NCBI GenBank assembly: GCA_029851415.1
Contig: CM056743.1
Location: 74,669,186 to 74,733,185, forward strand
Length of the DNA: 64,000 bases
DNA from: Eretmocerus hayati
Lineage: Eukaryota > Arthropoda > Insecta > Hymenoptera > Aphelinidae
Direction: 5' to 3'
A model generated the notes under the pieces. That model was not told where the DNA came from, did no database searches, and saw only the letters and a list, made by a program, of their open reading frames with translations. Both the position numbers and the translations under genes were made by a program. Of this stretch, positions 1 to 64,000 are shown one piece after another (position 1 is the first letter of the stretch; every line of letters begins with the position of its first letter).

Positions 1-690
1 GTAGCCAGGTTCTCCTAAGTGCATGATCTTATGCATCAAGAGAGCTGCGAAGTACATTCTCCGCGAATCAGTACGTAACCAACCCAAGCGCTCCCTAAAC
101 GGGGCGATGTGCCCGTCTCTCCTAAGATCAAAAATATATCTCACACATGAATTGCTTAGTCTCTGTACCCGTTGTCGCTGTTCGTCCGTGGCGTCGAGGT
201 ACACGACCGCGCAATAATCTAGGTGCGGTTGAACCAATGACTCGACTAGGCGAATTCGGAGAGGTCTGGTGATACATGCCCTAAAAAACCGCAGACCGTA
301 TAGGGCTCTGTTGACTTTCTTAGTTACTTGGTCAATGTGCGGTTTCCATGTCAATTCACTGTCAAGTGTAACACCAAGACTCACGACCGTATCACTGAAC
401 GGGATGATTCCTGTATCTCAACCCCTGGCAAGTCCATTCTCTTCAGATCTTTGATATTTCTCTCCGAACTGAAATAGATTGCCTTGGTCTTGCCAGCGTT
501 GAGACACAGGCCGGAACTTCTGGCCCACTCGGCAACTAGTCGTCCTATTTCGCCCAGCCGAGCAATACCTTCCCTGATCTTATTTTTCTCGATTTGGAGA
601 TAAATTTGGAGATCATCCGCATAAAATAGATGATGTACCGACTTTTCGTCTATCAAGCCAGCCAGGTCATTCACATACAAGCTGAAGAGG
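1..690 (-). mobile_element. Fragment of a CR1/L2-like non-LTR retrotransposon (reverse transcriptase part)
   Basis: The minus strand encodes part of a LINE reverse transcriptase. The catalytic YADD box (context FYADDLQIY) lies near 605-635, and the downstream RT/thumb region runs to position 1 through a frameshift around 380-420. A second, better kept copy of the same family lies at 50649-51629 in the same orientation, and positions 1-390 match 51270-51629 closely. The element continues beyond the left edge of the window. It joins (GA)-rich sequence and a second LINE fragment at about 690-720. It is a dead fragment. The clade is inferred from the C-terminal motif style only. Confidence 0.8.
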
Positions 691-719
691 AGAGAGAGAG
701 GAAGAGAGAGATACCGCGA

Positions 720-1425
720 TCCAGCGACTGATGCCGAACATCGGGGGATCCAAGGAAGAGAGGCGCGCACTCCTCAACACCGTCAGCACGTCCATCATGC
801 TCTACGGTGCACCCGAGTGGGGGAGAGAGTAGAGAAGGCCGTCATCGAGAGGAGGATGGGGCCTGTCCACCGAAGAGCGGCCCTGAGGAGCATCCTTGCT
901 TACCGCACCGTGTCAGGAGACGCAGTTTGCGTGTGTAAGGGGACGCCACCCATTCACGTGCTCGTCGCGGAGCGAGTGAGGATCTGGGACCGGCACAGAG
1001 TGATCGGAGCTGATCGAGTGCTCACACCAACGATGAAGGAGATCATCCGCGACAACAATAAGGAAACCACCCTTGAGCAGTAGGGAACTGAGTGGGATTC
1101 GCCATTTGCAGATGGCGGATGGACGCACCGGCTGATCCGTGACGTAGCCAAGTGGGCGGAACGCACCTACGGAGAGATAGATTACTGGACAACGCAGGCT
1201 TTGAGTGACGACGGTTGCTCCGATGCCTACCTGACCCGGTTCAAGACGAGGAGATGCCCGGCATGTCAGTCATGCGGGGACAACTGGGATGACGCTGAAC
1301 ACGCCCTGTTCACGTGCAGCGACACCCGAAGAGAGCGCGCCGAGTTGGATGTATGGCTGGGTACTCATCCAACACCTGAGAACTTATACTCAAAAACTGT
1401 TCATGATACATCAAGCTGGTGATGA
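720..1425 (+). mobile_element. 3' coding fragment of an R1-like non-LTR retrotransposon
   Basis: Two plus-strand open stretches (817-1083 and 1201-1422) read as the C-terminal tail of an R1/LOA-type ORF2. The first has the typical AYRTVSGDAV region after the RT domain. The second has a terminal zinc-knuckle-like pattern, CPACQSCG followed by ...EHALFTC. The frame is interrupted between about 1083 and 1110. No endonuclease or RT core is present, so this is a 5'-truncated fragment. It lies head to tail against the opposite-strand LINE fragment at 1-690. The assignment rests on recognised family motifs and was not searched. Confidence 0.75.
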
Positions 1426-2766
1426 CTCGGAAGGAGGAGAAGGAGTGGGAAGTAAGGCGCTTGGAAACAGGTGAATCACAGTGAACCATCCGGTTCCAAC
1501 AGGAGAGGCTCATGCCCTTCCGGAGGAGCATGATGGCCTGGAGAGGAGAGAAAGGAGAAAGAAGAAAGAAAGGGAAGAAGGATGGATGAAGATAGAAGAT
1601 GCCGACAAGAGGCCGAAGAGAGAAGAAAGAGAGAAGGAACGCTCGCAATCGAGCGCGAGACACGCCGCTCATCCTGGAGTAATGCTCACGCGGTTCCAGA
1701 CTGAGATGGTAGATGCAGGTGGAGAACAAGACCCGCGAGTCGTCAAGAAAGAGCCACTCGATCCACAGCGCGAGTCGCCGCCGGTCCTGAAGTAATGCTC
1801 ACGCGGTAACGGGACCGGATTGGTGAGTTTGGTTGAGATCTCCCTCGAAAGGAGGAGGAGAGAGGGTTTATCTGGCTCGAATAGCCGCATCGATTCGCAT
1901 TCCAGCCCGGAACTGTGAGGAGGTACTGAACAGCTGTGCTTGGCTGTCCGAAGCCTCTCTCCAGTACGTCTCAGCGTTTTCTCCCTTCAACCACTCAAGA
2001 AATGAGGGTGGGAGAGGAAAGGAGGGGGAAAAGAGGAAGAGAGGGAGAGAGGGGAGCAATTCACCCTGAAGCAAGCGGATTACAGTGAGTCTGCCGACTC
2101 AAACAGAAGAGGTTCAAATTGTTCCATAAGGAACATGCTGCACCGGAGAGAGGAGAAAGGAGGGAGAAGAGGAAAGGACTAAGGAAGGAGGATGAAGAGT
2201 AGGGAGAAGACCACTGAACGAGGAACAAGATCTGCGGTTTCTCAGGAGTGAGCCGCTCGATGCAGAGCGCAAGACGCCGCCGATCCTGGAATAATGCTCA
2301 CGTGGTTCCGGGGCCGGATTCGTAGGTTTGGTCGATCTCTCCCTTGTCCAATGGCCGTCGCCAACGGTGAAAGAGGAGAGGGTCTACCCGATCCGGATCG
2401 CCGTATTGATGCGGATTTTAGCCCGGAACCGTTGCGGAGGTACTGGCCAGCCGTGTCTATCCGACTAGTGATTTGCCTTTGTGGGTCGCAGTGGATTCTC
2501 CCTGCAATTACCTCAAGAAAGTACAATGAATACATAGATAGAGTAGGAGAGTTAACGGAAAGGTCCCAATTGATACAGGAGGATCATGATGTACTGAAGA
2601 AGGGAGAGGAGAGAGAGGAGAGAGAGATCGGAGAAAGAAGAATGGAGAGCAGGGCGGGAACCAAAGGAGGAGAAACAAGATCTGCGGTCCCTGAGGAGGG
2701 AGCCGCTCGATCTAGTGTGCGAGACGTCACCGGTCCTGGAAAAATGCTCACCTGGTTGCGGCGCCG

Positions 2767-2938
2767 CACAGTGGGGCAAAGAAGTTTTTGTCTTTATGTG
2801 AATTTGCAACCAGTCGACATATGCGCAAGCGGAAAACTTTTAGAAGAATGAGAACAACCCTTTGCGTCTGCACACATGTCGGTGGGTTGCAAATTCATGG
2901 GAAGACAAATGATTGAAAAGCTCTTCTGCCCCACTGTG
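2767..2938. mobile_element. Transib-like MITE (172 bp) with CACAGTG ends
   Basis: The segment has imperfect terminal inverted repeats that begin CACAGTGGGGCA and end TGCCCCACTGTG, with further pairing inward (TTTGCAACC near 2802 against GGTTGCAAA near 2886). It is flanked by identical 5-bp copies of CGCCG (2762-2766 and 2939-2943). Removing it restores the repeat unit it interrupts. Transib transposons are known for 5-bp CGNCG target duplications and CACARTG termini, so the fit is close. There is no coding capacity and it is non-autonomous. Confidence 0.8.
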
Positions 2939-3276
2939 CGCCGTATTGGTGAGTTTGGTTGATCTCTTCCTTGTCCTGTGGTCGTCGACAACGGAGAGGG
3001 GGAGGAGGTTAACCCGGTTTGGATGGCTATATCGATGCGGATTCCAGCCCGGGACTCTGGAGGTACTGGCGAGCCGTGTTCCGCTGACCAGTGCCTCTAC
3101 TTGGTACGTCGCAGCGTATTCGCCCTACAACCACCTCAGAGAAGAGAGCAGAAAGAGAGGGGAAACAGAAGAAGTTCAAATTGTTCTAGAAGGAACATGA
3201 TGCACTGAAGCAGGGAGGAAGGAGAGAGTCTCTCCTCTCCAGAGGAGGCCGAAGAAAGAAGAATGGAGAGCAGAGC

Positions 3277-5871
3277 ACCCCTGTGAGCCTGGACCGCGGA
3301 ATTGGACCAAAATATGCTCGTGGTAGGCCAGAATATGCTCGAAATGCTCGTCCAAGTCCCAGATTTTGGTCCGGCTGCGTTTTCAAGTTACGACCCCTCA
3401 AAGTAGCCCGATTTCACCCCCCAGTCCTCCCACCTGCACATCACAAAAATGCTCAGATCGACACGAATTCGACTGCTAGAGGGACGTACCCGGGCTCAAA
3501 TTGGAGCTCTAATTCTGGGAAACGACGAGCATTTATCAAAACTTCGAAATAATTGTGTAAAACCGTTAAAAAACGTCTCACAGAGTTCCCATGTATAAGC
3601 ATACGGGCGAGCGGTTGGCTGAGAGGGGGAGTCGAGGGAGAAGAGGAGAAGCCGCGCGCAGCCGCATGATCGTTCGGTTCGCAAAACTCGTCTGCTGCGC
3701 TGATGTGATTGTTGTCGTCGTAGTTATCACGCTGTGTTTACACCGGTACCGAGGTCGACGAGCACCCTGGGCACTGGGCCTGGATTCTCGGTGTTCTTTG
3801 GATGAATGCGTGTGTTACAGGCGGAAGCTGCGTGACATCTTGGACTACGTCGCCAACATGTCCTGTATGCCTGTGTGAGGTGTCGAAGCATCCTCGAAGA
3901 CGCCCGGGGCACACGTGAGTGGCTCCACTCCCAACCTGGTGCACCGGCGGCGGTCTTCTTGCCCGATTCTTCATCGAGCAATCTTTTTTTGTGCACCCAG
4001 CGCTCTAAGCCAATCTGTGATCCATCTATATTGAACACATAACATCCAGTTTTGAAGGCCTTTGAGCTGCACCGTCAAAATTTCTCGTTTCCAATGCTGG
4101 GAAATTGTCAAGTTCCTGGTGTCAGAGATCTAGTGTATACTTTTCCAAACAAGGAGGCAGAAAATGCATCACTAAAAATTCCACTTTGCAGGCCATATCA
4201 TTTCAAGAAAAAATAAGAGACCAGTTGATCATTCAATCAGTTCAGAAAATCAGAGATGCCAAACTTGAGTGACTGACGATTTTTACTAGCACTTTGACTT
4301 TGACAGTCTCCAAGATTGAGTTCTGTTCGGAAATTCTTCAAATGTTGGAAATGAGGATTAGTTGTTGTTAGATAGAGATAAGATCATCCAGCCAAATTTG
4401 GACATTCTGCTTTACTTTAGTTTGATTCTACAGTAAACGCTATCAATCCACTCACAGCTTTCATAAGAGTGCCTCATTTATCATTATGTAAACTGATATC
4501 CGAGTCTACACATGACTTACAGTTCAAAATCTTCTTCCCTAGCAGTGATTGCCTAGAAGTCTTGCATGTACTACTACTAGTGTTGCAATGAAAAGACCTC
4601 AAAGCATCAATATCAACTGATACAAGTCAATGAATCTGAGTTGATACAAATGTCAACTCTGTTTATTCCACTATCAAGGACAGGGTTAGTGTGAAAGTTA
4701 TTCATCTCAAAGTTATGATAAGAGCAATAAGATCATCCTCACCAATTCCAAGAGGATATAATCTGAATAGTGTGGGTATAAATAATTCAATTTGGACTTG
4801 GCACGGTTCAAACATGAGACATGTTTTCAGCCATAAATGAGTAGGCAATACTTGTAATGGTCACTAGCACAAAGTAAATTGTGATTTCCCCTCTATTCTT
4901 ACTCAACTGTCTCTGACTTGACTAAGCATATAGCATTTCATAGAACCGAGTAAGCTGTAAGCCCTACGCTGGCACAGTGCTAAGATTCCACTGATGGGAA
5001 ACGACTACACATGGAATGTCCAATCACTCGGAAAGCTTTGGATCAGTGTATACTATAGAACGTCTATCAAAAATAAAAGAGACAAGTGCAAGAACTATGA
5101 ATCAAAATAGTAAGACTCAATTTCTACTCATTATGATCAACTCGATGTACGAGAACTTGACACATCTGGAGTTGAAGGAGGATCACTTTCAGATCTACTC
5201 AAAATAGGCAGCTGGAGGCAGTGAAGTGAACCCTAAGTCTATCGTGTAAATATATTGCGTCCTCAAAGTACTGCCAAAAAATGCACATATGAGTTGGAAG
5301 CTCATTCGCGATCACGGGAGTTTTGTCTTTGTAACACACGCATTCATCCAAAGAGCACCGAGAGTCCAGAGCCAGTGCCCAAGGTGCTCGTCGACCTCGG
5401 CACCGGTGTAAACACAGCGTGATAACCACGACTAAGAAAATCACATCAACGCAGCAGACAAGTTTTGCGAACCGAACGATCATGCGGCTGCGCGCGGCTT
5501 CTCCTCTTCTCCCTCGACTCCCCCTCTCAGCCAACCGCTCGCCCGTATGCTTATACATGGGAACTCTGTGAGACGTTTTTTAACGGTTTTACACAATTAT
5601 TTCGAAGTTTCCATAAATTCTCGTTGTTGCCCAAAATTAGAGCTTCAATTTGAGCCCGGCTACGTCCCTGCAGCAGTCAAATTCGTGTCGATCTGGGCAT
5701 ATTTGTGATGTGCAGGTGGGAGGAGTGGGGGTGGAATCGGGCTACTTTGAGGACTCGTAACTCAAAAACGCAGCCAGACCACAATTTGGGACTTAAACGA
5801 GCATTTCGAGCATATTCTGGCCTACCACGAGCATATTTTGGTCCAATCCCGCGGGCTAGGTTCACAGGGGC
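3277..5871. mobile_element. Long-TIR DNA element with 9-bp target duplication (Mutator-like, non-autonomous)
   Basis: Positions 3277-3820 and 5330-5871 are inverted copies about 540 bp long. The outer ends read roughly CCCCTGTGA. Each end is bordered by the 9-mer GAGCAGAGC (3268-3276 and 5872-5880). Long terminal inverted repeats with a 9-bp duplication are the hallmark of Mutator-like elements. Each arm carries a mirrored open frame (3591-3878 plus, 5199-5558 minus) with similar translation; because both copies have it the frame may be real, but I recognise no domain. The 1.5-kb centre (3821-5329) is AT-rich and shows no transposase. Confidence 0.65.
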
Positions 5872-6560
5872 GAGCAGAGCGGAGACTAGAGTAGGAGGAA
5901 CGAGATTCGCGGGTCCTGAAGAGGGAGCCGCTCGATCTAGATTTTGTTGATTTCGAGGCCGGATTGATAGGTTTTGTGGATCTCTCCCTTGTCTAATGGC
6001 CGTCGCCAACGGTGGAGGAAGAGACAGTTTACCCGATTCGGATAGCCGCATTGATGCGGATTCCAGTCCGGGACTCTTGGGGAGTCAGTGGCAGGCCGTG
6101 TTCGGCTGAACGGTGCTTTTACTTTGTAGGTCGCAGCGTATTCGCCCTACAATCACCTCAGAAGAGAGAAAATATAGAGACATAGGAAACAGGCAAGGTC
6201 CAAATTGTTCCAAGAGGAACATGATGCACTAAAGAGGGGAGAGAGGAGAGAAGGGGGAAGAACGTAGGAAGGATAATGGAGAACGGGCAGATAACCAAGG
6301 GAGGAGAAACGAAATCTGCGGATCCTGAGGAGAGAGCCGCTTGATCTTGAGCGCGAACGCCACCGGTCCTGAAGTAATGCTCACGCGGTTCCGGGACCGA
6401 ATTGGTGGGTTTGGCGGATCTCTCCCTTGTCCAATAGCCATCGCCAACGGAGGAGGAAGACAGGGTTCACCCGGTTCGGATGGTCGTATCGAGGCGGATT
6501 CCAGCTAGGGATTTTTGGGGAGTCATTGGCCAGCCGTTTCTGGCATACCACAAATCTCTA

Positions 6561-9500
6561 TCCTGTGGACACGACAGCTATAACGCCCGGAGACTGAGTG
6601 ACTTCTGGTACTCGTGGCCAAGCTGCCTTTGTAAGTGACTTGCCACGTAGTCTAGATGACTTCCTAAAAGGATCGAGGGACTACCTAGGTATCGGCAAAG
6701 CGTAGATGAGCCCCAAACCCTCCACTGGAGGGCTGGCAACGGTCTGGTGCTGGTGACCGACCCCAGAAATTGGTAGTTGGCGAGGGCGAGTTGACCCATT
6801 ACTGATTCAGTTGTATTCCAAAAATGGCCAACCTCTAAGTCAATGCGCTGGCAGGCGTATCTCTACCCCGCGCCTATTGGGCCACCAGAATGATAGCGTT
6901 AGCCAGGTATTCAGTATGAACACCTAGATATCTGTTTTTTAGAAGAATAGTGATGCACAAGTCGGAGTTGGGTTCGGCTCTTGACGCATCAAGCGAATCT
7001 CTCAGTAGCAAGGAAAGGTGCAACCATAACGAGTCCACAATCAATCAACCCTCGTATTTTTTGTATCAATTATGAGCATTCATTCATGCCGAAACATCGT
7101 TGATTACTTCGAAGAGTAGTGTATATTTCTATTGCAATCTGGCAAAACTTGGAACGTGTATCTGATGCCGATTTGCTCCTGTGGAACACTACGTTTCAGG
7201 GTCTACGACACAATTTCAGACGTAAGTCCACCTCGCTCCGAGCTGCGATATGAATCATGGGAATGCCTCTTCGATCCGGCAAAACGGTGTATTTTGCGTG
7301 TTCCCATACAGTCAGAATCTCCTACAACACAATTGTAACACTTAATCCTCCAGAATGGCAAGTGAACTCGATTCCCCCTATGCGTGATTCCATGCAAAAT
7401 AGTTCTACAGAGGAAGGCCTATGTCTCGGATATCTTACTTAGTATTTTCAATCGAGTTGATGGTCCAAAACATCAAGTTCCCACCTCCAATGGTGTTCAG
7501 AAAAATTTTCCTTCGACCAATGGTGAGCATTTTGCCAACAAGGTGGGAATCATTCCAGGAAAAAATGGAATCACTCCTCCAGATAGATCGCAAGCATATA
7601 TAGTTAGTCTACACATAGTGAGATGCGGTTGACGGCATTGGAAGACCCTATTGAATGATTTTCCCTTAGCTGAAGGTCGAAAATCACAAAAATTGATCCT
7701 CCGAGGATCTATCCATTGAGGTCTCGAGGATTCAATATTCAATGTAGAATCATGTGCACTTCCAGATGGAATCAGTCCCAAACATTTTCTACGTTTGAGG
7801 GTCTGTTTCAACCATCCTTTGGAAATCCATCTCCCATGCGATGGAAAATCGTCTGTCTTCTGTGCCTGCACGGAAATTCGGATCTTTGCAACCAACTCCA
7901 CAGGGAATCCGAGAAAATTCCCTTCAATGAGACTTATTGACAAGGGCAATTTCATACACTCGAATCAGAGCTACAGCGTTTCGAGAACAAAGCCTCAATT
8001 TGCATGCGTCAAGTTAGTTAGTGCACGCCATCATCCACGAACTCCCTTTATTGCTTCCTCGGCGCCTTCGTCTTCACTCGTGGTACTCATCAAGGGGTTG
8101 ATCTTCTGAACGTTGTAGCTCTAATCCCAACGCATGAGATTGGATTTTTTCAAATAGTCATTCTGGAGAAAGATCCCTTCGCCTCACAAGGGACCAATTT
8201 GAGGTGTCGAAGTCCCTGTAAATATGCAGAATGAGAAGATTCCCAATCACTTTAAGATTTAATCCCGGGAAACAACGGAAGTAAGCCTTAGAAGGCAAGC
8301 AAATGTTGGAAACCATTCCTCTCTGACAAATCACACAATTCCACATAAAATAGCAAATTCTCAAAGATCTAGAGAGATGGCTTTTTGGAAGATCAAGTTT
8401 CTTGCCATTTCTGTTCGAGAGGATGGAGCATTCCCTCCAACCCTCAGGCTGCCGGCCTGGCTCATATATGAACCACTCTTGACCTGAGTAATCTTCGAGA
8501 CATATCGGATGTGCATTCGAATGAAATTACCACTTAGGAGATACTAATTTCCTTAGGAACAATGCCGGCAGTCTGATGGTTAACCTCTTTGCGCATTTGT
8601 CCACATACGTGGACGCGTCTTTGGATGATGCCAGTAAATTCCACTCTCAAGATATCGCAAAAATTCTTGTGGGGCTCTCTTCTCTCACCCAAAATCAACG
8701 ATTCATTCGAGTTTATTCTCCGGTAAACTCATTTTCACTACCTGCTTGAGACAAATTCATTGTATTGAGAAATTCAATTTTTCGAAAAAGCTAAAAGTTG
8801 AGCTTAATACTCGAATATAAGGTCTAAAAATCGTGCAGAAGGATTTGAACATACTTTCCGAGTACACCAAACTATTGCTACAAGGAAGGATACACAATGT
8901 TGAAGTATACGAAATAATGAGCCTCGTGAAGTCTGGCCTCATACGTGTACACCGTGTATTCGAGGAATTCGAAAGAGCCAGTTTGTCCAGAGTATACAGA
9001 GAGTTTACATACAAGAACGTGTAGAGTTTTTCTCGTCGTACTCTTTGCCATGATCACTTCATGGAAATCGATTATGATTAGGACTTTTCAGGAAATCACT
9101 CATGTCCAAGTTTTTACATAGTTATGATGTATCGACAATGAAGATGAGACGATATGGAATAGTCTCACAATAGACATGTCATGTTATTAGACTATGTTAT
9201 ACGCTGTTTAGTACTCATTCTTTAAACTGGTGGAGTCGAATTCCTTTTATGATTCCTTTCCACGACTCCACGGTGTCCACATACGTGGACATGGTCAAAA
9301 ATACAATATAATGATGCATTTTTTCATCTGTTTGAAGCTCAGAGAACTTTTCAACGTTAGAGTTGATGAAATTCATCGAGGAATATTTTTTTCCACCATG
9401 GGAAATAGGTGCGTGCACGAAGAGGTTGAATGAAATTCTCGAAGTGCGTTCCAGTTAATTTTTGCCGGGCAACCGTGTTTTGCAATCTGTGAGAGAAGTC

Positions 9501-11322
9501 ACGATTTTTGCATTCCAGTGAAAAAGAGTGAATCAATTGTCTTCGAGAATGGATTCCAATTCTTCTGCACAAATGCTCAACGCACCTACCTATTCTTCAT
9601 TATCTTGTTGAATCGTCCTCTGGTGCAGATATGTGATGATATATATACTTCTTGCTGATTTTCTTTGGATATTTTATATCAATGCTCTTTGGAAGGATGT
9701 TGAATTCGTTGATTCCAAAAGAGCTGAGTTACAGCTTTTCAATGAGTCAATCAATCAATCTGAATCGAGGAAGTTTCGGAATAAGAGATCTAATTTATAG
9801 CTGGCTTTTCGGGGAAGGATGAGATAGCGTATTTCAAACAGAGTTTAGATTTATTTAGAGCAAATGATGAAATTTTGAACAAAATGGAACTTAATATCTA
9901 GGTACAATTCGGATGAGACTAAATCCAAGCGCACTCACAAGTCTACTTGAAGAGATGATGATTCTCCGAGGCGAGAACGTATAAGCAGGGCAAATTCGTG
10001 GCTGGCCCTCATGCAACTGAGGCGGATAACGTCGGCCTACTTTTCGACGGGATCAAATCAAGCCCACGAGTCCGCACTTCTATATGACTTTACCATGCGT
10101 TTTTTCTCCGCACTTAGGTGAGTTTGGGTGAACTTGGGACACACGCAGCCTACCACTGGCAGAGCTTTGTCACAGAATCAATGGAAAAATGGATTTTGTT
10201 GTTCCAATTCATACGTGCGGACACGAGTTAATTTTGATGATTCGACTGAAAAAATTATTTCGAAAGTGTTCTACCTAAGATTGTAACACACGTAACGCAT
10301 GTGTTACGATGCTGGGAGAGCTCTCTGTTAAATTCCCCATGGTCTGTTTTTCATGTTACATATAACATGTGTAACATCCAATTACTGGCTAATGCTTTGA
10401 TTCTGCTGATTTACTGACCTGCTTATACGTTCTCTGCTGATCAAGTCGAAATAATATTTCTCCACGTTGAGAAATATTATTTCAACTGTTGCGTTGTCTG
10501 GGACGCCACACGAAACTCTTCCTCGTAGGTCTATTTTGCATGGATATACTCTTCGATGATCAGAACAATGTGGTTATTTCGCATGCTGAAGATTCGACGA
10601 CCTCTAGCACCACCGATGAACTTTTTTCGAAGTAATTACTATGCGATTAGTCAATTGACTCAAAGTGACCGAGCAGCAAAGTAGTACTTCAACGATCGGA
10701 CCGAATGATCTCGTAACTGGAGATAGATTCTGGATACTCTTCGGGTATGAGACTGATATCGAGAATTGATGTGAGATGAATAGGTAACGACGTCCTACAA
10801 GACCAAAATTGCTATTCTAAGTACACGAATGGTCTCCAAAAATTTCGTAGAGTGTTCTAATAATTTTTCGGAAAACGAGGCAATATTGGGATCCTCCTTT
10901 CCATTCCCACCGATTTCGAGACACTTAATTCAACAGTCTCGCGAAAATTCGGAGAAGATTGGACGCTCATGACTTTGATTTTGGTCACATAGGATATCGT
11001 TCTCTATCCATCTTGCATCAATTCATCCTCAGTATCACCCTAGATGATCATGAACAATTTATTGGGAGTTATTGAATAAAACTGCGCGATTATCGAGGTA
11101 ACAGTTCGCTATTCCGGGCTTTCTGGATCGATCAGCCGATGGCATGATGATTACTTTGAGGAAAATCCAACAGGAGCGCCAGGGGCCGCCTATATGAGTC
11201 TGTCCATAGAATTGTTGATATTTTGGTTGCTGGGAACCGATTTGTTTTTTCCTTTTTCATTCGACGTATTGAGGCCTTGAAGGTTTATAAAACTTTTACT
11301 GTGAGGTAATACTATTTGATAA
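6561..11322. other. Host intergenic or intronic DNA, no gene recognised
   Basis: This 4.8-kb stretch has only short overlapping frames on both strands and none resembles a known protein. A 14-mer TCCACATACGTGGA occurs at about 8599 and again at about 9276. Around 10290-10380 there are several ATGTGTTAC/GTAACATG-type short inverted motifs. I see no RNA gene, no transposon ends and no long repeat within it. It may hold introns or decayed elements that I cannot identify. Confidence 0.4.
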
Positions 11323-11444
11323 TTTGTGTATTGTGCTACGACTAGCGCAAGCTGTGTTCTGTTCTTGATACTCGTGGTTGATACGGAGAACTCCCCGGCA
11401 CAGCCCACCAGAGAAGGCCACTGTGCCCTCCTTGTTTATCCGGG
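11323..11444 (+). CDS. Left half of a host coding exon split by Polinton A (unidentified protein)
   Basis: An open frame runs from the stop at 11320-11322 to the Polinton insertion point. It includes a hydrophobic run (CVLFLILVV, about 11354-11380), which could be part of a signal peptide. After the 24-kb element the same frame continues, once the duplicated TCCGGG is counted once, through 35722-35901 and ends at a strong splice donor (GGAG/GTAACA). About 100 codons stay open across the insertion site. I recognise no protein family. A plausible reading is a secreted or precursor protein exon inactivated by the insertion. The exon's 5' border is uncertain. Confidence 0.4.
11439..11444. repeat. 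Target site duplication of Polinton A, left copy (TCCGGG)
   Basis: The 6-mer TCCGGG directly precedes the AGTAGTAAGG terminus of element A and is repeated exactly at 35716-35721. Six-base duplications are typical of Polinton/Maverick integration. Confidence 0.93.
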
Positions 11445-12036
11445 AGTAGTAAGGGGGCCGCTACAGCGAGTCAAAACAAACCCCCACTCCTCCCCGCCCC
11501 CTCCCCCTCCACCTGTCGTCCGCCCCCGCGTCTGGCTGTAACCCATAACCCATTGTTTGTTCCCCTCTGATGGGTTTCGCAAGGGTGCTCCCCTTTCTGC
11601 AGGTGCACCTGCCACCCCTCAAGGAAGGGTGCTCCCCTTTGGTATGCCCACCCCCGCACCCATTGTGTGTGACCCTCGTACTTCGGTAACCCATAACCCA
11701 TTGTTTGCTCCCCTCTGATGGGTTTTGGAAGGGTGCTCCCCTTTGGTATGTCCACCCCCGCACCCATTGTGTGTGACCCTCGTACTTCGTGGAGGGTGCA
11801 ATCTCCTATTCCTCCTGTAGCAGGTGCACCTGCTCGTGCAAGGTTGCCCACCCTCGAATGTCTGTGAAGTAGGTGGTACCTGGGTAACCCACCCCCGCGG
11901 ACTATGCGCACCCTCATTCCCTCCAGCAGGTGGACGGTTGCGCCCCTCCTGAGGGTGGTGCTGATGCCGCGGATGAAGGGTTGGCCCCCTGTTCTTTGCA
12001 ACGAAGGGAGACGGCGCTTCGTATCCCCTCTTTTAC

Positions 12037-12084
<48 letters not shown>

Positions 12085-12318
12085 TCATCCGCAGAAAAAA
12101 ACGGTCGCGGGGTTGGCACATGGTGAAGAATCCGGCCATTATTTCCAATGATCGCTGCAAAAAAGAGCAACAGAAACGTTGCCCGTACCTTTTCCTGACC
12201 ACCTGGCGGTAGGTACACAGGCCCGTATTTTTTCTCGCCCTTCACACCTCGAGAGCAATTTCGCCGACGAGGAGTGGAGAGCGATGGCGGTATCCCCAGT
12301 AGGCCTAGTCCGCCATGG
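11445..12318. repeat. Left terminal inverted repeat of Polinton A
   Basis: It matches 34847-35715 in inverse orientation with scattered substitutions and indels. It contains short tandem segments rich in GGGTGCTCCCCTT and CACCCATTGTGTGTG, the 12-bp palindrome CAGGTGCACCTG at 11600-11611 and 11821-11832, and an (AT)n tract at about 12038-12082 that is much shorter in the right copy. Long frames inside it are repeat artefacts. Confidence 0.92.
12038..12082. repeat. (AT)n microsatellite in the left TIR of Polinton A
   Basis: About 22 uninterrupted AT dinucleotides. The corresponding place in the right TIR (about 35058-35070) has only a few repeats, so the tract expanded after integration. Confidence 0.95.
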
Positions 12319-12606
12319 GAAATTGGAGTATCTGAGAAAAACATCATATATGTAATCATTCAATTTATTCATTATTTCGTTGTACACGATCACGAATTAT
12401 TCGTTCGAAATTCTCAATGGGGATTATCTTGTGAAAGCCCGTGTTTCCGAATGGCACAGTCGTGTTCCCTGTGCGTTTTGCGTGAGTTTCTTTCTTGGTT
12501 ATGAAAGCCACCTCGGCCATGGCATTATGATATTGGTACATGCTGAAAAAAATGGTAAGGCCATAGACATGTTATTTTATCTAACTGGAAGTATTGGTAG
12601 TACTCA

Positions 12607-13128
12607 CTATCCTACAATAATTGCTTGTAGTTGAATCAGAATCCGTTGTGTTGCCCCGATGGTCTTGATGTCTCTAAGTTTATCCACATCCGCGTCTCCC
12701 AAAGTTTTTGGGAAAGGGATAAGTTTGACATTGGAAAAAAACTCCAGCATCGATAAGTGGAGCAACTCGCACTCCAGCAGTCTCCTGTTTGCCTTAATCA
12801 TTTCCTGCGACTTTGCATAAAAAACTGCTCGTTCTGCGAGCATGTCATCATATTCGCTGCTATGCGCCGTAGGTATCGCGGGAGCAGACTCCATTATGGC
12901 ATCGCCATGAGCAATCAGATCTATTAGCTGCAACCCATATCTGGCTGATTCTTGTGAGCGAAGACCCTGTTCAGAGCCTGCGGCCCGGCATGTTCGGGGG
13001 CCTGTTGAAGTGACTTTCCAAGGTACTGAAACCTTTTTATTTCTACCGTTCGAATGACCTCCGTCTCCTTGGGCAATTTCGCGAGTAATCTCGCTAGTGC
13101 ATCAGATTCTGTTTTTTTCGCTGTTCAT
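12607..13128 (-). pseudogene. Broken left-arm gene of Polinton A (unknown protein)
   Basis: An ATG at 13128 lies just downstream of the stop of the neighbouring minus-strand gene (13134). The frame breaks at a run of seven A residues at about 13110. It reopens with a helix-rich stretch (LARLLAKLPKETEVI) and breaks again near 12935, then continues to a stop at 12607. The last 108 codons include LIDLIAHGDAI and a basic/hydrophobic mix. No family is recognised. Continuous sense in three successive frames suggests a real gene that has decayed. It is probably co-transcribed with 13134-13652. Confidence 0.5.
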
Positions 13129-13133
13129 TGTAC

Positions 13134-13652
13134 TCACTCGGATTGACTTGCATGTTTTTTTTTAATGGGTGATCTTCTCTTGGTCCCGTGCTGCCTAAAA
13201 TGCTTTGTTTCACTGGGGTCAGGTTGCTGCTTAGATTGCTCTGTTTTACTGGGGCCTGGTTGCGAAGCGATTGGTACCAACGGCGCTGGTGATAGAAGGT
13301 TCGCTGTTGTTGCTTCGGGCACCTTGAGCGGTACCGCGCGATTTTTCTGGGCTGTATTCATCACTGGTTTTGTTTCTACTCCAACCACCGGCCGCTCTTC
13401 ACCTCCTTGAATCACTAGCGGATTTGATGGTCCTGCTTCCACTGTTGCTACACCTACCACAGGTGTTGATGAGCTATCAGTTTCCACTTTCGGCGTCACA
13501 TCACTTATATCTAAGGGGAAACGTTCCTCGTCAATGCCCATTTCCGCGAGAAATCGGGTGTACTCCTCCTGGGAGTCGAAGATTGGTTGAATATTCAAAT
13601 CATCGGACCAATCTTTGTCCGACAAAGAACTTGAATATTCGCGATTGGCCAT
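13134..13652 (-). CDS. Left-arm acidic/Pro-Ser-rich protein of Polinton A (172 aa, unknown)
   Basis: This is an intact frame from ATG 13652. The first 60 residues are acidic (SDKDWSDDLN, then DSQEEYTRFLAEMG). The middle is rich in Val, Thr, Ser and Pro, and the C-terminus is basic (TKRRSPIKKKHASQSE), which could be a nuclear localisation signal. I recognise no domain. It is the upstream member of a two-gene minus-strand unit pointing to the left TIR, the arrangement many large Polintons show for lineage-specific genes. No element B gene resembles it. The function is unknown. Confidence 0.55.
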   Translation of the reverse strand: MANREYSSSLSDKDWSDDLNIQPIFDSQEEYTRFLAEMGIDEERFPLDISDVTPKVETDSSSTPVVGVATVEAGPSNPLVIQGGEERPVVGVETKPVMNTAQKNRAVPLKVPEATTANLLSPAPLVPIASQPGPSKTEQSKQQPDPSETKHFRQHGTKRRSPIKKKHASQSE

Positions 13653-14340
13653 AGCGTATATTCGATGCAGTCGGTGGGTGCCACAGAACTAATGCGAGAA
13701 TTTCCTAACACCCAAAAGCGAACTAACCACGGAACCTCATCTTTTTTACCCTCGCCATCTATCATACAATTCTACTTCGAAAAATCTTCCCAGGGGCAAT
13801 AAGCGCGTCCTTTGATACCCAGTATCGGAGAAATACCATATTCTATAGGCAGGAGTCTCAGCCCATTAGATAGCGTATCGTATGTTGAGACAAAAAACTT
13901 TCGTAAGATGCGTGGGAAGTGTAAATATTACTGCAACGGGATGAAGACGTGTATACTTGTGTTCCTGGGCAGAATTAGTGCTCAGCGGTCATAAGACAAT
14001 ATTCGGCCATATATACTGTGCGATAATTTGTAAAGCGCCTGATGATCAAGCGAGAGATCGGGTCCCGCGATAACTACGAGCGGCGGAACCGTACAAATGA
14101 ATCCGTCACTACTCCTTCTTTGATCAATATCCCCGGACAGAGAGCCAGGTCTACTTCCTATCTGAGCAAACAAGCAGAAAGTTCGGGATTCTAAGTTCAA
14201 GCCGTCACAAGTTGACATTAACACCGATGTGCAACATACAGTCATCGAGCCAGCGGTCTCCAACAGCGTCATAGTCATTGCTAGACAAAAGATGTGAAAC
14301 GCACAATAGTCGCTCGAAGAAGAGATTGGGCCCTGTGATA

Positions 14341-14880
14341 TCCGCAAGCGACAGATCTATCGCGCCCGTCATTCAAACTCCCCTAATCACCATCATGAGT
14401 ATTGCCACCTCTACCTTCACCCAAAGCAGATAAAAAAAGGTAGCGACGTCTCTACGTTCGCGACACTGTACTTTGACGTTTGTCTCGCTTGGCGTAGAAC
14501 AAAGATTACCGAACGCCCTATTAGTGAAAGTAGATAGACGTGCTTCTGAGCTGTATTTCCGCTTCAATATTATATGGCAGTATTCTGTACAGTGAAGAAG
14601 GAGAGATTGGACCTGCGATATCCACAAGCGACAGATCTATCGCGCCCGTCATTCAACCTCCCCTAATCACCATCATGAGTATTGCCAGCTCTACCTTCAT
14701 CCAAAGCAGATAAAAAAGGTAGAAAAGTCTCTACGTTCGCGACACTGTACTTTGACATTTGTCTCGCTCGGCGTAGAACAAAGATTACCGAACGCGCTAT
14801 TGGTGAAAGTAGATAGTCGCGCTTCTGGGTGGTATTCCCGCCTCAATATTATAAGACAGTATTCTGTACAGGGAAATGTC
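14341..14880. repeat. Two tandem copies of a ~280-bp unit
   Basis: The sequence from 14341 (context GCAAGCGACAGATCTATCGC) is repeated from 14621 with about 90% identity by eye. A shorter, weaker match extends upstream from about 14300. The repeated frames on the minus strand (14373-14627 and 14697-14882) mirror this duplication and are not evidence of a gene. It lies between the left-arm genes and the polymerase of element A. Confidence 0.8.
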
Positions 14881-16261
14881 ATGGTATGTATGACACGCCA
14901 TATACATACAGAGGTCGAGGCTTGCTACAACAATTAGTAGTAGCGCAGCTGAGCAACTACGTTCGTCAATCACTGTTTTCTAATGGAAATAATACATAGA
15001 GCTCCATATGAACAAAAAACGAAAATAGCTGCAGCCCATCGAGTTTTGTCACGTACTTTGACAGCGGCTTCGGGGACCTATCAAAAAAGTCCGGGCTGAA
15101 TAGTTGATACAATTTACACATACTCTTGCGACACGTGTTGTACCGGGGCTGTGATTTGCAATATTCGTTACAAATACATACGAGAGAAGGGATGGTTCAA
15201 AAAGGGCTTTAAGCGGTGGTGATGGATACCGAGCATTCAGTTCCGATGAGACTTGCAACAAAGAACTTCCGTCGCTCGCACATTCTCATAATGGATAGGC
15301 AAGAGTTGTGCGATTTTACACGAATAGTGATCCGTTTGATTAGTTATGTTGCGACTTGGTCAGAACGCCCTGGTGTCCGGCGGTAGTGTCGTGCTCATCG
15401 TGAGAGATTGTGCAATCGGAGATCTAATTTCGAATATCTTTCACGTGTATTCCACTGAGTCATCTCAACTTGCCGATTCCGTGAAATTGCCCGTCTCCAC
15501 AGAATGTTCTTCCGATCAAATCGGCATGCGGTCATCAGTGCAGCAGAACTTGTCAGCGGGAGAGGCATGCAGAGTCTCCCTGTCTTGAGTATTTTGATGG
15601 AGGACTATGAAGAAATGAGAGGTAAGCAGAGAGAAACCGTATGAAATTCTACAATGATCGTTTAGATGCAGAACCCTTTTGAGATACAAAATTGACAACC
15701 TTTTTTTTTCTCCGGGGGGCTGCGCCGAAGCTCGCACGGCCAGTGGGGACCCCGGCTATTTTTCCTTCTCTTATTTCACGTGGTTGTAAGCCGATTCCGA
15801 TGTCAACTGTAACCCTTTCCTATTCTGGTTCTTTGGCGTGCCAAGTTTGGAGATACAGGATGTTTTATGTCGTGTCTGCTAGGGTCAGGAGAGTGGTGAT
15901 TTTTTCGATTCGGAGGTCGAGATGAATTGACCCATGATTGTTATCTTCTAACTTATACTTGGTGTTTCACTGATCGGCCAAAATTATGAAAGTATTGCAG
16001 GGAAACGAGTTGAAGACCGGTACCTCTCAACGTAAGAAAAATAGAGCTCAATTTCGTTCGTAGATAGATTTGCGTAAAATGCCGAGAATCGCGCGATCAA
16101 GTTAGACTATCACAAGTGCGCGTACAAAGTGGGTTTTTTCTTGTTATACCTTTCAAGTGCAAAATTGCGAGACATCCGTGTCACGGAGTCCAGCATTTTA
16201 CGCTAATTTTTATGCTTCGTTGGAATAGACATTGGAAATAAAAGATTAAATCTTATTGCAG
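14881..16261. other. Decayed spacer upstream of the Polinton A polymerase
   Basis: Only short frames are present. By analogy with element B, where four small exons precede the polymerase core, one or more 5' exons of the polymerase gene should lie here. A good acceptor ends it (TTATTGCAG at 16261), but I could not identify the matching upstream exon with confidence. Confidence 0.35.
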
Positions 16262-19200
16262 CACTGAATGCATTATTGGAGCCTATTTCCCCACCAAGCG
16301 GAAATGATAACTACGATAGCGATGAAACCTACTTCGAAGAAGCTGAGAGAAACACTACGCTAACCCAGCCACCGCGCTCACAAGATTCTACTGAGCAAAA
16401 TCGCGAAGATAATTCGACGATTGAAATTGATGATGGGAATGATGCAACGACACAAGGCCCATTGGTTGGCAATAGTGACGATCCCGGGTCATCGGTAGCC
16501 GACGAAGAGGTCCTTGGAGGTAACCCATCTGCTTCCGCGGAATCAGACGCTGAAAGTGAATTACTGGCTCATCACAGGTCGAACGACGATTATGAAAGCG
16601 ACGTTTATTTTGAATCATCGTCATCATCGGATGAGAATTACGATGAGCATGACATTGGGACTTTGAGGAACCGTCTCAGAGGAAAATTAGCAACTTTTCT
16701 GGTGCGCGACTATCCTGAGCGGGCAACCGACGCTTGGCGAGCCATCGGCCAGAAAGATGCTGATTGGACGAGTATGTCGCGGAATCTCATCGGGGAGGAG
16801 GAAAGAAGATTAGAACAAAACAGCGAGAGACAAGATAATAGCACCAATAGCGTTATCGAGGCTGCGTCAGAGGAGCATGCTCGTGTAGCCAGGATTCGCG
16901 AAACGGCTAATGCAAGCGAGGTATCAATGTTGGATGTTGACGAACGTGAGCGAGAGAGACACGAGCGATCGCGCATCCTGCTCGATTTCTATACGGAAGA
17001 CCCTCCTGCATCACAACGCGCTCACCATGTATTGGAGGATGGCCATCGTTTGTCCTATAGACAATACGACGACGTATCAATTATGGACAGGAGAGTTAAT
17101 GAAGGTAAGCATCAATGATGTCTTTTGCGTATGAGAAAAAAACACCCTCCCTATAAGTAACATATATCGTTCATTAGTGATAAGGCGCCATGAGAACGGT
17201 GACAACGATATCAGAAATTTCAATTCGCCAACTTTGGAAATCTATGCAAGGAGGATGTAGACCGTACGGGGTGCTCAGTGCCGGAGATTTTCCAACACTT
17301 TAGCGCTAAATCCTGATTCGCCTTTCTACACTGATCCTGACATAGAAGATATACTAGATCGTGCACGCGAGAGTTTTAATGGATCGCCCGAGTGTTGACG
17401 GCCACCTCGAGCTGTGGGTGCTGAGGGATCGATTATAGTCTTGAATAATAGAATGGAAAAATGTAACTTTATACTAAAATTACACGAGTTCCTACTGCAC
17501 CTTTCTCATATCTTTCAGCTGCGATATCGGCGGAGAGAGATATGGAAAGGGAAACTGTCGGAGAGTGGGCGAGCAGTGGTGACAATGTACCGGCTGCGGG
17601 AGATTCGAGCGTCAGCTTCACCAGCACGCAAGGAGGAGAGACGGTGTATTCTGAAAATGAAGACAATGCTACTCAACGATCGTCCATTACCAAGGATCCT
17701 GTACAAATAGGGGCGGGTAATGTAGAAACCTCTCAAGACTCCCAATTCTCGCAAGTGAGGCCGCCAGGAGAGAGTTTTAGAATAATTGACGAAGGGGCGC
17801 GCTACGTTCGGAGATTTAGAGTCAACGGGAGGCGATTGAACATCCGTATTCTACCGCCAACTCGCCCAAATATGAATCCTATACTATGGATAGAGGCAGC
17901 TGTTCGTGATGTTTACGCACACATTGTTTCATTAGCTCGAGAGGACGAGCTCGTCGGTATTTCAATCCAATCGGATCACTTCAGCCACGGCCCTGCGGGG
18001 ATTTCTCTTAGGCCTGTAATCCATTTCCGTTATGACGATTTTTGGAACTTGATATCGGGGTTGACTCAGAGTAACGAAAATTCTCAAATTGATGAGAGTT
18101 TTGTTCTCGAGATTTTATTCGTGGAAGTGCCCATGGGGTCAGGTCGCAAACGAAAATCATTCAACATCGATGCAATTAACCAGAGATCCGTCATTTCCAT
18201 AGCCAGTTCAGATAATTATTGCCTACCGCGTGCGTTAGTAGTTGGAGAAGCCTTCCTACGGGAACAGGAGAACGATTCAGAGGAGATGAAAAATTCATGG
18301 GACGCAATCCGAGATTGGAGAAGGCCCGCGCAACGCAATGCCGCGACGAATCTTGTAGAGCGAGTAGGTGTCAACATACCCGAGCGCGGATGTGGTTATC
18401 GCGAGATACAGCAATTTCAGGCCTACTACGCCCAACGAGGTATAGTTATAAGGGTTTTCGCACAAGGCACTCTTGGTAGCGGAGAGCCACCTTTCTTTGA
18501 CGGGCTCGAAAGTATCGAGGAGGGCGTACCATTCCGCGGTTGTATCAATCTTTCGTATGATTGCTTCAATAGGCATTACGACACTATTTCGAATCTTATT
18601 GGTGCCGGGAGCGGTCGCTCCTACTGTAAAAAGTGTAATAAATGTTACAAATTCGTCGATCAACACCTATGCTCAGCTAGATGCCTATACTGTTTCGTGT
18701 CACCTCCATGCAAAAGCGACGGGAATGCTGCCAAGAAATGCAGAGACTGTCACACAATATTCATCTGCGAGTATTGTTTTGGAAATCATAAGAAAGACGG
18801 TTCTTACAAAAAGTCGAATAAAAGAGTCTGCGATATCATTCAGATCTGCGAGTCTTGCGGTGTTCAGATGCACAAACATAGGGGGAGACATGTGTGCGGG
18901 ATGAGCTGGTGTACATTCTGCAATGAAAAACATTCAGCCAACGATTTTTGTTTCATGCAACCTATAACAGATAAGAAAGCGGGTTTTGGAAAAGTAGCTA
19001 AAAATTTATACATTTTCTATGACCTGGAAACGCAGCAGAATTTGAGCGACAAAAATCACGCTACGACCACAATTTACGTGCCCAATCTGTGCGTTGCACA
19101 ACAAGTATGCGATTACTGTTTAACAATAGATGACATGAGCATTCCATGCGATACCTGCGGTTAACGTGAATATATATGGTGTACGAATCCCATCAAGGAG

Positions 19201-21688
19201 CTCATTTCACTCTGCATTCGCGGGAAATCTGTCTTTGAGCAGATAATTTGCATTGCTCATTGTGCTGGTAATTTTGATTCACAGTTCATCCTTCACGAGA
19301 TCGTAGAGTCACGACCCGATCTGATCCCGGATGTTATCTTGAATGGTAAAAAGATCATTTGTCTGTCAGTTGGTCGGACTAAATTCATTGACAGCTTCAA
19401 TTACTTTCACATGAAATTAAGCCGATTGCCAGATGCATTTGGACTCCCCGAACATACCGAGAAAGAGATTCTTCCCTCATCTATTTAATTTACCTGAAAA
19501 CGAAAATTACATCGGAAAAATGCCCCCGGTCGAGTCATACGGTGCTGATAATATGAGCAATGAGGAGAGAGAGAGGTTTTTGGCATGGTACAATGCTATA
19601 TCTCCTGACTACTGATTCGATATGAAAGCGGAAATCATAAAATATTGTCGGATGGATGTAGAGATTCTGAGAAGAGCTTGTTTGTGTTTCAAGAGAATAT
19701 TTGAAGAAACTGGGCGGGTTTGTCCATTCTCAGAGGCAATGACCGTAGCTAGCGCGTGCTCTCGCGTGTACAGAAAGAAATTTTTGAATGTTAGAACAAT
19801 TGGTATAATACTCCATAATGGGTATCGGCGAGCGGACACTCACTCCCAAAAAGCTGTGGAGTGGTTGCTGTGGCGTGAGCATGAGCTCGGTCAGCAGATC
19901 GTGCATGCTGGGAGAGAGCGTGAGTTTAGGTTGCCGGAAAGATTCCTCGTGGACGGATATTTGAAACCATCGAATCCCACGGACAAAGGTACTGTTTTCG
20001 AATTCGAGGGATGTTTTGTGCACGGCTGTCCGCGTTGTTTTGAACACGATCGAGACCAGCGGATGTCGTATGGTCGCACGTTTTCTGAATCGTTCGAGAA
20101 TACAATGAGTAAACTTGACCAGATTCGTAACCTCGGATACACCCTTGAATTCATTTGGGAATGCGAATTTGATAGAATGAAGCGAGAGAAACCGGAGATT
20201 CAACAATTTTTGAGGAATTATCCCCTAACTGGCAAAATCAAACTCGACCCAAGAGACGCTTTCTTTGGGGGATGGACAGAAAACTTCCGGCCATACTGCA
20301 GAACTCAGCCGGGTCAGAAGATCAAGTACACAGACATTTGTTCTTTGTACCCTTTTATCTGCAAACGTGGAAAATATCCAATCGGTCATCCACGAATTTA
20401 TGTTGGTAACAAGAGCCGAGAACTTACGGGTGCGGATCCAAACAACTTATCTCAGGTGGAGGGGCTGGTGAAGTGTAGCGTCCTACCGCCGCGCAACCTA
20501 CTCATACCATTGCTCCCAATAAAACAACATGGGCGACTACTGGTTGTGCTGTGTAGGTCGTGCTGCGAGGAGAAACGGATGGCTGATTGTGATCATAGAA
20601 ATATTTCCGATCGCGTTCTTAGAGGTACGTGGGTTGTCGATGAGTTACGCGCGGCAGTCGGCCTCGGTTATTGTATTCTCGATATCTCGATTATATGGCA
20701 ATACGAGATAACTCAATTTGATGGTGAGAGAGGGGGTCTATTTGCGGGATACGTGGATACATTTTTGAAGATAAAGCAAGAGGCAAGTGGATGGCCTGCG
20801 TGGTGCATCGATGAAAGTTCAAAAGCTCGATATTTGCGTGATTATGAGCGAGATGAAGGGATAACCCTTGATCGCGAGAAGGTCGCAAATAACCCAGGGC
20901 TCCGCGCTGTCACCAAAAGCTGTCTTAACTCACTATGGGGAAAATTCGGTCAGCGGAGCAATTTGAAACAGACTAGTATTGTACGGTCTCGGGAGGCATT
21001 GCTCAAACTTGTCACAAATCCCGAACTTGAGGTATTCGACATCTTACCGGTGAATGACGATGTTTTGTACGTTAATTGGCGATCCCGAGAAGAAGCTGTG
21101 ACTTCGGCACGTAATACAAATGTAGTTATCGCAGCCTACACCACAGCCCAAGCAAGATTAGTGCTTTACGGTTACCTAGAGAGACTCGGCGAGAGATGTA
21201 TTTACACAGACACCGACTCGACCGTGTTCTTGCAGAATTGTCAGGATAGAAAAGAATATCAGCCTACATTGGGGACTTTGCTCGGTGATATGTCTGACGA
21301 ATTGGCTACCAATGGGCCCGATGCCTATATAGATCGTTTCATTCCTATAGCACTAAAATCTTATGCGTATCGGGTCCTTACGTCAGACGGAAATACTTCC
21401 GAATGCTGCAAAGTGGAAGGTATAACGCTCAATCATACAAACTCGCTCAAAATCAATCTCGATAGTATAGAACAATTACTAGACATTTATTTCCGGGTCG
21501 GGGAGGATGAGCAGGTAGCAAGAGATTCGGAAAACTCGATTAGATTGAACTACTGTGCTATAAGACGAACACCTTTGCACGAAATTGTGACGCGAGATGA
21601 AATAAAAACATGTGGTGTTGTATTGACTAAAAGACGATATGTATCTAAAGAGACCTCTCTGCCGTTCGGGTATCGTTCGGAGAGTTGA
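16262..21688 (+). pseudogene. polB: Protein-primed family-B DNA polymerase of Polinton A, disrupted
   Basis: This gene replicates the element's linear DNA from a protein primer. An acidic exon (16262-17104, 843 nt, phase 1 at both ends) precedes the main exon, which starts at an acceptor at 17518. The main exon has a viral N-terminal region, Cys-rich zinc-finger-like segments (18620-18960) and the Exo I motif FYDLE (about 19015). Polymerase motif A (DICSLYP, ~20330), motif B (LNSLWGKFG, ~20920) and motif C (YTDTDS, ~21200) follow. A stop at 19162-19164, a frameshift near 19457 and a stop at 19615-19617 break it. Catalytic residues downstream are intact, so loss was late. A poly(A) signal lies at about 21739. 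Confidence 0.92.
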
Positions 21689-21844
21689 AAATGTACTAGA
21701 ATGATGTGTGACAATGATGTATACGTACTCTTTGATCAATAAAAACCTCATTAACCTCTGAATGCGAATGAAAATCAATCCAAATACTCCCTCGAACCAG
21801 CATTCTTCCAGGACTGGCATAAACTACGGACCGCGATGGAAAGT

Positions 21845-22006
21845 GATGAGCTAACCCGCGGGTGTGAACTGATTTCTCCCCGCGCTGGTCCAGCTCGTTC
21901 CCGACGGATTAGCTAATTCTACCGCGCGCGGTCGAGTTAGCTCATCAACGCGGGCATTAGTCTGAGACCGGCACGTGCGTATCAGCTCATGACGGAGCAC
22001 GTGCCG
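21845..22006. promoter_or_regulatory. GC-rich hairpin array with AGCT-centred loops (Polinton A, polB-ATPase spacer)
   Basis: The spacer contains a perfect 10-bp stem, CGGCACGTGC (21969-21978) with GCACGTGCCG (21997-22006), and an 18-nt loop carrying ATCAGCTCAT. GATGAGCTAAC (21845-21855) pairs with GTTAGCTCATC (21936-21946). CGCGGG (21857-21862) pairs with CCCGCG (21879-21884). The palindrome ATTAGCTAAT lies at 21909-21918. AGCT cores sit at 21849, 21892, 21911, 21939 and 21984. The same place in element B holds an analogous array with unrelated stem sequences, so the structure rather than the sequence appears conserved. Function is unknown; origin, packaging site or RNA element are possible. 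Confidence 0.7.
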
Positions 22007-22106
22007 TCATCGCGGCCGCCGACGCCAAGGCCGCCGAGGGTTCTGTATTGCGTTGGATTTTATTCTCAAATTAGAGTCACTGTTTGGCAAGATGCTTGGA
22101 CCTCGA

Positions 22107-22141
22107 TATAAATGGATGGTGTGCAAAACGTGGAAGTCAGT
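22107..22141 (+). promoter_or_regulatory. TATA plus initiator of the Polinton A ATPase gene
   Basis: TATAAA at 22107-22112 is followed by TCAGT with its A at 22139, 32 nt from the first T, and by the ATG at 22149. The predicted leader is 10 nt. This supports the downstream start rather than the longer upstream frame. Confidence 0.7.
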
Positions 22142-22148
22142 CAGTAAA

Positions 22149-22798
22149 ATGGATGCGCGGTGGTCCCATCCATTCACAGCGGTTCTGGCAGGGCCTACTA
22201 TGTGTGGAAAAAGTCACTTCATCTACCGCCTGTTGCGCCATCTATCGCAAATGATTGATAAGCCAATCGACAGAATACTATTTTATTATAGCGAGTGGCA
22301 AGATAACTACGAAACGTGTCTCAAGCTCGCAGACGGAAAACGAATTGAGTTCAAAGAAGGTTCACCTCAAAGTAGCGACTACTCAAATGATAATCACAGA
22401 AGTAAACTGCTCATCATCGATGATCTCATGCACAAGTCCAACAATCCTGTATTCTCAGAATTGTTCACCCGAGGTGCACATCATAAAAATTTGAGCGTTT
22501 GCTATATCACGCAAAATATTTTTCACCGAGGTGCGAACCAGAGAGATCTGTCACTTGATACTACTTATTTGGTCATGTTCAAGAATCCGCGAGATCGGGC
22601 TCAGATACAGTATCTGGCTCGTCAGATCCACCCGGAAGATTCAAAGTTCCTTGTCGAAGCTTACGCTGACGCTTGCAAGCCTGCGCATGGGTGCTGGATC
22701 TACGTCAAAGAACACCTGAAGAATTTCGTTTTCGTACCAATATATTCCCAGATGATCCTGTGCACTACGTTTACGTCCCAAAAATCCGAGGATCATGA
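22149..22798 (+). pseudogene. DNA-packaging ATPase (FtsK/HerA, A32-like) of Polinton A, frameshifted near the end
   Basis: The predicted role is ATP-driven packaging of the genome into capsids. Walker A is GPTMCGKS (about 22190-22215) and Walker B is LLIIDDLM (about 22400-22425). The GANQRDLSLDT and NPRDRAQIQ stretches typical of Polinton ATPases follow. Near 22695 the frame slips; the family's C-terminal end (context FRTNIFPDD) continues in another frame to a stop at 22796-22798, and the slipped frame runs by chance into the next gene. I chose ATG 22149 because of its match to the start of the element B copy and its promoter position. Confidence 0.9.
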
Positions 22799-22844
22799 AA
22801 CAAATCGTAGAATAAGGACAGATAGAGGCAGTCTCTGTGTGGCA

Positions 22845-23240
22845 ATGGCTGCGTCAGCACCTGATTTCCATACCGGGTGCTCGGGGAAACTTTTTTCCAA
22901 GAAACATATTGCTCTTTTGAACGCACTTCGTCACTTCGTCAGTTATCGACAACGCGTTGCACTCTTGAAAGCAGCCGACAGAGATTTGATCAGATGTATA
23001 TGCGAGTGTGCTCTCAATGTACGAGGTGTCGTTACCTTAGAAAGTTCCCAAGTTAAGCGACTCAAACGATACAGAAATACTCTGCGGGAATTGATCAAGA
23101 AACCAGCTGGTAAGGCAGCGCACTCGTGGACTGGTAAGAAGAGAAAGATCGTACAGAGTGGAGGCGCATTTCTCCCAATTCTTTTGTCAAGCGTGCTGAG
23201 CGCTGTGATTTCAAATATCATCGAAAGGAAAAAGCAGTGA
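22845..23240 (+). CDS. Small basic protein with hydrophobic C-terminus, conserved in Polintons (131 aa)
   Basis: The ATG at 22845 starts a protein with a helical basic N-half (IRCICECALNV at about residues 45-55), a Lys/Arg-rich middle and a Gly-Gly plus hydrophobic end (GGAFLPILLSSVLSAVIS). Element B encodes a relative at 46371-46709 in the same place after the ATPase. In arthropod Polintons and adintoviruses a short gene here is compared with adenovirus pX or pVI-like core/membrane-active proteins; that comparison is from general knowledge and is uncertain. The frame is intact. It is fused in reading frame with the slipped ATPase frame, which I regard as accidental. Confidence 0.65.
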   Translation: MAASAPDFHTGCSGKLFSKKHIALLNALRHFVSYRQRVALLKAADRDLIRCICECALNVRGVVTLESSQVKRLKRYRNTLRELIKKPAGKAAHSWTGKKRKIVQSGGAFLPILLSSVLSAVISNIIERKKQ

Positions 23241-23245
23241 TCGGG

Positions 23246-24042
23246 ATGAATCATGCAAGGAAGATGGTTACTGTGCCCGAGGAGAAGTTTGCACGCATGC
23301 AGAATGATAGTCAGCCGACTGTCTTGCCACAAGATCGCGCTGCAGAACGCGGTACTGATAATTCCGTGCAAACAGTGGGCGATAACCTCTCTCGACTCGA
23401 CACCGAGATGTATGAGATTTTGAACTCGAAAAAATTCACCGATGAACGTGAGAAGTGTGAAAAATACTTACAGGTCTTGCGACGATATTTGTTCTCCAAA
23501 GAAAATGGAAGAGATGCCGATCCGAGTGTTGGAGCTGGTAACGGGGAATCGGAAATATTCGAGGACCCGCAGCCATCGCCCATGACCGAGGAGGCAATCA
23601 TTGAGAACTTGCCTTTGGCTCACGCGAGAAATGCTCGAAGTTTGCTCACTCACTGGCAAAATTTCGAGCATGAAACGCCAAAGGGAACATCATTATTGAT
23701 GGGCGCGTCATCCCACATTCGGACATAACAAAATTACTCGCCAATGTGCTGAGCAAGGGGAACAAGAAGGGTGAAATACCGATTGGACAGCTGGAAATGG
23801 CGAGAATCATAGGAACATCTGCTACACCTATCAATTTGGTTGCAAATTTGGAAATTCTGGAAAATGCCAAGAGGCTGACGGATCCCTTGAGGAGGCCTTC
23901 TAAACGACTGCCCCCGGACGGAGATCCCATGACTCCCTGGAGCTCGAAGTTAAGAGTAGTCGCAGCATCGAAAGCTTCAGTCCCTTCACCACCACTGACG
24001 AGGAACGCTCTCGAGAAAAAGTGGCTAAATATGAAAATGTAG
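23246..24042 (+). pseudogene. Polinton accessory protein between core-like gene and integrase (A copy, frameshifted)
   Basis: ATG 23246 opens with MNHARKMVTVPEEKF, matching the B copy (MEHARKMVLVPEAM). The N-terminal half is charged. A conserved segment with consensus G-x-I-x-I-G-x-x-I-P (IIIDGRVIPHSDI, about 23685-23722) is in a different frame from the N-terminus, so a frameshift lies near 23675-23685. The C-terminal part ends at 24042. The family occurs in many arthropod Polintons but I know no function. The integrase frame begins just before this stop. Confidence 0.7.
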
Positions 24043-25323
24043 ACATATCTTCGAAAGTTGGTGGATACGCCGATCACTGTTACAACACCGAACACGAGGC
24101 AAATTACGCGGGAGCTCGGAATTTGATCCGTGTGAATGAGGAACGCAAGTCTCGCAAGCAGAAAAAAGGGGAAAAAGCACGTATTTATGGATGGTTGAGT
24201 GGACAAGACGCTTACACTCTCCACAGACCGATTCGGAGGAAGTTTCCGAGATTGCACTAGAACGTGACGAACATAGATGATGTACTCAGTAAATACGCTT
24301 GGGTGGAGCCGCTGAGGGATAAATCAGCTCGAGCTGTGGGCTTGGCATTCAAAAAAATACTTGAAAGAGCAAAGGGTCGCGTACCCGTTCTCTTGCAAAC
24401 GGGCAAAGGCAAGGAGTTTGTCGACAGTGCTTTCCAGGGAATCCTCGAAGCCAACGGCCTAAAATTTCGTATAACCAGATCACCCGACGTAAAGGCATCA
24501 ATCGTGGAGCGGCTACTAAGATCAATTAAGGAGCGTTGTTGGCGCTTCCTTACCCATCAAAATACCCGCAGATATATCGATGATATCCGGAAGATCCTTC
24601 ACGCGTATAACCATACCGTACACACCTCGATTAGAATGAGAACAAATGATGTGAATCTGTACAATGCGTTCCGAGCGCAAGAGAACTTGCAGAGGAGTTG
24701 GGCGCAGCGACGCAAAGGGTGGCGAATCGTGGCGACCCCTGAATACGAGGTGGGTGATCTTGTGAGACTCAGTAGAGCCAAAGGCTTGTTTGAGAAAGGA
24801 CACATCAAGAACTTCACAGTCGAGGTGTTCAAGGTTGTGCGCTTTCTGCGTGAACAAGGAATGCACATTTATGAACTAGCAGGGTGTCTATCAGAATCTT
24901 TGCAAGGCAAAGAAGGACTTTCTAAGGACTTTTAAAGGACCAAAACCGGACAATGTAAGGACTTGGTTTTGGGAGCTACATGCTCATCGAGTACCCAAAT
25001 ACCATTCTTGAATCAACTATTAACTATAATTTATGTAATAACTAAATTTGTAAGTGTCCTCACAATAGTTGAAAGTTGAAAGATCCTGAGATTTCATCCT
25101 CAGAGTATCTTTTTGCTGTGACGATGAATTTTTTTAATACAGCAATTACTGTCCAAGTTATACCAAGTTTTTTTTAAACCTCTGTCAATGCTCACGATGG
25201 GATCGGGTACAGATCGCTATGCAACTAGCGACTCTTATACTTCGAGGTTTCTACCAAAAAACTCATTGTATTCTGAACTTGAAAAGTTCTTTTGGGCCAC
25301 TGCAGTCCCGTCCAAAAATACCT

Positions 25324-25351
25324 GGTGTACTATCATATATGATAGTACACC
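25324..25351. repeat. Perfect 28-bp palindrome
   Basis: GGTGTACTATCATA and its exact reverse complement abut with no spacer. It lies in the non-coding left part of the hAT-like insert and could extrude as a cruciform. No flanking structure explains it. Confidence 0.9.
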
Positions 25352-26106
25352 GAAATTGGGAGGCCGCTATCATATTAACTCACACTTAATCAGACATACT
25401 CATGATGTTCTTTTATGATCCAGAAAAGTCCCCAGTGCCGTGCAAAATTGATCATACCAAGCTTGAGGAATCATGATCCTACAACTACATCATATCCCAT
25501 ATCGGTTCAAATGTATTTTGAGTATACCCCGCAAAATAATGTCTCAATTTTCTGTTGATAGGGGGGGGGGGATTCAACTTTTGGAAAATCTACCTCAGTC
25601 GGGTCTGATCTTAGCAACGAGTCATTTCTGAACTAATTTAGCAGTCTATTATGGAAAATATTGGTTTAATTGACTCAATCGAGGCCCGTAATTTGAGTTA
25701 CTCCCGAGAAATATTACTATAATGCTTATATCGCAAATTCTACTTCATCGCGTGGATGAATTTGGGGCTGAACTAAATCTCATTCTTGAAATATTTGAGA
25801 TATTAGATAATTTGTATTAAACTAAGAATTGAACATTCTTAAGGTTAATGGTGAGTTGGGCAAATTGACAGCTGACAAGTATCACGCTTCATTTTGAAAT
25901 AAAATTAATTAATTCGAAAATAGTTAGCCGCACTCCTTCGGGATATTGGTGTAATCTTACAGTACAATGTTCTTACTTCGATTGAAAATTATCTCCGACG
26001 ATCATTGAAAAAATAAAGTGAAACCAAAATGAAATCGAATTCACTCACTAATGAGAAATTCCACGAGGAAACGATAGACACAAAAATGGGTCGGGTCTCA
26101 GATTCC

Positions 26107-28142
26107 TTCATGAGTCAATATTTTCGACTGTATAGGTCACAATATGAACATCTGCCACCATTAAAAACAATTGGAAAATTTTTTTCGGACTCCGGCGCAT
26201 AAATCAAGATTCGGTTTTAAAATTTTTTTACAAAAATTTCGTAAGTTTTTCTTAATAAAATCGTTACAACTCAGAAACGACTCTAAGTAGAGGAACGGGG
26301 TTCAGGGCCCGTATTGTAAATTTTGCGGTGAAATTTTTCGGCAAAATTTAACCGCAAAATTTAGAATACGGACCCAGTGCATCTGAAAAGTGAGTAAAAA
26401 TCCATCAAGAACCACTCTGGAATTTACGTTTCCATATCACCTCGATTATACATGGGTGATTCCGTGAAAATTATTTTTGATTATTTTCCTCAAAAAGCTA
26501 TTCTTTTCAATTATTCAAAAGTACATTCTCCGATGCAAAACGTTGTGTTCTTCTTGAAAAGGATCATTTCATTCTACATTTTTGTGTTCTAAGGTGTTTT
26601 TTGGTCGTTTTTTAAATTTCAATGATAAACAACCTCATTTTCCTGCGCATGCGCGAGATTTGGGGATTCCAAAACCAATTTTTTTGGAAAGCTGAAAAAT
26701 TGCCTTGGAAATCACCACTTGCAGAGTTTAATTTCGTTGATTTAAACCAAAGTTTCAGACACTTTTAAAACCGAGTACAAAAAGCAGCTTGGTGCGAGGT
26801 CCCTATTCGATTCGATAGATGCCTTCATGTCCTCGCTCAATGCAACCTTTATCTTTCGGAGGCTGCAATTTCGGTTCTCATTGATGAAATTGAACTTCTG
26901 CGAGTGGTCACTTTGAAGAAAATTTTCTCAGCTTTTCATAGAAATTTGTTTCGGAATACCTAAATCTCGCGAGTGCGCAGAAAGTCGAGGTTTTTCAACA
27001 TTGAAATTCAAAAAACGCCCACAGAACAACTTAGAACCCAGAAATGCAGAATGGAAGTATTAATTTGGAAAAGAGCACAACTTTTGACATTGAAGAATGT
27101 ACTCTGAAATATTCCAAAAAAATAGCTTTTTAAGAAAAAGAGTTGAGGATGATTTTCACGGAATCACCCATGTATAATCGAGGTGATATGGAAACCGAAA
27201 TTCCGGAGTAGTTCTTGATGGATTTTTACTCACTTTTCAGATGCACTGGGTCCGTATTCTAAATTTTGCGGTAAAATTCTGCCGGAAAATTTTACCGCAA
27301 AATTTAGAATACGGGCCCTGAACCCCGCCCGTGTAAAAATGGGAACCCTATGATCATATATGAACATGGGGTCCAAGAAACCTATGACCATTTATGAACA
27401 TCTATGAATCGATTTTCAAAATTTTTTAAAATCTGATAAGTTGTTATGTATGGTTGCATTTTCAGGGAATATGACATCAAAAAGTCACGCTGCTGATCTT
27501 GCATAACCGAGAAAATCTCCAAGAGTTCATTAAGTAATCGAATCAAAACGACTTATAAGTGATATCATTCTCCTGCTAGAAAAAAAAATTTAATTTCCGA
27601 GATTTAAATCGTTTGGCAAATCGGTGGCCAATCTGCACAATTTGTTATATCTTGAGATCATCATTTTGAGAAATACTACATTTAAGCAGGTTTGTCACGA
27701 ATATGCCAAAACGTTTATAATCTTGGCAATTAAAATCTTTTTCTATTAAGATATATAATGATTCTTGGAGATTTTCTCGGTTATGTAACAGCATCGTGAT
27801 TCTTTGATGTAATATTCCCTGAAAATGAAACCATAACAACTCCTCGGATTTTAAAAAATTCTGAAAATCGTTTCATATATGTTCATATATAGTCATAGGG
27901 TCCTTGGACCCCATGTTCATATATGATCACAGGGTTCCCATTTTCACATGGGCGTTCCTCTACTTAGAGTCGTTTCTGAGTTATAACGATTTTATTAAGA
28001 AAAACTTACGAAAACTTTGTAAAAAACTTTTAAAACCGAATCTTGATTTATGCGCCGGGGTCCGAAAAACATTTTCCAATTTTTTTTATGGTGGTAGATG
28101 TTCATATTGTGACCTATACAGTCGAAAATATTGACTCATGAA
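26107..28142. mobile_element. Long-TIR (foldback) element nested in the hAT-like insert
   Basis: Arms of about 390 bp are inverted copies. The left arm is 26107-26297 continuing at 27326-27530, and the right arm is about 27755-28142. The outer ends read TTCATGAGTC/GACTCATGAA. The left arm is interrupted by another element at 26298-27325. No coding region and no clear target duplication is visible. Without the inner insert it is about 1.0 kb. Confidence 0.75.
26298..27325. mobile_element. Innermost TIR element (1.03 kb) nested in the foldback element
   Basis: Inverted ends start GGGTTCAGGGCCCGTATT and extend about 180 bp inward, including TTTTGCGGT motifs. The right arm of the host foldback element shows the uninterrupted site (AGAGGAACGCCC), which places the insertion between CG at 26296-26297 and CG at 27326-27327. 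No coding sequence is seen. Confidence 0.75.
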
Positions 28143-28699
28143 TTATTTTGCGGATTTCCGTACTCGCGGTAAAATTTTCCGAAGCATACCCCCCGCGGAT
28201 ACGTTGGTATTCGCGGATTTCCGTACTTACGGTAAATGTTTTCACGCCCTATTTCCCGTGGCATATGGCGTTTGACCGACGTATTATCGTATTATACATT
28301 TGTGAACATCAACTCGATGAGGTACCGTGCGATGGAAACTATTGAAAAATCTCTCATTGTGAACTAGGTTCATCGAGAATTGCCGCGAGTACCAGTATAA
28401 ACCTGCACTTGGGTAACGGAGAACACACATCTGTTAGTTTACAAATTAATAGTTTGTAAATCTTACAAACTAGTTTGTAAAACTAACAAATGAGTTTGTT
28501 AATCCAACAAATACAAATTTTACAAACAGACGTTTGTGAATCTAACAAATTATTTTTTTTCGTGATGCTTGCCTCCTAATTCTAAATTAGTAAGGACCTA
28601 GCCATGCAAATAAGGACTTTCTAAGGACATAAGGACTCTTCAAATCAAATAAGGACGTTCTAAGGACTAGAAGGACTGGAAGGACCGGTAGACACCCTG
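28143..28699. repeat. TTTGTAAA-type inverted repeats and AAGGAC subterminal repeats of the hAT-like element
   Basis: At 28430-28560 short TTTGT(T/A)A and TAACAAA motifs alternate in both orientations. From 28588 to the end AAGGAC occurs about eight times, as at the left end. Such subterminal motifs are typical transposase-binding repeats. Confidence 0.6.
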
Positions 28700-28921
28700 A
28701 CTAGCGAGCTTGGATGATACAGTTATAGATGGTTTCTTCTACACCGAAGAGCTAGTTGGCGTGAGTAAAAGTCGATTTGATGATGAACAGCTATTCCAAG
28801 TCGAAAAAACAATACGAAGCAAGGGCCGTGGAGCTAACAAACAAGTATTCGTCAAGTGGTCAGGGTATCCGGAGAAATTTAACTCTTGGATCAAGGCGAC
28901 GGAATTGGAATCCATCGAAAA

Positions 28922-29710
28922 ATGAGTTACTCCGACGAATTTTATCTTGTTCTGCCTAGCAACAGCAGTATGTTATATTTTCCCGATAACACTACTACGT
29001 GCTTCACAACGCATCTGAATCGTGAGATTCGATTGACGGGGAATTGGGTGGTTGGGCTTGCAGAGATTCATATCCGTTGTACTGTCACACACATACAGAA
29101 GAGTGACGCGTACTACTATTTCAACGACAACAAGGACCCTGATGTAGATGACAAGACCATCCCCATTCCCCACGGCGTGTACGACAGTATCGTACAGCTC
29201 GTGCAAGAGTTGAATGCAGACAAAAGCGTTGCAAAACATCAAATTCTCGCTCCGACGGCAAACCCTAAGGGATACTATCAGCTGCTGAAAGTATGCAAAT
29301 GTGAGGGGCATCACTATACTTTCTATAACGGGAAAATTCGGAGAGCTTTGGGATTTGACGAGCAAATCGATCCGCTCATTCTCACGGACCGAAAAACAAA
29401 AATTGTTGGAGAAAATCCTGCATGTCTGTCAAGGTGTCTACTGGATCAGCTGTTTGTTTACACGGATATATGCGAGCCATACACAGTAGGAAACACACAA
29501 GCGGCATTATTGCGCATAGTATCGTTGGGGATATCAAAGTATAATTTTGGTTCAAACGTTGTCAGGCATTTTTCACCCAACCAATATATACCGCTTTTAT
29601 ATCACACGTTTCAGAGCGTAGTGGTGGATATAAGGAATACGCACGGTGAACACGTCCCATTCGAGTATGGAACTCTGACGGTTACACTTCATTCCAGAAG
29701 AGAAGGATGA
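28922..29710 (+). CDS. Penton-type minor capsid protein of Polinton A (262 aa, intact)
   Basis: In Polintons this position encodes the single-jelly-roll minor capsid protein that would occupy capsid vertices. ATG 28922 overlaps the integrase stop as ATGA, which suggests termination-reinitiation. The N-terminus (YLVLPSNSSMLYFPDN, then LTGNWVVGLAEI) matches the start of the truncated B copy (48691). The body is beta-rich with no stop or frameshift. The last codons end 10 nt before the next ATG. Family assignment is by position and recognised N-terminal pattern. Confidence 0.85.
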   Translation: MSYSDEFYLVLPSNSSMLYFPDNTTTCFTTHLNREIRLTGNWVVGLAEIHIRCTVTHIQKSDAYYYFNDNKDPDVDDKTIPIPHGVYDSIVQLVQELNADKSVAKHQILAPTANPKGYYQLLKVCKCEGHHYTFYNGKIRRALGFDEQIDPLILTDRKTKIVGENPACLSRCLLDQLFVYTDICEPYTVGNTQAALLRIVSLGISKYNFGSNVVRHFSPNQYIPLLYHTFQSVVVDIRNTHGEHVPFEYGTLTVTLHSRREG

Positions 29711-29720
29711 AGTATCCACC

Positions 29721-30248
29721 ATGTCTCATTACGACCAGTATTACAATGAGCAGATAGGCGGAAGTAGAGGAGTGAGAAACGTTTTTGCGGGATCAACGTA
29801 TCAGAGAGTCTCGGGCATTGGTAGTTTCTTAGGCTCCCTATTACGACACATTGTTCCTCATTTGGCGAGCGGTGCTAAAGCCGTTGGAAAAGAAGCCGTG
29901 CGTGCAGGACTGAACGTGTTTGATGACGTTGTAGACAGTGGTGTGGGTTTGAAAGAGTCTTTCAATACACGCGCACGAGAGTCAGGTAAGAAGCTTAGGA
30001 TAAAGGCTGTGAGGAGAGTGAGGGGCATGATGCAGGGCAACGGTTATAAAACGCGCTGTGGTGTCAAAAAACGACAGTCCCGGCGAAACCGCACAGCTGC
30101 TAGTACCTCATCGCGCAAGCGGAAGAAGACAGTTGCAAAAAGACGCACGCGTCGGACGACTGGGTCCGTAAGCAAACGAAGGGAGAGAACCAGCGATGGA
30201 AGGAAGAGGGCAGTGAGAAGTGTGGCAGATATATTCGGCTCTGAATAA
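29721..30248 (+). CDS. Core/condensation-type protein of Polinton A (175 aa, intact)
   Basis: The N-terminal half has a Gly-rich start and an amphipathic, Ala/Val-rich helix region (GIGSFLGSLLRHIVPHLASG, then AVGKEAVRAGLNVFDDV). The C-terminal half is extremely basic (KKRQSRRNR, RKRKKTVAKRRTRRT). This layout recalls adenovirus pVI-like helices joined to a pVII/pX-like DNA-condensing tail, and similar genes sit between penton and major capsid in arthropod Polintons. It probably packs DNA or disrupts membranes, by analogy only. It lies 10 nt after the penton gene and 8 nt before the major capsid gene. Confidence 0.75.
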   Translation: MSHYDQYYNEQIGGSRGVRNVFAGSTYQRVSGIGSFLGSLLRHIVPHLASGAKAVGKEAVRAGLNVFDDVVDSGVGLKESFNTRARESGKKLRIKAVRRVRGMMQGNGYKTRCGVKKRQSRRNRTAASTSSRKRKKTVAKRRTRRTTGSVSKRRERTSDGRKRAVRSVADIFGSE

Positions 30249-30256
30249 AACGGAAG

Positions 30257-31596
30257 ATGGTATTCTTACATTCGTGTAGTGGTGAATGGATGGAGAGTGA
30301 ACTCGATTTATTTACTCTCCCCCTAACACAGACTTCGATCGAGAGCAGCGCTTTTCTCTACTACACGCCCGTCAGTTCGCTGAGCGAAGACTCCAACACA
30401 CCGTTGGAATTCGTCATCCCATCCTCGACGGATCATTACATCGACTTAGCACACACTATGTTGCGTGTCTCAGCTTGTATAACACCGTTCGGCGTCGAAG
30501 CTGAAAATGCCAAAGTCGCCCCGGTGAATAATTTTATTCATTCTCTTTTCGACCAGATCGACGTGTTCTTCAATCAGAAGATTGTTTCACCGCAGAACAA
30601 TGCTTATCCGTACAGGGCGTACTTGGAAACAATTCTCAATTATTCCGTGCCAACTATGCAATCGCACCTGACCGCAGCTTTGTGGTACCACGATAAACCC
30701 GGATCTATGGACGCAATTCCTAACCTCGCAAGCACCACGCCGGAGTATAACCCGGGCTTATCGACGAGAAAAGATCTGATGCTCAATGGAAAGACCGTGG
30801 ACATGTTTGGATACATTCACTCTGATTTATTCTCTCAGCCACGGTTTTTGATCAACGGAATAGAAGTAAGGGTGAGACTCACGCGAAGTAAGGACACCTT
30901 TTGCTGATGGACTCCTCAGAAGCCGCCAATCCTTCGGTTCGCATCAAGGACGCTGCGGTTATCGTGCGCCGAGCCAAGATAAGCTCGGGCGTCTTGCTCG
31001 CCCATGCAAAGGCTCTAGCTAAGACCACGGCAAAATATCCGATCACTCGAGTCGAGGTCAAATCGTTCACCATGCACAGAGGTATCTTAGGTGACACTCT
31101 GGATAATGTTATTCTAGGTCAACTGCCCAAACGCGTCATTCTTGGTTTTGTGTCGAATAGAGCATTCAATGGAAACAGACGTCTCAACCCTTTTAATTTC
31201 CAACATTTATCCATCAACTTCCTCTCCCTGTACGTGGACGGTGTGCAGATTCCTAGTAAACCGTTGCAACCCCGATTTATAGGGGATGAGAAACTATACG
31301 TGGATTCATTTCACACGCTTTACACGGATACAGGTATACATTACATGAATGAGAGCCTGGGTATCGATCGAGTAAACTATCCGGAAGGGTATTGTCTGTT
31401 TGCATTCGACTTGACACCCGATCTTTCAGCACACTTCCCTACGCACTGGAATCTTGTTAGAACAGGTTCTCTACGAATAGAAGTCCGTTCCGCTACGCCT
31501 TTAACGGAAACTATCAATTGTATTGTGTATGCGGAATTCGACAATGTCCTTGAAATAGACTCGAATAGACAAGTCACGACAGATTTCAACGCCTAA
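30257..31596 (+). pseudogene. mcp: Major capsid protein (double jelly roll) of Polinton A, split by one frameshift
   Basis: It would form the hexons of the capsid. ATG 30257 opens with the family's conserved SGEWMESELDLF and TLPLTQTSIES stretches. A frameshift at about 30900-30905 divides the gene into 216- and 231-codon frames. Both halves are otherwise free of stops, and the second half contains the conserved GQLPKRVILGFV, YVDGVQIPSKPLQP and LTPDLSAHFPTHWNLVRTG regions. The total of about 446 codons agrees with the family's usual length. A single lesion suggests late loss of selection. The next gene has its own promoter. Confidence 0.92.
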
Positions 31597-31668
31597 GTCA
31601 TAGCCGTATCGCCGCGCCCTCTTGACGCCTATGAGAGGGGGTAGGGTCTTATGCGGCGGGGAGGACAG

Positions 31669-31703
31669 TATATAGCCAGACCCATGATGGTGCTCTTTCA
31701 GTA
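31669..31703 (+). promoter_or_regulatory. TATA plus initiator upstream of the 31744 gene
   Basis: TATATAG starts at 31669 and TTTCAGTACC places the initiator A at 31700, 31 nt away. The next ATG is at 31744. The segment lies in the 147-nt gap after the major capsid gene. Confidence 0.7.
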
Positions 31704-31743
31704 CCCTGGCACACCTTGATTCATCGTTCACGTCGCGCATCAA

Positions 31744-32168
31744 GATGGATATAGTCATTGAAATACTGGGATACCAGGACCGTTTCAATAAATTTGCTCC
31801 GAAAGAGGTCACCGTACTGTCCATCAAAGGCGATGTGTCGGCCCATTGGATGATACTACCGCCACATCGATTTGAGGAATTATCGGAAGAAGTGAAAAAA
31901 TGAAACAATTACGGTTCCCGAAGCTGCCACGGTCTTGAGTGGTTTGATGGGAGTATCTCCCAGACCAGACTCCAGTATTACCTGTGCAAATTGTCGAGAT
32001 GTACCAATACCGTTTATGTGAGAGGATCAGAAGGAGCAAAATATTTGGAGATGGTAATGGCGCGTACCATCGTCAACATCGAGGATCACGCACGTATCAG
32101 CTTGTTGGATCTCCAGGAAAAGTTCAAGTGTGAAAATTTGTGTTGGTTCCATGCTGTGCTGGGGAAGT
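31744..32168 (+). pseudogene. Conserved arthropod Polinton protein of unknown function, one in-frame stop
   Basis: ATG 31744 starts with MDIVIEILGYQDRFNKFAPK followed by KEVTVLSIKGDVSAHW, a pattern seen downstream of capsid genes in arthropod Polintons. A TGA at 31900-31902 interrupts it. The same frame then continues (GLEWFDGSISQ, VYVRGSEGAKYLE, IVNIEDHA, KCENLCWFHA) to TAA at 32166-32168. The HxxGLEWFDG and YVRGxEKxxYL pattern may be an inactive nuclease-like fold, but I know no demonstrated function. Only one nonsense codon separates it from an open gene. The frame stays open for another 100 codons beyond the TAA. Confidence 0.65.
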
Positions 32169-32476
32169 AATATAAAGCTGACTTCTGCACGACAAGACGA
32201 GCACAACTTCTGAGGCTGTGGTTGATATCGCTCTTACCCAGCGCAAATCAAAAGGACCTCCGCAATAAAAACATCGATAAGATACTCTACCATCTACGGA
32301 GACTCTTTGTCACTAGGCTGAATTCTGTGCGGTTCTCTTCTTCAGAAAGCATAGGTTACGATGAAGTGGATATACCACCCATGACTCCGGATGATTCCGA
32401 TGATTCAAACGATTCGAACGAGCATACCTATGAAACAGCAGATGAAATCGTGAAAAAAACAGCGCAGAGGACATGA
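32169..32476 (+). CDS. Short Asp/Ser-rich frame before the protease (unknown)
   Basis: After the TAA at 32166 the same frame remains open to 32476, without an early ATG. It includes KNIDKILYHLRRLF and a C-terminal acidic tail (TPDDSDDSNDSNEHTYE). The TGA overlaps the protease ATG as ATGA, like the integrase/penton junction. Either it is a separate small gene using a non-obvious start (a TATAAAG lies at 32171), or a 3' extension of the preceding protein. No family is recognised. Confidence 0.4.
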
Positions 32477-33180
32477 ATACTCTCGAGATCTTGAACGCGC
32501 TTAGAAGTGTGGAAGCCCGAAGTATAGGCGTGTACGCTGCCGATCGTATCCCGAGGATCCTCATGACTCCAGCGGCGGTAGTCTGCAACAGCGAGGACCA
32601 TACCAAGCGCGGAACTCACTGGTCAGCCATACATATTGACAAAAATAGGATTGGTACGTATTTTGACAGTTACGGACTACCGCCAATTTCCGAACACCAT
32701 CTATGCAGATTACGCGAAAACTGCAAGAGTTTTCGCTGGAGCACCAAAGAGTTACAAAGCGATGATTCAGTGTGTTGTGGCCAATATACGATTATATTTT
32801 TATATGATATGTGTAGTGGAAAGAGTTTGAGTCAATTCTATAGATTATTCACAAAGAATAAGAAGAAGAATGATGAAAAAGTAATGAAATTCTATAAGAA
32901 GATTTTGAAATTGATTAAGTATAAGAAATGCCCGCGTGCGAATTCTTTTTTGGACGAATTATCTCTTGGTTCTGGTCATTGTAATCAATCATGTATTCCT
33001 CGTAATCGTTTCTCGTGGAGAACATCTGACTCTGTACCAATAGTATTAGTTTTTACAGTAAAGAAATGTATTCCCACGTGTAGTCAATGCGTTTATTATT
33101 CAACAAACACCCTCCTATCCCACCCTTGTCAACGTCTTCGGAATATTGTCAATACACGAAAAGAAATGGAAGTCATATAA
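32473..33180 (+). CDS. pro: Adenain-like cysteine protease of Polinton A (235 aa, intact)
   Basis: It would mature capsid proteins during virion assembly. From ATG 32473 the catalytic His is in GTHWSAIHI (about 32620), the acidic partner in YFDSYG (about 32665) and the nucleophile in CCGQYTIIF (about 32780), in the order expected for adenovirus-type proteases (Ulp1-like fold). The N-terminal NTLEILNALR region is also seen in the B copy (48938). The C-terminus after residue 160 is Lys- and Cys-rich and longer than I would expect; its last 40 residues may be read-through into decayed sequence. Confidence 0.85.
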   Translation: MNTLEILNALRSVEARSIGVYAADRIPRILMTPAAVVCNSEDHTKRGTHWSAIHIDKNRIGTYFDSYGLPPISEHHLCRLRENCKSFRWSTKELQSDDSVCCGQYTIIFLYDMCSGKSLSQFYRLFTKNKKKNDEKVMKFYKKILKLIKYKKCPRANSFLDELSLGSGHCNQSCIPRNRFSWRTSDSVPIVLVFTVKKCIPTCSQCVYYSTNTLLSHPCQRLRNIVNTRKEMEVI

Positions 33181-33644
33181 TGACAGAACAGCTGGTCTCT
33201 TTTTTGCACAATGAAATATTCCAACGGATATTCACCCATCATACTTGCCGAAAGAAAGTAAATATAGCAATATGGCGCTGTTCCCTTCAATCAACCAGCA
33301 GATTTTGATGAAATGTACTTCTTATTTATTCAAAATCCGTCACTCGAGAACAATGAGAAGAGAAAAAGTAAGTATCCCCCACCATATTCATACATCTCAA
33401 GGGTGATTGGTTTGGGCAACGCCGAGTTATACCCGCACCCCGCCTTAGACCAGGGTAGGGATGTGTAGCTATACATACATGTGTAGCTATACAAAGCTAT
33501 ACATTTTCATGCGTAGCGGTAGGGGGTGAACAGACCGTTGAGCGAACTTTCAACCGTTTAGGTGTTCAGTTGTGCGTGAGGCGGCGAGTAGTTCGCCTCG
33601 ACCCGAAAGTTAATCGAATTAAGCCGCTTCTTCCATACGTCAAA
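33181..33644 (+). promoter_or_regulatory. Spacer upstream of the PC4-like gene with repeated GTGTAGCTATACA motifs
   Basis: GTGTAGCTATACA occurs near 33466 and again near 33482, followed by a third partial copy (AAGCTATACAT). Each is centred on AGCT and nearly palindromic. A TTCAGTTGTG initiator-like site lies at 33565, with its A at 33568, 77 nt before the ATG; no TATA box is seen 31 nt upstream. No gene is visible in the spacer. Confidence 0.45.
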
Positions 33645-34445
33645 ATGTCTCGCTGCCAATCCCGCGAAAAACGCGCGAGTAACTGTGAACTGCCTAACTT
33701 GTTCCTGTCGACTACTTACGCGTTGAATAAATCTAACTCCAAAAGGGTGTGCATTGGCCTGGACCATGACGCGGGAAAGTTTCGACAAGTGGTGAAGCTG
33801 CTGAGTTCCCAAAAACCGGTGACATTCGACGCTGATGGATGGGAGCGCTTCAAGCAAGTGTTTGAGACGGCGAACAACTATTTTCGAAACCCCCAACAAT
33901 TCGCTGAGGATTTTGGGAAATGTAACAAGGTTTTTCTACCAAACCATGATCTGACGTTCGCTACAACATATGGCACCAAATCCTTATTGATCGACGAGGG
34001 ACTACCTATCGGGGCACGCAATGACGACCAGGACGATGGCCCATCAACTAGTAAGAAATTGCGCGTAGCCTTTCCCAGTGTCGCAATGCAGCCAACTACT
34101 TTCGACGGCTTACGCTTCCAGAGCCGTCTGATTGATCTTCGCTCAGAGCAATTGAAAACGCGCGTTGGAAAGGTCAATCAGCTATCTCAACTCATCGTGG
34201 AATATATTAAGAAGAAGATCGAGGAGCACGGTGAGAACGCGGAAGAACTACTCAAGGATTATCCCAAATCCAAGCAGTACTACTCCATTCACAATGCCGA
34301 AATCGAGGGGTACGTTGCCGAAAAACTCACCAACGATGGTGATGGACTCGAAGCTGAATATAAAAATATGGTGCTTGCAGAAATTCTAGCATTTGGTTTA
34401 CCAGTGATTGTGAGAAATTTACAGGACATTCTTTCGCATCCATGA
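33645..34445 (+). CDS. PC4-like single-stranded DNA-binding protein of Polinton A (266 aa, intact)
   Basis: ATG 33645 was chosen because upstream residues are not conserved in the B copy. Residues about 35-80 resemble the PC4/Sub1 ssDNA-binding fold: a strand pair ending KPVTFDADGWERFKQVFE corresponds to the family's final strand and helix with an invariant Trp. The C-terminal 180 residues are helical and charged and are unfamiliar. Element B keeps a counterpart of the N-terminal domain at 49597. A role in binding displaced single strands during protein-primed replication fits but is inference. A poly(A) signal AATAAA lies at about 34487. Confidence 0.6.
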   Translation: MSRCQSREKRASNCELPNLFLSTTYALNKSNSKRVCIGLDHDAGKFRQVVKLLSSQKPVTFDADGWERFKQVFETANNYFRNPQQFAEDFGKCNKVFLPNHDLTFATTYGTKSLLIDEGLPIGARNDDQDDGPSTSKKLRVAFPSVAMQPTTFDGLRFQSRLIDLRSEQLKTRVGKVNQLSQLIVEYIKKKIEEHGENAEELLKDYPKSKQYYSIHNAEIEGYVAEKLTNDGDGLEAEYKNMVLAEILAFGLPVIVRNLQDILSHP

Positions 34446-34632
34446 ATTATTACTGTTGAACCAATGTGAATATTAATTATCTTCAAATAAATAATTATAC
34501 TGAATTTTGATTCTATATCCCATGTCGTTCATGAACTATTCCTCAGACCATACAAAAGTGCAAACATTCAACTGATTTGGCTCATTCCTTCTGCGGCTAC
34601 CAAGCGACAAACATCGCTAATCTTCAATCCGC

Positions 34633-34801
34633 CATGGGTCCCTCAAACTCAAAGAATTCGAATTACGAAAAATTGAAAAATGAAGAAGAACCTCTGGTTG
34701 ATACCAAGAGTAAGAGCCAATCCGAATGGAAAACGTATAAAAAAGATAACTCTTCTTCAAAACCAAACACTTCACAGAGACGAGGTTATGAAAAATTTTA
34801 A
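34633..34801 (+). CDS. Small basic/Ser-rich frame at the right end of Polinton A (55 aa)
   Basis: ATG 34633 gives a hydrophilic peptide (MGPSNSKNSNYEKLKNEEEP at the start, QRRGYEKF at the end). It lies between the PC4-like gene's poly(A) signal and the right TIR. No family is recognised, and it may be non-coding. Confidence 0.25.
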
Positions 34802-34846
34802 ATTTCTAGAAGACTCACTACTCCTTAACATCTGACCCACTAAAGG

Positions 34847-35715
34847 CCAAGGCGGACTAGGCCTCCAGGGGACACCGCCATCGCTCTCACCCGGGAAGGG
34901 CGAGAAAAAAAAACGGGCCTGCGTACCTACCGCCAGGTGGTCAGGAAAAGGTACGGGTAGCGTTTCTGTTGCTCTTTTTTGCAGCGACCATTGGAAATAA
35001 CGGCCAGATTCTTCACCATCTGCCAACCCCGCGACCGTTATTTTCTGCGGATGAGAATATATATATACATGAAAAAAAGTAAAGAAGGGGATACGAAGCG
35101 CCGTCTCCCTTTGTTGCAAAGAGCAGGGGGCGAACCCTTCACCGCAGCATCAGCACCACCCTCAGGAGGGGCGCAACCGTCCACCTGCTGGAGGGAATGA
35201 GGGTGCGCATAGTCCGCGGTGGTGGGTTACCCAGGTGCCACCTACTTCACAGACATTCGAGGGTGGGCAACCTTGCACGAGCAGGTGCACCTGCTGCAGG
35301 AGGAATAGGAGATTGCACCCCCCACGAAGTACGAGGGTCACACACAATGATTGCGGGGGTGGACATACCAAAGGGGAGCACCCTTCCTTGAGGGGTGGCA
35401 GGTGCACCTGCAGCAAGGGGAGCACCCTTCCGAAACCCATCAGAGGGGAGCAAACAATGGGTTATGGGTGACCGAAGTACGAGGATCACACACAATGGGT
35501 GCGGGGGTGGGCATACCAAAGGGGAGCACCCTTCCTTGAGGGGTGGCAGGTGCACCTGCAGCAAGGGGAGCACCCTTCCGAAACCCATCAGAGGGGAGCG
35601 AACAATGGGTTATGGGTTACAGCCAGACGCGGGGGCGGACGACAGGTGGAGGGGGGAGGGGGCAGGGGAGGAGTGGGGGTTTGTTTTGACTCGCGGTAGC
35701 GGCCCCCTTGCTACT
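34847..35715. repeat. Right terminal inverted repeat of Polinton A
   Basis: This is the inverse of 11445-12318. It contains a tandem 148-bp unit in two copies (35331-35478 and 35479-about 35626); the left TIR keeps about one and a half. The palindrome CAGGTGCACCTG occurs at 35282, 35399 and 35547. Confidence 0.92.
35331..35626. repeat. 148-bp tandem repeat in the right TIR (two copies)
   Basis: Each copy runs from ACGAGG(G/A)TCACACACAATG to GGTTATGGGT and includes GGGGAGCACCCTTCC twice. The copies differ by a few substitutions. Confidence 0.85.
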
Positions 35716-35721
35716 TCCGGG
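35716..35721. repeat. Target site duplication of Polinton A, right copy (TCCGGG)
   Basis: Identical to 11439-11444 and directly abutting the CTACT terminus. Confidence 0.93.
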
Positions 35722-35901
35722 CCCTCCCGACAGCTCCCACCCGCGTGCATCAGACGACTTGTTCAGACACTCTGAGAGGCACCTGAACCCTCTCTTCAAG
35801 GCCTTCAGTGACCCTTTATTCAAGGCATCAACGGGTGAAACTGCTCGCAGTGACGGACTCACCTACTCGCAGAGTGGCAGGTCTCATTTGTGTAACTGGA
35901 G
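35722..35901 (+). CDS. Right half of the host exon split by Polinton A
   Basis: The frame that ends at 11444 continues here without a stop (context SSHPRASDDLFRHSER, then NPLFKAFSDPLFKAS) and terminates at a strong donor, GGAG/GTAACAA (exon end 35901). The two halves read through in phase when one copy of TCCGGG is counted. The protein is rich in Ser, Arg and Leu and has no recognised domain. Taken with the hydrophobic start in the left half, it could be part of a secreted protein, but this is inference. Confidence 0.4.
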
Positions 35902-37625
35902 GTAACAATGTGTCAATATACTGTGTGTCTATGTAAGCTCCTCGCATTCGCCCGGTTTTACCCGTGAGGCAAGGGAAAACTTTTATGGTGTAAAGAAAAC
36001 CCGCCTCGAAGAGCCCGGTGCACTCATCGTGTTACTGATTGGGCATAGATCTCATGCATTAGCGATCGATAAATACCTATTCTGTAAGCTTTTCGCACCT
36101 ACCGCTCGTATTGCTAAGTCGTAAGCATCAACTGACCGATCCGAAAAGTCAACAAAGCCGACATGGTTGACCTGAATGAGTGGTCACCTATCCAAGTACT
36201 AACCGCGCCGAACGATGCTTAACTAGACTGATCGGAAGAGCTGGCACCTAACGACCCCACTAATGCGGCGGTAAGATTCCTTTCCTCGTGGCACGCATCA
36301 GAAACCAATTTTGCTGGTTACTAAGAACTCCAAAACAAGTAGAAGATTACGTGCCCACTGCCTTGAAAAGTTGTTATTCCTTGTACTGATAAAGACCACA
36401 TTCAATGGACCCTATTAGATCTAAATCTATGCACTCACGATAGGTACAGATCTGTTTAAACTCAATCACGCATTGTATCTCCCATTTTTCCCATTTTGTG
36501 ACCATCTACGACAAGCGCAATCGTTCGAGTCCCTCCTGTTAGAAATTTTGCGTCCCCATCCGTAATTTTCGACAATATACCCTAAAGCTCTTGAATCCGA
36601 GCCCATAGTGACACTCATAGACAGAAAAGTATTCTCTCTAGTGCGATTCGTCTGTTCTTGAGATCTATTTGAACGATTGCAACGTCATAGAAGAGCTCCC
36701 ATGATTTCCATCACATATGAGTGCCATCGATATAATCTTTGTAATGCTTCACATTCGAATAAAATTCCATGCCAGGCCCTGGAGACTGTGAGATACTGCT
36801 CATAAAGAATTGGAGAGGAATGGACAAAACATTTCAGAAACGTGCCACCCTTTTCCTTTGCATGCCATGAGGATTTGAGCTTTTTTAGTCGAGTGGGCGC
36901 ATGAACTCAGGCATCTTGCCGAGGCTATCATTTCAATGCAGTTGGTTGCACGCGTCTGAATCAAACGGGATATTACTGGCATTATTTTTATTCGATAATG
37001 TGATTATCGGGAATGTTATTTATTTATTTTTTTTTTTTGAAAGTCAAGTACAAAAAAATTGAATTTTTGGTGGGAACTCGGTAACACAATCTCGAGGTAC
37101 ATTCCTGAATGACACGTCGATGGCACGTGACTAAAGACAATGCTCCTTCGAAATATGAGGTGTCTGGTTGGTCATTGCATTTTGGCAGAATTTCCCCTAG
37201 CGATGTTATTTCCGCAGAAGGCTTAGGGAATCAGGGAATGACGCGAGTAACATGAGAAATTGCTCGAAAATGAGGATGATGGACTATGCTGTCGATGACC
37301 AGACCCCTTTGGCGGATCGAGGAATGTCGTCCATATTCAGGAGCATTGGAGCCTATTGAAATCAGTTTCGGAACCTTGATGATCGTTTGTATGTTCAGAA
37401 ATTTCGTGCAGTAACACAAATGTTAAGAGTTCTGTGAACAGACTCATATGTCAAATTGATCTCAGTTTACTCAAGTAACTTGAGTCAAGTTCGCCGCTAA
37501 TTTGGATTAGACAACGCTCATTCTTGGATTTCTCACATCATGCCAATAGCTTGCAGTTCAATCTAAGTGAGAAGAGAATTAGAGTAGAGTGGAAATGAAA
37601 ATTCACAAATCTGGTGAGTTGAGTA
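35902..37625. other. Host DNA between the two Polintons, no gene recognised
   Basis: Following the putative splice donor at 35902 this may be intron. Only short frames occur. There is a poly-T tract near 37020-37040. I see no repeat boundary. Confidence 0.4.
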
Positions 37626-37810
37626 AGTAGATACCTCTCACTATGGACCGCCGACGGCCCCCACCACCCCCCTTTCTTTTGGGCTGCGGCCGACCGGTAT
37701 CGCATGCATTTCGGCACTCTCTCCCTCTCTCTCTCTCTCTCTCGCTCATGGTAATGGAGAGAGTAAGTATATGTGTGCTCTGTCTGTGAATGCTTGCATC
37801 GTTGAAGTTT

Positions 37811-37868
<58 letters not shown>
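37626..37868. repeat. Left TIR of Polinton B with (CT)n and (TA)n tracts
   Basis: Positions 37626-37816 match, inverted, 51769-51630 plus 50585-50490. A (CT)n run lies at 37720-37743 and a long (TA)n run at 37815-37868. The CT tract corresponds to the GA tract into which the LINE inserted on the right side. Confidence 0.88.
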
Positions 37869-37871
<3 letters not shown>

Positions 37872-38253
37872 TGACTGTGCACCCGTCTGTCATTGGAACA
37901 CTTATTATATAGCTCTCGTACATTAAATACATGGTATGAAACGCAATCGCTATTCCACTCAAATGAAACAAATCAGTTCATATATACTGTGGACATACTG
38001 CACATACTATGACGTATGGAGAGGCATGACGAATCTTCTAAGCTTTGGTTTGAATCGTATTTCTTTCAATCAATCGAAAAATATTCGCATAATGGAAATT
38101 CGAAAAGATCAGTGAAAGAAAAACACGATTCTGTATCTATACTTCATTTATTTGGCCATCTTTCATTGAAAGAAGATCAATGATTAAGTGAATATAGCAG
38201 TTCTGAATTCAGTACATGAAAAAAGATATTCAAAATGTCCATTGAGTCCACGA
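37869..38253. other. AT-rich spacer at the left end of Polinton B, no gene
   Basis: I see only short frames between the left TIR and the end of the minus-strand gene. TTTATT at about 38147, read on the minus strand as AATAAA, could serve as that gene's poly(A) signal. Confidence 0.4.
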
Positions 38254-39419
38254 TTATACATATTTTTGATGCTCGCAAACTATTTCATCTTTAAATGAAT
38301 AAATCGGATCAGTTGACCAATTTGTAAATTTGAGTCTTACAATTTCGTGCTGTTCTATGATGGTAATCAGTTCGGCAAACGAAACGTGTAAAAAGAATAT
38401 ATATGGGCAATCATCGCTTCGATTGAAATTCGTGATTATAGTAAGTGTCTGGTCGCACGTAGTGTTGCAAGGTACTTCAGCCGGTAGAAATTTTTCCCCG
38501 TAATTCAATTTATACTCACGATATGTGCAATTTGCACACAATTTTCAGTTACGCACCATATCAATACCGATGCTCTGGGATTCTATTGGCAACATCATGT
38601 TATCACGCAGTCTTGTCAAAATGGTCATTAGCTGACTATAATCCGTGATACTGTTCATCGATTTTGCCAGAATCGCCCGTTTAACTAATTCATGGAGAGA
38701 TCTTCCTTGCAGGGATTTCTTGTAGACCGGATATCCCTCACAGTTTTGAAAATTACATGGATTTCTATAGTCACCTCTCTGAATGTGCTTGAGAACTAAA
38801 ACATATGATAAAGTTGAGAGCATTTGTTAGTACGAAATCTAACTATCGGCTGATGAGGGTCAAGTGTGTCTCACTTTTCCAAATTGGCTGTAATTGCAAG
38901 CAAAGAATTTTTACCTTTTGGATCCAAACTTGGCGCTAGTTTGAGAGATATGATGCTTTTTGCTTCTGCACAACGACGTTTTTCAGACTCTTTGTCTTTC
39001 AAAGCTGAATTTGAAAATCTTGCGTCAATAATAATGCAGGCAAGGAAATAATAACACATATCGGCTTTCAGAATTTACTTACACTTATATGTTTGTCTGA
39101 TTGATGAGAACTCATCCCGTTTATAGATGCCATGAATCTTCAGCTTCACAACGACGATTCTCATCACGTGGATATCATTGAACACTCCGTCATTATTGCA
39201 TTTTACCAATTCATCAATCGGCATATCTAATAAATATTTCTTTAGGGGTTTTTTCAAATCTGCAATGAGTTCGTCTTCTAAATCCGATTCACTTAACTGC
39301 TTGTTGGCATACTTGACTACGCTCTGTGTTAGGATTTGAACAATTTTCAAAATACAAGAAATCAACTGATCTTTCATTTTGATACTATCTGAATTTTTGT
39401 TTTTGTCACAGTTATTCAA
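38254..39419 (-). pseudogene. Three-exon left-arm gene of Polinton B (unknown, Cys-containing C-terminus, one stop)
   Basis: Exon 1 runs from about 39419 (first ATG 39377) to 39083 (donor AAGT/GTAAGT). Exon 2 is 39004-38915, exactly 90 nt. Exon 3 starts at 38795 after TGTTTTAG. All junctions are phase 1. The product starts with helices (LISCILKIVQILTQSV), then a Lys/Glu segment, and ends with several cysteines (CANC, later PCNTTCD). A TGA at 38545-38547 interrupts exon 3 while the frame continues to 38254. No family is recognised. It occupies the same left-arm, minus-strand position as 12607-13652 in element A but is not similar by eye. Confidence 0.55.
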
Positions 39420-39546
39420 ACTAAAGAACTGTTCGTATCGTAGTCAAGCTACGTACTGATATATTATGAAACATTCAACTATACGGTGACTTAGAATATA
39501 TTCGTGCGAGATTGTCGGTCATGAATTTCGCTGATCCTATGCGAAT

Positions 39547-39843
39547 ATGACTATCCGCAGAGTGTCGGTTGAGAGCCACGACGTGCCGTCGAAATTTTGT
39601 CTGCATTTTAGTACTCCTTCGAATTCGCATCGATTCCGCAGTCCGTTTCGACAAATGCTGACACTTGAGAGTAATCCACGTATATTAAAACCGTCAGTAC
39701 GTCTTTACAAACCAAATAATGCACATCGTCGAGACGCATTTTCTAGCTATCAAAATGAAGAGGTCACTAGTTCAGTGTATTTTGGCCGTTACTTAAATTT
39801 TTTCGTCTTGTGTAATAAGATACAGAATTTTCAAGCGCCGTAG
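39547..39843 (+). CDS. Putative first left-arm plus-strand frame of Polinton B (unknown)
   Basis: A 98-codon frame from ATG 39547, rich in Ser, Arg and Asn. It lies divergently from the minus-strand gene with a 130-nt gap that could hold a bidirectional promoter. The last 30 codons look non-coding. No family is recognised, and the coding status is uncertain. Confidence 0.3.
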   Translation: MTIRRVSVESHDVPSKFCLHFSTPSNSHRFRSPFRQMLTLESNPRILKPSVRLYKPNNAHRRDAFSSYQNEEVTSSVYFGRYLNFFVLCNKIQNFQAP

Positions 39844-39844
39844 T

Positions 39845-40114
39845 GGAGATGAGTTGGAAGTGTTGCCTGTGGGTGTACTCAAAAGAAAATTGCAGAGTCT
39901 CATTGAAGATCTGCCTATTTGGAAGCTGGAAAAGGCATTGAAAGATAAAGTGTTCGACAGTGTCGAGTTACTATGTCTCGTACACAATGTGATTTCATAA
40001 TGTGGTATGGAGAACTCACTGATCGCCCGTAGAATCACCGCTGCAATCCGCCGTAATTACAGAAAAATCAACGACACCTTCTACAGTCGTCGATTACGGA
40101 TGTTGAGCGATTAA
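39845..40114 (+). CDS. Two short frames upstream of the Polinton B polymerase exons
   Basis: A frame through about 39850-39999 encodes VGVLKRKLQSLIEDLP followed by a helical, charged end, and then stops. ATG 40007-40114 gives a 35-residue basic peptide (MENSLIARRITAAIRR at the start). They could be a small bicistronic unit or decayed exons. I recognise neither. Confidence 0.3.
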
Positions 40115-40134
40115 TTCATTACAATCATTCAGAG

Positions 40135-43100
40135 ATGGAAGCTGATATTGAGGGAGAATCTAATCTTATTGAAGCTTGTGCGACGACCGAAAAGAATGTG
40201 AATATGATCATGTCGTCCGATCTCAATATTGGAATTAATGAACAAGGTAATTTGGAATGTGAACAAATTCGTGCACTGAAGAGAGAGTGAACGGACGAAA
40301 ATATTCATTTATTATGTTTTAGGAACATCAGATGGTGATGCCCCGCTTTTTGGGGGAAGAGATGACATGAATATTTCACATTCACTGATCGATTCATCTG
40401 CGAACGAAATGATCCCTGTGAATGGTACTGAAGAAAAGACCGTCGGTGGTAAGTTGTGTATTGATAATATTATTGACAATTTATGAGGATTTCTATAACT
40501 GTGAGTGGAACTTCAATTTCAACATTTCAGATTCAATAGGAAGCGTTGCACCAAACGGTAATATGGAAATTTCTGACAATGTCCAACTCTTGGAACAAAA
40601 AGATATGGAGTCTCTACCTCTAGTAGGTACTTCAGTTGCGAACGAGAATATCACTACAGACCACACTAAGAAAATTACTACTGATGGTGCGTGTTTTATT
40701 GATATCGACACTGATATTGATTTTGATGATCTAGAGATTTTTTGTGATCATGAGTGGAACTATGATTTTGAAGTTTCAGACTCAACAGAAAGTGATCTCC
40801 CAAGTGGGATTGTGGAAGCTTCTCAAACGTCCGATATGACAACGTCAAGAAAAAGATTAAGAATGACTGGAGCCGATATGTTAGAGGAGCAATCTGACTC
40901 AGGATTGACCAAGAGAATGAGAAATGAAGGAGATGACGATTCATCCGAAACAGATCTATCCGAAAACGACGACTCCATCAATAACGAAAATGCTTCAACT
41001 GAAAATAATGGTGAGCAGAATTTGCATTCACCTAAAGATTCTGTAAATGAGCCTACATATATATGCATCTCTGATTTTTATCATTGTGGTTCATGAATCA
41101 GAAGAATTATGATTAAAATGTATTCTAATTCACGATTTTGATTTTTTTCATATTCTTCTTCACTAGAATTTTTCAAAAATCTCAAAATTACGATTACGTT
41201 CAATTTTTCTTTCAGTTTCCCAACTATAACGTTTCTTTCATACAAATATTCATCAATAAGTACTTGATGCAAAATATTTCTCAGACGATCGTCTAATTTG
41301 TGCCAAGAACAAATGTCATAATGAGGATTTATTTGCTCATCAACAAGAAGTAACAAAATTCCGATTGGAATTCCAAAAAATTCATACTTTTTAATGGGAA
41401 ACTTTTCTAAATTCCACAAGACGGTAACGATGTTCAGCAGATTGGACGAGGTATGGACGATGCTGATCTTGGAGATGATGATGAAGAGTTTCTCGATACT
41501 CTCCCTCCAGGACATCGCTTTGCGATTACCGACGAAACGAGGCGATTTCACAAGCGATTCCGAACAAGAGGACGTCGGGTAACTCTACAATTATTGCGTC
41601 CAGAAGGAGAGAATGCAGATCCGATCATGTGGTTAGAGTGTGCGATCCGTGATATTCATACATATTTAACAAGTGGAAGTTTATCTAATGATTTCATCGG
41701 TATTTCGTTTCAAACAAGATTTTTATCCCGAGGTAATCTATGGCTATCTTTCAGGCCTGTAGATGAATTTTTTTCGATGATTTGTGGGGAATCCAATTGT
41801 GAGAGTTCCGCAGGGTACAGGTAGAGCTAAGCTCACACTCGAAAATGTTTTCAAGAGATCAATTCTGCGGATCAGGAACGATGATAGAATGTGTTTACCT
41901 CGCGCACTGGTAGCTGCTCATATATATAGCGAGCGAGGTATGGAGCGTGGTGAGTACAATACGTTGAATATACGCTGGAACAGAGTACGACGATATATGG
42001 GTGCGTACCAAACGAAATTGGCAAAAAAATTAGTCAGAGACGTGGGAGTGACAACTCCTCGAAACGGATGTGGTATTCATGGAATTATTCAATTCCAAAA
42101 TTTCTTAGCAAACGACGGGATCGCGATTGTTGATTACAATTTCAAGGGTCTCGGCCGTGGCGATGCTTCTATGTTTGATGGCTCAGAAATTGTGGTAGGC
42201 TTGAAAGGGCAAATATCTCACACTCTTAGAATACTATTTTCGGAAAGATCTAAACACTATATGCCTATCCTCAACATATTTCAAGCAACGGGTAGTCAAG
42301 GTTATTGCATACCACGTAATAAATCATACAGATATGCAAATGAGCACAAATGTCCTGATAAATGCTCGGCGTGCTCCAAGACACCTAAATGTACAAAATC
42401 TGACATGATAAAATGTGATAAGTGTTAAAGAAATATCTACGGTAGAGAATGCTACGAGAGACACTTGAAATCCGGTTCGTACATAAGTATCAATAAGAAG
42501 AAATTGAGTGTGTGCGAAGGTGTTCATTTTTGTATGAAATGTTTTAAGATTGCAAAATTGACGAACAAGATCAAAGTTCATGAATGAGGTGTCTTATTTT
42601 GTCACGTATGTAAATGCAGTCGTCCTTACAATCATCTATGTTACATGCCTAAATACAAAGAACACGATACTAGTGCTCCAGACGATTGTAGGCGGAAAGT
42701 CATGTATCTTTTCTATGATTTTGAATGTCGACAGGATGAAACTATGCGAGGAGATAAGAGAGTCAAAATTCACGTCCGCACACTTTGCGCAGCGCATCAA
42801 GTATGTACTGACTGTTTAGATAATTGAAATCCAAGAAGTATATGTTCCACTTGTGGTGTGCACGAGTACATTTTTAAAATCGATCCCGTCAAACAGCTAC
42901 TTGACCTAGTACTGAGAGATAACACTGAATTCAAAGCAATTATTTGTATATCACACAATTCAAAAGGATAGGACGGACAGTTTCTTCTTGATCGTCTCGT
43001 TAAAGAGGGTCGTCAGCCGTCCCTCATCATGAACGGGACAAAAATTATGTCAATGAAAGTTGGTCGGACGTCATTCATCGACAGCTTAAATTATTTTCAC

Positions 43101-45353
43101 ATGTCTCTCGATAAGCTTCCTAAAGTTTTTGGCCTGAATGACATTCTCAGAGGGATATTCCTCCATGAATTCAACACTAAAGATCACCAAAATTATCGAG
43201 GCGAGATGCCGGATCTGGAATACTACTCCCCAGATACCATGAGTGAAAGTGCTCGAGCCCAATTTCTAAAGTGGTACGAAGATACCGTTTTGAGCGAATA
43301 TATATTCGATTTTCAGAGAGAAATAGTTTAATATTGTCGTACAGACGTCGATATTCTTCGGAGATCATGTGTAGAGTTCCGAAAATTGTTCTCGAGTTGG
43401 GGAAATATCGATTCGTTTGAATCCAGTATTACCATAGCCGGTGCTTGTATGAACTCGTACAGAAAAGATTTTTTAGAAATAGATACCATAGGTATAATTC
43501 CTGCCGGAGGATACAGAATGAGTAATATGCAATCCCGAGTCGCCATCGAATGGCTATTGTGGCAGAGTCGTCAAAGTAGCATTCATATAATTCACCCTCA
43601 GGATAATCGAGAATTTAGGACCAAGGAGGGGTACGTAGTTGACGGCTATTATGAGAATCCCGGGACAAATGAAAAAATCGTGTACCAGTTCCACGGATGT
43701 TACTTCCACGGATGTCCGAGATATTTTCGCGTGAACAGAGAGAAGGAATTGAGTTCCAATGAATCAATGGAAGAGAGACTCTTGAGAACTAATTACATAT
43801 CAGACAGGATAAGATCATTCGGATTCGAATTGATAGAAAAGTGGGAATGCGACTTTGATCGCGAGAAGCGCAGTGATGATCAACTGCCCGAATTTTCAAA
43901 AACGATTGAGAAAGAATTGAGGTGTACGCAGTTGATTGCACGTGATACGTTTTTCGGCGGTCGGACAGGAAATACTGCACGATTAGTGGAAGTGGGGAAA
44001 TCAAAGAGAAAGATTCATTTTGTCGATGTTTGTTCACTTTATCCATCGGTTTGCAAATCTGGTGAATTTCCTGTGGGCCACCCGAAGATTTATGCTGGAA
44101 AAGAAAGTGAGGAATTTCTTGGGAGGGATTTGGATATCACAAAAGTAAGAGGTTTGATAAAATGCACTGTTTTGCCCCCTTCGAATCAGTATTTCCCAGT
44201 TTTACCAGTGCAAATGCATGGGAAATTACTCTTTCCACTTTGTAGAAAATGCTGTGAAGAAATGAGAAACGGGAGCTGCGTACATTTACAGGATAGCGAG
44301 AGAGAAATCCAAGGTTCATGGGTGTCTCTTGAATTGCAAGAAGCTGTCAAAGCCGGCTATAAAGTCACGGAAGTTCATGAAATATGGCAGTACAGAACGA
44401 CAAAGTACTCGCGTATCACAAAATCCGGGGGTTTATTCGCAAACTACATCAATAGTTGGCTCAAAATAAAGCAAGAGTCGAGTGGTTGGCCGGCAGAGTG
44501 TACCGATCACGAATCAAAGATGCGATACATTGACGAGTATGAAAGAGTCGAGGGTATAAAGCTTGATCCAACAAAGATAGAGAAAAATCCTGGAAAACGG
44601 GCTCTGGCCAAGATGGCATTATGCGCTTCATGGAGAAAATTCGCTCAGCGGGAAAACCTCACAAGAACAGAAGTTGTGAATACGCGGGGACGATTTATGG
44701 AATTGTTTACGAGCCCAGAACTTGGAATTACAGGTATTCTTCCTGTCAATGACGACACGTTATATGTATCGTATGTACATTAAATCGAAGCACTCGAACC
44801 ATCGTGCATGACGAACGTTGTTATTGCTTCATTTGTCATCGCTCAAGCACGTCTTGTACTTTATGATTATCTCAAAAAGCTCGACCGAAGATGTTTGTAT
44901 TTCGACATGGACAGCCTTTTACTGTATACCGACGATCCAAGTCGAGAATATATGCCAAAGACTGGATGTTTCTTGGGTGATTTGACGAATGAACTTGAGG
45001 CATACGGTCCTGATAGTTATACCAAAAAATTTGCATCGGGAGGGCCCAAATTTCATGCATATATTGTCTGCAAATCTGATGAGGAAGAAGAAGAGGTGTG
45101 TAAGGTGAAAGGAATTACGCTCAATTACTGAACAAAAGAGTTGATAAATTACAATTGGCTCCGAAGCTATATCCAAGGAGAGGTTAATTCACATCTCATC
45201 GTAGAATACGATGGAATACGTCGAACTGAATTTCATGATGTTGTCACGCGACGAGAATCAAAAACATGCAAACCTATTCATACAAAGAGATGGTTTGTAA
45301 ATGATGAATTGTCATACCCTTATGGATACAAAACAGAATGCTGTGGAAGATAA
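40135..45353 (+). pseudogene. polB: Protein-primed family-B DNA polymerase of Polinton B, heavily disrupted
   Basis: Four small 5' exons (40135-40246, 40323-40448, 40531-40686, 40780-41010) encode an acidic N-terminal extension. The internal ones are multiples of three, and all junctions are phase 1. The core begins at about 41421. A frame change near 41790 coincides with loss of a segment present in A. Stops lie at 42426, 42585, 42825, 42969, 43329, 44781 and 45129. The Exo I site FYDFE is at about 42715. Motif A (DVCSLYP, ~44028) is intact, motif B is altered (CASWRKFAQ, ~44630), and motif C reads FDMDS (~44900). It is a long-dead copy. Confidence 0.9.
41081..41420 (-). CDS. Antisense frame inside the last polB intron of Polinton B (unknown)
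   Basis: The 410-nt interval between polymerase exons is much longer than the other introns (76-93 nt). On the minus strand it is open throughout, with a hydrophobic/charged sequence (FFGIPIGILLLLVDEQ, then WHKLDDRLRNILHQ). An acceptor-like TGGAATTTAG precedes it on the minus strand. It could be a small nested gene or chance. No family is recognised. Confidence 0.25.
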
Positions 45354-45431
45354 AAAATTTTGATACTATTTTTGCTCATCCTGACATCATCCCATAATCG
45401 AATTCTCAGATATTAGCGGCTACGCATGATC

Positions 45432-45586
45432 GTCGTCAATCAGCTGATAGCGACAATCCACGGCGCGCATCGTTCGCCGTATATGAGCTTATAGGGCGAA
45501 CGATAATGCGCGACGATCGTCATATAAGCTTATGGGACGATCGATCACCGGTACGATCGCCTATATTAGCTTATAAACGGCGATCG
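45432..45586. promoter_or_regulatory. GC-rich hairpin array with AGCT-centred loops (Polinton B, polB-ATPase spacer)
   Basis: Four successive stem-loops are visible. GTCG/CGAC (45432-45435, 45451-45454) has loop palindrome ATCAGCTGAT. ATCGTTCGCC/GGCGAACGAT (45469-45478, 45495-45504) has loop ATGAGCTTAT, with outer CGCGCAT/ATGCGCG pairing. CGATCGTC/GACGATCG (45514-45521, 45536-45543) has loop ATAAGCTTAT. CGATCGCC/GGCGATCG (45554-45561, 45579-45586) has loop TTAGCTTAT. The last three AGCT cores are 41 nt apart. Element A has a comparable array at the same place with different stems. Confidence 0.75.
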
Positions 45587-45654
45587 AGCCATTCGATCAT
45601 GAAAATGTCGCGCGCCGTGGCCGCCGCCGCCGCGGTTTGAAGAGTTTCGCGTGC

Positions 45655-45690
45655 TATAAAATCTCTGCTCAGCTGAAATGATCATCATCC
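45655..45690 (+). promoter_or_regulatory. TATA plus initiator of the Polinton B ATPase gene
   Basis: TATAAAA starts at 45655 and TCATCC puts the initiator A at 45687, 32 nt away; ATG is 10 nt further at 45697. Both distances equal those in element A. Confidence 0.65.
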
Positions 45691-45696
45691 ATCGAC

Positions 45697-46317
45697 ATGG
45701 AGACAAAGTGGTCGCATCCATTCACGCTTTTATGCTGAGGACCAAGTTCTTGTGGAGAGAGTACTTGGGTCAAGGCTTTTGTCCAATTTCGAGATTACAT
45801 TTGTGACACAAAATTCGAGAAAATCATCTTCTACTACTCTGAATGGCAGTCAGCTTACACTACTTTTGACTCTTTGGTAGAATTTCGGGAAGGTATCCTA
45901 CAAATTTCTGACTTTGGCAACGATGACAGACCAAAATTGATCGTTATTGACAACTTTATGCGACAAGCATCGAATCCTATTATAGTTGATTTATTCTCAA
46001 AACATTCGCACCATCACCGCTTGAGCGTCATTTTTATATCGCAAAATCTTTTCCATGAATCACAGAGAGATATTTCGTTGAATGTTTCTTACCTTGTGGT
46101 TTTCAAAGATCCAAGAGATCGGGCGCAAATACAGCATCTGGCAAGGCAAGTTTACCCCGAGAATCCACGTTTTATCAGAGAAATTTTCAAAGATGCCATC
46201 GCAAAACCACATTCATATCTTTTATTCGATATGACCCAATCGGCACCGGATGAACTTCGATTTCGGACCAATATTTTTCCAAACGAAGGCTACGAATGTG
46301 TGTATGTACCCAAATGA
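45697..46317 (+). pseudogene. DNA-packaging ATPase of Polinton B, stop plus Walker A mutation
   Basis: ATG 45697 opens METKWSHPFT, as in A. A TGA follows within the next ten codons, just before the P-loop (about 45735-45737). The P-loop reads GPSSCGES, with Glu in place of the invariant Lys. Walker B is LIVIDNFM (about 45940), where the second acidic residue is Asn. The C-terminal FRTNIFPNEG and VYVPK end is intact and gives the normal length. Two independent catalytic losses imply decay without selection. Confidence 0.88.
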
Positions 46318-46321
46318 GAGG

Positions 46322-46359
46322 TATAAAAGAGTGACATCTGATTGTGCTTGTCATCATTC
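46322..46359 (+). promoter_or_regulatory. TATA plus initiator of the Polinton B small basic protein gene
   Basis: TATAAAAGAG starts at 46322, five nt after the ATPase stop. TCATCATT provides an initiator A at 46353 or 46356; ATG is at 46371. TATAAAAGAG with a following ACATCTGAT is also found, on the minus strand, at the region C array promoter. Confidence 0.55.
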
Positions 46360-46370
46360 GATAGGATGTG

Positions 46371-46709
46371 ATGGCTCTGTCCACATCGTCGCCTTTTGGT
46401 GCAAAGTATGCCTCAATTTTACGAGCTCTCTGTCACTTGAGCAAAGATCAGATAATCGCTGCTTTGCGAAAAGCTGCGAGGGGTCTCATCAAATGCATAT
46501 GCGAATGTGCTTTGAATATTTCAAATGGTAATATTCCACTGAATGACTACGAAGAAAGGAAATTAAGGAAATACGCTGAAATTTTTCGAAAACTCATTAT
46601 ACCACGCGGTACTTGGAACAGCAAGAGAGTCGTCATCATCCGAAAAATAGCTGAATTTCTCCCGACATTGTTATTGCCCGTACTCGAATACTTTTCCGAG
46701 AAGAAGTGA
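46371..46709 (+). CDS. Small basic protein with hydrophobic C-terminus, Polinton B (112 aa)
   Basis: It is the counterpart of 22845-23240. The shared core is IKCICECALNI (about 46480-46515) followed by a basic helix and a hydrophobic end (IAEFLPTLLLPVLEYF). The frame is intact. The real start is probably ATG 46371. It is followed 12 nt later by the accessory gene. Function is as for the A copy, probably virion core or membrane-active, by analogy. Confidence 0.65.
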   Translation: MALSTSSPFGAKYASILRALCHLSKDQIIAALRKAARGLIKCICECALNISNGNIPLNDYEERKLRKYAEIFRKLIIPRGTWNSKRVVIIRKIAEFLPTLLLPVLEYFSEKK

Positions 46710-46721
46710 ATCTTTTCAATC

Positions 46722-47600
46722 ATGGAACACGCTCGAAAAATGGTCCTGGTGCCCGAAGCCATGGTTAGAAATATCCAACTAATGAAAGATTTTCAAATAC
46801 AGCAAGAGAGTGCTACAGAATCGCCCAAATCTGTGCAGACTCCTGGGAATGTGTCATCCAGATTAGACAACGACATGTACGACATCCTGCACGCCGATGT
46901 CAAAGACAAGCGCCAGAAATGAAAGCTCTTTTCTCAGGCACCTCAGAGGTTCCTCTCCTTTAACGATGACAATCACGAGAGTAGTAATGGCCAAACTGAG
47001 TGCGCAGAAAGTACTGATGACGATGCTCTTGATAGCGGAGGGGATGGCGTGACATTGGTCAAATATTCGGATGAGAATATCATCAACAGCGTTCCGAATA
47101 CATATAGATGGAAATGTGAGCAGCTACTCAAATGCTTACATGGCTGCGGTCAAGAGCACATCTCTTGGGACGACTCAGGCACCGTACGTATAAACGGTAC
47201 CGCTATTCCTGATCCAAATATTGTGGATCTCGTGAATTTGGCTGTCAGATGGAGGAAATCGTACTCAGCGGTTGGGGAGCAAGAATTTGCTAATTTTTTG
47301 CAGAAATCTACTATCCCGAGAGAATTTATTGACAATACCTCATTGTTGAATGATGAATATGATACACCTCTGGCGAATTTGGAGAGGAAGTACGGCAGAA
47401 TTTCTCGGCATTCTAGCGACTCGGCTGTAATACCTAGTAATTTGGCTGACCCGCGGGAGAGTGGAGACGGAAAGGAAGCCGACAACGTAGAGGATTGCAG
47501 TGAAGTTTTTAACGAGACAGCTGATTCTACACTTGGGTATAGTACACCTGGCACTAAGAAAAAGAAGCCTTCGTGGGTTACTTTGACACTCAATAAATGA
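46722..47600 (+). pseudogene. Polinton accessory protein before integrase (B copy, one in-frame stop)
   Basis: ATG 46722 begins MEHARKMVLVPEAMV. One TGA at 46920-46922 splits an otherwise single 292-codon frame. The conserved segment reads WDDSGTVRINGTAIPDPNIV (about 47165-47225) and the C-terminus is acidic, then Lys-rich (TKKKKPSW). The stop TGA overlaps the integrase ATG (47597) as ATGA. Compared with A the C-terminal half is in frame, so B shows the family's true layout better. Confidence 0.75.
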
Positions 47601-48694
47601 TGGAAGAGCTACTCGAAAATTATTATTACAATCCCGGAAACCCTGCATCACTCTCTGGAATAAAAAGTTCCCTTGCCGAGCTTAGATCGAGAAATATTCA
47701 CGTTACGAGGAGACAGGTCACAAATTGGTTAGAATCTCAAGATGCTTACACGCTTCATAAGCCGAGGTGATTCAGATTTCAGAGACGACACTATAACGTT
47801 CCCAATGTTGATGATGTTTGGGAGGCTGATCTCATGGATTTCCGTTCCATCAAGGCTTATAACGAAGGCTTCACTTTTGTACTCGTAGTAATTGATGTTC
47901 CATCAAAATACGTATGGGTCGAGCCGTTGATAAATAAGACTTGCATCAATGTTACGGCCGCTTTCGATCATATTTTATCACGTAGTAATAACCGTGTTCC
48001 AATGCTCTTACAGACCGATCAGGGGAAAAAATTCGAGGGAGGCCATTTTCAAAAACTGCTCAAAAAATACCATATTAAATTTCGAGAAGTTCTGAATGCA
48101 GAATTTCATTGTGGTGTTGTTGAAAGAGTCAATAGAACGCTGAAGAGTCGTTTGTGGCGCTATTTTACGAGATTTGATACAAAAAAATATATTGATATTT
48201 TACAACAGTTGGTGGAGTCTCACAACGGAATGAAAAATTCAAGCATCAGAATGAAACCATGTGACGTCACTCTCCAGAATGCTCAGGAAGCTCGTGACAA
48301 TTTGAGTCGAAAATACGAGAAACATTTCGGTCGTGGTAGGCCTAAATACAGTGTTGGAGATCTTGTTAGGATCAGTACAGCGTCGCACGTCTTTGTGAAA
48401 GCATACGAAGTCGGATATTCTGAGGAAATTTTTAAGATTGTGAAAATATCCGGTTCTCGGGCACCATACGCTTATAACCTGCAAGACTTACAAGGCATCG
48501 ACATCGCTGGTATTTTCTACGAGCAAGAGCTTTCTCGTGTGAGGAAGAATATTGATGACGACAATTTTATCATTGATAAAATACTTCGGACTCGCGGATC
48601 TGAACGGAACAAAGAATACTTTGTATCTTGGGCAGGATATCCTGCTAAATTCAACAGTTGGTTGCAAGCTGATCAGATTCATAATTTAGAATGA
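47597..48694 (+). pseudogene. int: Chromodomain integrase of Polinton B, DDE triad kept, one stop
   Basis: ATG 47597 starts MMEELLENYYYNPGNP. The signature ESQDAYTLHKP (about 47725-47760) is followed by TGA at 47768-47770, the only lesion. The catalytic residues are present: Asp in WEADLMDF (about 47825), Asp in LLQTDQGKKF (about 48015) and Glu in GVVERVNRTLK (about 48125). The C-terminal chromodomain-like end (WAGYPAKFNSWLQ) precedes the stop, which overlaps the penton ATG (ATGA, 48691). This copy shows what element A has lost. Confidence 0.92.
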
Positions 48695-48984
48695 AGGACG
48701 AATTTTACGTTGTTTCAAAGAGCAACAATAGCACCAGATACTTCCCTGAAAACGATGCGTCGAACTTTACAGCACTCTTACCACATGAGCTGCAGATAAG
48801 TGGGTCATGGACTGTCGCAATAGTCGAAGTTCAATACCCTCAAACTTGTATGCACCTGCAGCACAACACTGATAACGTGCGAGTCACATATAAAAACTTT
48901 GACCAACGCTCAACGAGCGATCATCGTATTATTGATAATGAACACCTTGGAGATATTGGATATTCTTCGAGATCTTCCGGTTGA
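48691..48984 (+). pseudogene. Penton-type minor capsid protein of Polinton B, truncated by deletion
   Basis: Only about 82 homologous codons remain (YVVSKSNNSTRYFPEN, SGSWTVAIVEVQYPQ). At about 48935 the sequence switches to the start of the protease gene, so the remaining residues to 48984 are out-of-frame read-through. The rest of the penton, the core-like, major capsid and following gene present in A are missing. Confidence 0.85.
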
Positions 48985-49522
48985 TACGTACGGTGCTTTT
49001 GCTTCGGACAGGATTCCAATGGTATGGGCATAGCCTGCAGCGATTGTTGCTAATTGCTCAGATCATACAAAGATGGTAATACATTGGGTTGCTTTTTTCG
49101 TCGATATTTCCGGTTTTGGATATTTTTTCGTCAGTTTTGGCAGCCATCCGTTTATCAGAAAACACATTGATCGACTCAAGAGAAATTGTAAAAGTTTCAA
49201 ATATAACACGATGATATTGCAAAGTGAGAAATCAGATGTATGCGGCCAATTTTGCATAATGTTTTGTCATTTCTTGTCTAGCGGTTTTGGAATGAATAGA
49301 TTCAATAGTATGATCACAAAAAATCGTAAAGAGAATGACTCGATAGCAAGAAATTTTCATATTAAACTAAAAAAGATACACTCGTTGGTAAAAGATCGAC
49401 ATGGTAACAAAAAACGAATAACGTTGGATTGCGGTGGTGATTGCTGCAAAAAAGTACTGTGCAGAAGTGATGAGACGAACCAAAAAGACTTATCCGCTGT
49501 CTCAGCAAATGCATCGATATAA
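48938..49522 (+). pseudogene. pro: Adenain-like protease of Polinton B, inactivated
   Basis: ATG 48938 opens MNTLEILDILRDLPVDTYG, like the A copy. A TAG at 49031-49033 interrupts it. His is present (IHWVAFFV, about 49083) and Cys is present (DVCGQFCIMF, about 49240), but the acidic residue of the A copy (YFDSYG) is replaced in the aligned stretch FFVSFG. It is thus doubly inactivated. The C-terminus is Lys-rich and longer than the catalytic domain. Confidence 0.82.
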
Positions 49523-49596
49523 CTTCATCAAATTTTCAATAAGCTCACCAGTCGCCAAGCACACTTGCTACCAGCACGTTACAAATTCAAGTCACC

Positions 49597-49995
49597 ATGG
49601 CTTTCCGAATTCTCGCTGAACCAAAATTCCTCGGCTCTACTTATGCTGTGAATAACAGCGAGTCAAAATTCGTGACAGTGTCTTTACAACTGCAACAGGA
49701 CAATACATTCGTACCTGTAATCTCCTGAGTTGGGTTATCGCAAGGAATCGAACTCACTCAGTCGGAATGGAATCTACTGCAGGGAAATTTCGGCGAAGTG
49801 CAAGCTTTCTTCGAGAGCGACGTGACCACGAGATGGAGGGCTCCGATCGTCATCAATGACAGATTAGCGGTGATCTTTACAAATACATATAATTCTAAGA
49901 CGATTGTAATTGAGAAAAAGGGTGGTTGTAACGCCTCTGTTGAGCAAAACGATGGAGAGCCAGCGAAAATAAATCTCTGTATGTGCCAAGTGTAA
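49597..49995 (+). pseudogene. PC4-like ssDNA-binding protein of Polinton B, one stop
   Basis: ATG 49597 gives MAFRILAEPKFLGS and a strand-rich stretch, with TGA at 49726-49728. The same frame then reads QGIELTQSEWNLLQGNF, which aligns with KPVTFDADGWERFKQVF of the A copy and with the final strand/helix of PC4. The frame ends at 49995 next to a donor-like GTAAGT. About 130 codons remain against 266 in A, so the C-terminal half is absent or in a further exon (a 70-codon frame lies at 49998-50206). Confidence 0.55.
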
Positions 49996-50489
49996 GTTTT
50001 AAACATGTGACTTTCGGGAATCTGATGAATCTATCTGAATTAATAGTGTGCAAAATCGATAAATCGTCAAAAGTGCAGAAGTGCCTAAGTGAATGTAAAA
50101 ATACAATGGCGCAAATTGCCAAAGACAATAATATTGTAGCAAACAATGATAATATTGTATCAAACGATAATGGTGTGACAAATTCAGTAAGAGAGATATT
50201 GTTATAGAGAGAATGAAAGATGAATATGACTTTGTAACCAATGAGTACTTATTCGACGATATATTCGAGGAACTGTTCACATTTGTTAACTTTAATTGAA
50301 TCATGCGGTGCATAGAAAGAATAGAATGCACGCAGGTGAATGAATTTGAAAAATAAAATCGCACTTTTTACTTTACTCGCATACTACCTATCTTATATGT
50401 ATACATTCCGATGATACACCACAGGCATGCAGAGCCATTTGAAAGAATCGTGCTAACTTATCACTCACATGCACTCGATATATGAGAAC
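49996..50489. other. Right-arm remnant of Polinton B
   Basis: One short frame (49998-50206, with an Asn/Asp-rich repeat-like end) could be a decayed exon of the PC4-like gene. Otherwise I see nothing before the right TIR. Confidence 0.35.
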
Positions 50490-50563
50490 TATATAGTTAA
50501 AACTTCAACGATGCAAGCATTCACAGACAGAGCACACATATACTTACTCTCTCCATTACCATG

Positions 50564-50566
<3 letters not shown>

Positions 50567-50648
<82 letters not shown>
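50567..50648. repeat. (GA)n microsatellite
   Basis: About 41 GA units, at the 3' side of the LINE insertion in the right TIR. Confidence 0.95.
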
Positions 50649-50651
<3 letters not shown>

Positions 50652-51629
50652 ATTGATTGATTGATTGATGCCCGTTTATTCGTCCGAAGACAAAAAAGAA
50701 AAATAATCAGTTACATATGGTAATATATATCACAGATCAATAGTGCACATTAATAAAAATAATGAAGTCATTTGGTCAAGGACAAATCTTAAGTATATCA
50801 CAATTTGTGACTAGTCAGGTAGCACTCAGGAGATTCACAAACTTCATAGAATAATATAAGAATATAAAAATATAAAAAGAAATGGCAGGGCTCACAGTCA
50901 TATTACAGAAAAGTTCAGTCAATTGACGAAGGGTCACACGTATACTTATAATTTTATTCTAGATGAACGAATCAAGCAACAAGTCAGCCCAAGCCTTTCA
51001 AAGTTTAGAGATTGAAGTAATGCTTCTTCTCCACATCAATCCTCTGGGGAGACTGTGTGAGCAAAAAATCCTTCATAGCCTCTTTAAATAATGACATTTT
51101 CCCCAGCTGCCGAAAGCCCGGAGGGAGAAAGTTCCACAAATGAGCACATTGAACCTGGAAAGATCTTCTTCCATATTCAAGTCTCATATTGGGAACTTTG
51201 AGTACCCGCTCTTCTGCATCACCGCGTGCGGGGCGTTCAGATTGGTACCTGGTGAACATCGCAGCTAGGTAGCCAGGCTCTCCTAAGTGCATGATCTTGT
51301 GCATTAACAGAGCTGCGAAGTACATTCTCCGCGAATCAGTACGTAACCAACCCAAACGCTCCCTAAACGGGGTGATGTGCTCGTCTCTCCTAAGATCAAA
51401 AATGTACCTCACACATGAATTGCTTAGTCGTTGTATCCGTTGCCGCTGTTCGTCCGTGGCGTCGAGGTACACGACCGTGCAATAGTCTATATGCGGTTGA
51501 ACCAGGGACTCAACTAGGCGAACTCGGAGAGGTCTGGTGATACATGCCCTAAAAAACCGCAATCCATAGAGGGCTCTGTTGACTTTCTTAGTTACTTGGT
51601 CGATGTGCGGTTTCCACGTCAGTTCACTG
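50649..51629 (-). mobile_element. 5'-truncated CR1/L2-like LINE inserted in the right TIR of Polinton B
   Basis: The minus-strand frame 51562-51005 encodes the C-terminal part of an ORF2 (LVESLVQPHIDYCTVVYL, then a Leu/Arg-rich end), intact for 185 codons. The 3' tail, read on the minus strand, is AATAAACGGGC followed by (ATCA)n at 50649-50670. Simple-repeat tails rather than poly(A) are typical of CR1/L2/RTE types. The 5' end is truncated at about 51629 inside GA-rich TIR sequence. It is the same family as positions 1-690. Confidence 0.85.
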
Positions 51630-51769
51630 TCAAGAGAGAGAGACAGACAGACAGAAAATCAGAAAGAGAGGGAAAGAGCGCCGGAATGCATGCGATACCG
51701 GTCGGCCGCAGCCCAAAAGAGTGGGGCGTGGTGGGGGCCGTCGGCGGCCCATAGTGAGAGGTATCTACT

Positions 51770-54259
51770 TACGTAATATTAGTGGTCAAGCCACCCCAGT
51801 TCTTTTGCAGTACTCTTGCACCTCCAGCCGAATAACAAGTTCTCGGTTACAAGTTAGACCATAACAATTCATGGTCCATCGACAACTTATCTTCAACTCT
51901 ATCTTGTTCAAATTCCTACGTAGAAGGAAATTGAAATTCCATGATTAAGTGGGCGCTGACTGCACGCCCTCGATCGCACTGGAAATCTGGCGGGGTTGGG
52001 TCAACTCCCACGGGTCGGGAACAAGGCATCACCAACAATTGGTATTCCATGATTTTCGACGTCGGGTTCCTCTGGTCCCCGACGGAAGTGAACAAGCGCG
52101 TGAATTAAGAGCGGGACAGCTGTGTGAGTTCAAGTTCATATGGGATCTATCGAATTAGTTCGATAAATTTGATCGGACTTCAAGATCAATGATTGCTGAC
52201 CTCATCTGCGATGTTAGGGAACTTTTAAGACGCATAGACGAAATAATTACCCGGATCAGGAGCCATTTTACACTCAAGACCACTCTCTGCACCGATCGAA
52301 AAAAAAGCAATAAGCATAGCATTCGATTATTATGCGACTGACTCGCTTCGAATCTACAAGAATATTCACCAAATTCCCTGGAAACATAATTGAGAGATCC
52401 ATCCAATGTGGATTGTACAAGTAGCTCAGAAATTCCCGGATATGGAGATAGAATACATTGCTTCATACATTGAAGATACGGTACATGGTCTCTGAATATT
52501 CTCAGTTCCTGGAGGCCTCATTCGAATCATACAGATTGTCTCATTCCATTTCCAAAGAATTCGTGAGACATTCTTGTAAACTTGAAACGAGATAGTTTCA
52601 TACTCACCAGATACAATTCTCCTAGCTGGTTTTTCTCTCGGTGTCGCGAGTGATGACGATTACAATACTGCCTTGGTAACCTTTTATTTCATCTATGCAA
52701 TCTGGGGAATCATCAAATTTGCAGATGAGGCAAGCAATTATTCATACTTGAATTCGATCAATGATGTCAATCGAAATCAATCGGGCTGATATTCTCTTTA
52801 GTTCCGTCGGGGCCCAGAAACTCTGGCGGTGAGAGGCATGGAATACCGACTGTCGGTGATAGCCTGACCCAGACCCGCCAGAGTTAGTTCAACCCTGACA
52901 GCTTTTCAGTGTGGGATAGACAGTGTTCATTTCTCCATGATCGTCTACAACCCATTTTGGAAATTTTTGGAGACCCTCGAGAAAGATCCCTCGATATTTC
53001 TCCAAATGGTTCCTTCATTCAAGTTATGAGGGATCCTTGTTACAATACAGGGATTCTTCTCCCTATCGGAGTAAAACCTTTTCTCATTTCCAACAGATTC
53101 CAAGATAGATGCAGTTTCCGGGATATCTCATCAACAATTTTTGCCGGTGTCAACCGAATCCACGGAACAGTGTTCTCGACAATCTTCCGGCGCATTGAGG
53201 TATGTCTCCGGGTTCTTCGAAATTCAGAGAATCTTCTGGGGATTTGTGTGGTGATTTAACCATGCATAACACACCTTCTGCTGAAATTTCGAGGAGCCTG
53301 TCCATTTTGCTTTCGAAGTTGGAAGTTCGAGCTCGTAACACGCGAAGGATTGGAACGGCTCAGCAGAACGCAACTTCTTTGGGCTGTTCTCGCGAATGCT
53401 CTAACAATTCTTTAGAGAACTCGCTAAAAAATTGATATGTCATTCATTCAAGTGTTATCTTCATCCTTGCAAAAATAGGGACCCGTGCCCACTTATTTTG
53501 TTTGCACGAGGGCTCGAATGTTTGTGATTTTTGTCCGCGCGCAATTCTAATTTTCCGCCTCGCGGAGAGTGTCTGAGTGTGAGCATGTACGTGCACGAGC
53601 TGCTTTGTTGTGTATATGCGATTATACATGAAAGATGACGAGGTCGCGTTGCTATCAAAACAACACGGGTCGCTCAAACTTTCCATCCGGATTGTCCTAG
53701 GAGACATACCTCAAATTATGCTAGATATAGTGAATATGGAATATAGTAGTATACGAGATTTCGCAAAATCTCGGAAAATTCGGAACAAGGATCCCTCAAC
53801 TTGGAGTGATCGCATCATTCGAAGAATTGTGGGGGAATCTCTGTGTCAACCTGTGCGAATCTACGGCGGGATACTTGATACTCTTCCTGATCGAATGGTT
53901 ACACTCCGGGTCATGGGAAGTACAAGTCGTGGCGATTGATGTTTTGGTCCTATTGGACTACACAGGGAAGATGAATCTTACTTGCCATTCAAAAGATGAG
54001 TCGATTGCATTTAGGTTGAAGCTATTCTTGATCGAATGAAATAACGCGATGGAAAGCCTGCGGTTGGGTTTTGGAATTATCTCCATGGTCCTTATCGCAA
54101 TTTGAAGCAAGATGTATACGTTCGATACAATCAATAATAATGAGGAAGTATAGATGATAGAAAGAGGCTTAGAAAACCACCTATGAAGTGCGTCTCTCTC
54201 ATATCTCAGACTATAAGATAAAAGTTCAGATGACTAATTATCATTTCGTGACTCCATTT
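51770..54259. other. Host DNA, no gene recognised (3' flank of the Ac45 exon)
   Basis: Only short, overlapping frames occur. An inverted pair CTCTGGCGG/CCGCCAGAG lies near 52820 and 52880. The last few hundred bases should contain the 3' UTR of the minus-strand Ac45 gene, but I could not place its poly(A) signal. Confidence 0.4.
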
Positions 54260-54790
54260 TCATTCTTGAGCTGATATTGCGATAGTCTTGCTTTTGGGGT
54301 CGTCAAAATGATCCATCGTTCGTATATCCACTATCATCGTGAGGCCCCAAATTACTATAACTGCTAGAATGATAGTAACGAAGATTCCAGTCCAAATAGG
54401 AATACTCATGAAACCAGTACAATCTATAACTTTCCCGAAGGAGTCAGTGTCCATTTGCAATTGCAGGTTTGACAAGGTGAGCGATATGATCCTATTTGCA
54501 TCCTCGCTCCCGCGGGCGATGAAAGTTTCCCGAAGACAATGATATGATGAACCATCAGGGAGCAGAATATCATTCTGACTCTTCAGAAGCAGCCATGTTG
54601 CAGTTTTCTTGTCTTGATAATAGAAGCCAATCAGTTCATCACCATTTCCACGCACTTTGAATTGGGCAACAAAAGTGTAATCTTCGCCATCTCCAGTTCC
54701 AAATGTTATGGAGAGATTACGGATCTTATCAGTCATTTCCAGGGAGACATTCTTTGGCGGAAGTTGCAGAGTGTATTCCTTATTGTTGAC
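54260..54790 (-). CDS. ATP6AP1: Last exon of V-ATPase accessory subunit Ac45 (ATP6AP1)
   Basis: The exon starts after a good acceptor (TTCTCTCTAG, minus strand) and ends at the stop. It encodes the lumenal beta-rich domain end, a single membrane segment (about GIFVTIILAVIVIWGLTMI) preceded by DCTGF, and a short cytosolic tail (RTMDHFDDPKSKTI). Ac45 proteins share this C-terminus, and the tail is known to carry trafficking signals. The gene helps assemble and target the vacuolar proton pump. This is the only confidently identified host gene; upstream exons must lie to the right of 54790, possibly beyond the window or unrecognised. Confidence 0.85.
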   Translation of the reverse strand, partial: VNNKEYTLQLPPKNVSLEMTDKIRNLSITFGTGDGEDYTFVAQFKVRGNGDELIGFYYQDKKTATWLLLKSQNDILLPDGSSYHCLRETFIARGSEDANRIISLTLSNLQLQMDTDSFGKVIDCTGFMSIPIWTGIFVTIILAVIVIWGLTMIVDIRTMDHFDDPKSKTIAISAQE

Positions 54791-57005
54791 CTAGAGAGAA
54801 GAATTCCAAGGTGAGACTAGTTTTTTGTGATGAAGAGAAAATTTTGAATCGAATAAGGTAGTTCCACGTGAACCTCGAAAAATGTGATCGTGATTGCCCT
54901 CTATCTCCTTCCCTCGGAAGAGAGTGATATTCTTCCTCTTGCTCATCTATACTTCGTGAGTTGTGAGGTTCAACTTAATTCATTGGATCCCCACGAATTG
55001 AGTCATTGCATAGTGACAGATTCCACGCACTCCACGGCTGATAAGCAACCGAGGTATTTGACTCAGTTGAGATACATCAGGAATTGTTACGACGCAATGG
55101 ATGACATCATAGCTGAGTCACGTTTTGGGAACGGTTGGGGAATTCAATCGTTTTCACGAACCGTGTAAGTTACCAACTGGATCTGGATCTCGGGAGAGGG
55201 CCGATGAATAGAACATCCAGGGATTTGATACCTCGACAGAGGTGTACGTTCATTTTTTGGATTATAATACGATGAGTGTGCAGATTCACGCCATTTGACT
55301 CGATCAATTCCAATCATACTCGGAGACTTGGGCCATCGTACGAGGTGGAAAACCAATCAAAATTATCTCAATTTCCAAAGGAGAATGGATGGCAGACTTA
55401 GGCACATTTTTATATCACCCTGAGAAAATCGGATGGAATTGTGTGGTTATTCATCTGAACTGAATATCACGAGTGAGTGCTGTGGAGGCTTAGACCCGCA
55501 ATCACATCGATCCGTGAATCGAGATTTTACTGAGCCTCGAGATGCTACGAGCATGGAGAGAACTTAGGCTCCCATATTCTAAGTCATCTCGAAATGCATA
55601 AGGTTGGATAAGACGAATAAAATAGGGAGTACGGGGACTTAGGCTCGGACTACCACCAAGATATCGTCCTAGAGCGGTGTCGAGGGTTTATTATATATTC
55701 ATTAGCGTCAAAGTGCAAAAATAATAGAAATCGAATACATCATCCATTCAGCTTCCGATACATGAATAGATTGAAAACCAGGGAGCCAAGCCTCGTTACA
55801 GCTCTGGTATTCAACTAAGCGCCAGCATGTCAGAATGGGCTGACGAGTTTGTATCTAAACTTGGTCGTCTGGCTGAACAGTATACCTATCTTGTGAGGTA
55901 GATAAGTATTCAGATAATAGGGTAATAGATGAATGATGATTTTTGCTGGATTTTCAACTCGTCTATCCATTCTGGTGGGACCTTCCATCACCATTGAATT
56001 AGGCCTATAGGAATATTCCTCAAGCCGAGTACAACTCGAATTTTGTTCTTTTACTCCTTCATTCTGGGAACATGGAGTTCCTCATCTTTTTGGAGGAACG
56101 ATTGGATGGAATGGTCTTTTTCGATTCATTTTACATGATTCTGTCCTACGGTATCTTGGAGCTGGTATCGAGACTTCAATTCGCTCAAAAAACCATTCTG
56201 CAACTGATTATTCACATGTTTACGATGAGATCGAATCCACACCGAGGACTCATTTCTTCTAACGAAGAACACTTTAATCTTCTGGATGAATCCCTCTATC
56301 CTCTAGGAGACCAGAATTTTCCATGATCTTCCGATCCAATGAATTTCATAAGCAATCATTGTTGAAGTACCTCGAGCCTGCTAATATTTGAAGGAAATTC
56401 AGCAGTTGGAGCACGGTGCGATGACCCGCGATTTCCCCTCGATGTCACGCGAGTGACATCATTCAAATTTCATTGGCCGAATCGGCATCTGATGATTTTG
56501 TCATCCGTCCTGCTCTTAGTATCTCTCGCAGCTCAAAATTTGGCAGTTAGCCACAGTCCGATAAGCAGCAAACATCAGCTGTGCTGCTTGCACACTTTCA
56601 AATATTCACCACGCTGGTGCCATCCTCGCGACCGCGTGTTCCCGATCCCTTGAGTTTCCGCGCCGCGCCCACACTCGCGCCTTAATCTTCCTTACATCAA
56701 TGTACGCACACTTCAAAAGAGAATATATTCTCAGTTTATCTTAATAGCATGAAATCAGTGAGTGATCATTTAGTGAAACCTCACCACGCTTCCACATCCT
56801 TTAAATATCCAGCACAAGTGATCCAAATGCAGGGCTCCAGGGTTCCATCGGAACACCCTGTCCCATCAATCATATAGTGAAGTTTTATCGCTCGTACTCT
56901 GTGTTGTTGGGATCAGAAGATTTCAACCGATTTTGACGAGCATGAAAATACTCAAATCGTTCATTAGATTATCTCTCACTCTCGCATTAAGAGCTGACAT
57001 AATTC
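54791..57005. other. Host DNA, probably Ac45 intron and intergenic sequence
   Basis: No frame resembles a known protein, and no other Ac45 exon could be recognised on the minus strand. No repeats with clear ends are seen. Confidence 0.35.
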
Positions 57006-57337
57006 ATGCCTCTATTACTCCTCATGGGACCAGAAATACATTTCGCAGATTTGAATCCACTGTTAAACTATGGATGTCTCGACTATTGTCACTATTGTAG
57101 ATGTGTATTAGGGGAAAGGTCCACGTTTTGCAAATCCAGCTCCCTCCAAATTTCCATATCAATCATACAGTGTCAACAACAGATTCCTCCGCCGTTGTTC
57201 TGACGAAGCCAACGGAGAGATCGGTCTGAAACACACATTTACAATAGTAACAATAGTCGAGACATTCATAGTTTCATAGTAGTTTTAGATCTGTGAAATG
57301 TATTTCTGGTCCCATGAGAAGTGATAGAGGCACGGAT
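57006..57337. mobile_element. Palindromic MITE (~330 bp, ~105-bp arms)
   Basis: The left arm begins ATGCCTCTAT and includes CATGGGACCAGAAATACATT; the right arm is its inverse (ATGTATTTCTGGTCCCATG, ending ATAGAGGCA). Arms are imperfect, with about 110 bp between. No target duplication is obvious. It is non-coding. Confidence 0.7.
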
Positions 57338-58457
57338 TGTGCCAGCTCTTCGTGCGAGTCTGAGAGATATCATATCAGATGGGTTTCACGCCAAGACGAC
57401 CTACGAGAAGGAGTCATCTCTCGAATTCATTTCGTTACCAGCTGCCAAATCCCACGAGTAGGGTGAGTTATGCCTGTTCAGCGCCCATTAAGGGTAGTTT
57501 TCACTAGGTCTATATAAGGGAATAAATAAGGGTGGGAACTACCCTTACCTAGGAGATGATGCACCCCAAACAGGGCGTCATCCTCGGCAACCTGGGTAAG
57601 TATTGTGCCATAATTACTAATAATTACGTAGTTTAGTTAGCTATATGCATAGTTTATCTAGCTATATATCTACACTATGCATATAGCTAATTATATATGC
57701 GCGCAAGCATATAGCCATGCGCGCACGTGTATAGCTATGCGCGTGGCTCATTAATCTCGCCCCTCTCTCTCGCTACGGTCCTCCTCTGCATCGCATACCT
57801 ATCCAATCGGGCCCCTCTCGATCGCAACAGTCCCTCCCAGATTTCCGCAGCCATCATGCCGTAGCAAGATCTCGGGAGGTGCTGCCACCAGCCTTTGCTC
57901 ACACCAACTTTTGGCTATGTTTGCCGTCGGACGATGATCAAATCCTGTTATTCTTTCCCCGTCGCATGATGATCTGCTGCAGCTCTTTTAATGCAGTTTG
58001 ATGCAAGCTTTTACGGTTTTTTTTTACATGAAATCAGATGCCTTTCTGCTGTGGCTTTTACATGTAATCAACCTGCAGCTTTGCTTTGCTGCAGCTTGAT
58101 GTATAATGTATTGCATAAAACGATGATGATATATTTTTGCTATGGCTTTTACATGAAATCAAACTGCAGCTTCGCTGCAGGAATTTCTGAACAAAGTTTT
58201 AATCACCTTGAAAGGTAGTAGAAACCGGTTTCTCCACTTGAAGGTCTCAGAGATGAAATCTCGGAGATCCTTGGCTGGAATTTTGGCATAGTAAAGTCAT
58301 CCTCAGTTTCGATTCCGTTGAGAACCGAGTCGCTCTTGATTTCGTTAAGCTTATATCGGTCGTTGAAATTGATTGCTCGAGACAAACGACTCGCTCAAGC
58401 ATTTGAAAATCTAGTGCTTATCATAAGACTCGCAGTCTTCTAGCATCTGTTTTAAAA
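57338..58457. repeat. Low-complexity and tandem repeat region
   Basis: At 57600-57760 TATGCATAG and CTAGCTATA motifs alternate in both orientations. At 57960-58190 a roughly 65-bp unit (TGCTGCAGCTT..., GCTTTTACATGAAATCA) repeats imperfectly about three times. No gene is seen until the small exon at 58458. Confidence 0.5.
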
Positions 58458-58921
58458 ATGATGGACATAATCACTCACTCAGGTGAATAAAATCTGAATG
58501 ACTCTTTCTACTTTTTGTAGGTAAAAGTTCATTCTCATATTGTTGTGTTGTCATTTCAGGACAAGCACAGTTTCTGTACAATTTATGGAGACCAAGAATG
58601 TTGTATGGTAATATGCCAAATTATGACATACAACCTCCAGTCCAACGTAATAATTTATCAATTAAAAGAGTGCTTCGTAGTAGGCACTTCCATACGTTTA
58701 CTTTTTTATTCAAAGTAAGGCGCGAGGTTGATCGGGAGATGATGTTTAGGAGGAATGCACGGATATACCGTGATTCACCAGCAAACATCGATCCTCTGTA
58801 TCACGGAGATATCAACGCGGTTGGAGAGTATTTGTTCTTACAAGCCGATTTCCAAGAATTTTATTTCATAATCAATAATTTTACGTTAGATAACCTTACG
58901 CTTGTGCATCAATTATCTTGA
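58458..58921 (+). CDS. Region C: two-exon gene, plus-strand relative of the tandem exon family (128 aa)
   Basis: Exon 1 (58458-58482) encodes MMDIITHS and ends in phase 1 at G/GTGAAT. The 77-nt intron ends TCATTTCAG at 58559. Exon 2 (58560-58921) encodes a domain ending DPLYHGDINAVGEYLF and NLTLVHQL. This matches the C-half consensus of the seven minus-strand units: Y-x-x-G-[DN]-[IV]-x(3)-[LIV], then V-x-L. The acceptor phase is the same. It is convergent with the array, with stops about 135 nt apart. The family is unknown to me. Confidence 0.6.
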
Positions 58922-58992
58922 TTTCCAAAGGAACTTTATTTCTTGTAAAATGGGGGAGGTTAAGAATAACAAAACATATGATGAATTTCACG

Positions 58993-59031
58993 TTTATTGT
59001 ATAGACATAACTGAATATACGCACAAATTTA
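58993..59031 (-). terminator. Poly(A) signals at the end of the region C array
   Basis: On the minus strand AATAAA occurs at 59026-59031 and 58993-58998, 24-60 nt after the stop of the last unit. I see no AATAAA in the few nucleotides between units, so these appear to serve the whole array. Confidence 0.6.
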
Positions 59032-59054
59032 TTAAAATCATTACATTTTTTTCA

Positions 59055-59377
59055 TCATTTCCTATCTTTTAATACTACAACTTGTACATTTTCAATATTT
59101 GATCGATATATATGTAGAAATTTAATAATTTCTCCAACATCGCCTCGAAAATAATGTGATATTGAATAAGATGAATCAAATTCACATTCATCTGTATCAA
59201 CTATCCACCTACTAGTGAGGTAATCTAAGAATATTGGGAATAGACAGTTACTCTCAAAGATGATAGAAAAAATAATAGTTTTATCCATTTTTCTTTCGAT
59301 TTCTTGAAATGTTTCCAGAGCTTTGAGATGTTCTTCGTTCGATTCGACGAGGACTGATTTAATTGCTCTCAATTGTT
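59055..59377 (-). CDS. Region C array unit 7 (last)
   Basis: The acceptor TCATTCCAG precedes the unit, which begins with two nucleotides and then CAA TTG. The conserved half reads RWIVDTDECEF, then HYFRGDVGEIIKFL and NVQVVVL. No ATG lies near the start; the first in-frame Met comes after about 38 codons (MDKTIIFS), so it needs a coding upstream exon or a shorter product. It overlaps the end of unit 6 by 18 nt. Confidence 0.6.
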
Positions 59378-59729
59378 CTGGAATGAAAGATTTGATTTGT
59401 ATTGAACCTTATTTCCGGCAGATTTAATTTCAATTGAACGATTTGTGGGTTCTTTATAATATGAAAGCTTTCAAATAATTCTTTCAAGACATCGCCTATA
59501 TCTCCTCTTATTAAATAATCGCAAGAAATTGAAGGATTGTAATTGCATTTTGATGTATCAACTATCCAAATACTATCTTTTAATTCTTCAAAGGTGGTAT
59601 TTTTACAATTACGCTTAATATTGAAGACAATTGAATATATGAAAATGTGCTCGATTTCCCAACACATTAAACAATAAGTGTAATAAAATTTACGATATCC
59701 AATCAACTCCTCGATCATTTGTTTTTGAC
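59359..59729 (-). CDS. Region C array unit 6
   Basis: The acceptor TTTCCGACAG ends at 59730, and an in-frame ATG follows at 59718. The domain reads IWIVDTSKCNYNP, DYLIRGDIGDVLKEL and NPQIVQL. The frame continues across the unit 7 acceptor before its stop, so no intron separates the two. Confidence 0.65.
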
Positions 59730-60067
59730 CTGTCGGAAATTAACAATTGTTATTCTAGGACGAAGAAACACCAATTGAGGATTGACTATACATTTCTTAT
59801 ATTTTTCTAGAAATCTCAACATTTGAAATACGTCTCCTCTCTTATAATAATCTTTCGAAATCAATTTATTATATTCACATAAATTGAGATCGATTTTATA
59901 TTTACTCTTCTTGAATTTGTTAAATTTCTTATTAACTTTCGCAGTTCTTTTCATATTGAAAATTACAGAGTAAATATAAGTGAATTTAACTTTAACATTA
60001 CAGATAAATCCTAAAATTTTATTGTAATCCACATGTTGTAGCTTCGCTCTTAAAATCTCCCTTTCAC
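59715..60067 (-). CDS. Region C array unit 5
   Basis: The acceptor ATCTTTGACAG ends at 60068; its TGA is the stop of unit 4. The unit has no early in-frame ATG (starts GERE). The conserved half reads KYKIDLNLCEYN, DYYKRGDVFQMLRFL and NPQLVFL. Lys-rich middle. The frame reads into unit 6 for 14 nt before stopping. Confidence 0.62.
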
Positions 60068-60070
60068 CTG

Positions 60071-60426
60071 TCAAAGATTTTTCAGTCTCAATCTAACGAA
60101 TTGTACATTTAAGATACATGGCATATCTTGATCGAGTATACCGACTATGTGATGAATATTTCCTATAGCATAGTACTCTGCGGTTAAATTTGGATTATAG
60201 TTTGAATCAGTTGGGTCTACTTCCCAACAACTATTCCTTAATTCAGTTAGAGCATGAGTATGCCAAGCCCATGGATGTTTTGTGAAAATCATTGTTGATA
60301 TTTGACTATAGTCATAGAGCGATTTGTTCTGCTCATATTCAGCGAATACATCTTCTAGCTCGAATTTATTGTGGGAGAAAAACAGTTCAATATAACCCAC
60401 GATACGTTGCACAACTCTCATTTGCT
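60071..60426 (-). CDS. Region C array unit 4
   Basis: The acceptor ATTGTTTCAG is strong, and AGCAA then ATG (60421) follows. The conserved half reads CWEVDPTDSNYNP, EYYAIGNIHHIVGIL and NVQFVRL. It stops 4 nt before the unit 5 exon start. Confidence 0.65.
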
Positions 60427-60436
60427 CTGAAACAAT

Positions 60437-60786
60437 TTACGTTCGTTCTAGTTTCACAATTTGGATAAAAGTCATGCAATGATTTGAGTTTTTTTCTAAC
60501 ATTTCAAAAATTCGTTTCAGAGATCCACGATAATAGAAAGTAGAAGCGAACTTGGGTTTAAATAGACAACTTTCATCTATAGTCCATCCACTGTTCCTCA
60601 ACATCTTAAAATCATACTCTTTTGAGGTCCAATAGTAGTTTGTTCCAAAAACTAGAGAAAATATTACTCTATCATCCAAAAATCGTTCAAAACGTTTGAA
60701 TTCTTTGTAGACGATTGTGCAACTGTCCCGTTTTTCATCATGGTCCATTAGTATGTTCAGCAATCTCACTAGAATTAGCATTTGCT
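60437..60786 (-). CDS. Region C array unit 3
   Basis: The acceptor TATCCTTCCAG is followed by AGCAA and ATG (60781), the same start as unit 4, which marks units 3 and 4 as closest relatives at their 5' ends. The conserved half reads GWTIDESCLFKP, FYYRGSLKRIFEML and FIQIVKL. Confidence 0.65.
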
Positions 60787-61129
60787 CTGGAAGGATATTT
60801 GATTTTTAAATCTACAAATTGAGCATACTCAAGACAAAAACCGTAAGATGTAATGAATATGAATATTTGATGAGCGTTGCCAATGAAAAAATATGGACAA
60901 GGCAAGCTTGCTACATATTTTCTAGTGAAATCAATTTCATAGTTGCTGAAAACTAATAGTTTCCTTTCGAAATAGGAGGGTGAATAAAACACATTTGTTT
61001 CATATAACAGGTGAAAGGTGCATGAGTCATCAAAGTCTGACTGGTTCGTAAGGTAATCGTGGAAGGCTTCATAATAACTCATTCTTTCGTCGCTATATAG
61101 TCTTAGATTTGAAAGACATCCCTCCAATA
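60738..61129 (-). CDS. Region C array unit 2
   Basis: The acceptor GCGCTCAG ends at 61130. An out-of-frame ATG precedes the first in-frame one (MSYYEAF). The conserved half is diverged: NYEIDFTRKYV, YFFIGNAHQIFIFI and YAQFVDL. The frame runs 48 nt into unit 3. Confidence 0.6.
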
Positions 61130-61150
61130 CTGAGCGCTGGACTAGAAGAA

Positions 61151-61491
61151 TTATTTGTTTTTTCTCATCCTGATGTGCACAGGAAACATCTCTTTAATCA
61201 TATATTTAAATTCATGAATAAAATGCACCATCTCACAAATATTCCCCTTTTTAAAATACATCGTATCGAGATTTGGTCTAAACATTGTTTTCTGATAATC
61301 TATCTCATATGGACTATCTATTAGCTTCTTAAAATAATTCGTTCTTTCATAATAGAAATTAGATGTTGTAAAAACTATGCTAAAATCATAAGACAAGTCT
61401 AAATGGGGCTCGATCATGAGAAATAGATTGAAAGCTGCTAAGTAGTCTCTCTGCTTTTTGACTCGCACTGCCTCTAAGATCTCTAAATGCC
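61151..61491 (-). CDS. Region C array unit 1 (first)
   Basis: It follows a 60-nt intron (61551-61492) with donor GAGG/GTAAGT and acceptor CCTCTTACAG. The unit starts GHLEILEAV; the first in-frame Met is about 33 codons in (MIEPHLD). The conserved half reads PYEIDYQKTMFRP, MYFKKGNICEMVHFI and FPVHIRM. It ends 22 nt before unit 2. Confidence 0.65.
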
Positions 61492-61722
61492 CTGTAAGAG
61501 GCACATGCAATCAACTATAGGAAATAGTTTGGAAAACATGTGACTACTTACCCTCGTAACCGATTCCAAAAACCACTTTTAAGTTGTATTGCGCCTTGGT
61601 TTATACTGTTAGACCTGCACTAAATCAGCTCTCAGACTTTTAACAAATTCACACGGAAATACACAACGGATAGAGACAACAGCGATAGACTGATCAGATG
61701 TTAGAATTCGCGCTCTTTTATA
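61492..61722 (-). promoter_or_regulatory. Promoter and non-coding leader exon of the region C array
   Basis: On the minus strand TATAAAAG starts at 61722 and TCAGTC puts the initiator A at 61691, 31 nt away. The leader 61691-61552 contains no ATG and ends at a consensus donor, followed by the 60-nt intron to unit 1. A 59-codon frame (61788-61609, starting MVATPPVSKRRQLCPNLVDG) overlaps this promoter on the same strand and is an alternative reading in which the TATA would be coding. Confidence 0.5.
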
Positions 61723-61855
61723 ATAGATACCATCGACCAAGTTTGGGCATAGCTGACGTCGTTTGGAGACGGGAGGTGTAGCTACCATCGTGAGAAGGTT
61801 TCCTTGTTGTACACCTTCAAAATTAAATGATGAAACAATTGAATTCTATAGCATG

Positions 61856-61861
61856 CTTTTA
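61856..61861 (-). terminator. Poly(A) signal of the coiled-coil gene
   Basis: AATAAA (minus strand) about 145 nt after the stop at 62002 and about 135 nt before the array TATA box. Confidence 0.5.
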
Positions 61862-62001
61862 TTGAATAAAGATATACATGATGATATCATATGACTACAA
61901 TAATGACTACAAGCGCGAATGTTAAGTTCAAGCGTGGGTTTCAAGCATAAATTATTCCATTCGCACGCGAGCGCGAATGTTCTGGTCCAGACGGGTAATC
62001 T

Positions 62002-63249
62002 TCAAATTAACATTCTCGATGCTTGCATGATTCTGCTGAATTTCCGCTCATGTTGCTCTTCCACAGCTCCGGCTCTCTCCTGCTTCTGCCTGAGATGTTC
62101 TAGCATCTGTCTATATTCTTCCATCCTTTCACCGAAACCCTGAACTACATTTTTCATCTCCTCATATCCAATCATCAATTCTTCCTTCATCTCAACGATC
62201 TTATTATTGGTCTCTCCTTGTCGATCAAGTATACTATCAGCTAGCGACGAAGATTCCATAAATTTCAAATCATAATGCTCGCTATTCTTCTCAACACGCT
62301 CGGATGAATTGTAGTGAGATTTTTTTAATCCAATCAGCTCGGTAGTCAAATGACCTGCTACAACCGAATGCACATCATTAATCTCTTTGTGAATAAAGTC
62401 CTTGAGGTTAACAAAATCATTGTTGATTTTCAAGTATACGTCTTTCAAATTTGTGATAGATTTTTTCATATCCTTGATGCTATCCATCATATTAGCATTC
62501 GATTCGTCGATTCTATCAAACTTTTCCTCGGAGACTGCGGAATGATCCATGAATACCTTGGTCAAATTGATCACTTGACTTTTGAAATGGAGATTATCTC
62601 CTTGGCTTTGAACCAAACTTTTCTTAGCATCAGTGAATAACATTTCATTCTTCTTGAACCTGGTCTCAGAATCCTCCATGTTTTCCTCACGTAATTCTTC
62701 CCGACGCTCGAGAGCTAGAATTTTTTGATTCATATTCGTGATAAAGGCACGGATTTCCGATTTTACAGCATCAAAATTATCATTCATTTTCCGATCGTTC
62801 CTGACTACTTCATTCTTTACGTGGAACATATTCAAGTCCACAGCGTGGAATGTTGCAGCTAGCTTTTCCATCAGCTTTGTCTCATTTTCATCCTTATTTT
62901 CCACCATAAACTTAGTTCCTGTTTCATCATGTGAGAGAATGGTCTCGTCAATCTCATCATTTTCCTCCTCAGAAATAGAGTCTCCTATACACATTGCATA
63001 TAATTAAAACGTAATTCACCACACGAGCTTGCATAATTAATTATCACACATACCGGCTACTGCATTGAGCACCTTTTCACGTTCTCCCGAGGCACTGGCT
63101 TGCGGTACAGCTGACCCTCCTCCAGACTTTGCTCCCAAATCAAGAGACAAATCCTGATCCTGATTATTCTTAGTTCTAGATAGATTCGAAGTGGACGACC
63201 ATGATCTTGAGGTTCCATCCTCGAGAACTTTAGACGAGCTTTTCTCCAT
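62002..63249 (-). CDS. Region C: two-exon coiled-coil protein (392 aa, unknown)
   Basis: Exon 1 (63249-63054) encodes a Ser-rich, hydrophilic segment with a KKxxDQDLSLDLG-like stretch (sequence NNQDQDLSLDLGAKSGGG) and ends in phase 1 (GCCG/GTATGT). A 69-nt intron follows. Exon 2 (62984-62002) begins with an acidic patch (SEEENDEIDE), then some 280 residues of almost unbroken heptad-like charged helix (for example LALERREELREENMED and MEEYRQMLEHLRQKQERAG). No membrane segment or signal peptide is seen. A trimeric fibre or scaffold-like role is possible but unproven. Its promoter is at 63320-63284. Confidence 0.65.
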
Positions 63250-63283
63250 TTTCACGCAACTGTTCTCTTCAAACTGTAGAGAC

Positions 63284-63320
63284 GTAATGATTCAAACGTG
63301 AATCAAATTTCTTATTTATA
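63284..63320 (-). promoter_or_regulatory. TATA plus initiator of the coiled-coil gene
   Basis: TATAAATA starts at 63320 (minus strand) and TCATTAC gives an initiator A at 63288, 32 nt away; ATG follows at 63249. The TATA overlaps the last codons of the upstream DUF8207-like gene. Confidence 0.6.
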
Positions 63321-63804
63321 GGATGAAGCCAGCTTCTCTGAGCTCCTCAATTAGAGAAATTACTTCGTTCCTAAGTGACTCATTCCCAGCTTGCATAGAA
63401 CGTAAACAGAGATCTAAGCGTGAGCAAATCTCGTTGACATCATCCCACCAAACGTATTCAACTCCTGTTTTTTGCCCTCGCAGAGTCAGAGTATCGTTGT
63501 CTATGCTTTTCACGAGTTTTCGCAGCCCTGAGCCTATTTGATTTTTGAAGAGTGGACCAATAACGTTCTTATATTTTTCACTTTTTGAACTAATAATCCG
63601 TTTATTGGGATCATGATCTCGTCTATGAGCATTGGACCACTCCAAAATTTTCTTGTACCTCATCAAATCATGCGATCTATGGTTTTGAGGATTCGCCTTA
63701 AAGATTAATTCATAGATTCCAAGCGTTGGCTGAACAACATGGTCGCGTCCTAAGAGTAGAACGTCATTATTTTCATCAAAATCGAGCGTTAAGGAGCCTA
63801 ACAT
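63316..63804 (-). pseudogene. DUF8207-like mobile-element protein, C-terminal part
   Basis: ATG 63804 precedes the family's characteristic run: LGIYELIFKANPQNHRSHD, ILEWSNAHRRDHDPNKRI, SKSEKYKNVIGPLF, later EYVWWDDVNEICSRLDL and ending IEELREAGFIL. DUF8207 proteins are widespread in arthropods and, to my knowledge, linked to mobile elements; function is unknown. In the same frame a TAA at 63817-63819 separates it from an upstream open stretch, so either the ATG at 63804 is a secondary start or the gene is broken by one stop. Confidence 0.75.
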
Positions 63805-63819
63805 TAATTGATTATCTTA

Positions 63820-64000
63820 ATAATATGGGCCATAGGTCAAATCTGAACCTTTGTTTTGCTTAATAAAATCCGAGAGATAACGAAGCGACAAAGCACCCAA
63901 ATTTTTATGAAGAAAATCTTGAAAGTTGGTCCATTCTCGTGGATTTTCAACGATCCGTTGAATCGATTTTTCGAGAGATGGTTCATCGTCCACGATGCTT
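63820..64000 (-). pseudogene. DUF8207-like protein, upstream part continuing beyond the window
   Basis: The frame is open from the window edge to the TAA at 63817-63819 and reads WTNFQDFLHKNLGALSL, then YLSDFIKQNKGSDLTYGPYY, which suits the region before the conserved DUF8207 block. It is in the same frame as 63804-63316. Confidence 0.6.

Follow-up and report, generated by a model that had tools for sequence, protein, structure and literature searches.

Layout of the locus

The window, by which we mean the whole 64,000-nucleotide stretch of the Eretmocerus hayati genome that was analysed (C3:74669186-74733185), carries on its minus strand seven homologous open units that follow one another head to tail from 61491 to 59055, as read from its open reading frames. 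All seven begin in the same phase directly after an AG: unit 1 (61151..61491) runs for 112 codons after a split codon, and unit 2 (60738..61141), unit 3 (60437..60786), unit 4 (60071..60426), unit 5 (59715..60067), unit 6 (59359..59729) and unit 7 (59055..59377) run for 133, 115, 117, 116, 122 and 106 codons, respectively, unit 6 being 110-119 codons long in most other copies in which it is open. The units of the window copy are 15-32% identical to one another, and a profile built from them found no further match below E 0.3 in the 64-kb window. The original prediction of seven homologous units is borne out, the array being real, on the minus strand and open throughout; its measurements shift slightly, with a spacing of 338-360 nt in place of 338-362 nt, and with stops that either precede the next unit's acceptor by 3-10 nt or lie 15-49 nt beyond it, where they had been placed within 22 nt of it or up to 48 nt past it. 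No promoter was seen between units in the window copy. Just below unit 7, a hexamer scan of the minus strand found poly(A)-signal-like AATAAA sequences at 59033, 58998 and 58940 (58935..59033); the same scan found AATAAA within units, at 60370, 60023 and 59870, and the earlier claim that poly(A) signals lie only downstream does not hold.

Upstream of unit 1, again on the minus strand, the window sequence contains a promoter-like pair, TATAAAA at 61722-61716 and a TCAGT initiator at 61693-61689, followed by a predicted leader, or start, exon (61552..61691) with a phase-1 donor after 61552 (donor score 10.3-10.9; splice sites were scored with an approximate matrix of our own, with a donor cut-off of 4). 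From there a predicted first intron of 60 nt (61492..61551, minus strand), with consensus donor and acceptor, leads to unit 1. Farther upstream lies a coiled-coil-like gene (63249-63054 and 62984-62002, minus strand); its intron, placed by eye, is short and in phase 1, its donor scores 8.2, and the gene matched no Pfam family at that family's cut-off. Beside the array is also a DUF8207-like open reading frame (63999-63316, minus strand), interrupted by an in-frame stop at 63819-63817, with relatives in two ants under the label PF26634. On the array's other side, a minus-strand reading frame at 54263-54790 presumably resembles a V-ATPase accessory subunit, judging by eye.

The array is carried by a 21.2-kb element, C3:74726642-74747819. 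A terminal inverted repeat of 281 bp (57457..57737) matches positions 4356-4634 of L029, outside the window, in inverted orientation at 95.7%, and a 6-bp target duplication, cccacg, is present on both outer flanks; together, the inverted repeats and these flanks set the bounds of the element. Among the 19 copies L010-L028, the match ends at window positions 57454-57457 in 15, and one more runs off its stretch. The element encodes a protein-primed type B DNA polymerase (PolB; L009:6665-8350, minus strand; PF03175, E 1.7e-23), a retrovirus-like integrase (L009:5268-6233, plus strand; PF00665, E 3.4e-14), a double-jelly-roll capsid protein (L009:3119-4333, plus strand; PF21738, E 6.4e-102) and a phospholipase A2-like domain (L009:1257-1640, plus strand; PF08398, E 2.5e-14), while the L009 reading frames that are candidates for a packaging ATPase and a cysteine protease matched no Pfam family at E 0.01. 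By its gene content and ends, the carrier is a Polinton, separate from two further Polinton-like elements in the window.

These two elements, at 11440-35720 and 37623-51772, were judged Polinton-like by eye from their open reading frames and have inverted repeats of their own; the reading frames of one are ~32-53% identical to those of the other, and the element at 37623-51772 looks broken. A coarse test of their reading frames of at least 70 codons, at E 1e-4, found no similar tandem family in either, the sole exception being a short repeat at 14.3-14.9 kb.

Facing the array from the plus strand is P8, a predicted two-exon gene (58458-58921) whose start exon (58458-58482) encodes MMDIITHS plus one base and ends in a phase-1 donor. 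The donor GT is kept in 17 of the 18 sequences that span it (it is lost in L016) and the acceptor AG at 58560 in all 18. Three copies, L026-L028, carry a variant of P8 that is ~69% identical and has the same plan; over the array these three are close to the other copies, as if element ends had been exchanged. In two comparisons with L026, the dN/dS-type ratio of P8 was 0.32-0.35 in frame versus 0.77-0.84 in shifted frames, a pattern indicating that its frame is under selection. P8 was not listed when the window was compared with a seven-unit profile built without it (one built with P8 among its members matched it, as it was bound to), and profile-profile comparison of P8 with the units gave a probability of 0.7% and a score of 14.8, versus 18.2 for the best of 50 column shuffles. 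Its fold model is poor (pLDDT 56), and in three diverged copies the 2 kb that follow the array contained no P8 that we could find.

Leader, acceptors and start codons across copies

We searched the 692-Mb genome (17 contigs, four of which measure 123-205 Mb) with unit 6 and scored 150 of 421 candidates, of which 74 matched at 58% identity or more; several of these come as two fragments of a single copy, and the genome holds, as a lower bound from this search, more than 60 copies of the array. Two of the matches, C3:87728668-87729012 and C3:87730488-87730832, lie ~1.5 kb apart in opposite orientation and are both 94% identical to unit 6 of the window, apparently an inverted pair of arrays. For comparison we used 25 copies (L010-L028 and L030-L035), making 26 sequences with the window, all from this one genome. 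They include a diverged subfamily, ~73% identical in DNA, with full arrays in L030, L031, L032 and L035 and a partial one in L034. Sixteen copies and the window form a 17-row alignment, from which L011, L014, L017, L018, L020, L022, L023, L033 and L034 were left out for insertions or missing parts. In 8 of the 17 aligned sequences, the window copy among them, every one of the units is open, and the other seven of these eight keep the start codon described below, with a single mismatch to the leader peptide in L016 and L024.

We aligned the leader in the 17 sequences and looked for it in all 26, of which 22 proved to have it; in the other four, L017, L020, L033 and L034, the match to the array begins below the leader. 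A donor of the form GGTRAG (GGTAAG or GGTGAG) is present in 22 of 22 leaders, found with a search pattern that itself contained the donor and tolerated four mismatches. In most other copies the last 25 bases of the leader exon are the codons for MVFGIGYE plus one base: the start codon is in register in 19 of the 22 leaders, with the peptide exact in 13 and differing by one mismatch in six. Of the three without a usable start, two (the window copy and L030) have lost the start codon and the third, L023, carries an indel. The window copy's loss falls at 61576-61574, and because of it this copy is probably nonfunctional; on this reading of its sequence it probably cannot make the seven proteins, while other copies keep the start. 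The TATA/initiator leader with its donor that was originally proposed is present, at 61722-61552, but in the window copy it lacks the start codon that 19 of 22 leaders have. Of the four diverged copies, L030 and L035 preserve the spacing between the TATA and TCAGT motifs, although the region around them aligns poorly; the other two, L031 and L032, carry different sequence at the expected place.

Between L027 and L031, 4 of the last 24 bases of the start exon differ, all synonymously; in the same pair, 39% of the units' third codon positions and 19 of 59 sites of the first intron differ. Other pairs show private changes at 4-5 of the 24 bases, and by eye those in L010, L024 and L030 change either the peptide or its start codon.

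The acceptor AG is kept in 17 of 17 aligned sequences for units 1, 2 (at 61141), 3, 4, 5 and 7, and in 16 of 17 for unit 6, where it is lost in L032. For unit 2, the acceptor first proposed at 61129 was rejected, being absent in all four diverged copies, and was moved to the in-phase AG at 61141; another AG at 61136, likewise conserved, was also rejected because it is out of phase and soon followed by a stop, though its score of 6.2 under the approximate matrix exceeds that of the in-phase site. With unit 2 so shifted, the claim that all acceptors fit one phase-1 donor stands, both AG and phase being kept across copies. Acceptor scores in the window copy range from 2.9 to 9.4 under the same matrix, units 2 and 5 being the weakest at 2.9 each.

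That no donors lie between units proved nearly right: besides 61552 (10.5), the sites passing the cut-off of 4 in both subfamilies are 60068 at the unit 5 junction (7.2), 60770 in unit 3 (5.7) and, weaker under the approximate matrix, 59607 and 59186. At the starts of units 5 (60068/60067) and 6 (59730/59729), on the minus strand, the acceptor AG is directly followed by GT, so that either junction could serve as a donor again, and the unit 5 junction, CAG|GTGAAAG, is conserved; recursive splicing at these two places is a thought that the sequence invites.

In none of the units does an ATG occur in the interval from the preceding in-frame stop to the acceptor. Past the acceptor, the first ATG is out of frame in units 2 and 5 (judged by eye), and the first in-frame ATG lies at codon 25, 20, 38 and 30 of units 1, 2, 5 and 7 (counted by eye), inside sequence that aligns with other units. 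With no ATG at the unit heads and the in-frame ones of these four units 20-38 codons deep, the start must come from upstream. In units 3, 4 and 6 an in-frame ATG comes early, at codon 2, 2 and 4, respectively, and these three may have starts of their own. A non-coding leader combined with starts borne by the units was rejected because the first ATG is out of frame in units 2 and 5 and far inside units 1 and 7.

Selection on the units and their predicted proteins

We estimated dN/dS by the NG86 method, dropping codons with stops or gaps. Between L027 and L031, the per-unit values are 0.07, 0.13, 0.14, 0.14, 0.20, 0.08 and 0.16 for units 1 to 7 (range 0.07-0.20; bootstrap upper limits 0.18-0.40), and the pooled value is 0.13 in frame versus 0.92 and 1.07 in the shifted frames, a contrast that excludes chance. 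L027 and L030 give a similar picture, with per-unit values of 0.06-0.21 and a pooled value of 0.14 versus 0.95 and 1.17. Averaged over all open pairs between the subfamilies, dN/dS is 0.08-0.22; dS in these pairs, at 0.77-2.5, is in part saturated. Copies of the closer subfamily give a pN/pS of 0.15-0.55 among themselves, and maximum-likelihood omega over 12 copies is 0.22-0.50, a range that includes decay after insertion. By these substitution patterns, all seven units are under purifying selection; the original prediction had named dN/dS near 1 across units as evidence against it, and what we find instead is 0.07-0.20. In a tree of the units, each one pairs with the matching unit of the other subfamily, to which it is 57-77% identical, from which it follows that the seven-unit order predates the split of the subfamilies and has not been mixed by conversion.

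The predicted isoelectric points of the units span 5.1 to 10.2, and this range, together with their strong divergence, suggests separate roles for the encoded proteins; that these are diverged accessory, host-facing roles is our guess. The structure modelling proposed earlier for the unit family was run on unit 6, and AlphaFold2 returned a fold of fair confidence (pLDDT 82.6, pTM 0.72) with two helices followed by a small alpha/beta part. A structure search with this model gave no convincing match, the best having E 0.86 in the PDB and 0.52 among viral models. Protein searches with unit 6 and with the unit alignment yielded no informative match, and Pfam and PHROGs comparisons of the units gave two PHROG hits (E 0.0042 and 0.027) and one Pfam hit (E 0.062), each to a single unit and judged to be chance. 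Viral contigs searched for the DUF8207-like protein, unit 6 and the capsid protein returned nothing useful.

A proposed choice among terminal exons

We consider it likely that the seven units are alternative terminal exons of one Polinton locus, served by a single promoter and start exon. The original prediction of one promoter choosing among seven units through their acceptors is supported by the conserved start exon, the acceptors and selection across copies, the splicing itself being deduced from these. In the order of events that we envisage, the TATA/initiator pair would drive a single pre-mRNA over the whole array; the eight-codon start exon, through its phase-1 donor, would be spliced to one of seven phase-matched acceptors, which would compete and each be used; every mRNA would end at a common site below unit 7, with whichever units follow the chosen one left as 3' untranslated sequence. 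The predicted products are seven nearly whole proteins of 115-142 residues with a common N-terminal tag of eight residues. The units had been described as C-terminal domains, a term that does not fit a common part of only eight residues, while the idea of alternative 3' products survives, in the form of almost whole proteins. The fuller proposal, to which we give slightly less than even weight, is of a splice-selected Polinton repertoire, undescribed in a virus or transposon, in which one promoter and an eight-codon start exon would place exactly one of seven host-facing proteins on each mRNA.

Several features count against the seven units being alternative terminal exons of one locus. Under the approximate matrix, the acceptors of units 2 and 5 score low, and the conserved AG at 61136 scores higher than the in-phase one. 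The AATAAA hexamers inside units 4 and 5 could end transcripts early. To these are added the 3 of 22 leaders, the window's among them, that have no usable start codon, the six with a mismatch in the peptide, and the two of four diverged copies without the TATA/initiator pair at the expected place.

The units might instead be a row of ordinary two-exon genes, in which all or most units would have a separate promoter and a start exon lying concealed in the unit before, a two-exon plan like the one predicted for P8 on the opposite strand; weak donor-like sites within the units would suit such an arrangement, but 61552 is the only strong donor conserved in both subfamilies between 61700 and 59000, and the units abut within 49 nt and are coding over most of their length, all of which makes this improbable. 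Still less probable is splicing of the units to exon 1 of the coiled-coil gene upstream, which would give them a longer common N-terminus. The donor at 63054 scores 8.2 and, by eye, ends in G in phase 1, yet between it and the array stand a poly(A)-like hexamer, the TATA/initiator pair and the ATG-bearing start exon, which are conserved, and the coiled-coil gene's own second exon fits that donor across a short intron of 69-70 nt, again by eye.

Just as doubtful is a polycistronic array resolved by spliced-leader trans-splicing at each acceptor, a reading that the operon-like position of the acceptors right after stops would favour; a conserved start exon lies in cis in the matching phase, and we know of no spliced-leader trans-splicing from insects. 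Tandem paralogues behind one promoter also recall a silent archive feeding unit 1 by gene conversion, or a set of dead duplicates in units 2-7. This we rejected on the dN/dS values and the unit tree, given the purifying selection on every unit and the strict grouping of each with its counterpart in the other subfamily, and we give it next to no weight.

Our preferred reading, one leader and seven terminal exons, has partial parallels. Polintons and adenoviruses are kin through the double-jelly-roll capsid. As outlined for adenovirus 5 in the relevant part of PMC7070027, transcripts of the E3 region join a shared non-coding leader to acceptors just upstream of each open reading frame; as in the E3 and late units, one promoter and leader would serve acceptors just ahead of several reading frames in the array, a prediction that its sequence and conservation fit. 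In the adenovirus, according to the same account, the tripartite leader is non-coding and the reading frames have their own start codons, whereas the array's leader carries a conserved start codon and eight residues, and its seven members, in contrast to the adenovirus reading frames, are all paralogues (PMC7070027). The loci mod(mdg4) and, similarly, lola combine a shared 5' coding region with any one of numerous alternative 3' coding exons, and the 3' exons of mod(mdg4) are described as having independent promoters and being joined through trans-splicing (PMC12692577). The array would resemble mod(mdg4) in pairing a common 5' coding part with alternative terminal exons, a plan that its phase, acceptors and selection fit; unlike that locus, its common part is eight codons long and not a substantial protein body, its exons abut, and no promoter is seen between them (compared with PMC12692577). 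In its PolB, integrase, capsid protein, inverted repeats and 6-bp target duplication, the carrier is like the Polinton/Maverick elements and adintoviruses treated in part of PMC8363768, and no description of such a splice array in Polintons or adintoviruses was found in a literature that was open-access with few subscription journals (including portions of PMC8363768 and PMC11071296).

We infer that the array combines leader splicing in the adenovirus style with a bank of 3' exons in the mod(mdg4) style, with the start codon in the shared exon. If true, it would represent leader-to-acceptor choice outside the adenoviruses, and in a purer form, with a common start codon and each terminal exon selected separately. 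The array would then be naturally suited to testing how seven 3' splice sites, 338-360 nt apart, compete for one donor, and would illustrate how a compact virus-like genome could run a family of seven genes from one promoter.
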